A stretch of 64,000 nucleotides of DNA from Thermoleophilaceae bacterium (GTDB lineage: Bacteria; Actinomycetota; Thermoleophilia; Solirubrobacterales; Thermoleophilaceae), in the NCBI GenBank assembly GCA_040901445.1, contig JBBDYQ010000022.1, positions 1 through 64,000 of the forward strand. The letters are read 5' to 3'. The notes beneath the pieces are model-generated. The model saw only the letters and a program-made list of their open reading frames with translations. It ran no database searches and had not been told where the DNA came from. The position numbers and the translations under genes are program-made. Positions 1 to 64,000 of this stretch are shown here, in pieces. Each line of letters starts with the position of its first letter. Positions within the stretch are counted from its first letter, which is position 1.

Positions 1-881
1 CGCGGCTGTGGCCGCATAACCAACCCGTGTCCACCGAAACGGGGGAACTCCACTCGTGCTGGGACGACCACGAGGTTCAGAACACCTATTCAGGTGGCGA
101 TCCGGACGGCGGCGATGCCGATTACAGCGCGATCCCCGTTGGAATCCCGCAGTTCCCGCCCTTCCAGTACTCGGTCAAGCGCCGCGACGCGGCCTACCGA
201 GCGTTCTTCCAGTCGATGCCGACGTTCACCATCGGCCGGCAACGGCTCTACCACAAGGCAACGTTCGGCAGGCACGTTGACCTGTTCGTGCTCGATGAGC
301 GTCAGTACCGATCCGTCGCGTCCCGCCGGTTCCTGGGGGCCGACCAGTCCGAGTTCCTCCGATCCGGCCTGACGCAATCCAGCGCCTCGTGGAAGGTCAT
401 CGCGAACGCCGTGATGATCATGGGCGGCGGCGGGTCCGACAGTTGGGAAGGCTTCCCCGCCGAGCGTGAGGCCCTGCTCGGAGTCATCAGCCAGAACGAG
501 GTTCAAGACGTCGTGTTCATCACCGGTGACATGCACGCATGCATCGCCGGCGACGTACAGAACGCCGCCGAACACACAGTAGCTACGGAGTTCGTCTGCG
601 GATCAATGACAACGCCGTCGACTCCTGAGGGGTGGGCTCTCATAGGGAGGCCCGGATATGGGACGGCCGACAATCCGACAATGCCTCAGGCCGAGTACGA
701 CGCCCTCAACCGGCCGTACTATGAGGAGCTCGACTTCTTCTCGCATGGATACGTCCTCTGCGAAGCGGGCGCCCAGACTTTCAAGGCGACCTACAAGAAG
801 CTCGAGACGGTCCGTCGTGAGTCGACCGCGCTGAAGGCGTCGAACAGCTACACGCTGCACCGTGGGACGCCGGGGCTCTAA
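1..881 (+). CDS. PhoD-like alkaline phosphatase, C-terminal part (cut by window edge)
   Basis: The frame is open from the left edge to the stop at 879-881, so the N-terminus lies outside the window; the GTG at 27 is only the first visible start-like codon. The visible part carries the metallophosphatase motif WDDHE near its beginning, then LFVLDERQYRS, and late the metal-binding GDMHACIAGD. In the family WDDHE sits mid-protein, so roughly the first half is missing. PhoD enzymes are exported phosphomonoesterases or phosphodiesterases using Fe/Ca; export cannot be judged without the N-terminus. It is the leftmost gene of the accessory zone. Confidence 0.85.
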   Translation, partial: RLWPHNQPVSTETGELHSCWDDHEVQNTYSGGDPDGGDADYSAIPVGIPQFPPFQYSVKRRDAAYRAFFQSMPTFTIGRQRLYHKATFGRHVDLFVLDERQYRSVASRRFLGADQSEFLRSGLTQSSASWKVIANAVMIMGGGGSDSWEGFPAEREALLGVISQNEVQDVVFITGDMHACIAGDVQNAAEHTVATEFVCGSMTTPSTPEGWALIGRPGYGTADNPTMPQAEYDALNRPYYEELDFFSHGYVLCEAGAQTFKATYKKLETVRRESTALKASNSYTLHRGTPGL

Positions 882-1201
882 GTGGTGCTCTCTCGACGTC
901 GCTTCTACCGCGGGGTCGTGCCAGTCCTGGTACCTGCCTGAGGGTCCGACTCCCAACCTCTTCGCAAATCGGCTCGACGCTGCAGTTCGAGCCCGCACGC
1001 TCTTGCAGACGTTCGCGCTCCGGCAGACCTCTGTGCGTGAAGATTGGACGGGTCCTCGGAGCCGGGGGCGTTCTCGGCCTGAGCGCCGGCCGCGCCTCAT
1101 ACTGCCCTTCGCCGCCGCGCGCGCGACGCCACACGAGGGCGGTCCGTCTTTGACCGGCCTGAGGCCGGATCGGCAGCTAGTCGGTTCGCTGTCCGACAGA
1201 T
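882..1201. other. Intergenic stretch without a recognisable gene
   Basis: About 320 bases follow the PhoD stop. Open frames exist on both strands because of the high GC, but none has a recognisable domain, a good ribosome binding site or a plausible composition. No RNA gene or clear hairpin followed by a T run was seen. Confidence 0.5.
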
Positions 1202-1730
1202 TCAAGCTTCCCCGCGCCGCTGCCGCTTCGAGTGACGAGCAAAGGACCAACACCCACCAGACATCGTCTGGGGCAAGACGAGCGCCCTCTCGAGCCAGCC
1301 GTCCTCCGGCGGAGGAACGATCTCGCCCGGTCGGATCGCGCGGATCACATGAGAGACGTGTCCCGCGGTGTACTGAGCATCCTCCACGATCTCACCTGTC
1401 TCGCCCTCCATGACTGAACCCACGGACGTCGTACGCCGTCCCAGCGCCGTCGTTGTGCAGCCTCACGAGCAGGACATCACGACCGTCCGGATCACGGCTA
1501 CGTGACATCGCGGGCCAGACGAAGGCTTGATGGGCCCGGTCGACGGCCTGCCGGTTCGTGTATGCGGATGCTGCCGACGCGATCGCAGAAACGGCTGCGA
1601 TCGCGACTGCGACAGTCTCGATCTGCATGACGGCGATGCTGACCAAAAGAGTGGACGTCACAGACGCTTCGGCAGAGGTCCACGGCCCGGACGTCGGTGG
1701 GCTCACCGCCGTTCCGCCCGAGAGAAGCAT
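1202..1730 (-). pseudogene. Frameshifted small membrane-anchored protein of unknown function
   Basis: Two minus-strand frames join into one plausible protein. The first (start at 1730, or the internal Met codon at 1628 beginning MQIETVAV) has one hydrophobic helix and then a soluble part ending LVRLHNDGAGTAYDVRG before a stop near 1392. The second, entered near 1423, continues VMEGETGEIVEDAQYTAGHV, has IRPGEIVPPPEDGW, and stops at 1202. The reading shifts by one base around 1400-1423 where the frames overlap. The text flows as one beta-rich domain across the junction, so decay or a sequencing indel is more likely than two genes. No family was named. Confidence 0.45.
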
Positions 1731-1863
1731 GTCCTGGCGCAGATCGTGAGCTGGCTAATGGGAGCGACGCAGCTCAAGGTGGACCAAGTGGGAGCCGATT
1801 AGTAGCCATAGAAGGACCGGAGGAGTAAGCTGAGGTTCTGACGGAACGGTGAGAGGAGCGAAG

Positions 1864-2235
1864 GTGCCCGTTCAAGACGTCATCGAGGAAGCGCAGCGCA
1901 TCGCGACAGATCGCGATCCTGCCGAGTTGGCCGGGGAGCTGCAGGAACTGCTCGGGCAGAAGCTCGTGGCCTTTGCTCTCGGGGACCGTCATCCGAAGAC
2001 CGTCGGTCGGTATGCCCGCGGTGAGCGGGCGCCCGAGCTCGAGGCGCATGCGCGCCTCGTCGACCTCTCTGTCGTGGTCCAGATCCTACGTGCAGGCATG
2101 CGGGAGAGCACAATCAAGAGCTGGATGTTGGGAGCGAACCCGAGGCTCAAGGGCAACGCGCCGATCGAGGCCTTCCACGAGGGTCGCCCATACGAGGTGA
2201 TGAGTGCCGCCAAGGCCTTCGTCAGTCGCCGGTAA
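1864..2235 (+). CDS. Xre/MbcA/ParS-type antitoxin of a RES toxin-antitoxin pair
   Basis: A 123-residue protein with an N-terminal helix-turn-helix-like region (TVGRYARGE) and a C-terminal DUF2384-like end (SWMLGANPRLKGNAPIE, then the VMSAAKAFV helix). That arrangement is the MbcA/ParS/Xre antitoxin family, which caps the RES toxin and represses its own promoter. The GTG at 1864 is preferred over the GTG at 1849 because GAGAGGAG at 1851-1858 then lies at normal spacing. The toxin gene follows after 42 bases in the same frame. The assignment rests on motif pattern and gene order. Confidence 0.75.
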   Translation: MPVQDVIEEAQRIATDRDPAELAGELQELLGQKLVAFALGDRHPKTVGRYARGERAPELEAHARLVDLSVVVQILRAGMRESTIKSWMLGANPRLKGNAPIEAFHEGRPYEVMSAAKAFVSRR

Positions 2236-2277
2236 GCGCGGACGGCGTCCGCGGCCCGGCATACGCTCCGGGGTCGC

Positions 2278-3024
2278 GTGCCGTTCGCCGACAACCCACC
2301 GACGTACCACGCCGTCAGCGTGCCCGCCGAGGGGTTCTGGCGGGTCACGACGTGGCCTGAGCCGTTCGATCCGCCGCCGCCTCCTCTCCCGATCGGCCAT
2401 CCCGACCTTCACGAGGACGATGCTGGTCGATGGGACGACCCTCACGGTGCGTTGAGGACGCTGTACTGCGCCACCGAGCCCGAGGGCGCGATCGGCGAGA
2501 AGCTCGGCCACTTCCGGATCGACCCCCGCATTCCTCGGCGGATCGAGGGGTTTTTCGAGAGCGAGCCCGACTCAGGCTACGAGGACGACTACCTGCTGCC
2601 TCAGCTCGACGCCGACGACGTCGCTGCATTCAACTGGACCCTGGCGTGGGCGCCGTCTGAACCCACCGCTCGGTGCCTTGATGTCACCCATTGGCGCAGC
2701 CACCGCGCGGTGCTCCGATGCGCGATCCCGCACCTCGTGGAGCACGGCCGCGCACAGCTAGACAGAAGCGCTCTCCTGGACGAACGCCGCAACTTGACGC
2801 GGCGACTCGCCGGCTGCTTCCGAGCGCTCGCAGCCAGGCCCGACGGAACACTGAGGGTCGCCGGCCTGCGGTACAAGAGCCGCCACGCGCCGGCCTGGGA
2901 GTGCTGGGCCCTGTGGGAGCCGCTTCCGCTGGACCCCAGCGAGGCCACCGGACAGACGGTGACGATTCAGACGCCGGAGCTTCGTCGCGCGGCCGAACGC
3001 CTGCCCGTCGTCCTCTTGGCCTAG
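2278..3024 (+). CDS. RES-domain toxin (NAD+-depleting type)
   Basis: The 248-residue product shows the RES family pattern: an N-terminal arginine in GFWRVTTW, then GRWDDPHGALRTLYCATEPE followed by a Glu-containing helix (AIGEKL), and near the C-terminus GLRYKSRHAPAWECWALWE. Characterised RES toxins such as MbcT destroy NAD+; the Arg, Tyr, Glu and Ser pocket residues all have candidates here. The only start in the 14 codons after the antitoxin stop is the GTG at 2278. It is longer than many RES proteins (150-200 residues) because of inserts. It forms an operon with the upstream antitoxin and lies just left of a tRNA-His scar, a typical island setting. Confidence 0.78.
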   Translation: MPFADNPPTYHAVSVPAEGFWRVTTWPEPFDPPPPPLPIGHPDLHEDDAGRWDDPHGALRTLYCATEPEGAIGEKLGHFRIDPRIPRRIEGFFESEPDSGYEDDYLLPQLDADDVAAFNWTLAWAPSEPTARCLDVTHWRSHRAVLRCAIPHLVEHGRAQLDRSALLDERRNLTRRLAGCFRALAARPDGTLRVAGLRYKSRHAPAWECWALWEPLPLDPSEATGQTVTIQTPELRRAAERLPVVLLA

Positions 3025-3222
3025 CTTCGACGGGTCACGGCCCAGAGGTGCCCCTCCGGTGAGGGCCTTAGCCGCGGCTTCCGGAAGTAGCCGCCGAGCG
3101 TTTAGGGGAGGGCGCAATTCCCGTGGCCATGGGTATCTCCAGCGCTCGGCTGCGTTGCGTCTTCCATCGGCTCGCGGGGGAGCGTCGGGAGGGCTGAGTA
3201 GAGCTCAGGCCGGGGCATCAAT

Positions 3223-3301
3223 CGAGGCATCGATCTGCCGCGCAACAATCGAATCACGCCGCCTCGAACCAGCCCGTCAAGACCCTACCTGCGCCAACTT
3301 G
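3223..3301 (+). repeat. Arm-like sequence upstream of tRNA-His scar 1, related to 16050-16140
   Basis: This stretch and 16050-16140 share CGAGGCATCGAT at the left end, GTCAAG in the middle, and an identical TGCGCCAACTTG (3290-3301 and 16129-16140) that ends exactly 14 bases before the shared tRNA part in both places. Equal spacing to the tRNA core suggests integrase arm or core sites from related elements. Confidence 0.5.
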
Positions 3302-3314
3302 ACCTCCATGCGGA

Positions 3315-3363
3315 CGCTTGTGGTCCAGGCGGTCGCGGGTTCGAGTCCCGTCGCTCACCCCTC
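3315..3363 (+). repeat. tRNA-His 3' fragment, att scar copy 1
   Basis: Forty-nine bases identical to 16154-16202. It starts in the anticodon loop (GTG anticodon at 3320-3322), continues with the anticodon-stem 3' strand, variable loop, the T arm (GCGGG TTCGAGT CCCGT) and the acceptor strand CGCTCAC. The 5' half (D arm, acceptor 5' strand) is absent, so it is not a functional tRNA. Partial 3' ends of this kind are what tyrosine integrases leave at the distal end of an element inserted into a tRNA gene. Confidence 0.8.
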
Positions 3364-3542
3364 AAAGCGCTGCAAAGCCGGGGTTTTGCTCTTCCGGCCG
3401 GGGTGAGCTCCTGGACGCCATTGCAGAGCTCGATCGGGGCGCTCTTCGCGAGTTCGTTGCAGAAATCCCTGCACAGAACGCGGTTTTCTCGCGGCTGCGC
3501 CCGAGCTTGCCTGCGCGCCATGGAAATGGTCTTCGTCGACGG

Positions 3543-4721
3543 TCAGTGCTGACCTGGGTTCTCGAGTACCTCGCGTACCCTGAGGGCTACATGCAGCTCC
3601 GAGGGACGCGTGGCGGGCGCCCGGCCGAGTTGCTCCTCGATGTTCCTGAGGCGATACTTGACGGTGTGGACATGGACGCCGAGTCGCGCCGATGCCGCGA
3701 CGGCGTTCTGGCCACTCTCGAGGTACGCGCGCAGCGTGTCGCGCAGCACCTCGGCCTTCGGGTCGTTGGCCGCGAGTTCACCGAGCTCGCGGCCAACGAG
3801 CTCACGCGCGAGCCGCTCGTCCTGGAGCAGAGCCACCTCAAGCGCGACGTCCGAGTAAAGGGTTAGTCGGGCACCTCGTCGGCGCGCGATGCGGAGTGCG
3901 TCCTGCGCCTGCCGGTGGCTGGCGACGAATCCCTCGACGCCTGCGAGGCAGTCTCCCGCTGTCACCACCGACGCCGTCTCCCCGCAGAGTTCCGTTAGCG
4001 CTCGCCGCTCAGTGTCCTGGTCCCGCGCTCTGATGGAGCCGAGCCAGGCCCATACGACATCCGTCTCGAGGGCCACGTTGAGGAGGCGCAGGTCGAGTCT
4101 CGACGCGAGCTCCGGTAGAGCTTCGGAGACGGGCGCGGCGCAGATCAGCGCACGGTGGATGAGGGTCTCGTCGTAGCCGACAGCGCTGAGGTCGCTCCGC
4201 CTGCCGGCCAGGGTTTCCTGCACGACGGTGACTGACTTCCGGGCGGGGCCACGGTGGTGTCGGCGCTCGTCCTCGTACTCCTCGGTCAGGACGCCGATCA
4301 TCCAGTCGATCATGGCGAAGGTGAAGCGCGAACCCAACACGAGCAGTTCGTGCTTGTCGCTGTCGCTTGCGTGTAGGGCGGTGACCTCCGCCACCCACGT
4401 GTCGGATAGCACCGCGTGGCTTACCCGGTAGCTCTGTGCGAACAGCGCCAGCGGCAGCCCTACGCGGGCGCCTGCCCGCGCCGCAAGGACTGCCTCCTCC
4501 GGGGGCCGTTCGGGGAGCGCGCGGCATTCGAGGGCGCGAAGTCCCGCCCTGACGTTCGCAGAGCACGAGGCACGTGCGACCTCGCGCAAACCCAGCGAGT
4601 CGAGCTCCGGAACCGCTGCGACGAGTTCGGCGACCATCTCGTCCGCGATCTGACCTGTCCGCGAGGCCAGGCGGTGCGTGATCTGCGGGATGTAATGCGT
4701 CGGGTCCGCTGTCGGTGGCAT
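3543..4721 (-). CDS. PucR-family transcriptional regulator
   Basis: A 392-residue regulator. The C-terminus carries the PucR-type helix-turn-helix: AYLESGQNAVAASARLGVHV followed by HTVKYRLRNIEEQLGR. Upstream is a GGDEF-like/CdaR middle region and an N-terminal helical region. The ATG at 4721 (MPPTADPTHY) is chosen; an upstream in-frame start at 4799 is possible but adds a low-complexity Arg-rich tail. Family members sense small molecules and control catabolic genes. It is transcribed divergently from the secreted hydrolase at 4879 with 157 bases between starts, so it probably controls that gene. Confidence 0.85.
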   Translation of the reverse strand: MPPTADPTHYIPQITHRLASRTGQIADEMVAELVAAVPELDSLGLREVARASCSANVRAGLRALECRALPERPPEEAVLAARAGARVGLPLALFAQSYRVSHAVLSDTWVAEVTALHASDSDKHELLVLGSRFTFAMIDWMIGVLTEEYEDERRHHRGPARKSVTVVQETLAGRRSDLSAVGYDETLIHRALICAAPVSEALPELASRLDLRLLNVALETDVVWAWLGSIRARDQDTERRALTELCGETASVVTAGDCLAGVEGFVASHRQAQDALRIARRRGARLTLYSDVALEVALLQDERLARELVGRELGELAANDPKAEVLRDTLRAYLESGQNAVAASARLGVHVHTVKYRLRNIEEQLGRAPATRPSELHVALRVREVLENPGQH

Positions 4722-4878
4722 GAGGCCTAGAGCGCTTCCGCGGGATCGATTATCGCTTTTGGCCACACCTGACGGATCGGGCCGGACGATTTGGCTCATC
4801 CAGTCAAGCCCGGCGGGTCGCCGGTCCCTACGGTCATCGCGCCGACGTGGCAACCCAACCAACGGGAGGAGAAACCCC

Positions 4879-5898
4879 GTGCAGATTAGACGTCAGGCCT
4901 TGATGTTCGTCGCAGTAACGGCTGCGATGGCGGTGTTCGTGACGCCCGCGGGAGCTTGGACCCGCACCGTCATCAATCCGTGCACCCCGGACTCAGCGAC
5001 GTCCTGCGAGTTCTTTGCGACGAAGTGGCATGAGGTGTACATGCCGACAGCCCCCGCACGTAACCAGTTGGCCATTTTCTTCCACGGGACCCTCGGGAAG
5101 CCCTCGAACAACCGCAAGATCGCGGAGTACCTGGCGGGCCAGGGCTTCCATGTGATGAGCGTCAAATACGACGCGGACACGACCGCGAAGTCGGCGTGCC
5201 CGGACTCGGTCGAAACAACCGATCCGAACTGCTTCCGCCGCTTCCGCGGCGAGTCGGTCTTCGGCGAGAACGTGTCCGACCCCGTGGGGCAGGCCTTCGA
5301 CCACTCGTCGATCTCAGTATCGAAGCCGAACTCGGTCATGAACCGGGTGCTGAACCTCGCGACCTACCTGTCCACCAACTACGCAGCTCAGGGATGGGCC
5401 CAGTTCCAGATGCGTGACGTGAACGGCAACTGCACGTCTACGAACACGACCTACAACACCTGCGACATGCGCTGGAGCCTCGCTGGAATCGGCGGGCACT
5501 CGCAGGGCAGCGGCATCGCGCTGTACCTGTCGAAGTTCTTTGGTCTGCGCCAGGTCGCGATGCTGTCGGGACCCCAGGACACCTGGGCCTCGAGCGCGGC
5601 GAACTGGATCGCCGAGGGCGGCTTCACTACCTCGTCCAGCGTGATGTGGGGCTTTGCCCACACCGCTGACGGCGAGTACTCGGGCCAGTCGCTCGCGTGG
5701 GGAGTGCTGGGCATCCCGGGTGGGTTGACAGACCAGGCTGTCGGTAGCCCGTGGGGCGGGAGCCACCGGCTGACCACATCGGTCGCGCCGGCGTGTATCC
5801 GTCCCACCGCCGCGCATGGCTCCACCGTTACGGACGATTGCACCCCGGGGACCCCGCCGATCTACCAGCCCGTTTGGCTGGCCACATACGGCGGCTGA
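4879..5898 (+). CDS. Secreted alpha/beta hydrolase
   Basis: A 339-residue exported hydrolase. The GTG at 4879 is set by GGGAGGAG at 4864-4871. A Sec signal peptide (positive start, hydrophobic VAVTAAMAVFV, cleavage after PAGA) is followed by IFFHGTLG (oxyanion loop), and the nucleophile elbow GGHSQGSG supplies the catalytic Ser. A late His candidate lies in GGSHRL. Several Cys residues suggest disulfides outside the cell. The substrate is unknown; lipase or esterase activity is inferred. It is divergent from the PucR gene. Confidence 0.8.
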   Translation: MQIRRQALMFVAVTAAMAVFVTPAGAWTRTVINPCTPDSATSCEFFATKWHEVYMPTAPARNQLAIFFHGTLGKPSNNRKIAEYLAGQGFHVMSVKYDADTTAKSACPDSVETTDPNCFRRFRGESVFGENVSDPVGQAFDHSSISVSKPNSVMNRVLNLATYLSTNYAAQGWAQFQMRDVNGNCTSTNTTYNTCDMRWSLAGIGGHSQGSGIALYLSKFFGLRQVAMLSGPQDTWASSAANWIAEGGFTTSSSVMWGFAHTADGEYSGQSLAWGVLGIPGGLTDQAVGSPWGGSHRLTTSVAPACIRPTAAHGSTVTDDCTPGTPPIYQPVWLATYGG

Positions 5899-6226
5899 CA
5901 TCAAGAACGGCGGGCGCGTTGGTCGAAGCGGACGAATGCGCCCGCCGCCGTTGGCCCATGCAGCCAAGAACGAAAGCGCAGTCGCGTCGTACCGTCTGCC
6001 GGCATGGGACAGGGGTACGCGTGAAAGCTCTCGACGCGCCGGCGGAGGGTGCCTCCGGCCGGCTGCACCCGCGATCGGGCTCGATCTCCCGACGTGGGGT
6101 CGTCGGGTGATTTCCCGACCCGTAAGCCGGTCAGCCTGCTACCCGCCCACTCAGGCTGAAAAATGGCGGCAAAGACTTGACCCGCGGGTAAAAAAGGCCT
6201 GTATCGTCGCCGAGCGGGAGGGCTTC
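5899..6226. other. Intergenic region upstream of the TetR operon
   Basis: About 330 bases between the secreted hydrolase and the TetR start. The only feature seen is the promoter near its right end. The frame of the TetR gene is open far upstream (to 5816), but that part has no domain and overlaps the hydrolase gene, so it is not taken as coding. Confidence 0.5.
6177..6205 (+). promoter_or_regulatory. Promoter of the TetR-led operon
   Basis: A -35 box TTGACC (6177-6182) and -10 box TGTATC (6200-6205) are separated by 17 bases. The spacer begins with the palindrome CCCGCGGG (6181-6188), a candidate for autoregulation by the TetR protein. The start codon lies 21 bases after the -10. Confidence 0.5.
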
Positions 6227-6853
6227 TTGGTAGCGGGCAGGGACATACGGCCGGGCCTCAAGGCGCACCGCGCGCGGTTACTGGTCGCGGCCCGTGAGAG
6301 CTTCGCGCGCGGCGGCTTCGACGGCACGACCATGGAGGGCGTCGCCCGGGCCGCCGGCGCGACGAAGCCGACGCTGTACGCGCACTTCGGCTCGAAGCGG
6401 CAGCTGTTCGATGCGACTGTCGACGCCGAGTGCGAGCGGCTCTTGGACTTCCTCTTCGCAGCCTACGGTCGCGCGCTAGCCGGTTCCCCGAGCCAGCTCA
6501 TGCGCGCGTGCATCGGCGAGGCCTTCGCCTACGCCGATCGCAGCCCGAACGGCTTCAAGCTGCTGTTCCGGTCCGCGCGATCCGCACGCGATGCCGAGCT
6601 CGTCGAGGACACCATCCAGCGGATCACGGCACGCGTGACCGAGATCGTCGAGCGCGAACTCAAGGCCGCTGGCCGGCCCGACCACGAGCGTGCACGCATG
6701 CAGGCCGCGGCGATAGTCGGCGTCTCGCATCACGCCGTGCTGCAAGAGGCGGTTGAGCCGACTGCCGACCGGGAGGCGGCGATCGACTTCGCCGCCTCGT
6801 TCGCGAGCGGCGGTTTCTTTGCCACCCTGCCGCCGAAGCGGGGCGTCGCGTGA
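6227..6853 (+). CDS. TetR/AcrR-family regulator
   Basis: A 208-residue repressor. The N-terminal DNA-binding domain reads LLVAARESFARGGFDGTTME, then GVARAAGATKPTLYAHFGSK with the KRQLF helix, a standard TetR domain; the rest is the ligand-binding helical domain. TTG at 6227 is chosen because GCGGGAGG lies at correct spacing and the promoter is 21 bases upstream. Its stop overlaps the GTG of the next gene by 4 bases, so it heads an operon of exported proteins reaching 11713. The ligand is unknown. Confidence 0.82.
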   Translation: MVAGRDIRPGLKAHRARLLVAARESFARGGFDGTTMEGVARAAGATKPTLYAHFGSKRQLFDATVDAECERLLDFLFAAYGRALAGSPSQLMRACIGEAFAYADRSPNGFKLLFRSARSARDAELVEDTIQRITARVTEIVERELKAAGRPDHERARMQAAAIVGVSHHAVLQEAVEPTADREAAIDFAASFASGGFFATLPPKRGVA

Positions 6854-7983
6854 AGCGCCCGGCGGTGGCGGCGGCGTTGCTTGCGCTTGCGGTACCGGTG
6901 ACAGCCCGGGCCCAGAGCGTTACGGTCTGCGCCGTACCGACGTACTGCGATGCGCGCGCGGCCTATGACTGGCAAGGGCCGAGCCGCAGCCAGGCGGTGG
7001 AGGTGCGCTCGCGGCGCAGTGGGGCCGTGTTGCGCGGCACTGTCTTCGCGCCCCCGGAGGGTCGGCCGCCGGGGGCGGCCGTAGTACTGCTGCCCGGCAG
7101 CGGCGGCCTCGGGAACGAGACGAACATGCACTGGCAGGCGCGTGACCTGGCTGCCGGCGGCTACGTCGTGCTCAGCCTGAGCCCCCAGGGGACCGGACGC
7201 TCAGACACCGCCGGCGACCCGCCGTGCCCGGCGGACCACCCGGTTGACCCGTGCCCCGGAATCCCCTATCAGCAGCTCGAGAACTGGCTCGACGCGGGGT
7301 CGAGCGGGCTCGACTTCGCGCTGTCTGACACGAATCCTTTCGCCGCGGCGACTGACCGTTCGCGCGCTGCGCTGGTCGGCTACTCACTCGGCGCCCGCGC
7401 AGTCAGCGTGCTTCAGGGCCGCGACGATCGCGTCGACGCGGCTGTCGCGCTCGACAACCTCGCGAGCGACGGGAACGGCGACGCCGGCTCGCCCAGCGGC
7501 GGTGGCGCCGCCGGCACGGTGATCGGCGGCGAGCTGCCCGGCGGTCCACCTGTCCCGGTTACGCCGCGTGTGCCGGCGATCGGTCTGGGATCAGACGGAC
7601 CGGGCCCTGGAAACACGAGTCCGTCCCGCGAGCAGAAGAAGACCGCCTACTCCCAGTGGCGCTCGAGCGGGCTGCCGACAATGGAGCTGGTCTTCCGCGG
7701 CGTCGCGCACGGTGACTTCTCGCAGAACCCGCGCAGCTCGAACAGCACCTACGCTCGCCTCTTCGCCCACTACACGCGGGCCTGGCTCGACCGCTATCTC
7801 GGGGGCGACGCGGGCGCCGTCGACCGGCTGCTCGCCGGCTCTGTAGCGGGCCGGACCACCACGGACTTCCTCAGCCTGGACTTCGCCTCGGCCGCATACC
7901 TGCCGGCGGACGACAACATCGACTCGGCGGACGACGGCATTGACTGCGACGACCTGACACACGACGCCGGGTGTCTCCGGTGA
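6850..7983 (+). CDS. Secreted alpha/beta hydrolase of the TetR operon
   Basis: A 377-residue protein with a clear signal peptide (VAAALLALAVPVTARAQS). The hydrolase core shows VVLLPGSGGLG (oxyanion region), LSPQGTGRSD, the nucleophile elbow VGYSLGARA (Ser), and a late GVAHGDFS with the catalytic His. A Gly/Pro-rich insert of about 60 residues separates the elbow from the His. The C-terminal tail is acidic with paired Cys (CDDLTHDAGC). It resembles dienelactone-hydrolase/lipase-like secreted enzymes. It overlaps the TetR gene (GTGA) and precedes the paralogue triplet by 17 bases, so all are probably co-expressed. Confidence 0.8.
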   Translation: MKRPAVAAALLALAVPVTARAQSVTVCAVPTYCDARAAYDWQGPSRSQAVEVRSRRSGAVLRGTVFAPPEGRPPGAAVVLLPGSGGLGNETNMHWQARDLAAGGYVVLSLSPQGTGRSDTAGDPPCPADHPVDPCPGIPYQQLENWLDAGSSGLDFALSDTNPFAAATDRSRAALVGYSLGARAVSVLQGRDDRVDAAVALDNLASDGNGDAGSPSGGGAAGTVIGGELPGGPPVPVTPRVPAIGLGSDGPGPGNTSPSREQKKTAYSQWRSSGLPTMELVFRGVAHGDFSQNPRSSNSTYARLFAHYTRAWLDRYLGGDAGAVDRLLAGSVAGRTTTDFLSLDFASAAYLPADDNIDSADDGIDCDDLTHDAGCLR

Positions 7984-8000
7984 GAACAAAGGGAGAGATC

Positions 8001-9197
8001 ATGCAAGGACTGCGATGCTCGCTGGCGGTTGTCGCCGCCGGCATGGCCCTCACCCTGCCCACCCCGGCCACCGCGGGGATCGAGCCGGGGGATGTGGCCT
8101 GGACCGAGGTCAGCGCGCTGCCGGGCCTCAGCATCAGCCCCGACCTCAACAACACCTACTACACCAGCGTCTACTCGGCCAGCAGCGCGCACGAGACCGC
8201 CATCCGCGGCTCCGTGCCGAACGCGCGCTACTGGTCAATTGCCGTGCTCGACCAAGCAGGGCGCGAGATCGCGAACCTCTCAGACGACGATATTGAAACG
8301 ACCGGCAACGGCTCCTACACGGTCCGCATCCGGCACGGCTGCGCTGGCCGGCCGAACTGCATGGACGTGTCAGGCGCGCCCGCCTCGGCGCTGCCGGCGC
8401 GGATGTTCTACAGGCTCTACGTCCCAAGCGACCGCACAGGCGGCGTCCCCCTGCCCGAGGTGGAGTACCGCACGCTCGACGGCGTTGACGTTCGCTCGCC
8501 GGTCCCCGCTGGGACCTGGACGGCCCTCATGCTGGGACTGCTCGAGCCGCTGCGCCCCGGCGAGCCGGCCCCCGAGGCCCTCGCAGGCCCGTCAGGCCTC
8601 GACCGCCCCGTCGCCACCCCCGCCGCCGACCCCGAGCCGCGCCGCTTCGACGGCCTCGGCGGCCAGCAGATCGAGACCCTCGCGGACGCGGGCGCTCCGG
8701 CGCCCGTCGTGGAAGCGCTGACGCAGGCGAAAGGTAGCGCCGGTCTGAACGCCACCGCCGACAACGACTACCTGATAGCGCAGTACACCTTCCGCAGCGG
8801 CAACCTCGTGCTTGCGGCGAAGGCGCCGTCGTACCGCTCGGGCGGTGCCGCGGTGAACGACCTCGGGCGCGCCGACGGCAGCGAGCAGGTCCGCTACTGG
8901 TCTGTCTGCACCGTTCAGAACACGCGGCCGGTCGAGTGTCTGCGTGACGAGCGCGTACAAGTCGATGCCGACGGGTTCTTCCGGATCGTGGTCGCTCCGG
9001 CCTGTCCGGTCGCGGGCTACAGCAATTGCCTGCGCGGCGGCGTGACGCCGAGCGTGAACAACGGCAACATCAACTACAGGAACCTGCTGGCCGCGGGCTC
9101 GTTCGCGAACGAGCGCGGGCCGCACGAGTGTCCGGCCGGCGTCTCGCAATTCTGCGGCGACTACGCGCTGCAGGCGCGTTACGTCCTGCGCGGCTGA
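8001..9197 (+). CDS. Secreted tandem-repeat protein, paralogue 1 of 3
   Basis: A 398-residue exported protein of unknown function. ATG at 8001 follows GGGAGAGATC; the signal peptide ends near PATAG. Two similar halves are visible. The first has VPNARYWSIAVLD and NGSYTVRIRHGC, followed by MFYRLYVPSDRTGGVPLPEV. The second has GNLVLAAKAPSY, SEQVRYWSVCTV and ADGFFRIVVAPACPVAGYSN. Each half repeats the pattern G-x-x-P/A-RYWS ... dGsy/F-x-I/V, so a duplicated beta-sandwich is likely; the pattern recalls DUF1214-like domains but this was not proven. It is 11 bases upstream of paralogue 2. Confidence 0.75.
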   Translation: MQGLRCSLAVVAAGMALTLPTPATAGIEPGDVAWTEVSALPGLSISPDLNNTYYTSVYSASSAHETAIRGSVPNARYWSIAVLDQAGREIANLSDDDIETTGNGSYTVRIRHGCAGRPNCMDVSGAPASALPARMFYRLYVPSDRTGGVPLPEVEYRTLDGVDVRSPVPAGTWTALMLGLLEPLRPGEPAPEALAGPSGLDRPVATPAADPEPRRFDGLGGQQIETLADAGAPAPVVEALTQAKGSAGLNATADNDYLIAQYTFRSGNLVLAAKAPSYRSGGAAVNDLGRADGSEQVRYWSVCTVQNTRPVECLRDERVQVDADGFFRIVVAPACPVAGYSNCLRGGVTPSVNNGNINYRNLLAAGSFANERGPHECPAGVSQFCGDYALQARYVLRG

Positions 9198-9208
9198 AGG
9201 AGGCAAGG

Positions 9209-10432
9209 ATGACAACGATGAAGACGATTCGCCGACTGATCTGGGTGACCGCGCTGGCGCTCGCCCTGTGGCCGGCAGCCTCGTTTGCGGCCACGCGGGC
9301 GGTCACGCCGACGTCGGCGTGGCAAAAGGTGGCGCCGAACGCGCTGAACGTCGCCTTCCCGGACGAGTACGCGGTCTACTACGTCATCCCGTACATCGCT
9401 GGGCCCGGCCTGCGCACGCTGGTCGAGGGCCAGGTTCCCGCCGCCCGCTACTGGTCGCACACGATCTACCAGACGCAAGGAGGGGCGCTCGACAACATCG
9501 ACGGCGACCGGATGGCGCTGGACGCCGACGGCAGCTACCGGATGACGATCGCGGACCGGTGTGCGGAAGCTCAGCGGAACTGCCTGAGCACGACCCGTGT
9601 GCAGCGCCCGACCCCGACCTTCGAGGGCATGCTCGTGTACCGGCTGTACGTGCCGGAGGACATCGCCTCCGGCCAGACCGGGGGCGTGCCCGTCCCGCGC
9701 GCCACATACGAGGCCGACGGCCCGGACGCCGAGGCGCGCCTGGACGCCCTCGACCTACCCGCAGCCGCGCGCGAGGCGCGCGACGTGGCGGTCTCACAGG
9801 CGGCGCTTGCGAGCCAGGAGCTCGTGTTCGAGCGCTCCATGCCGCTGTCCGGCCCGGTCCCGCAGCCCGACAACGACCCGCCGGTCCGGTCGTTCCGCTT
9901 CCACGGACACCAGGGCTCGGCGATCGACTACGCGCTCACCAAGGGCCTAATCTCGGACTCGCAGTGGGCGCTCCTGAACTCGACGCTGCCGAACCCGTCC
10001 GGCACGGGTGGTCCCTTCAGCGCGCCTGCGAACGAGTACACGTACATCTTCTACCAGCACGAGCGGGGCAACCTCGTGGTCAGCGCAAAGGCGCCGACGT
10101 ATGACCTGACCTCGTCGTCGCGCAACGCCTTCGGGCGCGACGACGGCGGCGAGCAGGTCCGCTACTGGTCGCTGTGCACGAACTCGTCGCTCACGCGCTA
10201 CATAGACTGCATCAAGGACGAGGACGTCGTGATCCCGCCAGGTGAGACCCACTTCGAGATCGTAGTCTCGCCAACGTGTCCGGTGGCGGGATACGCGAAC
10301 TGCCTGCTCTCCGGCCAAGAGGCCGTCGAGTTCGCGGTGGTCTACCGGAATCAGCTCGCCTCGGCGGCCTTCAAGGACCAGCAGCTGGCGGGCGAGTGGG
10401 CGTACGGAGGCCACTACGTCTCTCGCCCGTGA
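9209..10432 (+). CDS. Secreted tandem-repeat protein, paralogue 2 of 3
   Basis: A 407-residue paralogue of the preceding gene. AAGGAGG precedes the ATG at 9209; the signal peptide is hydrophobic (LIWVTALALALWPAASFAA). The N-terminal half has NVAFPDEYAVYYVIPY, VPAARYWSHTIYQ and DADGSYRMTIADRC; the linker has MLVYRLYVPEDIASG; the C-terminal half has GNLVVSAKAPTYD, GEQVRYWSLCTN and FEIVVSPTCPVAGYANCL. Paired Cys in matching places suggest disulfides. Its stop overlaps the GTG of paralogue 3 by 4 bases. Function unknown; in an operon with a secreted hydrolase, so substrate binding is an inference. Confidence 0.75.
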   Translation: MTTMKTIRRLIWVTALALALWPAASFAATRAVTPTSAWQKVAPNALNVAFPDEYAVYYVIPYIAGPGLRTLVEGQVPAARYWSHTIYQTQGGALDNIDGDRMALDADGSYRMTIADRCAEAQRNCLSTTRVQRPTPTFEGMLVYRLYVPEDIASGQTGGVPVPRATYEADGPDAEARLDALDLPAAAREARDVAVSQAALASQELVFERSMPLSGPVPQPDNDPPVRSFRFHGHQGSAIDYALTKGLISDSQWALLNSTLPNPSGTGGPFSAPANEYTYIFYQHERGNLVVSAKAPTYDLTSSSRNAFGRDDGGEQVRYWSLCTNSSLTRYIDCIKDEDVVIPPGETHFEIVVSPTCPVAGYANCLLSGQEAVEFAVVYRNQLASAAFKDQQLAGEWAYGGHYVSRP

Positions 10433-11713
10433 GGAGACTCGGCGCGACCCTGGCCGCGCTCTGTGCGCTCGCTGGCAGCGGCACGCCGAGCGCGACGGGG
10501 CAGGCGGGATCGGGCGACCGCGACTGCGTGTGGATCCTCGTCGACGAGCCCGACGCAGTGAACGTCGCCTACCCTGACGAGTACGCGAACTACTGGGGCA
10601 CGCTCGTGATGGCCATCCCGCCGGGTCACGAGCTCGTACTGCGCGGTCGGTTCCCGCGCGCGCTACATGTCGTTCAACGTATACGACGGGGCGCTGCGCC
10701 CGACCGACGCCCTTGCGGATCAGGAGATCGTGGCCGATGCGGGGTCGACCAACCCGTTCCTCGAGGGCGCCCGCCGCGATGCCGAGATGCGTGACTACAC
10801 GGTGCGGATCGTGCCAGGGACGCCGCCGCCCGGCGGCCGCGAGCCGAACACGGTCTACTTGGCGAGCGCCGGCCGCGCCGCGTACGAGGGCGGGATCCTC
10901 TATCGGGTCTACATCCCGGACCTCGGCACGGACGACACCGGTGGGGTTGGGCTGCCGGAAGTGCTCCTGCGCGACCCAGAGGGCGCGATGCGCACGATTC
11001 CCGCCCGCTGCGGCGCGGTGCAGGCGGACCTGCCGCCGACGCTTACCGAGGCCTACGCGAGCGCCGACGCGCCCGAGACCCCGGTCAGCCACCCGGCGAC
11101 CAACCCGCTCGACTGGGACGTCTTCTTCAACCTGCCCTACACCCAGGCCACGCTTAACACGCGAGGCACCCCGGCGAACGGTCCCGCGGCCGCGACCGTG
11201 CCGGCCGACCGGAGCGGGGGCTACCTGAGCAACGTGCACAACGCCTACGCCTACGCCTACGCGACCGGCCACCGCAGATTCGGCCAGGTGCTCGTCTTAC
11301 GCGGAAGGGCCCCGAGCGCCCCTGCGACGCGCGACGGCCCGGCGGTGATGGGCTCGGGCGAGTTGCGCTATTGGTCGATCTGCGAGAACGAGCGCCACAG
11401 CACGCGGTTCGTCGCCTGCCTCGCCGACGAGGACTTCGTCCTGGACGAGACGGGCTGGTTCACGCTCGTCGTCTCCAGCCCGGCGCAGCGGCCCGCCAAC
11501 GCGCGGCGCGAATGCGGGGTCAACTGGCTGCCCTGGGGTGCGAGCCCAGAGACGTTGCTCATCCTGCGCCACATGCTTCCGGCGCCGGGCTTTTCCCACG
11601 CGATCCAGCGCGTCGAGCGCCCCGGTGATGAGGATCGCGTCGTGGGTGACTACCTGCCGGGCGGGCAGCACACGAGCCGCACCAGCTTCGAAGCGCTCGG
11701 CTGTCGCATCTAA
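10429..11713 (+). pseudogene. Secreted tandem-repeat protein, paralogue 3 of 3, frameshifted
   Basis: Starts at GTG 10429 with a signal-like N-terminus, then NVAYPDEYANYWGTLV and LVLRGRFPRA in one frame. The matching continuation (RYMSFNVYDGALRPTDAL) is in another frame, joined at about 10655-10665 inside a CG-dinucleotide run. From there the protein continues to 11713 with ILYRVYIPDLGTDDTGG, GELRYWSICENE and WFTLVVSSPAQRP, the same duplicated plan as its neighbours. One unit of CG gained or lost explains the shift. It is either a recent inactivation or a sequencing error; the remainder is well preserved. Confidence 0.7.
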
Positions 11714-11773
11714 CGGACAAGGGCGGCGGTCGCGTTTTGGTGTTTCGCACAAGTGGCGCGGCGCCGTTGCCCG

Positions 11774-11779
11774 TAGCTT
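11774..11779 (+). promoter_or_regulatory. -10 element of a leaderless-type promoter before the desaturase
   Basis: TAGCTT lies 6 bases before an ATG at 11786. The same string CGTAGCTTCGCGGCATGG stands directly before comEA (63741-63758), where the ATG is that of comEA. Confidence 0.45.
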
Positions 11780-11785
11780 CGCGGC

Positions 11786-11917
11786 ATGGGAATTAACGTC
11801 GCAGCCGCCGACGGCCTGACCGCCTACCACGACCACCGGATGCCGGACGGCCGGGACTTGCGCGGCCGACCCGAAGGGAGTGCTGCCAGCGATGAGGAGA
11901 CGGGGCGATGGAGCTAG
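11786..11917 (+). CDS. Possible leader peptide overlapping the desaturase start
   Basis: A 43-codon frame beginning at the ATG placed 6 bases after the TAGCTT -10 box, ending at 11915-11917, 10 bases inside the following gene. No domain is visible; it is rich in Asp, Arg and Gly. Position and overlap suggest an upstream frame translated leaderlessly and coupled to the desaturase. It could equally be noise in high-GC DNA. Confidence 0.3.
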   Translation: MGINVAAADGLTAYHDHRMPDGRDLRGRPEGSAASDEETGRWS

Positions 11918-13926
11918 CAACGGCGCCCGCGGCGGCTGTCTCCCACGCAGTCCCTCATCCTGGCGAGCCGGTTCCGGTCCTCGCGCTCCCAACCGTGGGG
12001 ATCTTCTTCGGTGCGCTCGCGGCCTGGGGCCTCGCCACTTGGGCGGCGATCGGCGACCTCGCCTCACCGTGGGCGACGATCCCGGTGCACGCGGCGGTCA
12101 CCTTCGTCATGTTCACGGTCGCCCACGAAGCCACCCACTACGCGATCAGCCGCACCCGCTGGGTGAACGGTCTTTTCGGCCGCCTGGCGGCGCCGTTCGT
12201 GGCTGCGTGGGGGTCGTTCCCGGTGTTCAGCTACATCCACATAGAGCATCACCGTCACTCGAACGACGAAGGCTCAGACCCCGACACCTACGCCAGCCAC
12301 GGCCGCTGGTGGCAGCTCCCGTTCCGCTGGGCGAGCATCGACCTCTGGTACACGCGCTTCTACGCCAGCCGGTGGCGCAGCCGCTCCGCGGCCGAGGTTG
12401 CCGAGACCGCTGCCGTGGCCGTGCTCTCGGCCGTCGGCATCGCCGCCTGCGCCGCGACCGGCAACCTGTGGACGCTCGCCGTCGCCTACGTGCTTCCGCA
12501 GCGGATCGGACTGCTCGTGCTCGCTTGGTGGTTCGACTGGCTGCCTCACCATGGGCTCGCCGAGACGCAGCGCGAGAACCGGTACCGTGCGGCCCGCGCG
12601 CGGGTCGGGATGGAGTGGCTGTTCACGCCGCTGATGCTTTCCCAGAACTACCACTTGGTCCACCACCTGCACCCCTCGATCCCCTTTTACCGTTACCTGG
12701 CCGCCTGGCGGCGAAACGAGGAGGCCTATCTTGAGCGGGACGCGGCGATCGCGACGGTCTTCGGCCACCAGCTGACGTCGGAGGAGTATCGCGTCTGGCG
12801 TGAGCTCGACAGTTTCTCCCTCGCCCGCCTGCGACCGGTCGAGGTTCCGGAGGGCTCTTCGGCCCCTCGCGCCGTATTTGCCCGCGTTCCGGTCGCCGAG
12901 GTAAAACGGCTGACCGAGGACAGCGTCCTGATTACCTTCGACGTGCCCGAGGCACTGCGCGACCAGTTCGGCTTCACGCACGGCCAGCACCTCACCGTGC
13001 GGACCGATCTTGGCGGGGAGGGCGTCCGCCGCAACTACTCGATCTGCTCGGCGGCTACCGGCGGCCCGCTTCGGATCGCCGTCAAGCGCATCCCCGACGG
13101 AGCCTTCTCGACTTTTGCGATGCAGCAGCTCGTGGCCGGCGACGAACTCGAGCTGATGACCCCGACGGGGCGGTTCGGGGCGGAGCTGGATCCTCTTGCA
13201 GCCAAGCACTACGTCGCGATCGCCGCCGGCAGCGGAATTACGCCGATCCTGTCGATCCTCGCGACGACGCTCGAGGTCGAGGCCGAGAGCCGCTTCACCC
13301 TCATCTACGGCAACCGCACGAGGGCTTCGACGATGTTCCGCGACGAGCTCGACGAGCTCGAGTTGCGCTACTCGGACCGGCTCGAGATCCTCCACGTCGT
13401 CTCGCGGGAGCCGCAGTCCGAGCTGCTCAGTACCGGCCGCATCGACCGCGAGAAGCTTGAGATTCTGCTCGCGACCACCCTGCCGCCCGACGAGATCGAC
13501 GAGTGGTTCCTCTGCGGGCCGCTCGGGCTGACTGAGACGGCGCGTGAGACTCTGCTCGAGCATGGGGTCCACCCCGAGCGCGTCCGCCTCGAGCTGTTCT
13601 ACGGCTACGACGCTGCAAGCAGCTCCTCGACCGCGCGAGAGACGATCGTGCCATGCGTGGCGAGCTTCATGCTCGACGGGGCCGAGTACATCGTCGGCCT
13701 CGAAGGTGACGAGTCGATTCTCGAAGCGGCGCTGCGGGTGCGAAGCGACGTGCCCTACGCGTGTATGGGCGGCGCTTGCGGAACCTGCCGCGCGAAGCTC
13801 GTCTCCGGCAACCTCGAGATGGACCACAACTTCGCGCTCGGCCAGGACGACCTCGATCGCGGCTACGTCCTCACCTGCCAGTCGCACCCAACGACGCCGC
13901 AGGTGAGAGTCGACTATGACGGCTGA
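11908..13926 (+). CDS. Membrane di-iron desaturase/hydroxylase fused to a 2Fe-2S flavin reductase
   Basis: A 672-residue two-part enzyme. Residues 1-300 are a fatty-acid desaturase-type membrane domain with the histidine boxes HEATH (73-77), HIEHH (111-115) and HLVHH (249-253), between hydrophobic segments. Residues about 315-560 are a ferredoxin-NADP reductase unit (RRNYSICSAA for FAD, AAGSGITPI for NADPH, LELFYG). The C-terminus is a plant-type ferredoxin with PYACMGGACGTCRA and a last Cys in LTCQSHP. The reductase half resembles PaaK/KshB-type reductases. The fusion should deliver electrons from NAD(P)H straight to the di-iron site; the substrate (acyl chain, alkane, carotenoid or sterol) cannot be read from sequence. 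Confidence 0.85.
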   Translation: MELATAPAAAVSHAVPHPGEPVPVLALPTVGIFFGALAAWGLATWAAIGDLASPWATIPVHAAVTFVMFTVAHEATHYAISRTRWVNGLFGRLAAPFVAAWGSFPVFSYIHIEHHRHSNDEGSDPDTYASHGRWWQLPFRWASIDLWYTRFYASRWRSRSAAEVAETAAVAVLSAVGIAACAATGNLWTLAVAYVLPQRIGLLVLAWWFDWLPHHGLAETQRENRYRAARARVGMEWLFTPLMLSQNYHLVHHLHPSIPFYRYLAAWRRNEEAYLERDAAIATVFGHQLTSEEYRVWRELDSFSLARLRPVEVPEGSSAPRAVFARVPVAEVKRLTEDSVLITFDVPEALRDQFGFTHGQHLTVRTDLGGEGVRRNYSICSAATGGPLRIAVKRIPDGAFSTFAMQQLVAGDELELMTPTGRFGAELDPLAAKHYVAIAAGSGITPILSILATTLEVEAESRFTLIYGNRTRASTMFRDELDELELRYSDRLEILHVVSREPQSELLSTGRIDREKLEILLATTLPPDEIDEWFLCGPLGLTETARETLLEHGVHPERVRLELFYGYDAASSSSTARETIVPCVASFMLDGAEYIVGLEGDESILEAALRVRSDVPYACMGGACGTCRAKLVSGNLEMDHNFALGQDDLDRGYVLTCQSHPTTPQVRVDYDG

Positions 13927-14092
13927 GGCGTAGCCCCTGGGCACCTCGACGCACCCGCGCGGCGGTTACTCGTCGGCCACCGTTCCAGCGGGCGTGGCCG
14001 TCGGCCGAGACGCGCGTAATCGCGCACGCTTTCGAAGCGCTCCAGCCCCGCTCACGCAGTAGCCTTGACCCAGATGACCCCGGCCCCGGCTC

Positions 14093-14136
14093 GTGGTCCA
14101 GGCGGTCGCGGGTTCGAGTCCCGTTGCTCACCTCTC
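14093..14136 (+). repeat. tRNA-His 3' fragment, att scar copy 2
   Basis: Forty-four bases matching scars 1 and 3 with two differences (T at 14125 and at 14133), beginning exactly at the GTG anticodon (14093-14095) and running to the acceptor end. The upstream arm shared by scars 1 and 3 is missing here, so this junction came from a different element or has lost its arm. Confidence 0.78.
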
Positions 14137-14142
14137 GGAAGG

Positions 14143-14168
14143 CCCTGCGTAGCGGGGTCTTTTCTCTT
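14143..14168 (+). terminator. Intrinsic terminator behind tRNA-His scar 2
   Basis: Stem CCCTGC (14143-14148), loop GTA, stem GCGGGG (14152-14157), followed by TCTTTTCTCTT. Decayed versions stand behind scar 1 and scar 4, so the tRNA 3' end was copied together with its terminator. Confidence 0.6.
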
Positions 14169-14466
14169 GTTCGGCCGTTCGGGACATCAATCGCATGCCG
14201 CGGACGGCGCGCTTCCTCGCCGTCAGAGCGATGACGGCATGGAGGATCAGCACCGTGGGACGACGTCCACACGGGATCTGATACCGCTCAGTAGCCGCGT
14301 TGCTCGTGTGGCAGCGAGGCTTCGAGGTCTTGCCGCCGCTGGCTCTTCTTGCTCGCGGTCAGCTTGTGCGGCTTGCAGAGCAGGCAGCCTGCGCGTCGGT
14401 GCTTCGGGCGGTGCCGACGGTGATGCATCGCGCTGATCGTAGGCGACGTCCGCGCGGCTCCGGAGC

Positions 14467-14736
14467 ATGCCCGCTGTGCCGACGGTCAGCCGTTTCTACG
14501 GGATCACGATCCAGATGTTCTTCAAGGAGCATGGCATTCCGCACTTCCACGCCCGTTACGCAGGGCAGATTGCCGTTTACTCAGTTGGGCCGTTCGAGCG
14601 TATTCGCGGCCAGCTACCTACACGTGCCGAGCGGCTGATCCACGAGTGGGCCGAGTTGCACCGCGCCGAGTTGATGCGAAACTGGGAGCTGGCGAGAGCA
14701 GGCAAGCCACTGGACCGAATCGAGCCGTTGAAATGA
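14467..14736 (+). CDS. DUF4160 domain protein
   Basis: An 89-residue protein with the family hallmarks FYGITIQMFFKEHGIPHFHA, then RYAGQIAVYSV and a helical end (EWAELHRAELMRNWELARAG). It overlaps the next gene by 4 bases (ATGA). DUF4160 genes are very often paired with DUF2442 genes and behave like a toxin-antitoxin-type or mobile cargo pair, but no biochemical activity is established. It sits between two tRNA-His scars, so it is island cargo. Confidence 0.8.
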   Translation: MPAVPTVSRFYGITIQMFFKEHGIPHFHARYAGQIAVYSVGPFERIRGQLPTRAERLIHEWAELHRAELMRNWELARAGKPLDRIEPLK

Positions 14737-15011
14737 GCGAGATCCACGACATCATCGAAGTTGAGGTCGTCGGAAAGCACGCGCTTCGCGTGACCTTTGA
14801 CGATGGAGCGGTTCGAGAGGTTGATCTCGGAGGTCACCTCGACGGACCCGTCTTCGAACCCCTGCGTGATCCGGCGCTGTTCTCCCAGGTGCAGGTCGAC
14901 CCGGAGTCCGGGACAGTCACCTGGCCCACCGGCGCCGATCTCGACCCGATCATCGTCTACGAAGGACTGCCACCGCTCCACGCGCGCGCCGTACGCGAGG
15001 CCGCAGCCTGA
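14733..15011 (+). CDS. DUF2442 domain protein
   Basis: A 92-residue partner of the DUF4160 gene. It shows the typical VEVVGKHALRVTFDDGAVRE, then DLGGHLDGPVFEPLRDPALF and GTVTWPTGADLDP. The ATG at 14733 overlaps the DUF4160 stop, indicating translational coupling. Function unknown; the pair is proposed to work together. Confidence 0.8.
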   Translation: MSEIHDIIEVEVVGKHALRVTFDDGAVREVDLGGHLDGPVFEPLRDPALFSQVQVDPESGTVTWPTGADLDPIIVYEGLPPLHARAVREAAA

Positions 15012-15156
15012 CATTCAATCGGGCCGCCGGTCCCGGATTCGGTGCGTCAGCCGGTGAAGTTCTGCGATCTCCTGGCGTCGCTTGGAGTTCGAGTAGCGTC
15101 CCATCAGGGACCTTCGCGCTTGAGGGGATGGGATCCTCTGGCGGGCTAGCGAGAAA

Positions 15157-15219
15157 AAGCAGGGACCGGGTCGGTCTCCCGGCTCGTCTCCGACACGGGC
15201 GCGCCGTCGGTCCCTGCTT
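15157..15219 (-). terminator. Intrinsic terminator of the cupredoxin gene
   Basis: Twelve-base inverted repeat AAGCAGGGACCG (15157-15168) and CGGTCCCTGCTT (15208-15219). Read on the minus strand, the stem follows the cupredoxin stop by 20 bases and is followed by TTTTTCTC, as in a rho-independent terminator. It may also stop transcripts coming from the DUF2442 gene. Confidence 0.65.
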
Positions 15220-15239
15220 GAGCCCGGCCCGGTGTCCGG

Positions 15240-15761
15240 CTATAAGCTCGGGGTGACCTCCACCGTTCCGGTCATACCCACGCCCGCGTGGTGGACGCAG
15301 AGATAGCTGTACGTACCGGGCTCCTCGAAAGTCACCGTGAACGCGTGGTCGTTGCCGTTCATGCGGACCAGCTCCGGCTGGTTCGGCTCGAAGCCCTGCT
15401 CCCCTGCCGTCCCCCCGATCTGCGGGTCGGAGAATGTGACGGAGTGGCAGTGGTTCGCGAGCCACTCCCACGTGACCGATTCGCCGGCCTCGATCGTCGT
15501 GTTCGAACCCTTGCTGTCCCTGTCGATGAAGCTGAAGCCCACGACGAGCGCTTCCCCGGCCGAGGGCGTCTCGGGCGCGGCCTGGAGGTTCTTCGCGCAG
15601 TCGTGCCCGAGCGGGTCGAAGACCGGCGTGAGCGGGAAGAGGTGAACCGCGTGCGCAGGTTGAACCCCGACCGCCAGCACCCCGAGAAGCACGGGCACCG
15701 CCGCCACACCGAGGCGCCGGCACATGCGCAGAGCCAGACTTCGCGCGTCATTCACTGCCAT
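15240..15761 (-). CDS. Secreted cupredoxin (plastocyanin-like blue copper protein)
   Basis: A 173-residue exported protein. ATG at 15761 is set by GGGAGGT 8 bases upstream; the signal peptide is LGVAAVPVLLGVLAVGVQ ending PAHA. The cupredoxin fold carries the copper ligands: His in NHCHSVTF, then Cys, His and Met in YSYLCVHHAGVGMTG. VTWEWLANHCHSV resembles plastocyanin-like electron carriers. It has its own terminator and stands alone, so its redox partner is unknown. Confidence 0.82.
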   Translation of the reverse strand: MAVNDARSLALRMCRRLGVAAVPVLLGVLAVGVQPAHAVHLFPLTPVFDPLGHDCAKNLQAAPETPSAGEALVVGFSFIDRDSKGSNTTIEAGESVTWEWLANHCHSVTFSDPQIGGTAGEQGFEPNQPELVRMNGNDHAFTVTFEEPGTYSYLCVHHAGVGMTGTVEVTPSL

Positions 15762-16153
15762 GGGGCACCACCTCCCGCTAGACCCACCCGAGATCATCTC
15801 GGAAAGCGCGGGGCGAGGCAAGCGCGCGTTACGTCAGCCGTGGCGGGCGACGTCTACCTGTCTGCCGTCGGCCACAGACCGTTCACGCCTCGCTGCGTCA
15901 CATGAAACCCCTCTAGCGCGAGAAGGACTGCGCCCGTCGCGGGAGTTCGCGTCCTTGGCGAGGTCGATCGCGGTATCGGATCGAAGACGACGGTGAACGT
16001 GAACGGCGCGACGGAGCCGGCCACCGTACGCGCCGCGTCGGACCCTTCGCGAGGCATCGATCCGGGCATCTGTGCGCCCTGCGACAAACCGGATGGGTGG
16101 CCGCGAACCAGACTTGTCAAGGCGTTCTTGCGCCAACTTGGCCTGTAGTGCCC
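15762..16153. other. Intergenic region leading into tRNA-His scar 3
   Basis: No gene seen. The right part (16050-16140) is the arm-like sequence shared with 3223-3301. Confidence 0.5.
16050..16140 (+). repeat. Arm-like sequence upstream of tRNA-His scar 3
   Basis: Matches 3223-3301 in several blocks: CGAGGCATCGAT at the left, CGAACCAG, GTCAAG, and TGCGCCAACTTG ending 14 bases before the tRNA core. It suggests that the elements ending at scars 1 and 3 used related integrases. Confidence 0.5.
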
Positions 16154-16202
16154 CGCTTGTGGTCCAGGCGGTCGCGGGTTCGAGTCCCGTCGCTCACCCC
16201 TC
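16154..16202 (+). repeat. tRNA-His 3' fragment, att scar copy 3
   Basis: Identical over 49 bases to scar 1. It has the GTG anticodon (16159-16161), T arm and acceptor 3' strand but no 5' half. The downstream terminator present behind scar 2 is missing. The overlapping minus-strand gene ends inside this fragment. Confidence 0.8.
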
Positions 16203-16580
16203 GGAAGGCGGCACGGCGGACGGAAAGTCGTCGATCACCATGACGAGCTTGTCGTGATGCCAGATCGCCCGTAGCTCGGGGCGGCTGAGATCGTGGAGGA
16301 TCGCGTCCGCGGGTGGAATTCCCGCGGTCCGGATCAGCTCCTCGACGCGTCGGTGCGCTTCCAGCAGCATCTTCGCCTGCTCGCCAGGGCCGTCGACGCC
16401 GGATTGGCGCCACGTGCGCGCCATGTCGGCCACAGCGTCGGCTTCCCACGTGAAGGTCTGCTCACCTTTCGAGTAGGCACAGGAGAGCGCGCCCGACCGA
16501 TGGTGCTGCCAGAGGTCGGGTGGGGACATCTCGGCCTCGAGGGTGTGCATCAAGAGGCATTGTGCGTCGGTCGAATCCAT
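16194..16580 (-). CDS. Hypothetical protein ending in tRNA-His scar 3
   Basis: A 128-residue soluble protein of normal composition (for example TWRQSGVDGPGEQAKMLLEA and ELRAIWHHDKLVMVIDD). No family recognised. Its last codons (PPSEG and stop) are made of the tRNA fragment, so the natural C-terminus may have been replaced when the element inserted. The start (ATG 16580) is uncertain because no clear ribosome binding site was found. Confidence 0.5.
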   Translation of the reverse strand: MDSTDAQCLLMHTLEAEMSPPDLWQHHRSGALSCAYSKGEQTFTWEADAVADMARTWRQSGVDGPGEQAKMLLEAHRRVEELIRTAGIPPADAILHDLSRPELRAIWHHDKLVMVIDDFPSAVPPSEG

Positions 16581-16710
16581 GCGGATAGGGTCGGACGGTT
16601 CGCGTTACGGCTCAACGCGCGAGTGCAACGATTTGCTTCTCAGTCCGTCACGTCGCAAGTGTCCCGCTCCGGTAGCTCAAGGGCCACGGGCAGGGCTGTC
16701 GTTCGAGTGT

Positions 16711-16741
16711 CTCGCTGGTTCGAGTCCCGTCGCTCACCTTC
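16711..16741 (+). repeat. Decayed tRNA-His 3' fragment, scar copy 4
   Basis: Shares GGTTCGAGTCCCGTCGCTCA with the better copies, followed by a relic of the terminator seen behind scar 2 (CGGAAGG, CCTGC, TAGCG, TTTCTC). The T stem has a mismatch and the anticodon region is no longer recognisable. Upstream, GGTAGCTCA at 16672-16680 looks like a D-arm, so a degenerate complete tRNA is also possible. Confidence 0.5.
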
Positions 16742-16779
16742 CGGAAGGGCCTGCATAGCGACGCGTTTCTCGTTGTTTG

Positions 16780-16990
16780 CACCTCTCGGTGCACTGGGCA
16801 TCCCGAGCAGCGCAGGCACGCGGATGGCCAGCCCGGGCGCCGCCCGAAAAAGCTGGGCACGCGCGCGTCCAGCACCGATGCCGGCCTTCTCGTCCAGCAG
16901 CACCACGTCCGGCTGACGGTCGCGCACGAGCGGTACGGCGTCCGGCCGGTCGGCCGCTGCCGCGACCACCTCGAGCCGGCCCCCGGGGGC
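16780..16990 (-). pseudogene. Response-regulator receiver-domain remnant
   Basis: Minus-strand translation gives RLEVVAAAADRPDAVPLVRD then RQPDVVLLDE, the beta1-alpha1-beta3 pattern of NarL-type receivers with the phospho-acceptor region. The text then degenerates; no DNA-binding domain follows. Probably a decayed fragment. Confidence 0.35.
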
Positions 16991-17250
16991 TTGCCGGAAT
17001 GGGGAAACCGGGGGAGGATGGACGCTCGACGAGCAGGGCGGTCCGACTCGGGCTGGGGGGTGCCGAATCGCGATCGCCCTGTTCCTCGAGCGTCCGCCGG
17101 CCTCCCTGGCTCCGGAACGCTACGACCTTCGCCGCGCTTCCGCCCACGTCGCCAGGTGAGCGCGCGCGATCCCCGCGAGCACCTCGGGTGCCTCGTGAAC
17201 ACCACGTGGTTGATGCCGGCGCGCCGGGCGCGGGCGGTCAGGAGCGCTGA

Positions 17251-17379
17251 CACAACCTGACGGCCTACGACGCGAGCTACCTCGCCCTCGACGACCCGGC
17301 TCTGATCACGGGCGACAGCGGATTGGCGGCAAGCGCCGGGGAGTCGCTGGGAGCCGACAGCGTTCGCAACCTGAGATAG
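17251..17379 (+). pseudogene. VapC/PIN-domain toxin C-terminal remnant
   Basis: The frame reads HNLTAYDASYLAL then DDPALITGDSGLAA, the C-terminal PIN signature (the family has LTAYDAxYLALAE...LLTxDxxLA) with a few residues deleted, ending at TAG 17377-17379. A stop codon directly precedes it (17248-17250) and no N-terminal part is recognisable, so it is a dead VapC gene. Confidence 0.5.
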
Positions 17380-17396
17380 GCGGGCCCGCCCGGAGC

Positions 17397-17402
17397 TAGG
17401 CT
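17397..17402 (+). promoter_or_regulatory. -10 element before the SDR gene
   Basis: TAGGCT ends 8 bases before the ATG at 17411, the spacing seen at many other starts in this window. Confidence 0.45.
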
Positions 17403-17410
17403 CCCCGCCA

Positions 17411-18436
17411 ATGGCCGGCCTCGACGGCAAGGCAATCCTCATCACCGGCGCCGCGCGCGGCATAGGCGCCGCCACGGCCCGTGAGCTCGACCGGCGCGGC
17501 GCGCGCCTGCTGCTGCTTGACCTGGATCCGGAGCCGATCGAGCGGCTGGCGGCGGAGCTGCGCCACGCCGTGGCGCTTCCGGCCGACGTGACCGACGCCG
17601 TGGCGCTCGCGCACGCCGTCACGACGGGCATCGAACGGCTCGGCGGCCTGGACTGCGCGATCGCAAACGCCGGCATCGGCCCGGTCGGTTCGGTCGAGGA
17701 GCTCGCCCCGGAGCTGTTCGAGCGCACGATCGACGTGAACCTGCTCGGCGCGTATCGCACCCTTCGCCTCAGCCTCCCGCACGTGCGCGCGCGAGGCGGC
17801 TACCTGCTCGCAGTCGCCTCGCTCGCGGCGCCGGTGCACTCCCCGCTGATGGCCCATTACGCCGCCAGCAAGGCCGGCGTCGAGGCGTTCGCCGACGCGC
17901 TGCGCACCGAGGTCGCCCACGAGGGCGTGGCCGTGGGCGTGGCCTACTTCGGCTGGATCGCCACCGAGATGGTCCGGGCGGGGATGGAGGACCCGGGTGC
18001 GGCGGCCATGCGCCGCGGGTCGCTGCCCGGCCCGATGCGCCGCGACCTCCCGCCCGAGGGCGCCGCGCGCGCGGTGGCCGGTGGCATCGAGCGCCGTGCG
18101 CGGGTCGTGGCCTACCCGTGGTGGGTGCGCCCGATCCTGGCGGCGCGCGGCCTGATCCAGCCGCTCACCGAGCTCCAGCTGCGCCGCAGCGGCATGGCCG
18201 CCGAGGCCGTTCGCGCCTCCGCGCGTTTGCGTCCCGGACCCGGCGGAGATAACGTCGGCCGGGCCATGCGAGTGATCGACTGCGAATGTGGAGCGACGCT
18301 TCAGGCCGCGAATGACGACGACCTCGCCGGACAGGTGCGCGAGCACCTCGACGCCGACCATCCCGACATGGAGATGACCGACGACGAGCTGCGCGGCTTC
18401 GTGTCCGGCAAGGCGTACGCGGCCAGCGACTCCTAG
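17411..18436 (+). CDS. Short-chain dehydrogenase/reductase with in-frame C-terminal DUF1059 domain
   Basis: Residues 1-285 are an SDR: ILITGAARGIGA (NAD(P) binding), IANAGIGP, and the catalytic Ser...Tyr-x-x-x-Lys as VASLAAP and YAASK. Residues about 286-341 are a DUF1059 domain (MRVIDCECGATLQAANDDDL, then REHLDADHPDMEMTD). The ATG of the DUF1059 part is at 18266 with GGAG upstream, so it may also be made as a separate small protein; no stop codon separates the two. Either a true fusion or loss of the SDR stop. The SDR substrate is unknown. Confidence 0.75.
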   Translation: MAGLDGKAILITGAARGIGAATARELDRRGARLLLLDLDPEPIERLAAELRHAVALPADVTDAVALAHAVTTGIERLGGLDCAIANAGIGPVGSVEELAPELFERTIDVNLLGAYRTLRLSLPHVRARGGYLLAVASLAAPVHSPLMAHYAASKAGVEAFADALRTEVAHEGVAVGVAYFGWIATEMVRAGMEDPGAAAMRRGSLPGPMRRDLPPEGAARAVAGGIERRARVVAYPWWVRPILAARGLIQPLTELQLRRSGMAAEAVRASARLRPGPGGDNVGRAMRVIDCECGATLQAANDDDLAGQVREHLDADHPDMEMTDDELRGFVSGKAYAASDS

Positions 18437-18445
18437 GCCCCCGGC

Positions 18446-18610
18446 TCAGCCGCCGAAGGGCCTCCCGCGCCCCCGCGCGGCCAGCCAGCGCGTCCACAGG
18501 ACGACGATGTCGGCGCTGACGCTGTAGAGGTGGCCGAGCGGGCCGGTGACCGCCCAGGCGGTCGCGCGCTCGGTGGGACGGCGCTGGATCGGCGGCGCGG
18601 AGCGGGGCAC
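18446..18610 (-). CDS. Small conserved-looking protein, 54 residues
   Basis: GTG at 18610 to TGA at 18446-18448. The product has a basic N-terminus, a short hydrophobic stretch (LYSVSADIVVLWTRWLAARG) and a basic tail, like a small membrane-associated protein. It is divergent from tig, whose promoter lies just to the right. Function unknown; gene status is inferred from composition and neat fit between neighbours. Confidence 0.5.
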   Translation of the reverse strand: MPRSAPPIQRRPTERATAWAVTGPLGHLYSVSADIVVLWTRWLAARGRGRPFGG

Positions 18611-18620
18611 CCGGCCACGC

Positions 18621-18626
18621 TATCGT
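18621..18626 (+). promoter_or_regulatory. -10 element of tig
   Basis: TATCGT ends 10 bases before the ATG at 18637. The upstream GTG at 18625 lies inside it, which argues against that start. Confidence 0.45.
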
Positions 18627-18636
18627 GGCGCCCCAC

Positions 18637-20046
18637 ATGGCCGCCGTGAAGACCAGCACCACCGAGCTGGGCGACTCGCGCGTCCGCGTCGACGTCGAGG
18701 TCGCGGCGGACGACGTCGAGCGCCAGCTCCGCACCGCCGCCGCCGAGGTGGGGCGCGACATGCGCCTGCCCGGCTTTCGCAAGGGCAAGGTGCCCGCCGA
18801 GGTCGTCCTCCAGCGCGTGGGACGCGACGCGGTGCTCGACGACGCGGTGCGCCGCGCGCTGCCAGGCTGGTACGAGCAGGCCATCACCGACGCGCGCGTC
18901 GTCACCGTGGGCGAGCCGCAGCTGGACCTCAGCGACCTGCCCGAGAAGGGCGCGCCGCTCGGCTTCTCGATCGAGGTCGCGGTCCGGCCGATCGCCACGC
19001 TCGGCGACTACGGCGGCCTCGAGGTCGGCCGCCGCGAGCCCACGGTGGACTCCGAACGCGTGGACACCGAGATCGTGCGCCTGCGCGAGTCGCTCGCCTC
19101 GCTCGACACCGTGGAGCGGGAGGCAGGAGACGGCGACTTCGTCGTGCTCGACTTCGTGGGCACGGTGGACGACGAGCCGTTCGAGGGCGGCGAGGCCCGC
19201 GGCTACCTGCTCGAGCTCGGCTCCGGCCGCCTGATCCCGGGCTTCGAGGAGCAGCTCGCCGGCGCCACGGCGGGGGAGGAGCGCGCCGTGGAGGTCACCT
19301 TCCCCGACGACTACGCCGAGCACCTCGCCGGCCAGTCCGCCACCTTCGACGTCACGGTCAAAGAGGTCAAGGAGAAGCGCCTGCCCGACCTCGACGACGA
19401 CTTCGCGAGCGACGCCGGCGGCTTCGACTCGCTCGCCGAGCTGCGCTCCGACATCGAGTCGCGCGTGCGCGAGGCGGACGACCAGGCGATCGAGGCCGAG
19501 TTCCGCGAGGCCGTCGTGGACGCGGTCGCGGCCGAGGCCGAGATCCCGGTCACCGACGACCTCGTCCAGGCCAAGGCACGCGAGCTCTGGAGCCGCACCG
19601 CGCACCGCCTGAGCCACCAGGGCATAGAGCCCGAGCAGTACCTCCAGTTCACCGGCAAGACCGAGGACGAGCTGATCGAGGAGGCCAAGCCCGACGCCGA
19701 GCGGGCGCTGCGCCGCGAGGCCACGCTCGCCGCCGTGGTGGAGGCCGAGGCCATCGAGGTCTCCGGCGACGAGCTGTTCGACTCCCTCCGCGAGGCCTCC
19801 GGAATGCCGGCCGGCGAGGAGCTCCGCCCGAGCGACGAGAAGAAGCTGCGCAAGGCGCTCAAGCAGCTGAGCTCGGACGGCCGCGACGACCTCCTGCGCG
19901 AGGACATCGCCATGCGCAAGGCCGTGGACCTGCTCGTCGAGCGCGCCACACCGATCCCCGCCGAGGCGGCCGAGGCGCGCGACAAGCTCTGGACTCCGGA
20001 CAAGGAGAAGTCCGAGAAGCCAGAGCTCTGGACTCCGGGCTCCTAG
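18637..20046 (+). CDS. tig: Trigger factor (ribosome-bound chaperone, peptidyl-prolyl isomerase)
   Basis: A 469-residue trigger factor. The N-terminal ribosome-binding domain contains RLPGFRKGKVP (the GFRxGxxP loop). The FKBP-type isomerase domain spans about 160-250 (VVLDFVGTVDDEPFEGGEAR, then GFEEQLAGATAGE). The C-terminal part is helical and acidic, forming the chaperone cradle. ATG 18637 is preferred because the next start upstream (GTG 18625) falls in the -10 box. It stands directly before clpP and clpX, the usual order in many bacteria. Confidence 0.95.
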   Translation: MAAVKTSTTELGDSRVRVDVEVAADDVERQLRTAAAEVGRDMRLPGFRKGKVPAEVVLQRVGRDAVLDDAVRRALPGWYEQAITDARVVTVGEPQLDLSDLPEKGAPLGFSIEVAVRPIATLGDYGGLEVGRREPTVDSERVDTEIVRLRESLASLDTVEREAGDGDFVVLDFVGTVDDEPFEGGEARGYLLELGSGRLIPGFEEQLAGATAGEERAVEVTFPDDYAEHLAGQSATFDVTVKEVKEKRLPDLDDDFASDAGGFDSLAELRSDIESRVREADDQAIEAEFREAVVDAVAAEAEIPVTDDLVQAKARELWSRTAHRLSHQGIEPEQYLQFTGKTEDELIEEAKPDAERALRREATLAAVVEAEAIEVSGDELFDSLREASGMPAGEELRPSDEKKLRKALKQLSSDGRDDLLREDIAMRKAVDLLVERATPIPAEAAEARDKLWTPDKEKSEKPELWTPGS

Positions 20047-20107
20047 CCCTCGCCAGACACGCCGGAAGGGGGTTCAGGCGCCGTTCGGACGGGTGGAAAC
20101 CCGTTGC

Positions 20108-20113
20108 TAGACT
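20108..20113 (+). promoter_or_regulatory. -10 element of clpP
   Basis: TAGACT, leaving a leader of roughly 47 bases before the clpP start, unlike the leaderless genes nearby. Confidence 0.4.
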
Positions 20114-20166
20114 CCGCCGCAGCCCGGGGAGGATTCCCGCCCGACAAGCGAAACAAAGCGAGGACC

Positions 20167-20751
20167 ATGAGCCCACTTGTCCCGATGGTCGTCGAGCAGA
20201 CCTCCCGCGGGGAGCGCGCGTTCGACATCTACTCCCGCCTCCTCAACGAGCGGATCGTATTCCTCGGGACGCCGGTCACGGACGAGATCGCGAACCTGAT
20301 CGTGGCCCAGCTCCTCCACCTGGAGTCCGAGGACCCGGACAAGGACATCTCGATCTACATCAATTCGCCGGGCGGCTCCGTCTACGCGGGCCTCGCGATC
20401 TACGACACGATGCAGTTCATCAAGCCCGACGTGCAGACCATCTGCGTCGGCATCGCCATGTCCATGGGCGCGCTGCTGCTCTCCGGCGGGGCGGAGGGCA
20501 AGCGCATGGCGCTGCCCAACGCCAAGATCCTCATCCACCAGGTGTCCTCGTCCTTCCAGGGCCAGGCCACCGACATCGAGATCCACGCCAAGGAGATCAT
20601 CGACGTCCGCAAGCGGCTCGACGAGATCCTCGCCCACCACACCGGCCAGGACCTCGAAAAGGTGGCCAAGGACACGGAGCGCGACTACTTCATGAGCGCC
20701 GAGGAGGCGAAGGAGTACCACCTCATCGACAGGGTCATCGCGCACCACTAA
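20167..20751 (+). CDS. clpP: ATP-dependent Clp protease proteolytic subunit
   Basis: A 194-residue ClpP. The catalytic triad is visible: Ser in [13 protein letters not shown], His in PNAKILIHQ, Asp in the segment before [21 protein letters not shown] is the conserved glycine loop. ATG 20167 has GAGG upstream; the frame is open further 5' but without homology. ClpP forms a 14-mer barrel working with ClpX, whose gene starts 10 bases later. Confidence 0.96.
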
Positions 20752-20754
20752 CCT
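20749..20754 (+). promoter_or_regulatory. -10 element giving a leaderless clpX transcript
   Basis: TAACCT overlaps the clpP stop codon and ends 6 bases before the clpX ATG, so clpX can be transcribed alone and without a leader. Confidence 0.5.
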
Positions 20755-20760
20755 CGTCGT

Positions 20761-22041
20761 ATGGCCAGGCCCACGGACTCCAACGAACAGCTCCTCTGCA
20801 GCTTCTGCGGCAAGTCCCAGCGGCAGGTCAAGAAGCTGATCGCGGGGCCGGGCGTCTACATCTGCGACGAGTGCATCGATCTCTGCAACGAGATCATCGA
20901 CGAGGAGCTCACCACTCCCGCCAGCTTCGACCTGGAGAACCTGCCCAAGCCGAAGGAGATCAACTCCGTCCTGCAGGAGTACGTGGTGGGGCAGGACCCG
21001 GCCAAGCGCACGCTGAGCGTCGCGGTCTACAACCACTACAAGCGCGTGCAGATGATGCAGGCCGAGGAGCAGGAGCTCGAGCTGCAGAAGTCCAACATCC
21101 TGCTGCTCGGCCCCACCGGCTGCGGCAAGACGCTGCTCGCGCAGACGCTCGCCAAGATCCTCAACGTCCCGTTCGCCATCGCCGACGCCACGGCGCTCAC
21201 CGAGGCGGGCTACGTGGGAGAGGACGTGGAGAACATCCTCCTCAAGCTCATCCAGGCGGCCGACTTCGACGTCAAGAAGGCGGAGACCGGGATCATCTAC
21301 ATCGACGAGGTCGACAAGATCGCCCGCAAGGCGGACAACCCGTCGATCACGCGCGACGTCTCCGGCGAGGGCGTCCAGCAGGCGCTGCTGAAGATCCTCG
21401 AGGGCACGGTCGCCTCGGTGCCGCCCCAGGGCGGGCGCAAGCACCCGCACCAGGAGTTCCTCACGATCGACACGACGAACATCCTGTTCATCTGCGGCGG
21501 GGCGTTCGCGGGGCTCGACAAGGTCATCGAGCGGCGCATCGGGCACAAGGGCGTGGGCTTCGGCTCGGTAGTCAGCTCCAAGCACAACAAGGACACGGGC
21601 AAGGTGTTCGAGCAGGTCCTGCCCGAGGACCTCGTGGAGTACGGGCTGATCCCGGAGTTCATCGGCCGCCTGCCGGTGCTGTCGGTCATCCACCAGCTCT
21701 CCAAGGACGACCTCGTCACCATCCTCACCGAGCCGCGCAACGCGCTCGTCAAGCAGTTCCAGCGCTTCTTCGAGTTCGACTCGATCGACCTCGTCTTCGC
21801 CGACGAGGCGCTCATCTCGGTGGCCGACAAGGCGCTCGCGCGCGACACCGGCGCCCGCGGCCTGCGCTCGATCCTCGAGGAGACGCTGCTCGACGTCCAG
21901 TTCGAGCTGCCCTCGCGCCGCGACGTAAAGAAGTGCGTGGTCACGAAGGAGACGATCGAGAAGGGCCTCAAGCCCACGCTCGTCACCGAGGCGGCCGCCG
22001 AGGACACCGCCGAGGACGAGTCCGCGGCCGAGTCCGCGTAG
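20761..22041 (+). CDS. clpX: ClpX, unfoldase subunit of the Clp protease
   Basis: A 426-residue AAA+ unfoldase. The N-terminal zinc domain has CSFCGKSQ and [10 protein letters not shown]. Walker A is [10 protein letters not shown], Walker [11 protein letters not shown]; sensor and pore regions follow ([21 protein letters not shown]). The C-terminal acidic tail is lineage-specific. It recognises tagged or folded substrates and feeds them to ClpP. It is encoded with clpP but has its own leaderless-type promoter. Confidence 0.96.
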
Positions 22042-22042
22042 C

Positions 22043-22125
22043 CAGAGCCGTCGCTCTCCGGCGTCCTCGCTCGCTCGCGTGCAGAGCACGCGTCGCTCAC
22101 TGCGTCCTTGGATAGCTCGGCTCTG
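22043..22125. repeat. Long imperfect palindrome, copy A (after clpX)
   Basis: Outer arms CAGAGCCG (22043-22050) and CGGCTCTG (22118-22125) are perfectly complementary. The inside holds a GCGTCCTCG stretch, a hairpin CGCGTGC AGA GCACGCG, and CTGCGTCCTTG. The inner part matches the element after rpmA (39814-39898), whose outer arms differ but also pair. It may act as terminator or mRNA 3' stabiliser. Confidence 0.6.
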
Positions 22126-22147
22126 ACTCCGCGGGCCTAGCGGCGGC

Positions 22148-22315
22148 TCAGCGTGCGCTACGCCGCTGCCGCACCCGGCTGCGGCGAAGGAGCCGCTGGG
22201 CCAGACCGGGGCGGGAAGCGGGCGTGCGTGTCCTGCGAGTCCGGCGGTACTCGTCGATCGTCATCCCGGCGGGGATGTCGGGCGGATCGACGTAGCAGTC
22301 CGAACGGGCGTCCAT
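22148..22315 (-). CDS. Small basic protein, 55 residues
   Basis: ATG at 22315 to stop at 22148. The sequence begins MDARSDCYVDPPDIPAGMTI, continues DEYRRTRR and ends in an Arg-rich tail. The N-terminal half has an ordered, protein-like composition, unlike the neighbouring antisense frames. It lies alone between the palindrome and valS on the opposite strand. Function unknown. Confidence 0.5.
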   Translation of the reverse strand: MDARSDCYVDPPDIPAGMTIDEYRRTRRTRTPASRPGLAQRLLRRSRVRQRRSAR

Positions 22316-22372
22316 GCGCCCATGTTCGGTTCGCCGGGCCGGGTTCGCATGGGGGAAAGTGCGCAGGTGATG

Positions 22373-22397
22373 GCGGGAATTCCCGCACCGGTACGAT
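22373..22397 (+). promoter_or_regulatory. valS promoter with palindromic operator candidate
   Basis: GCGGGAATTCCCGC (22373-22386) is a perfect 14-base palindrome just upstream of the -10 box TACGAT (22392-22397). The -10 ends 8 bases before the GTG at 22406. A repressor bound to the palindrome would block the promoter. Confidence 0.4.
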
Positions 22398-22405
22398 CGC
22401 CGGCC

Positions 22406-24982
22406 GTGGTGAGCATCGAACGCACCCGCTACGAGCCGACCGAGTCCGAGTCCCGCGTCTTCGAGCGCTGGGAGTCCGCCGGCGTCTTCAGCCCCGAGCC
22501 CGGCGGCGATGCGAGCGACAACTTCTCCATCGCCGTGCCCCCGCCCAACGTCACCGGCGAGCTGCACATGGGCCACGCGCTCAACGGCACACTCCAGGAC
22601 GTCCTCATCCGGCTCGCGCGGATGCAGGGCCGCCGGGCCAAGTGGATCTACGGCACCGACCACGCCGGCATCGCCGTGCAGGTGAAGGTCGAGCAGCAGC
22701 TCGCGGAGGAGGGCAAGACCAAGCACGACGTGGGCCGCGAGGAGTTCGTGCAGCGGGCCTGGCGCTGGCGCGAGCGCTACGGGGGCGCCATCACCGGCCA
22801 GTACAAGCGCATCGGCGCGTCGCTGGACTACGCGGACGAGTGCTTCACGATGGACGACGCCTACGCGCGCGCCGTCACGCACGTGTTCGTGAAGCTGTTC
22901 GAGAAGGGCCTCGTCTACCGAGACAACTACATGGTCAACTGGGACCCGGGCATCCGCTCGGCCATCTCGGACCTCGAGGTCGAGCAGCGCCGCGTGGAGG
23001 ACACGCTCTACATGCTCGACTACCCGCTGGAGTCGGGGTCGGGCTCGATCACGGTGGCCACGGTGCGCCCCGAGACCATGCTGGCCGACACGGCGGTGGC
23101 GGTGAATCCCGGCGACGAGCGCTACCAGCGACTGATCGGCGAGACCGTCGTGCTGCCGCTCGTGGGCCGGCGGCTGAAGGTGATCGCCGACGAGTACGTG
23201 GACCCCGAGTTCGGCACCGGCGCGCTCAAGATCACCCCTGGCCACGACCCCAACGACTTCGAGATCGGCCGCGCCCACGGCCTCGAGGAGGTGTCGGTCA
23301 TCGGCGAGGACGGCCGCATGACCGCCGCGGCCGGCGAGCGCTTCGCGGGCATGACCGTGGACGAGGCGCGCAACGCCGTGGTGGCCGCCCTGCGCGACGA
23401 GGACCGCATCTCCGGGACCCGGCCCTTCGTGCACGACGTGCCGCACTCGCACCGCTCGGGCATGCGGATCGAGCCGCTGATCTCGCTCCAGTGGTTCTGC
23501 GACATGACCGAGCTCGCGAAGCCCGCGATCGAGGTGGTGCGCAGCGGCGAGGTGCGCTTCCACCCGGCCAACCCGCACACCGACGTCTACCTCAACTGGC
23601 TCGAGAACATCCGGCCCTGGTGCGTGTCGCGCCAGCTCTGGTGGGGTCACCAGATCCCGGTCTGGTACTGCGACGCCTGCGAGGAGACGTTCGTCGCCGA
23701 GCGCGAGCCCGGCCGCTGCGGCGCCTGCGACGGCGAGCTGCGCCGCGAACCAGACGTGCTCGACACCTGGTTCTCCTCGGCGCTGTGGCCGTTCGCCACG
23801 CTGGGCTGGCCCGAGCAGACCGACCAGCTGCGGGCGTTCTACCCCACCGACGTGCTCTCCACGGGGCGCGACATCATCTTCCTCTGGGTCGCCCGGATGA
23901 TCATGTTCGGGGTCGAGTTCACCGGCCGGGTGCCGTTCACCGACGTCCCGATCCATGCCACGATCCAGGCGCCCGACGGGCGGCGGATGTCCAAGTCGCT
24001 GGGCACGGGCATCGACCCGCTCGAGCTGGTGGACTCCTACGGCGCGGACGCCCTGCGCTTCGGCCTGCTCGCGATGTCCTCCTCCCAGGACGTGCGCTTC
24101 AGCGAGGAGCGCGTCAAGCAGGGGCGCGAGCTGGCCAACAAGCTCTGGAACGCGTCCCGCCTCGTGCTGATGCAGGTGGAGGAGGCGGCGCCCGAGCCCA
24201 GGCCGGAGACCGTGGAGGACCGCTGGATCCTCTCCCTGCTCGAGCGCGCCACCGAGCGCATCGGCGGCCGCTACGAGGACTTCGACCTCTTCCGCGCGTC
24301 GCTCGACCTCTACGACGTGTTCTGGGACGAGGTCTGCGACTGGTACCTCGAGCTGGCCAAGCCGCGCCTCTATGACGCCGGCGCCGACCGCAGCGCGGTG
24401 TCGGCCACCCTCGTGCACGTGCTGGAGCGCGTGCTCGCGCTGCTGCACCCGGTCATGCCGTTCGTCACCGAGGAGATCTGGTCGTTCCTGCCCGGCGAGC
24501 GCCGGCTGCTGGCCGCCTCGCCCTGGCCGCAGGCCGACGTGTCGCGCCACGACCCCGAGGCGGAGGCGGTCGTCGAGCGGCTCAAGGGCGCCGTCGGTGC
24601 GCTGCGGCGCTGGCGCGAGGACGTGGGGGCGAAGGCCGCGGTGCGTCCGCGCGCGCGGCTCGTCGGGGACGGCTACGAGGAGATCGCGGCGCACGTCTTC
24701 CGGCTCGCCCGCTTCGAGCTCACGGCCGAGGTGGGCGAGGCGGTGGCGGCCGTCGCGGTCCCCGGGGGGACCGTGGAGATCCTCGCGAGCGAGGACATCG
24801 ACCCGGCCGAGGCCGAGCGCCGCCGCGCCGAGCGGCGGAAGGTGCTCGCGGGGGAGATCGCCCGTGCCGAGGACAAGCTCGCCAACGAGAAGTTCGTGGA
24901 GCGCGCTCCCGCCGACGTCGTGGAGGGCGAGCGCCAGAAGCTCGACGGGCTCCGGGCGGAGCTCCGCGAGCTCGGGGACTGA
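22406..24982 (+). CDS. valS: Valyl-tRNA synthetase
   Basis: An 858-residue class I synthetase. The HIGH motif is in PPPNVTGELHMGHALN; WWGHQIPVWYC marks the catalytic core; KMSKS is GRRMSKSLGTG. The editing domain lies between (TVRPETMLADTAVAV, GTGALKITPGHD), and the C-terminus ends in a coiled coil (AEDKLANEKFVERAP). The GTG at 22406 (or 22409) is chosen for position after the -10 box and similarity to other ValRS N-termini; the frame is open upstream to 22322. It charges tRNA-Val in the cytoplasm. Confidence 0.95.
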   Translation: MVSIERTRYEPTESESRVFERWESAGVFSPEPGGDASDNFSIAVPPPNVTGELHMGHALNGTLQDVLIRLARMQGRRAKWIYGTDHAGIAVQVKVEQQLAEEGKTKHDVGREEFVQRAWRWRERYGGAITGQYKRIGASLDYADECFTMDDAYARAVTHVFVKLFEKGLVYRDNYMVNWDPGIRSAISDLEVEQRRVEDTLYMLDYPLESGSGSITVATVRPETMLADTAVAVNPGDERYQRLIGETVVLPLVGRRLKVIADEYVDPEFGTGALKITPGHDPNDFEIGRAHGLEEVSVIGEDGRMTAAAGERFAGMTVDEARNAVVAALRDEDRISGTRPFVHDVPHSHRSGMRIEPLISLQWFCDMTELAKPAIEVVRSGEVRFHPANPHTDVYLNWLENIRPWCVSRQLWWGHQIPVWYCDACEETFVAEREPGRCGACDGELRREPDVLDTWFSSALWPFATLGWPEQTDQLRAFYPTDVLSTGRDIIFLWVARMIMFGVEFTGRVPFTDVPIHATIQAPDGRRMSKSLGTGIDPLELVDSYGADALRFGLLAMSSSQDVRFSEERVKQGRELANKLWNASRLVLMQVEEAAPEPRPETVEDRWILSLLERATERIGGRYEDFDLFRASLDLYDVFWDEVCDWYLELAKPRLYDAGADRSAVSATLVHVLERVLALLHPVMPFVTEEIWSFLPGERRLLAASPWPQADVSRHDPEAEAVVERLKGAVGALRRWREDVGAKAAVRPRARLVGDGYEEIAAHVFRLARFELTAEVGEAVAAVAVPGGTVEILASEDIDPAEAERRRAERRKVLAGEIARAEDKLANEKFVERAPADVVEGERQKLDGLRAELRELGD

Positions 24983-24996
24983 GGCGGGCGGCGCAG

Positions 24997-26244
24997 GTGG
25001 ACGCGCGCGAGGCGGAGCGGCTGCTGCTCGACCTCGAGCTGTTCGGCATGCGCTTCGGGCTCGACCGCATGTTCAAGCTCACTACCGCGCTGGGAATGCC
25101 GCAGCGCCGCTTCGCGTCCGTGCATGTGGTGGGCACCAACGGCAAGTCCTCGACGGTGCGGATGATCGCCGCGATCCTCCAGCGCCACGGCCTGCGCACG
25201 GGCAGCTTCACCTCGCCCCACCTGCGCTCGTTCGCCGAGCGGATCGAGGTGGGGGAGAAGCCGGTGTCCGGCGCCGACTTCGGCGCCGCGGTGGGCCGCG
25301 CCTGGCAGGCCGCCAAGCTCGTGAACCGGACGTTGCCCGATGACGACGAGGTCACCCAGTTCGAGCTGCTCACCGCAGCCGCCTATCACGAGCTGGCCCG
25401 GCGGGAGGTCGAGGTGGCCGTGGTGGAGGCCGGCCTCGGCGGCCGCTACGACGCCACGAACGTCATCCCCTCGAAGGTTCAGGTGCTCACGGGCGTCGGC
25501 CTGGAGCACACCCGCTGGCTGGGCCCGGCGATCGCCGACATCGCCGAGGAGAAGCTCGCGGTGGTGCGCGACCACGGGCTGCTCGTGCTGCCGGCGAAGC
25601 TGGCGCCGGACGCCGAGCAGGTGGCGGCGCGGGTGGCGCGGGAGCGCACGGCCACCGTGGTGCGCGCGGCGCCGGAGGAGACCGGCTTCCCGCTGCGCGC
25701 CAGGGGCGCATTCCAGCGGGCCAACTTCGCGCTCGCCGAGGCGGCGGCCGAGGGCTTCCTGGGGCGCGAGCTCGACCGCGGCGCGGTCCGGCGGGCGGCG
25801 GCGGAGCTCGAGGTGGCGGGGAGGCTCCAGCTCGTGGGCAAGCGCCCGCTCACGCTCTACGACGGCGCGCACAACCCCGCAGGCGCCCGTGCGCTGGCCG
25901 GCTCGCTGCCCGAGCTGCTCGCCGGGCGGCCGCTCACCCTCGTCCTCTCGGTGCTCGAGGACAAGGACGCGGCTGCCATGCTCGCCGAGCTCGTGCCGCT
26001 CGCGCGGCGCGTCGTGCTCACCCGCTGCGCCAACCCGCGTGCGCTCTCGCCGGCCACGCTCGAATCGCTCGTGGCCAAGCTGCCCGGCGCGCCTGCGGCG
26101 GAGACGGTCGCCGACCCGTCAGCCGCGGTGGCGCGCGCCCGCGAGCTGGCGGCCGAAGGCGGCGCGGTGCTCGCCACCGGGTCGATCTACCTGATCGCCG
26201 ACCTCGTGCGCGATCCGGCCTCCGTGCGAGCCTCCACGCTCTGA
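24997..26244 (+). CDS. folC: Folylpolyglutamate/dihydrofolate synthase
   Basis: A 415-residue Mur-ligase-like enzyme. The P-loop is HVVGTNGKSSTVRM; the omega-loop region SFTSPHLRSFAERIEV and VVEAGLGGRYDATNVI are typical of FolC, as is TLYDGAHNPAGARALA. It adds glutamate to folates and may also make dihydrofolate from dihydropteroate. It lies 14 bases after valS, the common valS-folC order. Its stop overlaps the start of a tiny membrane-protein gene. Confidence 0.93.
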   Translation: MDAREAERLLLDLELFGMRFGLDRMFKLTTALGMPQRRFASVHVVGTNGKSSTVRMIAAILQRHGLRTGSFTSPHLRSFAERIEVGEKPVSGADFGAAVGRAWQAAKLVNRTLPDDDEVTQFELLTAAAYHELARREVEVAVVEAGLGGRYDATNVIPSKVQVLTGVGLEHTRWLGPAIADIAEEKLAVVRDHGLLVLPAKLAPDAEQVAARVARERTATVVRAAPEETGFPLRARGAFQRANFALAEAAAEGFLGRELDRGAVRRAAAELEVAGRLQLVGKRPLTLYDGAHNPAGARALAGSLPELLAGRPLTLVLSVLEDKDAAAMLAELVPLARRVVLTRCANPRALSPATLESLVAKLPGAPAAETVADPSAAVARARELAAEGGAVLATGSIYLIADLVRDPASVRASTL

Positions 26245-26363
26245 TGAACCCCGGCGACGGCCCCAGCTTCGTGACGATGATCGCTTTCGTGGCGATCGTG
26301 GTTGCCCTCGTGATCCTCGTGTTCTTCGGGATCGGATACGGGCTGGGACGCCTTTTCCTGTAG
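26244..26363 (+). CDS. Single-span membrane mini-protein, 39 residues
   Basis: ATG at 26244 overlaps the folC stop (TGATG), stop at 26361-26363. After a short polar start (MNPGDGPSF) nearly everything is hydrophobic (IAFVAIVVALVILVFFGIGY). The overlap suggests translational coupling to folC. Function unknown. Confidence 0.55.
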   Translation: MNPGDGPSFVTMIAFVAIVVALVILVFFGIGYGLGRLFL

Positions 26364-26395
26364 GCGGGCCGGGCGTTTGTGCCCGGCGCCCCCGC

Positions 26396-26401
26396 TACAC
26401 T
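26396..26401 (+). promoter_or_regulatory. -10 element of the zinc-ribbon protein gene
   Basis: TACACT ends 10 bases before the ATG at 26412. Confidence 0.45.
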
Positions 26402-26411
26402 CCGGGCGCTC

Positions 26412-26972
26412 ATGGGCCTTCTCGCCGTGTTCGGGATCACGAACGACGGGCTGAACCTGGCCGTCAGCCTGCTGCTCCTGTTCCTAGTGGTCATCTGGCT
26501 GGCGCTCGTCTGGTGGACGTACTCGGACGCCCGGCGCCGCATCGAGGACCCCATGCTCGTGGGCTGCGCCACCGTGGCGGCGCTGTTCCCGTTCATCGGC
26601 ACGGTCATCTACATGATCGTGCGCCCGCCCGAGTTCACCGAGGACGTGCGCGAGCGCGAGCTTGAGATCGCAGCGGCCGAGGCGCGGCTCGCTCAGATGG
26701 ACTACCTGGCCTGCCCGTACTGCGACTTCGACATCGAGAAGACCTTCCTCCGCTGCCCCAGTTGCCTCCGCCGACTCAAGGAGCCCTGCGCCACCTGCGG
26801 CAAGCCGCTCGACCCGCGCTGGAAGATCTGCCCCTACTGCGAGGCGGAGATCGGCCAGGCGCCCCCGCGCCGCCGCCGCCGCCCCGCATCGGCCCCGGCC
26901 GCGGACGCCGGGGCGGGCACCGGCGGCACCGCGGAGCAGCAGGCAGTCAGACGCCCGCGCCAGGTCACCTGA
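26412..26972 (+). CDS. Membrane protein with double zinc ribbon
   Basis: A 186-residue protein. Two N-terminal hydrophobic segments ([19 protein letters not shown] and [15 protein letters not shown]) are followed by a charged helix, then zinc-ribbon pairs: [22 protein letters not shown] and CPYCEAEIG. The C-terminal tail is Arg/Ala/Pro-rich and probably disordered. Such proteins are common in actinobacteria but have no assigned function. It has its own leaderless-type promoter. Confidence 0.75.
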
Positions 26973-27330
26973 CGCCGCCGAGCGTGCGGAGTTGACCACC
27001 GTATGGGTCGCAAAGTCCGCACGGTCGGCCCGAACGCCGGAGGGCCCGGTCACCGGAGACGAGTCATCCCGCGTTGGGTTAACCGGCGAGTGTGGCGAGG
27101 CACCGCCGAGCGACCGAGGTGGTGGTGAGCCAGATTGTCGCGCGAGTCCACTTCCACCCTCCCTCACTGCCAACCTGGCAGCGCTGCCAGACCACGGCGG
27201 GGCGAAAGGACACAGCCAACCGTGGAATCACTCATCTACAGGGGCGGTAACTCTGGTGCCGCGCAGTCCCGCCGGCTCAAGCCCCGATAGCCTGCCCGGC
27301 CGCGAATCAGAACGACCCCAAGGAGCCTCC
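26973..27330 (+). other. Long intergenic region upstream of ndk, possibly structured
   Basis: About 358 bases with no convincing gene. It contains potential stems (for example GGCCC/GGGCC around 27027-27050) and a perfect 16-base palindrome CTGGCAGCGCTGCCAG at 27175-27190. Near the right end a -10 box TAGCCT (27288-27293) serves ndk. A non-coding RNA or riboswitch is possible, but the sequence did not match a family I could name. Confidence 0.4.
27288..27293 (+). promoter_or_regulatory. -10 element of ndk
   Basis: TAGCCT; the start codon is 37 bases downstream and has AAGGAG, so this gene has a short leader with ribosome binding site. Confidence 0.4.
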
Positions 27331-27735
27331 GTGCAGCGCACCCTCATCCTCGTCAAGCCCGACGCCTTCGCCCGCCGCCTCACCGGCGAGGTGCTCGCCC
27401 GCTTCGAGCGCAAGGGCCTGGCCATCGCCGCGATGAAGCACATGACCGTCGACCAGGCGCTCGCCGAGCAGCACTACGCCGAGCACGCCGGCAAGCCCTT
27501 CTTCGGGGAGCTCGTGGAGTTCATCACCGGCGGACCGCTCGTCGCGCTCGTGCTCGAGGGCCACGAGGCCGTGGCCGCAGCGCGCCAGGTGATCGGCGCC
27601 ACCAACCCGGTCGAGGCCGCCCCCGGCTCGATCCGCGGCGACCTCGGGCTCGAGGTGCAGACCAACCTCGTCCACGGCTCGGACTCCACCGAGTCCGCCG
27701 CGCGCGAGGTCGGACTCTTCTTCCCCGAGCTTTAG
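27331..27735 (+). CDS. ndk: Nucleoside diphosphate kinase
   Basis: A 134-residue Ndk. [13 protein letters not shown] is the N-terminal signature, and [16 protein letters not shown] carries the active-site His that is phosphorylated during transfer of gamma-phosphate between NTPs and NDPs. GTG 27331 has AAGGAG upstream. Normal family length. maf follows after 11 bases. Confidence 0.96.
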
Positions 27736-27746
27736 ATGGCCATCTA

Positions 27747-28307
27747 GTGCTCACGCTCGCCTCCCGTTCTCCGCAGCGGCGGGCGATCCTCACCCAGCTC
27801 GGCGTGGAGTTCCGCGTCGAGCCCGCCGACGTCGAGGAGATCGGCGAGGGCGACCCGCGCGCGGTGGTGGTCGACAACGCCCTGCGCAAGGCCCGAGCGG
27901 TGGCGGGCGAGCGGGTGCTCGGAGTGGACACCGAGGTGGTGCTCGACGGGGTGGTCTACGGCAAGGCCGGCGACGAGCACGAGGCACGCAGGCACCTGAG
28001 CCGCCTGTCCGGCCGCGAGCACGAGGTCTGGAGCGGGATAGCCCTGCGCTCCGAGGCCCGCGGGGAGCAGACGGCCGCAGCCGTCACGCTCGTGCGCTTC
28101 CGCACGCTCGAGGAGGATTGGATCGACTGGTATCTGGCCACCGGCGAGTGGCGCGAACGCGCCGGCGCATACGCCATCCAGGGGCTCGGATCCTCGCTCG
28201 TGGAGCGGGTCGAGGGCGACTTCTGGAACGTCGTGGGGTTGCCGGTGTATGAGCTTGTGCGCCTGGCGCCGGACCTGGTCCTTCACGCCCAGGGCGGCCA
28301 GGGGTAG
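27747..28307 (+). CDS. maf: Maf-family nucleotide pyrophosphatase
   Basis: A 186-residue Maf/Ham1-type protein: LTLASRSPQRRAIL at the N-terminus (substrate loop), GVDTEVVLDG, and YAIQGLGSSLVERVEGDFWN, the conserved end. The family hydrolyses non-canonical or pyrimidine NTPs and affects septum formation. The GTG start lies 11 bases after ndk, so the two are co-transcribed. Confidence 0.9.
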   Translation: MLTLASRSPQRRAILTQLGVEFRVEPADVEEIGEGDPRAVVVDNALRKARAVAGERVLGVDTEVVLDGVVYGKAGDEHEARRHLSRLSGREHEVWSGIALRSEARGEQTAAAVTLVRFRTLEEDWIDWYLATGEWRERAGAYAIQGLGSSLVERVEGDFWNVVGLPVYELVRLAPDLVLHAQGGQG

Positions 28308-28366
28308 TTCGTTACACTCCCTGCGCGGGTCGTGCGCCCTCCACCCTCTGTGCGCCCCGCGGATGA

Positions 28367-29452
<1,086 letters not shown>

Positions 29453-29470
29453 GCCGCGGGGCGGAAACGC

Positions 29471-30388
29471 TTGTCCCCCGGTTACGACAAGCAGGTGATC
29501 CGCAGGCGCCGAGCGACGCTCGGCGTGCTGGTGGGCATCTCGCTGGTCCTCATCACCGTGTACTTCAGCGAGGGGGCGGGCGGCGCCCTGCACGCCGTCC
29601 AGCGCGGCGCCCAGGAGGCCCTGGCGCCCATCGAGACCGGCGCCGGCAAGGTGCTCAAGCCCTTCCGCGACCTGGCGAACTGGGTGGGCGACGTGGTGGA
29701 CGCCAAGGGCGAGAACGAGAAGCTGCGCACCGAGAACGAGCGCCTCCAGAAGAGCCTGGCGCGGGCCGAGGTGGCCGCGCGAGACGGGGAGCAGGCGCGC
29801 TCGCTGGTCGGACTCGCCGAGTTCGAGGGCTACCCCGACGGCGTGGACCCCGTCACGGCCCGCGTGATCGTGCGCTCGCCGACCGTCTGGTACTCGGCGG
29901 TGCAGATCGACAAGGGCTCCAGCGACGGGGTCGAGGTGAACATGCCGGTGGTCGCCGCCAGCGAGGATCCCGAGGGCACCGGCGGCCTCGCGGGCCGGGT
30001 GGTGTCGGTCACCTCCGGCACCGCCCGGGTCATGCTCATCACCGATGCCGACAGCGGCGTGGGCTCCGAGGTGTTCCCCGGCGGGGAGAGCGGCGTCGTG
30101 CGGCCCGAGGTCGGCAAGCCCACCGACCTCCTGCTCGACTTCATCGAGACGGGGCGCAGGATCGAGAAGGGCAACACGGTGATCACGTCGGGCTTCGGCT
30201 CGCGCGACACCGAGTCGCACTTCCCGCGCGGCATCCCGATCGGCGTGGTGCGGCGAGTGGACCAGAGCGAGCTCGACCTCTACCAGCGCGTGCACCTGCG
30301 CCCATTCGCCGACCTGCGGCGGATGGACGTCGTCCAGGTGCTGCGCCCGGCGGGCCGCGGCGAGCGCGCGGAGGTGGGCGCGGAGTGA
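29471..30388 (+). CDS. mreC: Rod-shape-determining protein MreC
   Basis: A 305-residue bitopic protein: short cytoplasmic part, one membrane helix (TLGVLVGISLVLITVYF), a coiled coil (ENEKLRTENERLQKSLARAE) and the paired beta-domain with IVRSPTVWYSAVQIDKGSSD and FGSRDTESHFPRGIPIG. TTG start at 29471. It links MreB to PBP2 outside the membrane. It overlaps mreD by 4 bases. Confidence 0.92.
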   Translation: MSPGYDKQVIRRRRATLGVLVGISLVLITVYFSEGAGGALHAVQRGAQEALAPIETGAGKVLKPFRDLANWVGDVVDAKGENEKLRTENERLQKSLARAEVAARDGEQARSLVGLAEFEGYPDGVDPVTARVIVRSPTVWYSAVQIDKGSSDGVEVNMPVVAASEDPEGTGGLAGRVVSVTSGTARVMLITDADSGVGSEVFPGGESGVVRPEVGKPTDLLLDFIETGRRIEKGNTVITSGFGSRDTESHFPRGIPIGVVRRVDQSELDLYQRVHLRPFADLRRMDVVQVLRPAGRGERAEVGAE

Positions 30389-30963
30389 CCCTCTCCGGCA
30401 ACACGGCCGCGCGCTTCGGCGCGCTCGTCTTCTTCGCGGCCATCCTGCAGATCTCCGGCTTCGGGGACATCCGGGTGCTCGGCGGCCACGCCGACCTCGT
30501 GCCGCTGCTGGTGGCGGCGGTCGCCCTGTTCGCCGGCTCGGTCCCAGCGGCGTTCGCCGGCTTCTTCTGTGGCCTGCTGCTGGATCTCGCGATCGGCAAC
30601 AACCTCGGCGCCACCGCGCTCGTGCTCACCGCGGTGGGCTACGGCGTGGGTCGCTACTGCGAGGTCCGCAGGCCCTCCAACTCGCTCGCCCCGATCCCGG
30701 TGGCCGCCGCCGCCACCGCCGGCTACGTCGTCGCGTTCGCCGCCGTGAGCTTCATGCTGGAGATCGAGGCCTCGGTCAGCCCGATCGTGTTTCGCGAGAT
30801 GATCCTCACCACGCTGCTCAACGCCGTGCTCGCGCTGCCGTTCTTCGCGCTCGTCCGGCGCGTGCTGCGCCCGGTGCTGACCGTGGACCCCGTCGACGTG
30901 CGCCGGCGCCGGCGCAACCCGCGCGAGGCCGGGCCCCTCGGCCTGCGTGGCCTGGAGGTCTGA
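30385..30963 (+). CDS. mreD: Rod-shape-determining protein MreD
   Basis: A 192-residue integral membrane protein with about five helices (for example LVPLLVAAVALFAGSVPAAF, and FFCGLLLDLAIGNNLGATAL, the conserved MreD core). The GTG start overlaps the mreC stop (GTGA). The C-terminus is a basic cytoplasmic tail. It partners MreC in the elongasome. Confidence 0.88.
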   Translation: MTLSGNTAARFGALVFFAAILQISGFGDIRVLGGHADLVPLLVAAVALFAGSVPAAFAGFFCGLLLDLAIGNNLGATALVLTAVGYGVGRYCEVRRPSNSLAPIPVAAAATAGYVVAFAAVSFMLEIEASVSPIVFREMILTTLLNAVLALPFFALVRRVLRPVLTVDPVDVRRRRRNPREAGPLGLRGLEV

Positions 30964-30970
30964 GGGCTCG

Positions 30971-32896
30971 GTGTATCGCGAGACCCGCACCCCCGCCATG
31001 AGCCCTCAGCTCGCGCTGCGCGTGGCCGTCATCGGCGGCGTCGCGCTCGCTCTGTTCGCGATCATCTTCTTCCGCCTCTGGTACCTGCAGGTGCTGTCGG
31101 GCGACCAGTACCTGGCCGAGGCCAACGACAACCGCGTGCGCGAGGTCACGATCCAGGCGCCGCGCGGCGAGATCGTGGACCGCGAGGGCACCGTCCTGGT
31201 GGAGAACCGCCCGAGCACGGTGCTCAAGGTCTCGCCCAAGGACCTGCCCGAGCGCCAGGAGACCAAGACCCGCCTCTACGACCGTCTCGCCGACCTCACG
31301 GGTCAGAGCCGGCGCGAGATCCGCACCAGCGTGCGCGAGCAGCTCCGCGCGCAGCCATTCGCCGCGGCCACCGTTAAGAGCGACGTGGGCGAGGACACCG
31401 TGGCCTACATACTCGAGAACCAGAGCCGCTTCCCCGGTGTCGAGGTGCAGAACGTGCACCTGCGGGAGTACCCCCACGACGAACTCGGCGCGCACCTCTT
31501 CGGCACGGTCGGCGAGGTCACCGAGGAGCAGCTCGAGGACGAGCGCTACCGCGGCGTGGACCTCGGCGACCGCGTGGGCCAGTCCGGGATCGAGTACTCC
31601 TACGACCGCTTCCTGCGCGGCGAGAACGGCGCCACCCGCCTGCAGGTGGACGCGCTGGGCAATCTGCGTCAGGAGATCGGGCGGCGCGAGCCCGAGCAGG
31701 GCCGCCAGCTGCGCCTCACACTCGACCTCGACGTGCAGGAGGCGGGCCAGAGGGCGCTCGGAGACCAGCGCGGCGCGTTCGTGGTCATGGACGCGCGCAC
31801 CGGCGAGATGGTCGCGCTGGGGAGCTCGCCCTCGTTCGACCCCAACAGCTTCGCCAAGGTCTTCAGGCAGTCCGACTACGAGCGGCTGGTGGACCCCGCC
31901 AACGGTGCTCCGCTCCAGAACCGGGCCATCGCGGGCCTCTATCCCACGGGCTCGGTGTTCAAGCCGATCACCGCGGTGGCGGGACTGATGGGCGGCCTCA
32001 TCGGGCCGGACACGGTGATCAACGACGGCGGCTCGATCACGGTCGGCGACCGCGAGTTCGAGAACGACCGCGGCACAGTGCACGGCGCGGTGGACCTGCG
32101 TCGTGCGCTCGAGGTGTCGAGCGACGTCTACTTCTACCTGCTCGGCCGCGACAGCTGGGACGACAACCTCATCCAGCGCTGGTCGCGCCAGCTCGGCCTG
32201 GGGCACACCACCGGCGTCGACCTCCCGGGTGAGGCCGACGGGCGGGTGCCCAGCGAGAAGTGGCGCAACGAGGAGTTCGCGAAGTTCCAGGACTGCGCGG
32301 ACAAGGAAGGGCTCTCGCTCCAGGGGGCGGTGCCGGAGTGTGGCTTCATCAATCGCCCCTGGGGCCCCGGCGACAACGTGAACCTCTCCATCGGCCAGGG
32401 CGACCTCGCGGCCACGCCGCTGCAGATGGCGGTGGCGTACGCGACCATCGCCAACGGCGGCTACGTGGTCACGCCGCATCTGGGCCTGCGCGTCGAGGAC
32501 GACGAGGGCCGTGCGCTGCAGCAGTTCGAGGCGCCGCGGCGCGAGAAGGTGTCCATCGACGCGCGCTACCGCGACGCGATCATGGACGGCCTGCGCCAGG
32601 CGGCCCAGGGCGCCGGCGGCACCTCCACGACGGTGTTCGAGGGCTTCCCGGTGCCGGTGGCGGGCAAGACGGGCACGGCGGAGCGCGGGCCCAGCAACCC
32701 CAGCCAGTCGTGGTACATGGCGCTCGCGCCCGCCGACAAGCCGCAGTACGTCGTGGCGGTGACCTTCGAGCGCGGCGGCTACGGCGCCGAGACCGCGGCG
32801 CCCGCGGCGCGCCGCATCCTGGCCGCGCTCTTCAACGTGAGGGACGACAACCGTGAGGAGGCGGTGGCGGAGGCCCGCGCCACCGCGGTCGAGTGA
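30971..32896 (+). CDS. mrdA: Penicillin-binding protein 2 (elongation transpeptidase)
   Basis: A 641-residue class B PBP. One N-terminal membrane helix (VIGGVALALFAIIFFRLWY) is followed by the pedestal domain (APRGEIVDREGTVLVENRPS). The transpeptidase domain has SxxK in PTGSVFKPITA, SxD/N in VSSDVYFYLLG and KTG in VAGKTGTAE. GTG 30971 follows mreD by 7 bases. It cross-links peptidoglycan together with the RodA glycosyltransferase encoded next. Confidence 0.94.
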   Translation: MYRETRTPAMSPQLALRVAVIGGVALALFAIIFFRLWYLQVLSGDQYLAEANDNRVREVTIQAPRGEIVDREGTVLVENRPSTVLKVSPKDLPERQETKTRLYDRLADLTGQSRREIRTSVREQLRAQPFAAATVKSDVGEDTVAYILENQSRFPGVEVQNVHLREYPHDELGAHLFGTVGEVTEEQLEDERYRGVDLGDRVGQSGIEYSYDRFLRGENGATRLQVDALGNLRQEIGRREPEQGRQLRLTLDLDVQEAGQRALGDQRGAFVVMDARTGEMVALGSSPSFDPNSFAKVFRQSDYERLVDPANGAPLQNRAIAGLYPTGSVFKPITAVAGLMGGLIGPDTVINDGGSITVGDREFENDRGTVHGAVDLRRALEVSSDVYFYLLGRDSWDDNLIQRWSRQLGLGHTTGVDLPGEADGRVPSEKWRNEEFAKFQDCADKEGLSLQGAVPECGFINRPWGPGDNVNLSIGQGDLAATPLQMAVAYATIANGGYVVTPHLGLRVEDDEGRALQQFEAPRREKVSIDARYRDAIMDGLRQAAQGAGGTSTTVFEGFPVPVAGKTGTAERGPSNPSQSWYMALAPADKPQYVVAVTFERGGYGAETAAPAARRILAALFNVRDDNREEAVAEARATAVE

Positions 32897-34083
32897 TGGA
32901 GCGCGCGCTCGGCGGATCGATCCAGGACTTCCACGGCCCGGGGCCGCGGCCGCCGCTGCTGCGCCTCGACCCGCTGCTGCTGATCGCCACCTTCGGGCTG
33001 ATCGCGTGCAGCATCTACACGCTCAACACCGCGACGCTCGACGACGTCGAGGGCGACCCGTACCACTTCGTCATCCGCCAGTCCGTCTACGCCCTGGTGG
33101 GCGTGGTCCTGATGCTGCTCATCGCGCGCTTCGACTACTCCCGCCTGCGCGAGATGAAGGTGGGCCTCTACGGCGTGATGACGGCCACGATCGTCTTCGT
33201 GCTGCTGTTCGCCACCGCCACACGCGGCGTGAAGGGCTGGATCGACCTGCCGTTCTTCCGCTTCCAGCCCGCGGAGCTGGGCAAGGTGCTGCTCATCGTG
33301 GCGCTGGCCGCGTTCGCCATCGACCGCGTGCGGCGCATGTCCGAGCGCGAGGCCACGAGCCGGATCATGCTCCTCGCGCTGCTGCCGGCCATGCTGGTCA
33401 GCGCGCAGCCGGACCTCGGCAGCGCGCTCGTGTACGTGGTCATCGCGCTCGCGGTGCTGTTCGTGGGCGGCGCCAAGTGGACGCACTTCGCCGCGCTCGG
33501 CGCGCTCGCCGTAGCGGCCGTCGGGCTCGTGCTGGTGCTCGCCCCGATGGCCGGGGTGGAGGTGCTCAAGCCCTACCAGGTGGACCGCCTGACGGCCTTC
33601 GTCAACCCCACGGACGACCCGCAGGAGGAGGGCTACCAGCTGCAGCAGTCCATCACCGCGATCGGCTCGGGGCAGAAGACGGGCCGCGGCTCGGACGAGG
33701 CGTCGCAGACCAAGCTCGACTTCCTGCCCGAGCACCACACGGACTTCGTCTTCGCCGTCGTGGGCGAGGAGTTCGGCTTCATGGGCGCTGCGCTCGTGCT
33801 GTCGCTGTTCGCGCTGCTGATCTGGCGCTCGCTGCGCATCCTCACGATGGCCAAGAACCTCTACGGTGCGCTGATCGCCGCGGGGGTCACGGCGATGGTG
33901 ATGTTCCAGCTGTTCGTGAACGTGGGGATGTCCGTGGGCATCATGCCCATCACGGGCGTGCCCCTGCCGCTGATGAGCTACGGCGGCGCGTCGGTGCTCA
34001 CCACCCTGATGGCCCTGGGGCTGCTGCAGTCGATCCACGCCCAGGCGCGGGAGACCGCGGCCTCGAAGAACGCCGTGGCGTAG
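32896..34083 (+). CDS. rodA: RodA, SEDS peptidoglycan glycosyltransferase
   Basis: About 395 residues with roughly ten membrane helices. SEDS hallmarks: RGVKGWIDLPFFRFQPAELG, AQPDLGSALVYV, FVFAVVGEEFGFMGA and ITGVPLPLMSYGGASVL. The ATG at 32896 overlaps the mrdA stop (TGATG); a GTG three bases earlier is possible. Together with PBP2 it extends and cross-links lateral-wall glycan. It is the last gene of the mre cluster; the next gene is on the other strand. Confidence 0.93.
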   Translation: MERALGGSIQDFHGPGPRPPLLRLDPLLLIATFGLIACSIYTLNTATLDDVEGDPYHFVIRQSVYALVGVVLMLLIARFDYSRLREMKVGLYGVMTATIVFVLLFATATRGVKGWIDLPFFRFQPAELGKVLLIVALAAFAIDRVRRMSEREATSRIMLLALLPAMLVSAQPDLGSALVYVVIALAVLFVGGAKWTHFAALGALAVAAVGLVLVLAPMAGVEVLKPYQVDRLTAFVNPTDDPQEEGYQLQQSITAIGSGQKTGRGSDEASQTKLDFLPEHHTDFVFAVVGEEFGFMGAALVLSLFALLIWRSLRILTMAKNLYGALIAAGVTAMVMFQLFVNVGMSVGIMPITGVPLPLMSYGGASVLTTLMALGLLQSIHAQARETAASKNAVA

Positions 34084-34094
34084 GGGTCACCGTC

Positions 34095-34952
34095 TCAGCA
34101 GCGCACGGGCGCGGCGGAGGCGGGGTCCAGCGCATTGAGGATCAGCTGCGTGACCACCGGGTCCCGGGCGACGAGGGCGTGCTCGGACAGGTTGAGCGGG
34201 CAGACGTCCTGGAGCACGATGTTGGTGCCGCCGTCGCGCATGATGCCGCTGGTGTAGGGCGTCACCAGGAGGTCGTAGCGGGTGACGACGTTCGTGTGCG
34301 TGACTCCCGGGACGGCCTCGCCGTCGGCGTTGAGGTCGTCGAGGTAGTCCGAGCCGCGCAGGAACTGGGGGCACGATCCGCAGAAGCTCGCGACGAGCCC
34401 CTCGAGCGGCGCCGAGCCCTCGGCGCCGGCAAGGTCGCGCAGAGTCGCGAGTGCCACGACCTCGGTGCCGCGCCAGAGCGGCGTGAGGGCCACGAAGTTC
34501 TCGACCTTCGCCGCTCCACCGAGGCGCTCGAGGTACCAGCGCGGCATCACGGTGCCCTCCGAGTGGCCGACAAGGTCGACGTCGCTCGCGCCGGTGGCGG
34601 CCAGCACGCGTTGGACGAACGCGGCGAGCTCGGGCGCGCTCTCCTCCATCCGGATGACGCCGCCCGGGACGTAGGGCCACGCCCGCGTGCGCTCGTCCAC
34701 GCCGTAGGTGAGCGCGAAGACGCAGTACCCGGCCGCCTTCAGGCGCGGCGAGTGGTAGCCCCAGTTGCCGTCCATGTTCGCGCCGAGGCCATGGACGAGC
34801 ACCAGCGGGCGCGGGTGCTCGTCGCTGGGCTGGCAGGAGAAGTCGTTGGCGCCTGGCGGAGAGTCCTCGGGCGCGGCGTGGGCAGGCGCGGCCGTCAGCG
34901 CGACGGCAGTCGCTGCCGCGATCAGCGCGTTCCTGAAGCTGGTCCCCTGCAC
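34095..34952 (-). CDS. Secreted triacylglycerol lipase-like hydrolase
   Basis: A 285-residue exported lipase. GTG 34952 follows GGGAGGAATGC; the signal peptide is NALIAAATAVALTAAPAHA. Lipase motifs: PLVLVHGLGANMDGNWGY (oxyanion) and DLVGHSEGTVMPRWYL (Ser elbow, GHSEG); a late His in SEHALVARD is a candidate. Cys pairs (SFCGSCPQF) suggest disulfides. Streptomyces/Nocardia-type lipases look alike. It is divergent from a TetR gene with a short shared promoter region and ends 11 bases from rodA, converging with it. Confidence 0.85.
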   Translation of the reverse strand: MQGTSFRNALIAAATAVALTAAPAHAAPEDSPPGANDFSCQPSDEHPRPLVLVHGLGANMDGNWGYHSPRLKAAGYCVFALTYGVDERTRAWPYVPGGVIRMEESAPELAAFVQRVLAATGASDVDLVGHSEGTVMPRWYLERLGGAAKVENFVALTPLWRGTEVVALATLRDLAGAEGSAPLEGLVASFCGSCPQFLRGSDYLDDLNADGEAVPGVTHTNVVTRYDLLVTPYTSGIMRDGGTNIVLQDVCPLNLSEHALVARDPVVTQLILNALDPASAAPVRC

Positions 34953-35004
34953 GCATTCCTCCCGTTTGGCGGCCGGAAAGTAAAGTACCATGGAGTTCTT
35001 CAAT

Positions 35005-35658
35005 ATGTCCAGGTCCGTCTTCGCCACCGCCGCGCCGCTGCCGCGCGGGCCCCACGCTCTCACCCGCGAGCAGGTGGCCGCGTCCCAGCGCACGCGGCTG
35101 ATGGCGGCCTTCACGCAGCTGCTCGCGGAGCACGGCTACGCCGGCGTCACGATCGGCGCGCTCGCGCGGCAGGCCGGCGTGTCGCGCGGCGCGTTCTACG
35201 AGCACTTCGCCGGCAAGGAGGCGTGCCTGCTCGCCGCCTACGACCACTTCGCCGCCACGCTCGTGGACGCGATGACGGCCGATCTCGACGAGCACACCCC
35301 CTGGGAGGAGTTCGTGCAGAGCGTGCTGGCGGGCTACCTGGGCACCCTGGAGGGCGATCCGGTCTCCACGCGCGCGTTCATCGTGGAGATGGATGCCGCC
35401 GGACCCGCCGCCCGGCGCCGCCGGCGCGACGCGATCCACGGCTTCGCGGCGCTGATCGCGCAGCGCCACGCCGCCATCCGCGCGAGCGACCCGTCGCTCG
35501 GCCCGCTGCCCACGAGCGCCTACCTGGGGCTCGCCTTCGGCGTGCGCGAGCTGGTCCGCGAGTCGCTCGAGGCGCGCCCCGCCCCCCCGCTCACCGAGCT
35601 CGCCCCCGACATCGTGGCCTGGGTGGGCGCGATGGTGGCGGGCGCTTCCGCCGGCTGA
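35005..35658 (+). CDS. TetR-family regulator divergent from the lipase
   Basis: A 217-residue regulator: MAAFTQLLAEHGYAGVTIGA then LARQAGVSRGAFYEHFAGKE is the TetR DNA-binding domain, followed by a helical ligand domain. ATG 35005 is preferred; the upstream ATG at 34990 is only 3 bases after a likely -10 box TAAAGT (34981-34986), too close. The 52 bases between this gene and the lipase must hold both promoters, so it probably represses the lipase and itself. Confidence 0.85.
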   Translation: MSRSVFATAAPLPRGPHALTREQVAASQRTRLMAAFTQLLAEHGYAGVTIGALARQAGVSRGAFYEHFAGKEACLLAAYDHFAATLVDAMTADLDEHTPWEEFVQSVLAGYLGTLEGDPVSTRAFIVEMDAAGPAARRRRRDAIHGFAALIAQRHAAIRASDPSLGPLPTSAYLGLAFGVRELVRESLEARPAPPLTELAPDIVAWVGAMVAGASAG

Positions 35659-35715
35659 CGGACGGCGTTGGGTCGTTCTACCCCGAACATGTCGGGGCAA
35701 AGCGACCCGGCGCGC

Positions 35716-37068
35716 CTAAGGCCCGAGCGCCGCGGCGGCATCCAGGAGACCCGCGCCGTAGCGGGGATCGGCGCCCTCGGCCCCGAGGTCGCGGGCGGTC
35801 TGCTCGAGGCGGCGCTCCACCTCGACCGGGCTCGGGTCCTCGCCCAGGCGCTTCGTGGCGATCACCAGCGCGGCCGCGGCCGACACGTGGGGCGCGGCCA
35901 TCGACGTGCCCTCGTAGCCGCTTGGGAAGCCGAAGCGGCGCAGGCCGGTGGTGAAGGTCTGCTGGAAGATGTCGCGGCCGCCGCCGCCGGAGCAGTGGGC
36001 GTCGCGCGGGCCGTCGGGCTGGGCCCCGCTCAGCGTGTAGTCGTCGCCGCCGCCGGGTGCCACCAGGTCGAGCCCGGAGCCGGTGTTGGAGTAGACGGCT
36101 CCGCAGCCGTGCTCGGTGGTGGCGCCCACCGAGATGACGTGCCGGGCGCGGGCGGGGTAGGCCACCGTGCGCCCCGCCTGGTTGCCGCTGGCTCCCACGA
36201 CCACGACCCCCCTGCGCCGGGCGTAGCGCAGCGCGCCCACCACGTCGGGGATCTGCGAGGACGAGCGCACCTGACCGCCGTCGAACTCCAGGCTCAGGTT
36301 GATCACGTCGGCCCCGCGGCGCACGGCGAAGCGGATGGCGCGGGCGATGTCGGCCGCGTCGCCCTCGCCGATGGCGTCGAGCACGCGCAGGGGCATGATC
36401 TTCGCCCCGTAGGCGAGGCCGGTGAGCCCGGCGCCGTTGTTGGTCTGCTGCGCGATCGTGCCCGCGACGTGGGTGCCGTGGCCGTTCTCGTCGTCGGGCC
36501 GGCGGTCGCCTTCCACGAAGTCCCAGCCGCGCGCAACGCGGCGAGGCCTGATGTCGGGCGCGCGCCGGAAGCGCCCGCGGGTGCGGTACGCCAGGCCGCT
36601 GTCGATCACGGCCACCACGACGCCGCGGCCTCCGGGCGCGCCGTAGAGCCGGGCAAGCTCCCACGCGTCGGGCGCGTTCACGCCGGCGGGGCCCGAGAAG
36701 TTCCACTGCAGCGCCTGCCACTCGCCGGCGGTTCCGTCGCCCGGGTCGTTGGGCAGGAAGGCCGAGGCGCGCGCGAGGTAGTTCGGGACCGCGGACGCCA
36801 CGCGGGGGTCGCGGCGCAGCTCGGCCACGGTCTCGCCAACGCCTTCGCCGTCGAGAACCTGCAGCGTGCGGGCGCCGCCGCCCACGGCGCTGGAGGCGCC
36901 CACGCCGGCCCCGGCCTGCACGTCGGCGCGCTCGGCGGCGGTGGCGCCGCGCTCGTACTTCACGATCACCTCGCCGGGCACGTAGCCGCCCGCCGCTGCG
37001 GCCGCGGGCAGCACGAGGAGGCCCGCGCACAGCACGCCGGCAGCACAGATCGGAAGCTTCGCCCGCAC
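35716..37068 (-). CDS. Secreted subtilisin-like serine protease (S8)
   Basis: A 450-residue exported protease. GTG 37068 starts a signal peptide (ICAAGVLCAGLLVLPAAAAA). An inhibitor-like propeptide follows (VPGEVIVKYERGATAAERAD). The catalytic triad is visible: Asp in VVVAVIDSGLA, His in ENGHGTHVAGT and Ser in YEGTSMAAPHVSA; the oxyanion Asn is in VVVGASGNQAG. It degrades proteins outside the cell. Divergent from rng across 185 bases. An open frame continues upstream to 37242 but lacks export features. Confidence 0.92.
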   Translation of the reverse strand: MRAKLPICAAGVLCAGLLVLPAAAAAGGYVPGEVIVKYERGATAAERADVQAGAGVGASSAVGGGARTLQVLDGEGVGETVAELRRDPRVASAVPNYLARASAFLPNDPGDGTAGEWQALQWNFSGPAGVNAPDAWELARLYGAPGGRGVVVAVIDSGLAYRTRGRFRRAPDIRPRRVARGWDFVEGDRRPDDENGHGTHVAGTIAQQTNNGAGLTGLAYGAKIMPLRVLDAIGEGDAADIARAIRFAVRRGADVINLSLEFDGGQVRSSSQIPDVVGALRYARRRGVVVVGASGNQAGRTVAYPARARHVISVGATTEHGCGAVYSNTGSGLDLVAPGGGDDYTLSGAQPDGPRDAHCSGGGGRDIFQQTFTTGLRRFGFPSGYEGTSMAAPHVSAAAALVIATKRLGEDPSPVEVERRLEQTARDLGAEGADPRYGAGLLDAAAALGP

Positions 37069-37253
37069 GTTGCGAACATCGGCATCCGGCCCGGTTCTCC
37101 ACACTCCCGGAGCGCCATTGTGGACGCGACGTACGCAGGAGTCGCTATCGTGGCGGGGAAAGCTTTTCCATGCCTCCGGCTGCCACTGGCGCCGAGGCGT
37201 GGCTCCCAACGAGCGGCAGACAGACGCCGCCATGAACCACATGCGAGGAAATT

Positions 37254-39179
37254 TTGAGAAAGCAAGTGCTCGTCACGGTCGACCGTGGCGAAACCCGCGT
37301 TGCCATTCTGGAAGCGGAAGGGGACCCGCCCGCCGCTGACTCCGGCGCCAAGAAGGGCGGCGGCCGGGGAGCCAGGCAGCCGAAGAAGAAGCCGGCCCCG
37401 GAGAACTGGCGCGTCGCGGAGCTCTACGTCGAGCGCCGCGGCTCGCGCTCGATAGTCGGCAACATCTACAAGGGCAAGGTCGACAACGTCCTGCCCGGCC
37501 TCGAGGCCGCGTTCGTCGACATCGGCCTGGACCGCAACGGCTTCCTGCACGCCGACGACATCGTCATGCCCGGCGTGGACGTCGCGCGGCGTGGCAAGGG
37601 CGGGCGCGGCAAGCGCATCACCGAGCTGCTCAAGCCGGGGCAGGAGATCGTCGTCCAGGTCGTCAAGGATCCGCTGAAGTCCAAGGGCGCGCGCCTGTCC
37701 ATGGAGCTGTCGGTGGCCGGGCGCTATCTCGTCTACGCGCCGCAGGGCGAGGGCGTGGGCGTGTCCCGCCGTCTGGAGGACAAGGAGCGCGACCGGCTGC
37801 GCCGCCAGGCCGGCAAGCTCGACCTCGGCGGCGGCGGCGCGATCGTGCGCACCGCCGCGCACGGCGCCACGCGGGAGGACTTCGATCGCGAGATCAAGTA
37901 CCTGCACAAGCTGTATGAGGTGCTGCAGCGCCGCGTGGACGAGACGGTGGCGCCCGCCATGGTCTTCCAGGAGGCCGACCTCCCGGTGCGCGTCGTGCGC
38001 GACATCTACTCCGCGCACTTCGAGCGCGGGATCGTGGACGACTCCCAGCAGCACCACCGCCTCGAGTCGTTCCTCACCCGCACCGCACCCGAGCTGCTCG
38101 AACGCGTCGAGCTGTACGAGGGCGACACGCCGCTGTTCGAGCGCTACGGCATCGAGAAGGTCATCCAGTCCACGCTCAGCAGGCGCGTGGACCTGCCCTC
38201 GGGCGGCTATCTGATCATCGACTACGCCGAGGCGATGACGGTCATCGACATCAACTCCGGCTCGTTCACCGGCCGCGGCAAGGGCGCGCGGCTCGAGGAC
38301 ACCATCACGAGGACCAACCTCGAGGCCGCCGACGAGGTGGTGCGCCAGCTGCGCCTGCGCGACATCGGCGGGATCATCGTCATCGACTTCATCGACATGG
38401 CCCGCGCCCGCAATCGCGACGCCGTGCTCAAGACGCTGCGCAAGTCGCTCGACGGCGACAAGACCAAGACCTACGTGATGGAGATCTCGCCGCTCGGCCT
38501 GGTGGAGATGACGCGCCAGAACGTCACGGACGGCGTGCGCGAGGTGCTCACCAAGCGCTGCCCCACCTGCGAGGGCGAGGGAGTGGTGCTGTCCGAGGAG
38601 ACCGTGGCCATCGAGGTGCAGCGCAAGCTGCGCGACCTCGTGCAGGAGCGCCCCGGCCCCGAGGCCTTCCTCATCCAGCTCCACCCGAAGGTCTCGAACC
38701 TGCTGCTCGCCGGGCCGGGCAGGCCGCTGCTCGAGCTCGAGGCTGAGGTCGGGCGGCACTTCCACTTCGAGGGCTCGGAGGCCCTGCCCATCGATCACTT
38801 CGGCGTGATGCTCGAGGGCACCCGCGAGGAGGTCGAGGAGCGCGCCCTGCCGTTCCGCGAAGGTGAGGAGCTGCTCGTGAAGATCGAGGAGCCGCACATG
38901 TACAACGAGGACGACGCCGTCGCGAAAGTCGACGGCTACGTGATCTCGGTCGCGCAGGCGGGCAACCTCATCGGGCGCCAGAAGATGGTGCGGATCGTCG
39001 AGGTCGGGCGCTCCTCGGCGCAGGCCACGATCGTGGACGGGGGGCCCGACGAGCCCGCCGACGAGCCCTCCGGGGACGCCGCCGAGCCGGGCGACGACGG
39101 GGCGGAGCGCAAGCCCCGCAGGCGCGGTCGCAGGGGCGGCCGGGGCCGCGGGCGCAAGAAGCAGGAAGCGCTAGACTGA
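37254..39179 (+). CDS. rng: Ribonuclease E/G family endoribonuclease
   Basis: A 641-residue Rne/Rng enzyme. The N-terminal S1 domain (SIVGNIYKGKVDNVLPGLEA) is preceded by a short lineage-specific insert. The catalytic DNase I-like part shows MTVIDINSGSFTGRGKG and GIIVIDFIDMARARNRDAV with the metal-binding Asp residues; the zinc link is CPTCEGEG. The C-terminus is Arg/Gly-rich and may bind RNA. TTG 37254 is supported by GAGGAA. It processes rRNA and mRNA. It is followed by rplU after 10 bases, the usual rng-rplU-rpmA-obg order. Confidence 0.92.
   Translation: MRKQVLVTVDRGETRVAILEAEGDPPAADSGAKKGGGRGARQPKKKPAPENWRVAELYVERRGSRSIVGNIYKGKVDNVLPGLEAAFVDIGLDRNGFLHADDIVMPGVDVARRGKGGRGKRITELLKPGQEIVVQVVKDPLKSKGARLSMELSVAGRYLVYAPQGEGVGVSRRLEDKERDRLRRQAGKLDLGGGGAIVRTAAHGATREDFDREIKYLHKLYEVLQRRVDETVAPAMVFQEADLPVRVVRDIYSAHFERGIVDDSQQHHRLESFLTRTAPELLERVELYEGDTPLFERYGIEKVIQSTLSRRVDLPSGGYLIIDYAEAMTVIDINSGSFTGRGKGARLEDTITRTNLEAADEVVRQLRLRDIGGIIVIDFIDMARARNRDAVLKTLRKSLDGDKTKTYVMEISPLGLVEMTRQNVTDGVREVLTKRCPTCEGEGVVLSEETVAIEVQRKLRDLVQERPGPEAFLIQLHPKVSNLLLAGPGRPLLELEAEVGRHFHFEGSEALPIDHFGVMLEGTREEVEERALPFREGEELLVKIEEPHMYNEDDAVAKVDGYVISVAQAGNLIGRQKMVRIVEVGRSSAQATIVDGGPDEPADEPSGDAAEPGDDGAERKPRRRGRRGGRGRGRKKQEALD
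39172..39177 (+). promoter_or_regulatory. -10 element before rplU
   Basis: TAGACT overlaps the last codons of rng, 12 bases before the rplU ATG. Confidence 0.45.
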
Positions 39180-39189
39180 CCGGCCGCTC

Positions 39190-39567
39190 ATGTACGCCAT
39201 CGTGAAAGTCGGCGGTAAGCAGTACCGCGTGGAGAAGGGCGACTCGCTCGTCGTCGACCGCCTGCACGAGGACGAGGGGTCGAAGGTCCACCTCCAGCCA
39301 CTGCTCTACCGCTCGGACGACGTCGTGTTCGACGGTGCCGACCTCGAGAAGGTCAAGGTCGAGGCCGTCGTGACAGGGCATGAGCGCGGCAAGAAGGTGC
39401 GCGTGCTGAAGTTCAAGCCCAAGCGCGGCTACAAGCGCCAGATGGGCCATCGCTCGGAGCTCACCCGCCTGGAGATCAAGGAGATCAAGATGCTGTCGCG
39501 CAAGCCGGCCGGCAAGGCCGCGGGCGCCGACGCTCCGAAGGACAAGGAGGCCGAGGATGGCTCATAA
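39190..39567 (+). CDS. rplU: Ribosomal protein L21 (bL21)
   Basis: A 125-residue L21: [18 protein letters not shown] at the start and [19 protein letters not shown] at the conserved end, followed by a short Lys/Ala-rich extension that is longer than in E. coli (103 residues). It binds 23S rRNA in the large subunit. The gene overlaps rpmA by 11 bases. Confidence 0.96.
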
Positions 39568-39808
39568 GAAGGGCCTCGGCTCCAGCCGCAACGGTCGCGA
39601 CTCCAACGCCCAGCGCCTCGGCGTGAAGGTCTTCGCGGGCCAGACAGTCAGCGGCGGCGAGATCATCGTGCGCCAGCGCGGCACGCGCTTCAAGCCGGGC
39701 GACGGCGTGGGAATCGGCAAGGACCACACGATCTTCGCCAAGCAGGCGGGCGTGGTCGAGTTCAAGACCCGCCGCGCCGGGCGGATCATCTCCGTCAACG
39801 GCGACTGA
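39557..39808 (+). CDS. rpmA: Ribosomal protein L27 (bL27)
   Basis: An 83-residue L27 beginning [20 protein letters not shown], the universal signature; the N-terminus reaches the peptidyl-transferase centre. No cleavable N-terminal extension is present, unlike in Firmicutes. It overlaps the rplU end. The palindromic element follows its stop by 5 bases. Confidence 0.97.
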
Positions 39809-39813
39809 GACGC

Positions 39814-39898
39814 CAGGACCGGCGCATCGCTGCGTCCTCGCCCCGCTTGCGTGCGGAGCACGCGGCGCGGGGCTGCGTCCTTGCGCTGCTTGGTCCTG
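39814..39898. repeat. Long imperfect palindrome, copy B (after rpmA)
   Basis: Outer arms CAGGACC (39814-39820) and GGTCCTG (39892-39898) pair, extended outside by GACGC (39809-39813) and GCGTC (39901-39905) with a two-base bulge. The inside has GCGTCCTCG, arms GCCCCGC/GCGGGGC, the hairpin GCGTGC GGA GCACGC and CTGCGTCCTTG, matching copy A after clpX. An overlapping palindrome CTGACGCGTCAG lies at 39896-39907. Confidence 0.6.
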
Positions 39899-39924
39899 AC
39901 GCGTCAGTCCAGGACCATCGCCCC

Positions 39925-39930
39925 TAGGCT
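39925..39930 (+). promoter_or_regulatory. -10 element giving a leaderless obgE transcript
   Basis: TAGGCT ends 6 bases before the GTG at 39937. Confidence 0.5.
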
Positions 39931-39936
39931 CTTGCC

Positions 39937-41232
39937 GTGCTCTCCGACCGCGCGAAGATCTACGTTCAGGCCGGCGCGGGGGGCGACGGGTCGGTGTCGT
40001 TCCGGCGTGAGGCCCATGTGCCGCGCGGCGGGCCCGACGGCGGCGATGGCGGCCGGGGCGCCGACGTCGTGCTCGTGTGCAGCGCGTCGCTGCGCGATCT
40101 GCAGTCCTTCTGCCGCCGGCAGCACTACAAGGCTCAGCGGGGCGGGCACGGGGAGGGTCAGCTGCGGCACGGGGCGAGCCCCGGCGCCCTCGAGATCAAC
40201 GTGCCGCCCGGCACCGTCGTCGAGTCGGTGGAGGGAGACCTGCGCTTCGACCTCACAGAGCCGGGCGCCCGCGCCGCGGTGGCGCGCGGCGGGCTCGGGG
40301 GGCGGGGCAACAAGCACTTCACCACCGCCACGCGGCAGGCGCCGCGCTTCTCCGAGAAGGGGCTCGGTGGCCAGGAGCGCTGGCTGGAGCTGCGGCTCAA
40401 GCTGCTCGCCGACGTCGGGCTGGTGGGGTTGCCCAACGCCGGCAAGTCGTCGCTGCTGGCCCGGGTCACGCGGGCACGGCCGAAGGTGGCGGGCTACCCG
40501 TTCACCACGCTCGAGCCCGTGCTCGGCACGCTCGACCGCGGCGAGCGCCAGCTCGTGGTGGCCGACATCCCCGGGCTGATCGAGGGCGCAAGCGGCGGCG
40601 CCGGGCTGGGTCACGAGTTCCTCGCGCACGTGGAGCGCACACGGCTGCTCGTCCATGTGCTCGATCTGGCACCGCTGGACGGCAGCGATCCGCGTGAGAA
40701 CCACGCCACGGTGGAGGCGGAGCTGCGCGAGCACGGCGCCGGCCTCGCGGAGCTGCCGCGCATCCTCTGCCTGTCGAAGGCCGACCTCGTGCCTCCGGAG
40801 GACGTCGAGCGCGCCGCCGCGGACTGGGGGGAGCGGTTCGGCGAGCCCGTGCACGTGACGTCGTCGGCCACGGGGCAGGGGCTTGACGACCTGGCCGACG
40901 CGCTGGTGCGGCACGTGCCGGTGGAAGCGGTCGCCGAGGGCGCTGGGGACGTCGAGGCGCTCGCCACGCACAAGGTCTACCGGCCCGGCGCGGACGACTC
41001 GTACCGCGTCGAGCGGCTGGGGCCCGGCGCGTTCCGCGTCACCGGCTCGCGGGTGGAGCGGCTGATCGAGCGCCACGACACCGGGAACGAGGAGTCGCTG
41101 CGCTACGTGGAGGACCGGCTGCGCTCGCTCGGTGTGATCCGCGCGCTCGAGGCCGACGGCTTCACCCCCGGGGACGAAGTCGAGATCGCCGGCACGATCT
41201 TCGAGCTCGATCCCGGCGCGCCGTTCCGGTAG
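39937..41232 (+). CDS. obgE: GTPase ObgE/CgtA
   Basis: A 431-residue Obg GTPase. The N-terminal glycine-rich Obg fold (VQAGAGGDGSVSFRREAHVP) is followed by the G domain with G1 GLPNAGKSSL, G3 DIPGLIEGA and G4 LSKADL, and the C-terminal OCT domain (YRVERLGPGAFRVTGSRVER). It acts in late 50S assembly and stress response. GTG 39937 is a leaderless-type start. Confidence 0.96.
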   Translation: MLSDRAKIYVQAGAGGDGSVSFRREAHVPRGGPDGGDGGRGADVVLVCSASLRDLQSFCRRQHYKAQRGGHGEGQLRHGASPGALEINVPPGTVVESVEGDLRFDLTEPGARAAVARGGLGGRGNKHFTTATRQAPRFSEKGLGGQERWLELRLKLLADVGLVGLPNAGKSSLLARVTRARPKVAGYPFTTLEPVLGTLDRGERQLVVADIPGLIEGASGGAGLGHEFLAHVERTRLLVHVLDLAPLDGSDPRENHATVEAELREHGAGLAELPRILCLSKADLVPPEDVERAAADWGERFGEPVHVTSSATGQGLDDLADALVRHVPVEAVAEGAGDVEALATHKVYRPGADDSYRVERLGPGAFRVTGSRVERLIERHDTGNEESLRYVEDRLRSLGVIRALEADGFTPGDEVEIAGTIFELDPGAPFR

Positions 41233-41249
41233 CCCACCGCGAGGCGGCA

Positions 41250-41255
41250 TAACCT
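41250..41255 (+). promoter_or_regulatory. -10 element giving a leaderless proB transcript
   Basis: TAACCT ends 6 bases before the ATG at 41262. Confidence 0.5.
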
Positions 41256-41261
41256 TCCCCC

Positions 41262-42365
41262 ATGGCCACCGTGGTCGTGAAGCTGGGCTCGAGCATCGTC
41301 GCCGACGAGCGCGGCGAGGTGCGCGCCGACGTCATCGGCCAGGTGTGCACGGAGGTGGCGCGCCGCTACCGCGAAGGCGATGCGCTCGTGCTCGTCACGT
41401 CCGGCGCCATTGCACGTGGCATGCGGCTGATGGATCTCGGGGGGCGGCCCTCCGCCAGAGATGAGCTGCAGGCGGCGTCGGCGGTGGGGCAGGGCAAGCT
41501 CTACCGCGTCTATGACGAGCTCCTGGCAGAGCACGGCATCGCCAGCGCGCAGGTGCTGCTCACGTTCTTCGACATGTCCGCGCGCAGCCACTACCTCAAC
41601 GCGCGCGGCACGCTCAGCCGGCTCCTCGAATGGCGCATCGTGCCGGTCATAAACGAGAACGACACCACCACCACGGACGAGATCTCGTTCGGCGACAACG
41701 ACTTCCTCGCCGCGCAGGTGGCCATCCTGCTCGGCGCGGACGTGCTCGTGCTGCTCACCGAGGTCGAGGGTCTCTACACGGCGGACCCGCTCAAGGACGC
41801 GGGCGCACGCCTGGTGCCCGAGGTCAAGGAGTTCCGCGAGCTGGCGGGGCACGAGATCGGCGTGTCCACGTCGCCGCTCGGCTCGGGGGGCATGCGCTCG
41901 AAGGTGGTGGCGGCGGAGATGGCCACGGCGGCCGGCATCCCCGCGGTCATCGCCAACGGCACGCGGCGCGAGGCGGTCGCGCTGGCGCTCGCCGGTGAGG
42001 CGGTGGGCACGCGCTTCCACCCGCATGCGGGCCGGCGGGTGTCGAGCTTCAAGCTGTGGCTGAGGTACGCCAAGCCCACGGCCGGCAGGGTGGTGGTGGA
42101 CGACGGCGCGGCGCGGGCGCTCCGCGAGCGAGGCACCAGCCTGTTGCCGGTGGGCGTCGTGGAGGTGCGCGGCAGCTTCGAGGTGGGGGATGCGGTGGAG
42201 GTGCTGGCCGGCGGCGGGAACGGTTCGCCGATCGGGAAGGGGATCGTGAACTACTCCTCCACCGAGCTCGAGCGCGTCAAGGGCATGAAGACGGCGGAGG
42301 TTCGCGAGCTGCTTCCCGGCGCCAGCGAGGAAGCTGTCCACCGCGACTACTTCGTGTTGGACTGA
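41262..42365 (+). CDS. proB: Glutamate 5-kinase
   Basis: A 367-residue kinase: VVVKLGSSIVADERGEV (ATP site), LVTSGAIARGMRLM, INENDTTTTDEISFGDND (substrate Asn/Asp), and a C-terminal PUA domain (GRVVVDDGAARALRERGTSL). It makes glutamyl-5-phosphate, first step of proline synthesis; proA lies 2.8 kb downstream on the same strand, interrupted by two minus-strand genes. The end converges with the next gene, overlapping by 19 bases. Confidence 0.95.
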   Translation: MATVVVKLGSSIVADERGEVRADVIGQVCTEVARRYREGDALVLVTSGAIARGMRLMDLGGRPSARDELQAASAVGQGKLYRVYDELLAEHGIASAQVLLTFFDMSARSHYLNARGTLSRLLEWRIVPVINENDTTTTDEISFGDNDFLAAQVAILLGADVLVLLTEVEGLYTADPLKDAGARLVPEVKEFRELAGHEIGVSTSPLGSGGMRSKVVAAEMATAAGIPAVIANGTRREAVALALAGEAVGTRFHPHAGRRVSSFKLWLRYAKPTAGRVVVDDGAARALRERGTSLLPVGVVEVRGSFEVGDAVEVLAGGGNGSPIGKGIVNYSSTELERVKGMKTAEVRELLPGASEEAVHRDYFVLD

Positions 42366-44017
42366 CCCAGCCGCAGGCGGCGCGCGCTCACGCTGCGCCG
42401 TCCGCCCGCGGTGCGCGCGACCGTGGTGAGCACGGCGTCCACGCCGTCGCGGCCCGCAAGCCGGGCTGCAGCGGCCGGGGAGAGGCGGAGCACCAGCTCG
42501 TGCGCGCCCCGGCCCAGCTCGTGCGTGGCCCGGGCGAGCGTGACCGGGACGGGCCGGTCGTGCGTGCCGTCGTAGCGTGCCACCGTCTCGAGGTCGGGCG
42601 TGCGCAGCACCATGTCCACCGTGGCGGGCTCGTCCAGCCGGAGCGCGGCCGGCAGGCCGCCGGCCAGCAGCGCGGGCAGCCCGAGCTTCTCGCCGACCTC
42701 GGTGAGCAGGCCGGGCACGGCGTCACCGAGCACGTCCTCGGCCAGGAAGTCGCCGAGCGCCTTGCTCTCGCCGGCAGGTGGCCCGAAGACGTGGCTCTCG
42801 GGCATGCCACCGTCGGGCAGCCGGAACGGGCCCGTGACCTCGTAGACGGCGCCGTCGGCCAGCGGGGTGCCGGGGACGTAGGGATAGGCGCGCTGCGAGC
42901 TGAAGTACATGCGCGTGCCGGACGGGTCGAAGATGGCGCCGCACATCTCCGAGGCGTCGTGCTCGCTCCCCACCAGGCGGCAGAAGGGCGACACCAGCCG
43001 GTCGGGCGTGATCAGGCAGATCTCCATGTTGCCGCCGTCCTCGCACACGTAGATGTCGCCGAACGCGGAGACGGTGATGTTGTCCACGGCGTTCAGCGCC
43101 GCGTCCGGGGTGACTGCGTGGTCGTAGATCACCTCGACGGTGGAGCCGGCGATGTCGTACGCCCACACGCGCCTGTCGCCCTTGGTGGTGAAGTAGATGA
43201 CGCCGCCGTCGTGCCAGATGCCCTCGCCGCTGTCGAACTTCGTCATCTCGGGCACCTGCTGGCGCGTGAGCTTCAGCTGGGTGACCACGTTGGGGTCCGG
43301 CACCTCGCGCCATGAGACGCTGCCGTCGCGGGCCACCACCGCCACCTCCAGCAGCCCGCCGGCCAGGCTCGGGTAGGCGTCGGGGGTGAAGCGGTAGAGG
43401 CCGCCGTCGCCCTCGTCCTCGGTCAGGTAGACCTGCTCGCCGGCCGGGTCCACCGCCGCCGCCTCGTGGGCGAAGTTGCCGAGCGCAGGGCGCGGAAGCG
43501 CGGGGAGGACGCCGGCGGGGTCGGCCTCCCAGATCATGCCGAGCGGGTGCTCCTCCCCGGACAGCCAGGTGCCCCACGGGGTGGGCCCGCCGGCGCAGTT
43601 GATGTTGGTGCCGAGCAGGATGCGGTAGGCGCCCTCGATCTGCCCGTCGGGCGTGAACCGGATCGCGGAGCTGCCGCCGCCGGTGACCACGGGGGACTCG
43701 GAGTTGGAGACGAGCACGAAACCGCCGTCGCCGGTGCGGTAAGTGGCCTGGCCGTCGGAGGCGAAGTGCCACGGGTACGCCGTGCCCTCCACGAGCTTGC
43801 CGCCGCGCGCGATCTGGCGGCCGCTGAAGCCCTCGGGCAGCATGAGGCCGACGCCGTTCGGGGGGAGGAGCGGGCCGTAGGGGCTGGGGCCGGCCGCGGC
43901 GGGTGCCGCCAGCGCATCGCGCAGGAAGCCGGGGGCGAGCGCGAACGCGCCCGCGGCCACGCCGGTCGCGATGAACTCACGCCGCCGCACGCCGTCTCCC
44001 CACAGCGTCCCTCCCAT
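42347..44017 (-). CDS. Tat-exported PhoX/DUF839-like phosphatase
   Basis: A 556-residue exported protein. ATG 44017 precedes a Tat signal (RRREFIATGVAAGAFALAPG). The body shows the PhoX/DUF839 propeller pattern: WGTWLSGEEHPLG, GNFAHEAAAVDPAGEQVYLT, EDEGDGGLYRFTPD and DNITVSAFGDIYVCEDGG. PhoX enzymes are Ca/Fe-dependent alkaline phosphatases; some DUF839 members are uncharacterised, so activity is inferred. The frame is open upstream through the poly-G tract, giving a proline run that is not taken as real. Confidence 0.82.
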   Translation of the reverse strand: MGGTLWGDGVRRREFIATGVAAGAFALAPGFLRDALAAPAAAGPSPYGPLLPPNGVGLMLPEGFSGRQIARGGKLVEGTAYPWHFASDGQATYRTGDGGFVLVSNSESPVVTGGGSSAIRFTPDGQIEGAYRILLGTNINCAGGPTPWGTWLSGEEHPLGMIWEADPAGVLPALPRPALGNFAHEAAAVDPAGEQVYLTEDEGDGGLYRFTPDAYPSLAGGLLEVAVVARDGSVSWREVPDPNVVTQLKLTRQQVPEMTKFDSGEGIWHDGGVIYFTTKGDRRVWAYDIAGSTVEVIYDHAVTPDAALNAVDNITVSAFGDIYVCEDGGNMEICLITPDRLVSPFCRLVGSEHDASEMCGAIFDPSGTRMYFSSQRAYPYVPGTPLADGAVYEVTGPFRLPDGGMPESHVFGPPAGESKALGDFLAEDVLGDAVPGLLTEVGEKLGLPALLAGGLPAALRLDEPATVDMVLRTPDLETVARYDGTHDRPVPVTLARATHELGRGAHELVLRLSPAAAARLAGRDGVDAVLTTVARTAGGRRSVSARRLRLGQSNTK

Positions 44018-44048
44018 GTGCCTATCCAACCACACCGGGCCAGGGTCG

Positions 44049-44103
<55 letters not shown>

Positions 44104-44112
44104 GCGCCGGGC

Positions 44113-45036
44113 TCACCAGGAGCCGTACGTCAGGGCAAAGTCCGACCAGCGGACCACATGCGGTCCGCTGTACCAGGAGTACCAGTTGGTGTCTGGCAGA
44201 TCCTGGTACCGGACGTCCGCGTCACGGGTGTCCGTGGTGTCGCCCATGTAGTCGGAGTGGCCGATGTTCATCGAGCCCAGGTACTGGACCTTGTGCTTGG
44301 CGGCGCTGTCGCCCGTGCCCGAGCCCTCCGAGACGATCCCGTCGTCGTAGGAGGAGACGAGCGACCAGTCGGTGCCGCCGTCGGCCTGCGGGTTCTTGGC
44401 ATAGCTGTTGAGGTAGTTGATGAATGAGGACCCGTTCTCCATCTGCACGCACTCGTACGCCCACGTGCAGCCCGACGCCCAGCCCGAGCCGAGGTGCGGC
44501 GTGCCCAGGGTGACCACGTCCTCGACGTAGAGGTACGGCGGGAAGGCCGAGTCGTTGGCCTGGATCCGGTGGATCATGTAGCGGAGGATCAGTCCGCCCA
44601 TGGAGTGGCCCACCGCGTCGACCGTCACGCCGTTGCGGCTCCACGTGTTGTAGATCGTCCAGGCCAGGTGGTAGCCCAGGTGGCGGATGTCGCCGTCCAT
44701 GTCGTGGCGGCCGCCCGTGCTGTTGTGCGCGTCGGTGCGGGGATGGTGGGTCGAGTGGCTGCCGTGCAGCCCCAGGTTGTGGGTGCAGTTCGTGTCGCCG
44801 CCGTAGTACGCGATCGTCGCCTTGGCGCCGCTGTGGCCGAACTGGCCCAGCCGGCCGGACATGGTGTTCCACGTGGACGCGCAGTTCACGCCGGCCTCCC
44901 CGAACGCGTCGAGGCCGTGCACGAACACGATCGGCTTCGAGCGGTTGTCCGTGCGCGCCTCTGCCGCGGCCGCGCCGAGCGCGGCCAGGGCGAGACAGGC
45001 CGCAAGCGCGGCCGCCGTCATGCGAGTTGCTCGCAT
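44113..45036 (-). CDS. Secreted lipase-like alpha/beta hydrolase
   Basis: A 307-residue exported enzyme. ATG 45036 follows GGGAGGAATCGC; the signal peptide is LAACLALAALGAAAAEA. Motifs: PIVFVHGLDAFGEAGVNC (oxyanion) and VDAVGHSMGGLILRYMIH (Ser in GHSMG), then VVTLGTPHLGSG. A late His lies in NIGHSDYMG. Numerous Cys fit an extracellular protein. It is upstream of the PhoX-like gene on the same strand, separated by the poly-G tract. Confidence 0.83.
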   Translation of the reverse strand: MRATRMTAAALAACLALAALGAAAAEARTDNRSKPIVFVHGLDAFGEAGVNCASTWNTMSGRLGQFGHSGAKATIAYYGGDTNCTHNLGLHGSHSTHHPRTDAHNSTGGRHDMDGDIRHLGYHLAWTIYNTWSRNGVTVDAVGHSMGGLILRYMIHRIQANDSAFPPYLYVEDVVTLGTPHLGSGWASGCTWAYECVQMENGSSFINYLNSYAKNPQADGGTDWSLVSSYDDGIVSEGSGTGDSAAKHKVQYLGSMNIGHSDYMGDTTDTRDADVRYQDLPDTNWYSWYSGPHVVRWSDFALTYGSW

Positions 45037-45161
45037 GCGATTCCTCCCTCGTTGGATGACCCGCGCGACTTCCCGCCCCTCGCGCCCGGGCGCCCACGTC
45101 CGTGCCGGAACCCGGCGAGGCCGAACCTACCCCGCACGGGGGACGGCGGGCAAGGCCCCGG

Positions 45162-45167
45162 TACCCT
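45162..45167 (+). promoter_or_regulatory. -10 element of proA
   Basis: TACCCT ends 9 bases before the ATG at 45177. Confidence 0.45.
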
Positions 45168-45176
45168 TGGAAACGG

Positions 45177-46448
45177 ATGGCCACCGCCACCGCATCCGTC
45201 ACCGAGGTCTGCGCCGACGCGCGCGCGGCCGCGCGCGCTCTGGCGAGCTCCTCCACGCAAGCCAGGGACGCGGCGCTGCAGGCGATGGCCGACGGACTGG
45301 AGGCGCGCGCCGCCGAGATCCTCGAGGCCAACGAGCGCGACATGCAGGCCGGCCGCGACGCGGACATCGGCTCCGCGCTGCTCGACCGCCTGCAGCTCAC
45401 CCACGAGCGGCTCGCGGGTATCGCCGCCGGCGTGCGCACGATCGCCGAGCTGCCCGACCCGGTGTGCGAGGAGCTCGAGCACAGGACGCTCTACAACGGC
45501 GTCGACCTGCGCAAGGTGCGCGTGCCGCTGGGGGTGGTGGCGGTCGTGTACGAGGCGCGGCCCAATGTGACCATCGACTGCTCGGCGCTGTGCATCAAGT
45601 CGGGCAACGCCATCGTGCTGAGGGGCTCGTCCGCCGCAGCCCACTCCAACGTCGTGCTCGCCCAGGTTGCGCGCGAGGCGGTGGCCTCGGCGGGGCTGCC
45701 CGAGGCTGCGGTCTCGATGGTGGCGGGCGGCGACCGTGACGAGCTGCGGCAGCTGGCCACGCAGGACGGCGTGGTGGACCTGATCATCCCGCGCGGCGGC
45801 GAGGGCCTGAAGGCGGTGCTGAAGGAGCACGCCACCGTGCCGGTGATGTACGCGGCCTCGGGCAACTGCCACGTGTACGTCGACGCCACGGCGGAGCTCG
45901 ACGACGCCGTGGCCATTGCGGTGAACGCCAAGACGCACCGGCCGGGCGTGTGCAACGCGGCCGAGACGCTGCTGGTGCACGCGAAGGCGGCGCCCGCGTT
46001 CCTGCCGCGCGCGCTGACGGAGCTGCGCGACGCCGGCGTGGAGCTGCGCGCCGACGCGCGCACGCACGCGCTGGCGGGCGACGCCGCGGACTCGCTCGGC
46101 GAGGCCAAGGAGGAGGACTGGGCCACGGAGTACCTCGCGCTGGTGCTCGCGGTGAAGGTGGTGGACTCGCTCGAGGAGGCCATCGAGCACGTCAACCGCT
46201 ACGGCAGCGGCCATTCCGAGGCCATCGTCACCGGCTCCGAGGAGGCCGGGGAGGCGTTCGTGGCCGGTGTGGACGCCGCGTGCGTGTACGTCAATGCCTC
46301 GACACGCTTCACGGACGGCGGCGAGTTCGGGATGGGCGCCGAGATCGGCAACTCCACCCAGAAGCTGCACGCGCGCGGGCCCATCGGGCTGCGCGAGCTA
46401 TGCACGTTCAAGTACGTGGGCCGCGGCAGCGGGCAGGTCAGGCAGTGA
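45177..46448 (+). CDS. proA: Gamma-glutamyl phosphate reductase
   Basis: A 423-residue aldehyde dehydrogenase-fold enzyme: KVRVPLGVVAVVYEARPNVT, CIKSGNAIVLRGSSAA, the catalytic Cys in THRPGVCNAAETLLVH and ASTRFTDGGEFGMGAEIGNS. It reduces glutamyl-5-phosphate to the semialdehyde in proline synthesis. ATG 45177 is placed by the -10 box; the frame is open to 45102. nadD follows after 9 bases. Confidence 0.95.
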   Translation: MATATASVTEVCADARAAARALASSSTQARDAALQAMADGLEARAAEILEANERDMQAGRDADIGSALLDRLQLTHERLAGIAAGVRTIAELPDPVCEELEHRTLYNGVDLRKVRVPLGVVAVVYEARPNVTIDCSALCIKSGNAIVLRGSSAAAHSNVVLAQVAREAVASAGLPEAAVSMVAGGDRDELRQLATQDGVVDLIIPRGGEGLKAVLKEHATVPVMYAASGNCHVYVDATAELDDAVAIAVNAKTHRPGVCNAAETLLVHAKAAPAFLPRALTELRDAGVELRADARTHALAGDAADSLGEAKEEDWATEYLALVLAVKVVDSLEEAIEHVNRYGSGHSEAIVTGSEEAGEAFVAGVDAACVYVNASTRFTDGGEFGMGAEIGNSTQKLHARGPIGLRELCTFKYVGRGSGQVRQ

Positions 46449-46457
46449 GGCCCTGAC

Positions 46458-47084
46458 TTGCGCGTAGGGGTCTTCGGCGGCGCGTTCAACCCGCCGCACG
46501 CCGGTCATCTCGTGTGCGCTCAGGAGGCGCACAGCGCTCTCGGCCTCGACCTGGTCGTGTTCGTGCCTGTGGGCGAGCCGCCGCACCGCCTGCTCGAGGC
46601 TGATCCCGGCGCGGAGGCTCGGCTCGCCATGTGCGACCACGCGCTGTCCGCCGACGAGCGCTTCCGGCTTTCGCGCGTGGAGGTGGAGCGCGAGGGGAAG
46701 TCCTACACCGTGGACACCCTGCGCAGCTTCGCGCAGCGCGCCCCCGAGGACGCGCTGGTGCTGATTCTCGGCGCCGATCAGGCGTGCGCGCTGCCGGCCT
46801 GGCACGAGCCCGCGGCCGTGGCCGAGCTCGTGGCGGCCATCGGCGTGGCGGACCGTGGCGACACCCGGCGCGACGAGGTGGCCGCGCGCATGGGGGAGGT
46901 GCCGGGAGCCGCGGGCAAGCTCGAGTTCTTCGACATGCCGCGCATGGACATCTCGTCCTCGCTCGTGCGCCGGCGGGCGGCGCAGCGGCAGCCCATCCGC
47001 TACCTCGTCCCGGACAAGGTGGCGAGCTACATCGGCGCCCAGACCCTCTACGGCGCCTCGGCGCCCGTCGGGGGAGCGCGATGA
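46458..47084 (+). CDS. nadD: Nicotinate-nucleotide adenylyltransferase
   Basis: A 208-residue nucleotidyltransferase: VGVFGGAFNPPHAGHLV (the HxGH motif), VPVGEPPHR, ILGADQACALPAW and MDISSSLVRRR (ISSTxxR motif). It makes nicotinate adenine dinucleotide in NAD synthesis. TTG start at 46458. Its stop overlaps the rsfS ATG. Confidence 0.93.
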   Translation: MRVGVFGGAFNPPHAGHLVCAQEAHSALGLDLVVFVPVGEPPHRLLEADPGAEARLAMCDHALSADERFRLSRVEVEREGKSYTVDTLRSFAQRAPEDALVLILGADQACALPAWHEPAAVAELVAAIGVADRGDTRRDEVAARMGEVPGAAGKLEFFDMPRMDISSSLVRRRAAQRQPIRYLVPDKVASYIGAQTLYGASAPVGGAR

Positions 47085-47467
47085 GCCCGGGCACGCCCGA
47101 GCCCGCCCGCGAGGGCGCTGCGGCCCTCGAAGGCGCCGCCCTGGCCGGCCGCATCGCGCAGATTGCCGCCGACCGCAAGGCCGCGCAGATCCGCGTGCTC
47201 GACGTGCGCGGGCTGCTCTCCTACACGGACTACCTCGTGATCTGCACGGGCAACACGGAGCGCCAGGCCAAGGCGATCCACGACGCCATCCACGTCGAGC
47301 TCAAGAAGGACGGCCTGCTGCCCCGCCGCGTGGAAGGCGAGCGCGAGGCCCGCTGGATCCTGCTCGACTACCTCGACTGCGTCTGCCACATCTTCACGCC
47401 GGAGGCGCGCTCGTTCTACCGGCTCGAGCAGCTGTGGGGCGAGGCGCCGGCGCGGGACGTGGAGTAG
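47081..47467 (+). CDS. rsfS: Ribosomal silencing factor RsfS
   Basis: A 128-residue RsfS/Iojap protein: VLDVRGLLSYTDYLVICTGN, RQAKAIHDAIHVEL, EGEREARWILLDYLDCVCHI and FYRLEQLWGEAP. It binds L14 and blocks subunit joining under starvation. ATG 47081 overlaps the nadD stop, the common nadD-rsfS pair. Its 3' end overlaps the convergent monooxygenase gene by 74 bases. Confidence 0.93.
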   Translation: MSPGTPEPAREGAAALEGAALAGRIAQIAADRKAAQIRVLDVRGLLSYTDYLVICTGNTERQAKAIHDAIHVELKKDGLLPRRVEGEREARWILLDYLDCVCHIFTPEARSFYRLEQLWGEAPARDVE

Positions 47468-48998
47468 GGGCGCGGTAGTCGTAGTCCTCGAGCGGGAACG
47501 ACCTGGCGGCGCGCTGCGCCTGGCGACCCGACGTGGGGCGCAGGAACGGCACGTCGCCGTGATGGTCGAAGTAGTAGCTGTTCGCTGACGTGCAGTTGCT
47601 CGAGAACCAGAGCGACGTGGCCATCCGCTTCTCCACGAGCGCGAAGAAGCGCTCGAGCGCCTCCGGCTTGACCTCGACGGCGGTCGCGCCGCGCCGGCGG
47701 GTCTCACCGATCACCCGCACTATGTGCCGCGCCGCTGTCTGCACCAGCACGTGCCAGGCGGCGCCCGTCCAGCCGTAGGGGCCGAAGATCATGAAGTGGT
47801 TGGGCAGGCCGGGCATGCTCACGCCCTCGTACGACTTCAGCCGGCTGCCGGCGTAGTGGGTGGCGAGGTCGAACCCGTCGCGGCCGCGGACCGGCGTGCG
47901 GCGGTAGTTCTCGGGGTCTGAGGCCAGGCGGAACCCCGTGGCCAGCACGACGACGTCGACCGCCCGCTCTGTTCCCCCGGCCGTCACGATCCCCCGCGCG
48001 CCGACGCGCTCGATCGGGTCGGTCACGAGCTCGACGTCGTCGCGGTTGAACGCGCGCAGGTAGTCGTTGGACACGCTCGGGCGCTTGCAGCCCAACCCGT
48101 AGTCGGGCGTGAGCTTGCGCCGAAGCTCGGGGTCGCGCACCGATGCGCGCACGAAGCGCCGGTTCTGCCCCTCGATCCAGCGCGCCAGGAACGGCGCGCG
48201 CTGGTAGTGGACGACCATGAACACCAGGATGAACTCGACGATCGCGCTCGCCACGAGGCGCGTGACGCGCTGGGCGAGCGGGACGCGGGAGAACAGCCGC
48301 TTGACGGCTTCGGGGATCGGCGGATCGAACTTCGGCCCGACCCAGATCGGGGTGCGCTGGTAGACGTCGAGCTGGGCGACCTGGGGCGCGATCTCCGGGA
48401 TGATCTGCACGGCGCTCGCGCCGGTGCCCACGACGGCGACGCGCTTGCCCGTGAGGTCGAAGTCGTGATCCCAGCGCGCCGAGTGGATGACCTTGCCCTC
48501 GAAGTCGTCGAGCCCCTCGAGCCCGGCGGGCTTGGGATCGACGAAGGCGCCGATGGCGCTCACCACGAAGCGGGCCGTGACCTCCTCGCCGCCGACGTCC
48601 AGCCGCCAGAGGTGCGCGTTCTCGTCCCAGGTCCGGGAGCGGACGTCGCTGTCGAGCCGGAGGTGCTGGGCGATGCCGTACTTGGCGACGAACTCGTCGA
48701 TGTAGGCCTTGACCTCGGCGCCCTTCGCGAACACGCGCGACCAGTCGGGCTTGAGCTCGTACGAGAACTGGTAGGCGAAGGTGGGGATGTCCACCCCGAT
48801 GCCGGGGTAGGTGTTGTCGCGCCACGTGCCGCCGACGTCGCCGGCGCGTTCGAGGATGACGAAGTCCTCGATGCCCGCGTGGCGCAGGGCCGCGCCCATG
48901 CCGATGCCGCTGAGGCCGGCGCCGATGACGGCCACTTCGTGGTCGGGCGTGGCCGCGGTGGCCGGTGGCACCGAGCCGTTCTCGGTCACGGCGGTCAT
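47394..48998 (-). CDS. Flavin-dependent monooxygenase, Baeyer-Villiger type
   Basis: A 534-residue FAD/NADPH enzyme: VAVIGAGLSGIGMG (FAD), the BVMO fingerprint FxGxxxHxxxW as FEGKVIHSARW, and the second Rossmann motif VAVVGTGASAVQI. The C-terminal 40 residues are Pro/Ala/Arg-rich and lie partly over rsfS on the other strand. It oxygenates ketones or similar compounds; the substrate is unknown. Its ATG overlaps the stop of the upstream membrane-protein gene (ATGA), and both are probably repressed by the divergent TetR. Confidence 0.88.
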   Translation of the reverse strand: MTAVTENGSVPPATAATPDHEVAVIGAGLSGIGMGAALRHAGIEDFVILERAGDVGGTWRDNTYPGIGVDIPTFAYQFSYELKPDWSRVFAKGAEVKAYIDEFVAKYGIAQHLRLDSDVRSRTWDENAHLWRLDVGGEEVTARFVVSAIGAFVDPKPAGLEGLDDFEGKVIHSARWDHDFDLTGKRVAVVGTGASAVQIIPEIAPQVAQLDVYQRTPIWVGPKFDPPIPEAVKRLFSRVPLAQRVTRLVASAIVEFILVFMVVHYQRAPFLARWIEGQNRRFVRASVRDPELRRKLTPDYGLGCKRPSVSNDYLRAFNRDDVELVTDPIERVGARGIVTAGGTERAVDVVVLATGFRLASDPENYRRTPVRGRDGFDLATHYAGSRLKSYEGVSMPGLPNHFMIFGPYGWTGAAWHVLVQTAARHIVRVIGETRRRGATAVEVKPEALERFFALVEKRMATSLWFSSNCTSANSYYFDHHGDVPFLRPTSGRQAQRAARSFPLEDYDYRAPTPRPAPAPRPTAARAGRTSAPPA

Positions 48999-50944
48999 CG
49001 CGGTCCCCCGCTCAGCGCGAGCGGCGGCCGCGGCCGCGGCCGGTGGCGATCCGGGGTGGCCCCGGCCTCGGCGCCCGTGCGGCGGGCGAGGCGGCCGAGT
49101 CCGAGCGACAGCGCGGTTGTGAAGCCGCCCCAGAGCAGTGCTGTGAGCGCGATGCCGAGCGTCCAGATCCAGCCGGGGACGTCGCCCTTGGTCTCTCTCA
49201 GGACGATCAGGTTGTCGGAGAGGAACGGGCGGGTGAACGAGGCCGGGGCGGGGAGCTCCGCTCCCGCCGACTCACGCATCGCCTGCCTCAGCCCGCCGGC
49301 GCTCAGCACGGCCGGGAGGCGCTGCTCGGAGTTGGGGAGGCCGTGGTCGGCGGGCAGGCGGATGGGGACGGCGCCTCGGGCGCGGCCGTGCTGGAACCGC
49401 AGGCCGACCTTCCAGCTGCCGGACAGGGGGATCGGCCGGGTGGAGCGGTAGACCCCGTCGCCGACGCGGCGCAGGCGGTCCACCACGCGCTCGTCGCCGC
49501 CCGCCCAGGCGAGCACGTAGAACCAGTTGGCGCCGTCGGCGGCGTCCGGCGGGTCGAGGCGCACCGTGGCGAGCGCCTCGCGGTCGGGGGCCGGGCGCAC
49601 GTCTGTGAGCTCGACGTGGGCGCGGGCGCCCGGTTCGTGCTTGATTCCCGCGCTCACCGCGACGCCCGCGAGCAGCGCGAAGGCGCCGAGCCACGCGACG
49701 CGGGTGACGCGTGGCGGCGGGAGCTCCTGGCGCAGGGCCGCCGCGAACAGGGCGCCGAGCAGGCCGCCCGCGACGCCCGCGAGCGCCGCGGCGATCACGC
49801 CCTCGGGCAGCAGCGCCTCGGTCCACGGCAGCGGCATCGCGACCTGGGACCAGGCGTACTCGGCGGCGAAGCCGACGGTGCCGCAGAGCACGCCGGCAGC
49901 GGCGCCGAAGGCCAGCAGCCGCCGGCGCGGGTCCAGTCGCAGGGCCAGCAGCTCCACGCAGACAGCGCCGGCCAGCAGCAGCGGCATCGAGGACGGCGAA
50001 ACCCCGGCGGCGAACGGTATGACGATCCCCGTGAGGCGGATGACGAGGTAGACGCCCCAGGCGCCGAGCGCGCCGCCGCGGCCGGCCCAGGCGCGCGCGG
50101 CCGTGAAGACGAGCGCCGAGAACGCGGCCAGCAGCACGGGCTGCCACACCTGGCGGTAGAGGGGGACGCCCCAGTCGTACTCGGCGAGGAAGAGCTCGAG
50201 GCCGCAGAGCAGCCCGCCGAGGAGAGCGACGCGCTGGATGCGCCGCCAGTGGCGCTCGAGGCCGCCGGGCCGCGCGCCGGTGCGCCGCTGCCCACGCGCG
50301 AGGCTTCCCTCCTTCAGCAGGACGAGCAGGCTGATGACGGTCAGGATCCCGCCGCAGAGGAAGACGAAGTGCGTGGGCGACCAGAGGGTGACGTCCTGGC
50401 CGAAGATCTGGTGCCAGACGTCGTCGAGCCCGAGCGTGGCGAGGGCGAACGCCATGCAGCCCACGAGCAGGACGCCGCCGAGCGGCACGCGCCAGCCCGG
50501 GGTGATCCGGATCCAGGCGGGACTCGCGTCCCTCTGGTCGGCCATGCCGAGGCAGAGGAGCCCGGCCGCGAACGCGAGAAAGATGCCGATCAGCAGCGGC
50601 CAGTGACCCGGATTGCCGAGCGGGCCAGTATCGCGCCCGTTGTCGATGTGGTAGCCGATGTCCCAGAGACCGCCCCACATCGCGCAGAGGAGGCCGACGA
50701 CGGCGACCGTCACCGGCAGCGCCGCCCAGCCGGGAACGCGGAAGACCCAGGCTGCCACGGTGCCCGCGCGGTCGAGGATTCGCGTGCGACCCGCGCGGTG
50801 GGTGTGGATCAGCACCAGCACGGCCGCGGTGCCGCCCAGGTACACGCCGAAGAGCGCGACGAGCTGCCACAGCGGCGCGCCGCCTGCCGGGCGCGCCGCC
50901 TCCGTGGCCGCCAGCACGGGCGAGAGGAGCTCCTCCGCGAACAT
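48995..50944 (-). CDS. Large polytopic membrane protein of unknown function
   Basis: A 649-residue protein with about twelve hydrophobic segments (for example WQLVALFGVYLGGTAAVLVL and VPLGGVLLVGCMAFALATLG), an outside-facing beta-rich domain near 510-600 (IKHEPGARAHVELTD), and one last helix (WTLGIALTALLWGGFTTAL). ATG 50944 is chosen; the upstream in-frame ATG at 50971 lies inside the operator. It forms an operon with the monooxygenase. No family recognised; possible His/Trp-rich metal sites (WDIGYHIDNGRD, DDVWHQIFGQD). Confidence 0.7.
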   Translation of the reverse strand: MFAEELLSPVLAATEAARPAGGAPLWQLVALFGVYLGGTAAVLVLIHTHRAGRTRILDRAGTVAAWVFRVPGWAALPVTVAVVGLLCAMWGGLWDIGYHIDNGRDTGPLGNPGHWPLLIGIFLAFAAGLLCLGMADQRDASPAWIRITPGWRVPLGGVLLVGCMAFALATLGLDDVWHQIFGQDVTLWSPTHFVFLCGGILTVISLLVLLKEGSLARGQRRTGARPGGLERHWRRIQRVALLGGLLCGLELFLAEYDWGVPLYRQVWQPVLLAAFSALVFTAARAWAGRGGALGAWGVYLVIRLTGIVIPFAAGVSPSSMPLLLAGAVCVELLALRLDPRRRLLAFGAAAGVLCGTVGFAAEYAWSQVAMPLPWTEALLPEGVIAAALAGVAGGLLGALFAAALRQELPPPRVTRVAWLGAFALLAGVAVSAGIKHEPGARAHVELTDVRPAPDREALATVRLDPPDAADGANWFYVLAWAGGDERVVDRLRRVGDGVYRSTRPIPLSGSWKVGLRFQHGRARGAVPIRLPADHGLPNSEQRLPAVLSAGGLRQAMRESAGAELPAPASFTRPFLSDNLIVLRETKGDVPGWIWTLGIALTALLWGGFTTALSLGLGRLARRTGAEAGATPDRHRPRPRPPLALSGGPR

Positions 50945-50955
50945 CGAAACGCACC

Positions 50956-50978
50956 TTACAACATGTGACAAGATGTAA
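50956..50978. promoter_or_regulatory. TetR operator between divergent genes
   Basis: A 23-base inverted repeat: half-sites TTACAACATGT and ACAAGATGTAA around a central G, matching at 9 of 11 positions. It lies between the starts of the membrane-protein gene (50944) and the TetR gene (51030), just where a repressor would cover the leftward promoter. Confidence 0.6.
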
Positions 50979-51011
50979 AGCAGTCCCCGAAGGCCGTCGA
51001 AGTCCGGCGGC

Positions 51012-51017
51012 TAAGGT
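51012..51017 (+). promoter_or_regulatory. -10 element of the TetR gene
   Basis: TAAGGT ends 12 bases before the ATG at 51030. Confidence 0.4.
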
Positions 51018-51029
51018 CTCGGTTCAGGA

Positions 51030-51719
51030 ATGCGCGCGACCAAGAAGGCACAGGATGGGATGCTCGGCCGCATCCTCGGCGGCGCTCCCGAGCTCGACGA
51101 CGACATGAGCGAGCGGATCCTCGAGGCGGCGTCCGGTCAGGCGGAGGACTTCGGCCTGCGGCGGTTCACCATGGACGACGTCGCCCGGCGTGTCGGGATC
51201 TCGCGGGTCACGGTCTACCGCTACTTCCCGCGCAAGGACCGGCTGGTCGAGGCCATCCTGCAGCGGGAGCTGCGCCGCTTCCTGAAGAACATCGACACCG
51301 CCATCGAGCCCTACGACACGATCGAGGAGCGCCTCGTCGAGGGCTTCGTGTTCACGCTCACGTTCCTGCGCAAGCACACGCTTCTCAACCGGCTGCTGCG
51401 AACGGAGCCCGAGCTGATCGTGCCGCACCTCACGGTGAGGGCCGCGCCGGTCCTCGCGGCGGGCCGCGAGTTCATCGCCGGCTTTGCGCGCCGCGAGGCC
51501 GAGGCCGGGCGACTGGTGCTGAGCGACGAGGACATCGAGGGCGTGAGCGAGCTGCTCGCCCGCGCCGTGCTCTCCTTCGTCCTCACGCCGGACTCGGTGC
51601 TGGGTCTCCAGACCCAGGCGGAGATCCGCGGCTTCGCGGAGCGCTACCTCGCCCCCGTGCTGGAGCAGCTTTCGGCCCCCGCGCAGACCGGGGCCGGCGC
51701 CGAGCCCAGGGCGCGGTAG
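51030..51719 (+). CDS. TetR regulator of the monooxygenase operon
   Basis: A 229-residue regulator. The DNA-binding domain is ERILEAASGQAEDFGLRRFT, then MDDVARRVGISRVTVYRYFP; the C-terminal domain is helical. It is divergent from the membrane protein-monooxygenase pair with a 23-base palindrome between them, so it very likely represses that operon; the inducer may be the monooxygenase substrate. Confidence 0.85.
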   Translation: MRATKKAQDGMLGRILGGAPELDDDMSERILEAASGQAEDFGLRRFTMDDVARRVGISRVTVYRYFPRKDRLVEAILQRELRRFLKNIDTAIEPYDTIEERLVEGFVFTLTFLRKHTLLNRLLRTEPELIVPHLTVRAAPVLAAGREFIAGFARREAEAGRLVLSDEDIEGVSELLARAVLSFVLTPDSVLGLQTQAEIRGFAERYLAPVLEQLSAPAQTGAGAEPRAR

Positions 51720-51751
51720 CGGCCCGCTTCGAGGCCCGCGCGGCCGGGGCA

Positions 51752-52393
51752 TCAGCTCCCGGCCGCAGACAGCCGCACGCGAGGCCTTCCGCGCCGGGTG
51801 ACGAGCACCTCGTCGCCCTCGCCGGCGCGCTCCAGCCAGTAGCCGAAGTGGTTGCGGAAGTCATGCGAGCCGACCGTGTGCGCGGTCGGCTCAGGAGACG
51901 AAAGAATGGAGCTGGGGGGACTCGAACCCCCGGCCTCCGCCGTGCCACGGCGGCGCTCTTCCAGCTGAGCTACAGCCCCCTCGAACTCGTAATCGCCGGC
52001 CAGATTGATACACGCCCGTTGGCCATTCTTCGGCGGCTCCAGCCGCAACTGTATGGCGCTCCGGTCCGCGACCATCGAACTCGGAAGAAGGTAGCAGCGA
52101 TCGAGGTCGCCGCTGTAAGCAGCGACGAGGTCGATCTCTCCCTCGCGGTACTTCGAACGGACGTACCCGGAGGGCGTGCAGTAGGAGCCGGCCAAGTGAA
52201 CCACGAGGACCGCGCCGTCGCGCTCGAGGCGCGCCCACTTGCACTGGACCCGCAGCAGGCGTGGGCCGATCTCGAAGGCCATGTCGAAGCGGCCGTGCTC
52301 GGCCACGGGCTTCAGCACCGGGATGCCGAGCTTCGTCGCCGCCAGCATGATCGCCGCCTCGGCGATCGCGCCCTTGTGGTCGCTCGTCAACAC
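51752..52393 (-). CDS. PD-(D/E)XK endonuclease-type ORF reading through tRNA-Ala into a Phd-like tail
   Basis: An uninterrupted 213-codon frame with three parts. Residues 1-150 resemble the group I intron-associated PD-(D/E)XK endonuclease family: FDMAFEIGPRLLRVQCKWAR (the D...QxK core), REGEIDLVAAYSGDLDRCYL and LRLEPPKNGQ. The next 25 codons are the tRNA-Ala gene itself. The last 38 residues look like a Phd/YefM-type antitoxin (GSHDFRNHFGYWLERAGEG, VLVTRRGRPRVRL). No ATG, GTG or TTG precedes the Phd-like part in frame, so it is either a fusion tail or a 5'-truncated remnant. GTG 52393 or TTG 52390 is the likely start. Confidence 0.6.
   Translation of the reverse strand: MLTSDHKGAIAEAAIMLAATKLGIPVLKPVAEHGRFDMAFEIGPRLLRVQCKWARLERDGAVLVVHLAGSYCTPSGYVRSKYREGEIDLVAAYSGDLDRCYLLPSSMVADRSAIQLRLEPPKNGQRACINLAGDYEFEGAVAQLEERRRGTAEAGGSSPPSSILSSPEPTAHTVGSHDFRNHFGYWLERAGEGDEVLVTRRGRPRVRLSAAGS
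51870..51889 (-). terminator. Hairpin behind tRNA-Ala
   Basis: Inverted repeat CCGACCG/CGGTCGG with a six-base loop, 18 bases after the tRNA 3' end on the minus strand. No T run follows. It could end the tRNA transcript or protect the precursor. Confidence 0.4.
51907..51979 (-). tRNA. tRNA-Ala (anticodon GGC)
   Basis: A 73-nt cloverleaf: acceptor GGGGCTG/CAGCTCC with one G-U pair, D arm GCTC/GAGC, anticodon stem CCGCC/GGCGG with loop GTGGCAC (anticodon GGC, reading GCC), T arm GGGGG TTCGAGT CCCCC, discriminator A. CCA is not encoded. The whole gene is inside the open frame of the overlapping nuclease. Confidence 0.95.
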
Positions 52394-52439
52394 GAACGCA
52401 GGTTCGCAAACGCGCCGGACGGAAAACGCGCCGAACGGG

Positions 52440-52445
52440 TACCGT
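52440..52445 (+). promoter_or_regulatory. -10 element of the SDR gene
   Basis: TACCGT ends 8 bases before the GTG at 52454 and supports that start. Confidence 0.4.
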
Positions 52446-52453
52446 CCCCGCGC

Positions 52454-53242
52454 GTGCAGGCAAGAGCGAACAAGCCACTGGCCGGGAGGCGGGCGCTCGT
52501 CACCGGGGGCTCCTCGGGCATCGGAGCGGCCACCGTCACACGCCTGGCGGCGGACGGTGCCGACGTCGTGATCGACTACGTCGGGCCGGAGGAGCCGGCG
52601 CTCGCGCTCGCGGACGAGATCGACCGCGCGGGCGGCCGAGCTGTCGCGATCGCGGGCGACGTGTCCAGCGAGGACGACGTCACGGCGCTCTTCCAGCGCG
52701 CCCGCGACGAGCTCGGCGGCCCGATCGACCTGCTCGTGAACAACGCGGGCGTGGAGGCTCCGTTCAAGCTCGTGGACATGCCGCTCGAGGAATGGAATCG
52801 CGTGCTCTCCGTCAACCTCACCGGCGCGTTCCTCTGCGCCCGCGAGGCCGCGCGCGGCATGATCGACGCGGCCGTGCCGGGCGCGATCGTCAACGTCTCC
52901 AGCGTCCACGAGGTCATCCCCTGGCTCGAGTTCAGCCACTACTGCGCGAGCAAGGGCGGCATGAAGCTGTTCGGCCAGACCATCGCCCGCGAGCTCGCGC
53001 CGCACCGCATCCGGGTCGTGCAGGTGGCGCCGGGAGCGATCCTCACGCCGATCAACCAGGCGCTGATCGACGATCCGGCCAAGCTGGAGGAGGTGAAGGC
53101 GCAGGTCCCGTGGGGGCGGCTGGGCCAGCCGGAGGAGATCGCGGCGGCCATCGCCTGGCTGGCCTCGCCGGACGCCGAGTACGTCACCGGAGCGACGATC
53201 TTCGTGGACGGCGGCATGACGCTCTACCCGAACTTCGTGTGA
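52454..53242 (+). CDS. Short-chain dehydrogenase (glucose 1-dehydrogenase-like)
   Basis: A 262-residue classical SDR: RALVTGGSSGIGAATVTRLA (cofactor), LLVNNAGVEAP, catalytic Ser in VNVSSVHEVIPW and YCASKGGMK with Tyr and Lys, and ATIFVDGGMTLYPNF at the end. The pattern is close to glucose 1-dehydrogenases and 3-oxoacyl reductase relatives; the substrate is not determined. The start is fixed by the -10 box, although the frame is open to 51848. Its stop overlaps the next gene (GTGA). Confidence 0.88.
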   Translation: MQARANKPLAGRRALVTGGSSGIGAATVTRLAADGADVVIDYVGPEEPALALADEIDRAGGRAVAIAGDVSSEDDVTALFQRARDELGGPIDLLVNNAGVEAPFKLVDMPLEEWNRVLSVNLTGAFLCAREAARGMIDAAVPGAIVNVSSVHEVIPWLEFSHYCASKGGMKLFGQTIARELAPHRIRVVQVAPGAILTPINQALIDDPAKLEEVKAQVPWGRLGQPEEIAAAIAWLASPDAEYVTGATIFVDGGMTLYPNFV

Positions 53243-53667
53243 GCGCCCTCGACCTCTCCGTCATGCACGGCACGCTCGCGGTGTGCCGCCTGCCTCCGAC
53301 CGTCCCGCCCCCCAACTGGGCGCTCGCCGGCAATGGCTTCCTGGCGCTCACGCGCACGGCCGGCGAGCTGACGGTGGTGGTGCCGAGCGAGGCCGTTCCC
53401 GAGCGGGTGCCGCGGGAGGATGGCTGGCGTGCCCTGCGGGTGGACACCCCGCTCGACTTCTCCATGACCGGCGTGCTCGCCTCGCTCGCGCAGCCGCTCG
53501 CCGACGCCGACGTCTCGATCTTCGCCATCTCCACCAACGACACCGACTACGTGCTGGTGACGGAGGACACGCTCGAGCGCGCGATTGAGGCACTCGGCGC
53601 GGCCGGCCACCGTTTCGCCGAGCCCGAGGCGGGTACGGGCGCGGCGGTCGACGAAAAAGCGAGGTGA
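53239..53667 (+). CDS. ACT-domain protein (CASTOR-like)
   Basis: A 142-residue protein with tandem ACT-like units: GTLAVCRLPPTVPPPNWALA, GELTVVVPSEAVP and the second unit GVLASLAQPLADADVSIFAI, STNDTDYVLV. Such small ACT proteins bind amino acids and probably act as sensors. The GTG overlaps the SDR stop, so the two are coupled. Confidence 0.8.
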   Translation: MSALDLSVMHGTLAVCRLPPTVPPPNWALAGNGFLALTRTAGELTVVVPSEAVPERVPREDGWRALRVDTPLDFSMTGVLASLAQPLADADVSIFAISTNDTDYVLVTEDTLERAIEALGAAGHRFAEPEAGTGAAVDEKAR

Positions 53668-53672
53668 TCGGC

Positions 53673-53930
53673 GTGCCCGAGCGAGACCCTGGGCCCCAGG
53701 TCAAGGACAAGGAGCAGTACGAGGCGCTGCGTGAGCAGGGCGAGAGCAAGGAGAAGGCGGCCCGCATCGCCAACACGCCGCGCTCCGAGGCGGGCGAGAA
53801 GGGCGGGAAGTCCCCGTCCTATGAGGACTGGACCGCGGACGACCTGCAGGAGCGCGCCGCGGAGATCGGCATCGAGGGCCGCTCCGACATGGACAAGGGC
53901 GAGCTCATCGAGGCGCTGCGGAACCATTAG
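53673..53930 (+). CDS. Small Rho-N/SAP-like stress protein
   Basis: An 85-residue hydrophilic protein: VKDKEQYEALREQGESKEKA at the start, a Gly/Lys-rich link, then YEDWTADDLQERAAEIGIEG and DKGELIEALRNH, a Rho N-terminal-like helix pair. Similar small proteins are widespread in actinobacteria and often annotated as Rho termination-like; function unknown. GTG 53673 is preferred over 53664 because of GAGG at 53661-53664. Confidence 0.7.
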   Translation: MPERDPGPQVKDKEQYEALREQGESKEKAARIANTPRSEAGEKGGKSPSYEDWTADDLQERAAEIGIEGRSDMDKGELIEALRNH

Positions 53931-53976
53931 GTCCGGCGCCGCCGGACCGGTCTCACGACGCCGGACGCCGAGCGTC

Positions 53977-54867
53977 TCAATCAGACCGCGGGGCTGGATG
54001 CCCCGCGGAGGTGGCCAATCGAGCCACGTGCTCGGCCACCGCCGGCGCCTGGTCCTCCTGGAGGAAGTGCTTGGCGGGAACGGTGTGGATCGCGTCCAGG
54101 CCCGCCGCCTTCCTCGCCTGCTCGCCGTGCACCGCGAGCTTGAGCGCGGGGTCGTCGGCGCCCCACACGACCTGCACCGGATATGGGGCGCCGCCCAAGA
54201 CGCCCACGTACAGGTCGCGCTTGGCGCGCGTTCGCTCGAACCCGCGCATGACCTTCAGGAACGCGCGGCCGCCGTCCCCGCGCTTGAGCAGGTCCACGTA
54301 GGCGTCGAGCTCCTCGTTGGGGACCGCCGAGCGATCGCCGATGCCCTGCAGTCCCATCAACATCCGGAACGCCGGCCTGGTCATGGTCCGCAGGTAGAGC
54401 TCGCCCACCCCGCGTCGCGCGAACGGCTCCATCGACCACGGCCGCTTGAAGGTGTCCACCTCCACGATCGTGTTGAGGACGGTGAGCGAGCGCACGCGCG
54501 CGGGCATCGCCGCCGCCAGCTCGAATCCCACGGGCCCACCGATGTCGTGCACGACGAGGTGGAACCGCGTCAACCTCAGCGCCTCCACGGCCTCTCCGCA
54601 CCAGCGGCCGAGCCCCGTCCAGGTGTAGTCGAAGTCCTCCGGCCGCTCGGCCAGGCCCAGGCCGGGCAGGTCGAACGCCACGCCGCGCAGGCCGCGCGCC
54701 GCCAGCTCGTCGATCACCTTGCGCCAGAGGAAGCAGGACGAGGGCACGCCGTGGATGCACACGACCGGCTCGCCGTTGCCCGCCTCGCGCACGAAGCTGC
54801 GAACGCCCGCGGCCTCGAACTCGCGGCCCGCCGCGCGATGGCGCTCGATCACGTCGGCGCTGGCCAC
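53977..54867 (-). CDS. Alpha/beta hydrolase, haloalkane dehalogenase-like
   Basis: A 296-residue cytoplasmic hydrolase. VVCIHGVPSSCFLW gives the oxyanion loop; the nucleophile elbow is FHLVVHDIGGPVG, so the nucleophile is Asp, as in haloalkane dehalogenases and epoxide hydrolases. The acid is in VVWGADDPAL and the His in VPAKHFLQED. The Trp after the Asp that haloalkane dehalogenases use for halide binding is replaced by Ile, so dehalogenase activity is doubtful. Divergent from the transporter at 54891. Confidence 0.82.
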   Translation of the reverse strand: MASADVIERHRAAGREFEAAGVRSFVREAGNGEPVVCIHGVPSSCFLWRKVIDELAARGLRGVAFDLPGLGLAERPEDFDYTWTGLGRWCGEAVEALRLTRFHLVVHDIGGPVGFELAAAMPARVRSLTVLNTIVEVDTFKRPWSMEPFARRGVGELYLRTMTRPAFRMLMGLQGIGDRSAVPNEELDAYVDLLKRGDGGRAFLKVMRGFERTRAKRDLYVGVLGGAPYPVQVVWGADDPALKLAVHGEQARKAAGLDAIHTVPAKHFLQEDQAPAVAEHVARLATSAGHPAPRSD

Positions 54868-54877
54868 GCGCGGATCG

Positions 54878-54883
54878 TACCCT
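54878..54883 (+). promoter_or_regulatory. -10 element of the transporter gene
   Basis: TACCCT ends 7 bases before the GTG at 54891, a leaderless-type arrangement. Confidence 0.45.
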
Positions 54884-54890
54884 TCGCAAC

Positions 54891-56069
54891 GTGACTCGCC
54901 TGGGTGAGGTGCGCTTCGACCGCCGCGAGCTCGCGGGCGGCCTGGGGGACGCCGGGCTCTTCATCCCGATCGCGGTCGCGCTCGTGGCCGTGAACGGCCT
55001 GAGCGCCACGGCGGTGTTCGCCGGCGCCGGGCTCACCTACATCGCCACGGCGCTCTACTTCGGCGTGCCGATCCCGGTGCAGCCGCTCAAGGCGTTCGCC
55101 GCCGCCGCGATCGCGCTGCAGCTCGAGGCCGAGGTGCTCGCGGCTGGCGCGCTGCTCATGGCCGTGGCGATGGCCGTGCTCGCCGCCACCGGCATGGCCG
55201 GCTGGCTGGCGGCGCGCTTCCCGGTGGTGCTCATCCGCGGCATCCAGGCCAGCGTGGCCTTCCTGCTGGTGAAGGCGGCCGTGGACCTGGCCGAGCGCGG
55301 CAACTGGGACGGGCTGCCCGCGGTCTCCACAGGGTTGAGCCTCGCGGCCGCCGCGGGCGCCTGCGCCCTGCTGTTCCTGCTCGGCCGCCACCGCACCTTC
55401 CCCGGCACGCTCGTGGTGCTCGGCGCGGGCATGGCGGCCGGCATCGCGGTGGCCGGCGGGCTGCCGCCCGTAGCCGCGGGGCCGCAGGCCGTCGAGCTCG
55501 CGCTGCCGGACGCCGCCGCGTTCGTCACAGCTCTCACCACGCTCGTGGTCGCGCAGATCCCGCTCACCTTCGGCAACGCGGTGGTTGCCACGGCGGACGC
55601 GGAGCGCAGCTACTTCGGCGAGCGGGCGGCGCGAGTGAGGCCCAACCGCCTCGCCGCCTCGATCGCCGGCGCCAACGCGCTTGCCGGCGCCACCTCCGGG
55701 CTGCCGACCTGCCACGGGGCGGGCGGGGTCACGGCCCACGCGCGCCTCGGTGCCCGCACAGCCGGCGCCACGCTCTTCACCGGTGCGCTCTACCTCTCGC
55801 TCGGGCTGGTCTTCGGCGCCTCGCTTCCCGGGCTCCTCCAGCTCCTGCTGCCGGGCGCTCTCGCCGGCATGCTGCTGTTCGTGGCGGTGCAGCACGGGCT
55901 GCTGGCCGCGCAGCTCGAGCGGCTTCCGGAGCGGGGGCTGGCGGCGGGCATCGGCCTGATCACGCTGGCCACCGGGAACCTGGCCATCGGTTTCGGCGTG
56001 GGCGTGGCGGTGCTGGCGGCGGCACGGGCCGGGCGGGCACTCGGGCGCCGGCCGCGACTGGCGGCGTAG
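54891..56069 (+). CDS. Molybdate/sulfate transporter of the MOT1 family
   Basis: A 392-residue membrane protein with about ten helices. The two MOT1 motifs are present: FGVPIPVQPLKAFAAAAIAL and TSGLPTCHGAGGVTAHARLG. Characterised members take up molybdate; some bacterial ones may carry sulfate. There is no signal for regulation other than the leaderless-type promoter. The start at GTG 54891 gives RLGEVRFDRRELAGGLGDAG, the family N-terminus. Confidence 0.87.
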   Translation: MTRLGEVRFDRRELAGGLGDAGLFIPIAVALVAVNGLSATAVFAGAGLTYIATALYFGVPIPVQPLKAFAAAAIALQLEAEVLAAGALLMAVAMAVLAATGMAGWLAARFPVVLIRGIQASVAFLLVKAAVDLAERGNWDGLPAVSTGLSLAAAAGACALLFLLGRHRTFPGTLVVLGAGMAAGIAVAGGLPPVAAGPQAVELALPDAAAFVTALTTLVVAQIPLTFGNAVVATADAERSYFGERAARVRPNRLAASIAGANALAGATSGLPTCHGAGGVTAHARLGARTAGATLFTGALYLSLGLVFGASLPGLLQLLLPGALAGMLLFVAVQHGLLAAQLERLPERGLAAGIGLITLATGNLAIGFGVGVAVLAAARAGRALGRRPRLAA

Positions 56070-56104
56070 GGGACCCACGGGCGCCCCGCCCGCGTCCTGG
56101 TGGC

Positions 56105-56653
56105 TCAGCCGCCCAGCCAGCCGGGCACTTCGAGCTCGTCGAACGGGTTCTCCAGCGACGGCTTCCCGGCGGTCCGCCGCGGCGCGGGCGGGCGCTCCTC
56201 GCCCTCGGACCGCTCCGGCCGCGGCCCGCCCCTGGTGGGCGCACGCAGCTCCGAGGTCACCCGCCGGTGGCCCGTCTCCACCTCGCGCAGGATGCGTCCA
56301 GCCTGGTCGGTGAGCGCGTCCGCGAGCTGCCGCAGCCCGCGCGACACCGCCCGCGCCTCGTCGAGCGCCTCGTCCGCGGCCCTCTGCGCGTCCGCCACCC
56401 GCACGTCAGCCTCCTTGCGCGCGTCCTCGCCGAGCTGGATGGCCGTCTTGCGCGCGGCCTCGAGCTCGGCCGACGCCTCCTTCTTGGCCTCCGCGCGCAT
56501 CTCGTCGGCCTCCTGCACCGCGTTGCGGCGAAGCTCGGTCATCTCGCGCCGCACGCCGTCCTTGATCTTGTCCGCCGCGGCCTGTGCCGCCACGACGAGG
56601 CTCTCGACCTCTCGTGCGGCGATGTCTGCGGCACGCTGTTGCGGTGTGCTCAT
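56105..56653 (-). CDS. Coiled-coil protein, DivIVA-like
   Basis: A 182-residue, almost wholly helical protein: ADEMRAEAKKEASAELEAAR, KEADVRVADAQRAADEALDE and further heptads, with a basic proline-rich C-terminal tail ending NPFDELEVPGWLGG. It resembles the coiled-coil part of DivIVA-type proteins but lacks their N-terminal membrane-binding motif. ATG 56653 overlaps the stop of the upstream hydrolase (ATGA). Confidence 0.65.
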   Translation of the reverse strand: MSTPQQRAADIAAREVESLVVAAQAAADKIKDGVRREMTELRRNAVQEADEMRAEAKKEASAELEAARKTAIQLGEDARKEADVRVADAQRAADEALDEARAVSRGLRQLADALTDQAGRILREVETGHRRVTSELRAPTRGGPRPERSEGEERPPAPRRTAGKPSLENPFDELEVPGWLGG

Positions 56654-57540
56654 CGCGCGCCCCATGGTAGGCAGAAATGGCGCAGCGCCCCGTTCAGCAC
56701 GTCCGCCCGCTCCCACTGCAGGAAGTGCCCGGCGCCCTCCACCACGAACGGGCCGGCACGGTCGGGCAGCGCCGCCTCCATCGCGGCGCAGAACGTGCTC
56801 GGCACCACGTGGTCCTCGGGCCCGTAGAGCACGAGCGCCGGTGTGGGATTGGGCTCGGCGAAGCGCGGCTTCTCGGACCACTCGCGGGCGCGCAGCGCGT
56901 ACTCGTAGATCGCGATGGAGGAGCGGAAGGCCTCGCCGCGGGCGAACGGCTCGGTCATGAAGTCCACGTCCTCGGGCGAGAACGCGCCTGGAACGGCCCA
57001 GAAGCGATGGCCGTACATGCCCGCCACATATGCCCGCCGCTTCTCGGGAGTGTCGAGCTCCGCGCACAGCCCGTCGGCGTCGGTCCCCTGGCGGATGAAG
57101 TAGTCGGCCGCCTGGCGAGTGGCACGCGGGATCTCGTCCGGCCCGCCGGGCACACGGGGGAGGGGCATGTTGAAGAGCGCCATCCGCTCCACGAAGCCCG
57201 GGAAGCGCAGCGCGAGGTCGTACACGATCATGCCGCCGAAGTCGCCCCCGCAGGCCACGCAGCGCTCGTGGCCGAGCTCGTCGCGGACGAGGGCCTCGAG
57301 GTCGCGCGACTGCGCGGCGGCGTCGTAGTGGCCGTCGGGCGCCTGCCCCGAGTCGCCGAATCCGCGCAGGTCCGGGGCGATCACCTCGAAGCCCGCCTCG
57401 GCAAGCGGCCCGATGTTGCGCCACCAGATCCTCCTGGTCTCCGGCCAGCCGTGCACGAGCAGCAGCGGCGTGCCGCCGGCGCCCTCGTGCGCGAATGCGA
57501 TCTGGACCCCGCGTACCTCCGCCCGGTGCGTGGCGAACAC
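56650..57540 (-). CDS. Alpha/beta hydrolase, epoxide hydrolase-like
   Basis: A 296-residue hydrolase: LLLVHGWPETRRIWW (HGxP loop), VIAPDLRGFGDSGQAPDGHY, the nucleophile Asp in VACGGDFGGMIVYDLA, the acid in LVLYGPEDHVV and the His in VEGAGHFLQWE. The Asp nucleophile and HGWP motif point to epoxide hydrolase or haloacetate dehalogenase. GTG 57540 is chosen. It is divergent from leuS with 26 bases between start codons. Confidence 0.83.
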   Translation of the reverse strand: MFATHRAEVRGVQIAFAHEGAGGTPLLLVHGWPETRRIWWRNIGPLAEAGFEVIAPDLRGFGDSGQAPDGHYDAAAQSRDLEALVRDELGHERCVACGGDFGGMIVYDLALRFPGFVERMALFNMPLPRVPGGPDEIPRATRQAADYFIRQGTDADGLCAELDTPEKRRAYVAGMYGHRFWAVPGAFSPEDVDFMTEPFARGEAFRSSIAIYEYALRAREWSEKPRFAEPNPTPALVLYGPEDHVVPSTFCAAMEAALPDRAGPFVVEGAGHFLQWERADVLNGALRHFCLPWGAR

Positions 57541-57551
57541 CCCGGGGACAC

Positions 57552-57557
57552 TACGAT
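57552..57557 (+). promoter_or_regulatory. -10 element of leuS
   Basis: TACGAT ends 9 bases before the ATG at 57567; the same hexamer serves valS. Confidence 0.45.
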
Positions 57558-57566
57558 GCTCCGTCG

Positions 57567-59951
57567 ATGTACGACCCGCAGGCGATCGAGCCCAAGTGGC
57601 AGCAGCTCTGGGAGCGCGAGCGCACCTGGGAGGTCTCGAACGAGCCCGACGAGCGCCCCAAGGCCTACGTGCTCGAGATGCTGCCCTACCCCAGCGGCGA
57701 GCCGCACATCGGCCACCTGAAGGTCTACTCGGTGGGCGACGCCATCGCCCACTTCCACCGCCGCAACGGCCACCGCGTGCTGCACCCGCTCGGCTACGAC
57801 GCGTTCGGCCTGCCCGCCGAGAACCACGCCATCCGCACGGGCCAGCACCCGCGCGAGTCCACTGAGGCCTCGATCGAGGAGTTCCGCCGCCAGTTCCGCC
57901 GCTGGGGCGTGTCCATCGACTGGACACGCGAGTTCGGCACCCACGAGCCGCGCTACTACCGCTGGACGCAGTGGCTCTTCCTCAAGCTCTACGAGCGCGG
58001 CCTTGCCTACCGCGGCGAGGCGCCGGTCAACTGGTGCCCCAACGACGCCACCGTGCTCGCCAACGAGCAGGTGGTGGACGGCCGCTGCGAGCGCTGCGGC
58101 GCCGTCGTGGAGCTGCGGCGGCTCGAGCAGTGGTTCTTCAGGATCACCGACTACGCGGACCGCCTGCTCGACGACCTCGCCACGATCGACTGGCCCGAGC
58201 ACGTCGTCACGATGCAGCGCAACTGGATCGGCCGCTCGGAGGGCGCGGAAGTCGCCTTCCGCTGCGAGGAGCTGGGCATCGACTATCCGGTCTTCACCAC
58301 CCGCCCCGACACGCTCTTCGGCGCCACCTTCTTCGTCATGGCCCCCGAACACCCCGACGTGCCGAGGCTGAGCGACTCGGCCGACGTGCGCGAGTACGTC
58401 AGCCGCCCCCGCCGCGAGGACACCACGGAGAAGACGGGCGTCGCGCTCGGGCGCACCGTCACGAACCCGGTCAACGGCGAAGAGATCCCGATGTTCGTGG
58501 CCGACTACGTGCTGATGGAGTACGGGACCGGCGCGATCATGGCCGTGCCCGCCCACGACGAGCGCGACTTCGAGTTCGCCCAGGCCTTCGACCTCCCCGT
58601 CCGGCGCGTGATCGAGACCGGGGAGGACCTGCCGTCGGTGGGCGACGGCCCGATGGTCAACTCGGGCCACTTCGACGGCGTGCACAACCGCGAGGGCTTC
58701 AAGCAGATCGTCGAGTGGCTCGAGGCCGAGGGCAACGGCAAGCCCGCCGTCAACTACAAGCTGCGCGATTGGCTGCTCTCGCGCCAGCGCTACTGGGGCT
58801 GCCCGATCCCGATCGTCCACTGCGACGCCTGCGGCCTCGTTCCCGTGCCGGACGACCAGCTGCCCGTGGAGCTGCCCGAGGTCGAGGACTACGCGCCCAA
58901 GGGCAGGTCGCCGCTGGCCGCGGCCGAGGACTGGGTGAGCACCTCGTGCCCCTCGTGCGGGGGCGACGCCCGGCGCGAGACCGACACGATGGACACCTTC
59001 GTGGACTCGTCCTGGTACTTCCTGCGCTACTGCGACGCGCAGAACGACGAGGCCCCGTGGGACCGTGAGGTGCTCGGCCGCTGGATGGCCGTGGACCAGT
59101 ACATCGGCGGCGTGGAGCACGCGATCCTCCACCTCATGTACGCGCGCTTCTTCATCAAGGCGTTCGCGGACATGGGGATGCTCGACGTGGAGGAGCCGTT
59201 CGCCCGCCTCTTCACCCAGGGGATGGTCACGCGCGCGGGCGCGAAGATGTCCAAGTCGAAGGGCAACGTGGTCAGCCCGAGCGACTACGTCGAGCGCTAC
59301 GGGGCCGACACCACGCGCTCCTACATCCTCTTCGTGGGCCACCCGGCCGAGGGCGGGGACTGGGCGGACTCCGGGATCGAGGGCGTGCACCGCTTCCTGA
59401 CGCGGCTGTGGCGCGCCGCCGAGGAGGCCCCGCCCGGCGACGGCGCCGCGCCGTCCGGCGAGCCCACAGAGCTCCTGCGCAAGACCCACTGGGCCATCGA
59501 CAAGGTCACCCGCGACCTGGGCGAGCGCTTCGCCACCCACACCTCCATCGCCGCCCTCATGGAGCTCGTCAACGAGATCGGCCGGTACGACGCCGGCTCG
59601 CCCGAGCGCGCGTCCCAGCTTCGCTTCGCCATCGCCACCGCCGCGTCACTCGTGTTCCCCTTCGCCCCGCACCTGGGGTCGGAGGTATATGAGTCGATGA
59701 CCGGCAAGCGGGTATGGGAGGAGCCCTGGCCCGAGGCGGACCCGGAGCTGCTCGTGTCCGAGACGTTCGCGCTCGTGGTACAGGTGAATGGAAAGCTCCG
59801 CGACCGCATCGAGGCGCCGATGGGTGCCACGGGCGAGGAGCAGGAGGCGCTCGCGCGCGCCTCCGACAAGATTGCGGACCAGATCGATGGGAGAGAGATC
59901 GTGAAGACAGTCGTCGTCCCCGGGAAGCTCGTCAACTTCGTGGTCCGATGA
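57567..59951 (+). CDS. leuS: Leucyl-tRNA synthetase
   Basis: A 794-residue class I synthetase: MLPYPSGEPHIGHLKVYSVG (HIGH), the editing domain with FTTRPDTLFGATFFVMAPEH and MAVPAHDERD, DSSWYFLRYCD, and AKMSKSKGNVVSP (KMSKS). Shorter than the E. coli enzyme (860 residues) but complete, ending in the C-terminal tRNA-binding domain (VQVNGKLRDRI). It charges tRNA-Leu. The stop overlaps the next gene (ATGA). Confidence 0.96.
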   Translation: MYDPQAIEPKWQQLWERERTWEVSNEPDERPKAYVLEMLPYPSGEPHIGHLKVYSVGDAIAHFHRRNGHRVLHPLGYDAFGLPAENHAIRTGQHPRESTEASIEEFRRQFRRWGVSIDWTREFGTHEPRYYRWTQWLFLKLYERGLAYRGEAPVNWCPNDATVLANEQVVDGRCERCGAVVELRRLEQWFFRITDYADRLLDDLATIDWPEHVVTMQRNWIGRSEGAEVAFRCEELGIDYPVFTTRPDTLFGATFFVMAPEHPDVPRLSDSADVREYVSRPRREDTTEKTGVALGRTVTNPVNGEEIPMFVADYVLMEYGTGAIMAVPAHDERDFEFAQAFDLPVRRVIETGEDLPSVGDGPMVNSGHFDGVHNREGFKQIVEWLEAEGNGKPAVNYKLRDWLLSRQRYWGCPIPIVHCDACGLVPVPDDQLPVELPEVEDYAPKGRSPLAAAEDWVSTSCPSCGGDARRETDTMDTFVDSSWYFLRYCDAQNDEAPWDREVLGRWMAVDQYIGGVEHAILHLMYARFFIKAFADMGMLDVEEPFARLFTQGMVTRAGAKMSKSKGNVVSPSDYVERYGADTTRSYILFVGHPAEGGDWADSGIEGVHRFLTRLWRAAEEAPPGDGAAPSGEPTELLRKTHWAIDKVTRDLGERFATHTSIAALMELVNEIGRYDAGSPERASQLRFAIATAASLVFPFAPHLGSEVYESMTGKRVWEEPWPEADPELLVSETFALVVQVNGKLRDRIEAPMGATGEEQEALARASDKIADQIDGREIVKTVVVPGKLVNFVVR

Positions 59952-60523
59952 GCGTCCAGAGAGAGATCCAGGCCGGCCCCCTGCTCTCAGGCGCGGGGGC
60001 GGTGCTGCTGCTGGTGGCGCTGTTCCTCAACTGGTATGACGAGTTCAGCGCGTGGACCATCTTCGAGGTGATCGACCTCGTGCTCGCCGGGCTGGCGCTC
60101 GCAGCCATCGCCGCGGCGCTGTCGGGGTTCGGCTTCCCGCGCTGGGTGCCGGCGCGCGCTCTGCCGGTCGTGGGCGCCGCGGCGTTCATCGTCGTGGCGT
60201 CGCAGCTCCTCAACCATCCCCCGGCGGGCACCGACCGCGACATCGAGCTCGGCGCGTGGCTCGCCTTCGTCGGCTCGATCGCCATGCTCGTGGGCGGCCT
60301 CGTGAGCGTCGCGCGCGTGTCGTTCGCCGTCAACGTCAGCGACCGGCCGGGGCCGGGCGCGGCGCAGGACGTGGCTCCGCCCCCGCCGGCCCCCGCTCGT
60401 GAGGAGCCGCCTCCGCCCGCCCCGCCGCCGGCCGCCGGCGCGACGCCGCCCCACGGCGACCCGGCCCCGCCGCCGGCCCCGCCCGGCCCCGACGACCAGA
60501 CGCAGCGCCTGCCCGGGGAGTGA
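59948..60523 (+). CDS. Four-helix membrane protein with proline-rich tail
   Basis: A 191-residue protein. Four hydrophobic segments (GAVLLLVALFLNWYDEF, IDLVLAGLALAAIAAALSGF, ALPVVGAAAFIVVASQLL, WLAFVGSIAMLVGGLVSVA) are followed by a cytoplasmic Pro/Ala-rich tail. No family recognised; similar small membrane proteins are frequent in actinobacteria. It is coupled to leuS (ATGA) and to the next gene (GTGA). Confidence 0.65.
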   Translation: MSVQREIQAGPLLSGAGAVLLLVALFLNWYDEFSAWTIFEVIDLVLAGLALAAIAAALSGFGFPRWVPARALPVVGAAAFIVVASQLLNHPPAGTDRDIELGAWLAFVGSIAMLVGGLVSVARVSFAVNVSDRPGPGAAQDVAPPPPAPAREEPPPPAPPPAAGATPPHGDPAPPPAPPGPDDQTQRLPGE

Positions 60524-60993
60524 CCCGGCGCTACGTCGCCGTCGCCGGCCCCGGCGAGTGCGATGCGCCCACGCTGGCGCTGGCGGAGGAGGTGGGCCGT
60601 GAGCTGGCCGCCCGCGGCGCCGTGCTCGTGTGCGGCGGCCTGGGCGGCGTGATGGAGGCGGCGTGCCGCGGAGCCAAGGCGGTGGGCGGCTCCACCGTCG
60701 GGATCCTGCCCGGCACGGACCGGTCTGCGGCCAACCCGTTCGTCGACGTGGCGCTACCCACCGGGCTCGGCGAGGCCCGCAACACGCTGGTGGTGCGCGC
60801 CGCCGACGCCCTCGTCGCCGTGGGCGGCGAGTTCGGCACGCTCTCGGAGATCGCCTTCGCGCTCAAGACGGGGGTACGGGTGGTGGGGGTGAACACGTGG
60901 GAGCTGGGCCGCGGCGGCCGGCCCGTCGAGGCGTTCGCGCAGGCCGGCTCGCCGGCCGAGGCCGTAGAGCTCGCTCTCGTAGACTCGCCTTAG
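60520..60993 (+). CDS. LOG-like nucleotide-binding protein (TIGR00725 type)
   Basis: A 157-residue Rossmann-like protein: VAVAGPGECDAPTLALAEEV, VLVCGGLGGVMEAACRGAKA, GILPGTDRSAANP and ALVAVGGEFGTLSEIAFALK. This is the TIGR00725/LOG-related fold that binds nucleotides; some relatives are cytokinin-type phosphoribohydrolases, others have no known role. It overlaps the previous gene by 4 bases. Confidence 0.82.
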   Translation: MTRRYVAVAGPGECDAPTLALAEEVGRELAARGAVLVCGGLGGVMEAACRGAKAVGGSTVGILPGTDRSAANPFVDVALPTGLGEARNTLVVRAADALVAVGGEFGTLSEIAFALKTGVRVVGVNTWELGRGGRPVEAFAQAGSPAEAVELALVDSP

Positions 60994-60996
60994 GTG

Positions 60997-62502
60997 ATGA
61001 GCGAACCCCGCGCCACCGTCGCGGAGCGCCGCGCGCTCCCGCCGCAGACCGAGGCGCCCTACCTCGACGCGCTCGCCGCATACGCGGCGCGCAGCCCCGG
61101 CCGCTTCCACGTGCCCGGCCACAAGGGCGGCGCCGGCGCGGACCCCGGCCTGGCCGAGGCCGTTGGGGCCGCGGCCCTGGCCATCGACATCCCCTCGCTC
61201 ACCCACGGCATCGACGTGGGGATCGAGCCCACGCCCTTCCAGCAGGCGCAGGCGCTGGCCGCGCAGGCGTGGGGGGCGCGCCGCTCGTGGTTCCTCGTCA
61301 ACGGCGCCTCCCAGGGCAACCACGTGGCCTGCATGGCGCTGGCGCATGTCGGGCGCGAGGTGGTCGTGCAGCGCAACGTCCACTCGAGCACGATCGACGG
61401 GCTGGTGCTGTCGGGGCTGCGGCCGGTCTTCGTGGCGCCCGAGCTCGACCCCGAGCTCGGCATCGCCCACTGCCTCACCCCCGAGTCGCTGGATGCCGCG
61501 CTCGCGGCCACGCCCGGCGCGGTCGGGGCGCTCGTGGTCACGCCCACCTACTTCGGCGCGGTCGCGGACGTGCGGGCGCTGGCGGAGGTGGCGCACGCGC
61601 GCGGGGTGCCGCTCGTCGTGGACGAGGCATGGGGCGCGCACCTCGCCTTCAGCCCGGAGCTCCCCGAGCACGCGCTCGCCGCAGGCGCAGACCTCGTGGT
61701 GTCGAGCACCCACAAGATCGTCGGGAGCATCACGCAGTCCGCGATCGTGCACACCGGCGCGGGGGAGCTCATCGACGACGCCGTGGTGGACCGCTGCGTC
61801 ACCCTGCTCGAGTCCACGAGCCCCAACGCCCACCTCGGTGCCTCGCTCGACGCTGCACGCCGGCTGGCCGCCACGCGCGGGGCCGAGCTCATCGGCGAGA
61901 CCGTCCGGGCCGTGGAGGTCACCCGTGAGGCGGTCCGCGCCCTTCCCGGCCTCGATGTGCTCGACGAGCGCATTGCCGGGCGGGCGGGCGTGCTTGCCTA
62001 CGACCCGCTGCGGCTCGTGATCGACGTCCGCGGAAGCGGCGCCACCGGCTACGAGCTCGCCGCGCTCCTGCGGGAGACCGACGACGTGAACATGGAGCTC
62101 GTGGGGGAGAACGTGATCGTGGGGGTATTCGGCATGGCCGAGCCGGCGGGAGCGCAGGGCGAGCGCCTCGTCCAGGCACTCGGGCATGCCCTCGAGCGGC
62201 TCGGCCCGTTCGCCGACCGCCGCCGGGAGGAGTTCGCGCCACCGCCGCCGTGGGACGAGCTCGCGATGACTCCGCGCGAGGCCTTCCTCGCCCCGCAGGA
62301 GGTCGTCGCGTTCGCCGCCGCCGCGGGGCGCGTGGCCGCGGAGTCACTCGCCGCGTACCCGCCCGGCATCCCCAATGTCCTCCCGGGCGAGCGCATCACC
62401 CCCACGACGCTCGACTACATCCAGCGCGCCCTCGAGCAGGGTGGCGTGCTGCGCGGGGCCAGCGACCGGCGCGTGCGCACGCTGCGCGTGGTGGCGGAGT
62501 GA
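60997..62502 (+). CDS. Orn/Lys/Arg decarboxylase, probable arginine decarboxylase
   Basis: A 501-residue PLP enzyme of the Orn/Lys/Arg decarboxylase class: GRFHVPGHKGGAGADPGLAE, SWFLVNGASQGNHVACMAL, VVDEAWGAHLAF, and the PLP Lys in SSTHKIVGS; ending PPGIPNVLPGERITPTTLDY. Arginine is the probable substrate because agmatinase is encoded immediately downstream. ATG 60997 or GTG 60994 are both possible. It yields agmatine for polyamine synthesis. Confidence 0.85.
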   Translation: MSEPRATVAERRALPPQTEAPYLDALAAYAARSPGRFHVPGHKGGAGADPGLAEAVGAAALAIDIPSLTHGIDVGIEPTPFQQAQALAAQAWGARRSWFLVNGASQGNHVACMALAHVGREVVVQRNVHSSTIDGLVLSGLRPVFVAPELDPELGIAHCLTPESLDAALAATPGAVGALVVTPTYFGAVADVRALAEVAHARGVPLVVDEAWGAHLAFSPELPEHALAAGADLVVSSTHKIVGSITQSAIVHTGAGELIDDAVVDRCVTLLESTSPNAHLGASLDAARRLAATRGAELIGETVRAVEVTREAVRALPGLDVLDERIAGRAGVLAYDPLRLVIDVRGSGATGYELAALLRETDDVNMELVGENVIVGVFGMAEPAGAQGERLVQALGHALERLGPFADRRREEFAPPPPWDELAMTPREAFLAPQEVVAFAAAAGRVAAESLAAYPPGIPNVLPGERITPTTLDYIQRALEQGGVLRGASDRRVRTLRVVAE

Positions 62503-63437
62503 GCGGGCCGCCGGACGCGTTCAGCGCGCCGCGCTACACGGGCGTCCGCACGTTCGCCCGCTGCCCGCACGAGCGGCCCGGCGCCGGGGTCGACGTGGCC
62601 GTGGTGGGCATCCCGTTCGACACCGGCACGAGCTTCCGCCCCGGCGCCCGCTTCGGGCCGGAGGCCATCCGCGCGGCCTCGGTGCTGCTGCGCCCATACC
62701 ACCCGCCGCTCGACGTGGACGTCTTCGCGGGCCGCACCGTCGTGGACTGGGGCGACCTCGCGATCACCCCGGGCAACGCCGAGCGCACGGCGGCGCAGAT
62801 CGCCGACGGGCTGGGGGAGGTTCTGCGCGCCGGGGCCGTCCCGATCGTGCTCGGTGGCGACCACACGGTGGCGCTGGGGGAGCTGCGCGCCCACGCGGCC
62901 GTCCACGGGCCCCTCGCGGTCGTCCTGCTCGACGCCCACGCCGACACCTGGGACGCCTACTACGGCGAGCGCTACTTCCACGGCACCGTCTTCCGCCGCG
63001 CGGTGGAGGAGGGTCTGGTGCTGCCGGAGTGCTCGCTGCTCGCCGGGATGCGCGGGTCGCTGTACGGGCCCGAGGATCTCGACGGCGCCCGCTCGCTCGG
63101 GTTCGAGCTGCTGAGCTGCGACGAGCTGCGGGAGCTCGGAGCGGAGGAGTACGGCGCCCGCGTGCGCGCCCGAGTCGGGGACGCGCCCGTCTTCCTCGGC
63201 TTCGACGTCGATGTGGTGGATCCGGCCTTCGCGCCCGGGACCGGCACGCCCGAGGTGGCGGGTATGGCGCCCCACGAGGCGCTCGCGTGCCTGCGTTCGC
63301 TCGCCGGGATGCGCTTCGCGGGCTTCGACGTGGTGGAGGTGGCGCCGGCCTATGACGGGCCCGGGCAGGTCACCGCCCTGCTCGCGGCCAACGTGGCCTA
63401 CGAGCTGCTCGCGCTGACCGCCGTCACCGGCCGATGA
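62499..63437 (+). CDS. speB: Agmatinase (ureohydrolase)
   Basis: A 312-residue ureohydrolase with the two Mn-binding stretches: GGDHTVALGEL and LLDAHADTWDAYYGE, then FLGFDVDVVDPAFAPGTGTP. It would split agmatine to putrescine and urea. The GTG overlaps the decarboxylase stop (GTGA), a two-step arginine-to-putrescine module. Guanidinobutyrase activity cannot be excluded by sequence. Confidence 0.87.
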   Translation: MSGPPDAFSAPRYTGVRTFARCPHERPGAGVDVAVVGIPFDTGTSFRPGARFGPEAIRAASVLLRPYHPPLDVDVFAGRTVVDWGDLAITPGNAERTAAQIADGLGEVLRAGAVPIVLGGDHTVALGELRAHAAVHGPLAVVLLDAHADTWDAYYGERYFHGTVFRRAVEEGLVLPECSLLAGMRGSLYGPEDLDGARSLGFELLSCDELRELGAEEYGARVRARVGDAPVFLGFDVDVVDPAFAPGTGTPEVAGMAPHEALACLRSLAGMRFAGFDVVEVAPAYDGPGQVTALLAANVAYELLALTAVTGR

Positions 63438-63703
63438 CGATCCGCCGCCGCGTGGTGGTCCACGGGCGCGTCCAGGGCGTCTTCTTCCGCGACTCCATCC
63501 GCCGCGAGGCGTCTGCCGCCGGCGTGGCGGGCCGGGCGGCCAACCGCCCGGACGGCACCGTGGAGGCGGTGTTCGAGGGCGACCAGGCGGCGGTCGAGCG
63601 GCTCATGGCCTTCTGCCGCCGCGGGCCGCGGCGGGCGGAGGTCTCGCAGGTGGAGGTGACCGAGCAGGAGCCAGAGGGGCTCACGGGCTTCGCCGTTCGC
63701 TGA
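63434..63703 (+). CDS. acyP: Acylphosphatase
   Basis: An 89-residue acylphosphatase: VVVHGRVQGVFFRDSIRREA holds the phosphate loop and catalytic Arg, GVAGRAANRPDGTVEAVFEG the catalytic Asn. It hydrolyses acyl phosphates such as carbamoyl phosphate. ATG overlaps the agmatinase stop; last gene of the run that starts with leuS. Confidence 0.93.
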   Translation: MTIRRRVVVHGRVQGVFFRDSIRREASAAGVAGRAANRPDGTVEAVFEGDQAAVERLMAFCRRGPRRAEVSQVEVTEQEPEGLTGFAVR

Positions 63704-63742
63704 TTCGTTGCAGAGCGAACCCTCCCGTCACACGCCGCCGCG

Positions 63743-63748
63743 TAGCTT
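63743..63748 (+). promoter_or_regulatory. -10 element giving a leaderless comEA transcript
   Basis: TAGCTT ends 6 bases before the ATG at 63755; the string around it recurs at 11771-11788. Confidence 0.5.
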
Positions 63749-63754
63749 CGCGGC

Positions 63755-64000
63755 ATGGACCTCACCAAGCTCGCGGCGTGGGGGGTGGCGGCCCTCCTGG
63801 CCATCGTGGCGGCCATGCGGCTGCTCGGCGGGCCGGCCGCGCCCGACGCGGTCCCGGTGGCATTGGAGGAGCCCGCGGCGGCAGCGCCGGTGGCGGCTGG
63901 TGCCGGTGAAGCGCCGGATACCGGGGTGCCGGCGGACGGAGCGCCTCCTGGCACCGGGGGGCTCCACGTGCACGTCGCGGGTGCCGTCCGGCGGCCGGGC
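63755..64000 (+). CDS. comEA: ComEA-like DNA-binding competence protein, N-terminal part (cut by window edge)
   Basis: The visible 82 residues start with a membrane helix (LAAWGVAALLAIVAAMRLL), then a Pro/Ala-rich linker and the beginning of an SLBB domain (LHVHVAGAVRRPG). This order is that of ComEA, whose C-terminal helix-hairpin-helix lies beyond the window. ComEA binds incoming DNA at the membrane in natural transformation. ComEC would be expected next. Confidence 0.75.
   Translation, partial: MDLTKLAAWGVAALLAIVAAMRLLGGPAAPDAVPVALEEPAAAAPVAAGAGEAPDTGVPADGAPPGTGGLHVHVAGAVRRPG

What the first reader, a model, noticed from the sequence alone, without database searches (positions are those of the whole stretch)
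6227..11713. TetR operon of a secreted hydrolase and three duplicated secreted proteins
TetR, a secreted alpha/beta hydrolase and three paralogues are packed with 4-base overlaps or gaps of 11-17 bases behind one good promoter. Each paralogue has two similar halves (RYWS motif, then a DGSY/DGFF strand), so the ancestral domain was duplicated and the gene then triplicated. Function is unknown; a substrate-binding or uptake role beside the hydrolase is plausible. This is the best candidate here for an undescribed functional module.
Basis: partly seen in the sequence, partly recalled or inferred. Interest (0 to 1): 0.65.

Follow-up and report, generated by a model that had tools for sequence, protein, structure and literature searches.

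The report
TetR-linked duplicated DUF1214-like secreted proteins
A soil-type actinobacterium carries a regulator, a secreted ester-cutting enzyme and three related secreted proteins in one gene row; the three proteins belong to an unnamed but widespread family, built from two copies of a known but unexplained domain, that probably helps bacteria handle fatty or oily compounds outside the cell.

Summary
The gene row is real: TetR (6227-6853), secreted alpha/beta hydrolase (6850-7983), P1 (8001-9197), P2 (9209-10432), P3 (from 10429). P3 is frameshifted in this assembly near 10653-10664. P1-P3 match nothing in Pfam, NCBIfam or PDB sequences. AlphaFold models of P2 and an intact P3 relative both match PDB 6ans and the DUF1254/DUF1214 structures VPA0735 and VPA0106. 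Profile comparison makes each protein a tandem of two DUF1214-like domains, and that duplication predates the whole family. The family occurs across Actinomycetota and in some Pseudomonadota (Limnobacter, a Pseudomonas plasmid). The hydrolase is not its fixed partner. An adjacent TetR is conserved (7 of 70 adjacent genes against 1 of 398 others). Other partners vary but share a theme: sulfatase plus GDSL lipase, GDSL lipase, alkyl sulfatase, DUF1329, or DUF1302/DUF1329/YCF48/MMPL. Best reading: a TetR-derepressed operon whose secreted proteins bind or present lipophilic esters or their products. The fold and the TetR link are shown. Ligand, induction and partnership are inferred.

The parts
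6177..6192 (.). Candidate TetR operator TTGACCCGCGGGTAAA (14 of 16 bases palindromic), overlapping the -35 hexamer TTGACC (6177-6182); -10-like TGTATC at 6200-6205
   Evidence: A palindrome this good is reached by 160 of 500 shuffles, so it is weak alone. The layout matches TTGACAATnTGTCAATAAGG between TetR and the family gene in Solirubrobacterales loci L064-L068. TTGAC-n3-8-GTMAA occurs once in 64 kb (pattern chosen after the fact).
6227..6853 (+). TetR-family regulator (TTG start)
   Evidence: TetR_N E 6.7e-18; best NCBIfam similarity FasR, E 5e-20, far below its cut-off
6850..7983 (+). Secreted alpha/beta hydrolase, signal peptide-like N-terminus, GYSLG (Ser179), His287
   Evidence: PETase/DLH/Abhydrolase_1 below cut-off; 7cwq E 1.7e-4
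8001..9197 (+). P1, secreted protein of two DUF1214-like domains (about 8148-8450 and 8784-9134)
9209..10432 (+). P2, secreted protein of two DUF1214-like domains (about 9356-9658 and 10031-10354); AlphaFold model pLDDT 77.5, pTM 0.77
10429..10668 (+). P3, 5' part in frame with the GTG start at 10429; leaves the family frame after RFPRA
   Evidence: (match 10450-10662 E 2.7e-11)
10653..10664 (+). Reading-frame change in a GCGCGC run within P3
10667..11713 (+). P3, 3' part, the most conserved family member in the window
   Evidence: match 10655-11707 E 2.6e-133
11908..13926 (+). Neighbour 194 bases downstream: fatty-acid-desaturase-type di-iron domain fused to FAD/NAD reductase and 2Fe-2S domains; possible functional partner, linkage not shown

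Best explanation
The region is a TetR-regulated operon for extracellular handling of a lipophilic substrate. Proposed working: (1) TetR binds a palindrome overlapping the -35 box of its own promoter and shuts the operon. (2) A lipophilic effector, such as a fatty acid or hydrolysis product, releases it. (3) The secreted alpha/beta hydrolase cleaves an ester outside the membrane. (4) P1, P2 and, if functional, P3 are secreted, cysteine-bearing proteins of two DUF1214-like beta domains that bind or present the substrate or its products. Shown: gene order, secretion-type N-termini, hydrolase motif, predicted fold, domain duplication, conserved TetR linkage across lineages. Inferred: steps 1 and 2, the ligand class, and binding rather than catalysis by P1-P3.
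For: Fold: models of P2 (pLDDT 77.5) and of the P3-type relative L054 (80.7) both rank PDB 6ans first (E 5.0e-16 and 1.1e-13, probability 1.00), then VPA0735 and VPA0106 (E 2e-9 to 2e-8). Profiles: DUF1214 domain against family half 1, probability 83.7%, E 8.1e-6; controls at most 0.2%. TetR: in a set with one locus per related group, 7 of 70 genes adjacent to a family gene are TetR against 1 of 398 others (Fisher p 9e-6). All nine Limnobacter-type loci have a divergent TetR and an AT-rich palindrome (TTAATACC..GTATTAA type) between it and the family gene. Lipophile theme: family genes sit before DUF1329 in those nine loci; beside DUF1302, DUF1329, YCF48 and MMPL, with an outer-membrane transport protein and a sterol desaturase nearby, on plasmid pPAMH19; in a sulfatase-GDSL lipase gene row in six Solirubrobacterales loci; beside a GDSL lipase (L199) and an alkyl sulfatase (L201). 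DUF1329/DUF1302 proteins are needed for Tween20 use in Pseudomonas putida (PMC10866462), and a DUF1329 protein, AmeB, for growth on monoterpenes in Castellaniella (PMC6394551).
Against: Most family loci have neither a TetR nor a lipid gene next door; some sit among unrelated genes, for example ribosomal protein genes in L156. The partner varies and was noticed after the fact. Foldseek TM-scores are modest (0.35-0.58) and the models rest on 25-26 sequences. DUF1214 function is itself unknown. The window's palindrome is not significant alone. P3, the most conserved member, is broken in this assembly.
Confidence: 0.45

Rival explanations
1. P1-P3 are enzymes in their own right: the VPA0735-like double beta domain carries an active site of unknown chemistry, and the hydrolase works in the same pathway.
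For: Strongly conserved polar residues across the family (R166, Y168, R389, D103, D342, N145 in L054 numbering). Rows with sulfatase and GDSL lipase fit a multi-step pathway.
Against: No characterised enzyme was found with this fold: the PDB matches are named uncharacterised or putative proteins. P1 and P2 lose several residues conserved in other members (the GSxNPF segment is absent), unusual for a shared active site.
Confidence: 0.2
2. P1-P3 are structural or adhesive cell-envelope proteins (beta-sandwich modules), and the hydrolase is only a fellow member of a TetR regulon.
For: Secretion-type N-termini, conserved cysteine pair, beta-rich fold; weak Foldseek matches to adhesin and carbohydrate-binding domains such as 4b4p and 2xom. 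Limnobacter members have lipobox-like N-termini (own reading of the sequences).
Against: The adhesin and carbohydrate-binding matches are at least four orders of magnitude weaker in E-value than the DUF1214-type ones and cover part of the protein. Repeated TetR and lipid or hydrolase neighbours are not expected for a structural protein.
Confidence: 0.15
3. The row is a chance or recent assembly: a TetR-P3-type gene pair joined by a hydrolase and two fast-evolving copies, now decaying.
For: P3 is frameshifted. P1/P2 have long branches and no close relative in 399 genomes of the class. The TetR-hydrolase-family order was found nowhere else. Third-position G+C in the first 17 kb is lower (about 0.72-0.91) than further on (mostly about 0.95).
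Against: P1, P2 and the hydrolase are intact with strong third-position G+C bias and tight spacing. In L164 TetR and a family gene also overlap by 4 bases on one strand.
Confidence: 0.2

Closest known systems
VPA0735-like / DUF1254-DUF1214 proteins (PDB 2p3y, 3vb9, 3u07)
   Same: Two beta-rich domains in one protein; Foldseek probability 1.00 for two models; the DUF1214 motifs FWSLTMYD, DGSlxIY and RxYxP align with the family's RYWSxxxYD, YT and RVYVPD motifs.
   Different: No Pfam DUF1254/DUF1214 hit at E up to 10 for any of 26 members. Here both halves resemble each other and half 1 resembles DUF1214; DUF1254 itself shows no clear sequence match.
PDB 6ans, uncharacterised protein of Burkholderia cenocepacia
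   Same: Best structural match of both models over about 400 columns.
   Different: Only 10-13% identity; its own family and function were not found in the held literature.
DUF1302/DUF1329/YCF48/MMPL gene set and AmeABCD of Castellaniella (hydrophobe transport)
   Same: Family members neighbour this set on plasmid pPAMH19 and DUF1329 in Limnobacter-type loci.
   Different: The window has no such transport genes beside it; the family is not known to be homologous to any of these components.
TetR regulators with lipid effectors (FasR, PsrA)
   Same: Best NCBIfam similarities: FasR for the window and L065 TetRs, PsrA for the Limnobacter TetR.
   Different: All scores lie far below the equivalog cut-offs; no effector is known.

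Membership tests
DUF1214 (PF06742) | Match to the Pfam model over its curated cut-off | tested here: not met
   No hit at E up to 10 for any of 26 members; the own genome holds no PF06742 match
DUF1214 (PF06742) | Sequence-profile similarity to the DUF1214 domain | tested here: met
   hhalign probability 83.7%, E 8.1e-6 over 100 columns for half 1; half 2 only 5.3%; controls at most 0.2%. Remote homology, not membership.
VPA0735-like fold | Double beta-domain fold as in 2p3y, 3vb9, 3u07 | tested here: met
   Foldseek probability 1.00, E 2e-9 to 2e-8, TM 0.35-0.44, two models; predicted structures, not solved ones
DUF1254 (PF06863) | N-terminal DUF1254 domain | tested here: not met
   DUF1254 region against family halves: probability 1.4-1.7%
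Alpha/beta hydrolase fold (window gene 6850-7983) | Nucleophile elbow GxSxG plus His (and acid) | tested here: met
   GYSLG with Ser179, AHG with His287; acid residue not assigned; Pfam PETase, DLH and Abhydrolase_1 all below cut-off
TetR family | TetR_N DNA-binding domain | tested here: met
   E 6.7e-18, 64.7 bits against cut-off 24
FasR / PsrA type regulators | Equivalog score | tested here: not met
   72 of 330 bits (FasR), 47.5 of 300 bits (PsrA, Limnobacter TetR)

The most novel reading that the evidence does not exclude
A so far unnamed protein family of tandem DUF1214-like domains, shared by Actinomycetota and some Pseudomonadota, is a general TetR-controlled accessory for lipophilic substrates outside the cytoplasmic membrane, pairing in different lineages with unrelated ester hydrolases or with the DUF1302/DUF1329/MMPL system. 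This would give the DUF1214 fold its first function.
Probability: 0.35. Interest if true: 0.6.

Novelty: new variant of a known kind. Interest (0 to 1): 0.42.

Why it matters
DUF1254/DUF1214 proteins have several solved structures and no function that I found in the held literature. A family with the same fold, no database model, a conserved local TetR, and repeated neighbours for lipid-ester hydrolysis and hydrophobe transport gives a testable route to a function. The Limnobacter gene triplet TetR / family gene / DUF1329, with a recurring palindrome between the divergent genes, is a simple place to find the inducer.

Tried and rejected
Pfam, NCBIfam, PHROGs and PDB sequence searches for P1-P3: nothing relevant. 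Viral contigs: no relatives. The full 26-row alignment was too diverse for a pattern scan; a four-row one worked. Hydrolase as fixed partner: rejected. Simple triplication: neither shown nor rejected. Strong sigma-70 promoter and terminators: none by consensus scan. Literature on 6ans, pPAMH19 and DUF1214 function: nothing useful found. Foldseek hits to Cry toxins, SIDT1/2 and seed storage proteins: low TM-scores (about 0.1-0.2), treated as generic beta-sandwich matches.

Full report
OBSERVATION. Third-position G+C of 0.85-0.91 in all supports coding. P3 is not intact in this assembly: the frame opened at 10429 matches the family to about 10662 (E 2.7e-11) and the rest matches in another frame from 10655 (E 2.6e-133). 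The switch lies in a GCGCGC run. With one genome I cannot tell a slip of sequencing from a young pseudogene.

HALVES. Aligning family halves as profiles gives 95.8% probability, E 7.7e-9 over 100 columns; the middle region as control gives at most 0.2%. The complete members examined span both halves, so this duplication is old and not specific to the window.

FAMILY. Neither Pfam, NCBIfam nor PDB sequences know P1-P3. Whole-genome searches find relatives in 29 of 151 near genomes with P2, 16 of 346 across the phylum with a profile and 9 of 369 in the class that holds Limnobacter; named organisms are Solirubrobacterales, Conexibacter and Limnobacter and Pseudomonas aeruginosa plasmid pPAMH19. 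One contig is labelled Bifidobacterium breve (L071), but its 73% G+C and its place in the tree beside Solirubrobacterales genes suggest a mislabelled metagenome bin. P3 is the typical member (45% identity to L054); P1 and P2 are divergent sisters (34-36% to each other, 100/99 support) known only here. A tree joining all three is not rejected (p-AU 0.234), so in-place triplication with two fast copies remains possible.

FOLD. AlphaFold2 models of P2 (mean pLDDT 77.5, pTM 0.77) and of L054 (80.7, 0.80) give the same three PDB groups: 6ans (E 5.0e-16 / 1.1e-13), VPA0735 (2p3y, 3vb9) and VPA0106 (3u07), all probability 1.00. Viral-library matches include a DUF1214 domain-containing protein. A DUF1254/DUF1214 alignment from the same bacterial order hits 3u07, 3vb9 and 2p3y by sequence, and 6ans only at E 1.3. 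Against that alignment the family scores 52% (E 1.4e-4); the DUF1214 domain alone against half 1 scores 83.7% (E 8.1e-6), against half 2 only 5.3%; DUF1254 scores below 2%. I conclude remote homology to DUF1214, with both halves of that type, but not membership of PF06742. A 'VPA0735-like' fold is already listed in PMC2744874.

NEIGHBOURS. The hydrolase has relatives in 21 of 151 near genomes including the own one, none beside a family gene outside the window; one (G138, L175) has a TetR directly upstream. The TetR link is real: with an iterated TetR profile, 7 of 70 genes adjacent to family genes are TetR against 1 of 398 non-adjacent in a set with one locus per related group (Fisher p 9e-6). 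The profile was seeded with TetRs found near family genes, a possible bias, though it also found the window's two unrelated TetRs. Nine Limnobacter-type loci have TetR divergent from the family gene, a palindrome of TTAATACC..GTATTAA type between them in all nine, and DUF1329 directly downstream. Five Solirubrobacterales loci (L064-L068) have TTGACA-bearing promoters, palindromic in some, between TetR and the family gene; the window's TTGACCCGCGGGTAAAAAAGG has the same layout, though its palindrome alone is not significant (160 of 500 shuffles).

LIPOPHILE THEME. In six Solirubrobacterales loci the family gene leads a gene row with a sulfatase and a GDSL lipase. In one genome of the Limnobacter-containing class it is followed at 9 bases by a GDSL lipase, with a P450 and a DUF1329 gene nearby; in another by an alkyl sulfatase. 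On pPAMH19 it lies beside DUF1302, DUF1329, YCF48 and MMPL, with an outer-membrane transport protein and a sterol desaturase nearby. Published work ties DUF1329/DUF1302 to Tween20 growth (PMC10866462) and monoterpene growth and tolerance (PMC6394551). Next to the window operon lies a desaturase-reductase fusion. These neighbours were noted after the fact and no background rate was computed for them.

MECHANISM. I propose TetR autoregulation released by a lipophilic effector, secretion of the hydrolase, and P1-P3 as binding or presenting proteins for the ester or its products. Confidence 0.45. Rivals are that P1-P3 are enzymes, that they are structural proteins, or that the row is a chance or decaying assembly.

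VERDICT. The row exists, the family has no model but uses a known, uncharacterised fold, the conserved partner is TetR rather than this hydrolase, and a role with lipophilic compounds is the best-supported guess.

Noticed in passing
window 1849-3024: A protein with an Rv2175c_C domain followed by a RES-domain protein: the layout of a RES-type toxin-antitoxin pair.
   Followed up: partly
window 1-17400 against 18625-64000: Third-position G+C is about 0.72-0.91 on the left side and mostly about 0.95 from the trigger factor/clpP/clpX genes on; the left end of this contig may be a less conserved or acquired region.
   Followed up: no
window 4720-5898: A second secreted alpha/beta-hydrolase-like protein (GHSQG) just upstream of the operon; no Pfam family over cut-off.
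   Followed up: partly
window 11908-13926: Fatty-acid-desaturase-type domain fused to FAD/NAD reductase and 2Fe-2S ferredoxin domains: a self-contained di-iron oxygenase or desaturase.
   Followed up: partly
G000 contig C25, 204643-207979 (L173): Further relatives of the hydrolase lie in a cluster elsewhere in the same genome, without family genes.
   Followed up: partly
L176 (NZ_LN809998.1, 8666-33859): Plasmid pPAMH19 carries, between Tn3/IS elements and a mercury-resistance operon, an apparent lipophile island (outer membrane transport protein, sterol desaturase, SDR, family gene, DUF1302, DUF1329, YCF48, MMPL).
   Followed up: partly
L071 (CAMCUD010000012.1): A contig labelled Bifidobacterium breve has 73% G+C and family genes closest to a Solirubrobacterales genome; probably a mislabelled metagenome bin.
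   Followed up: no
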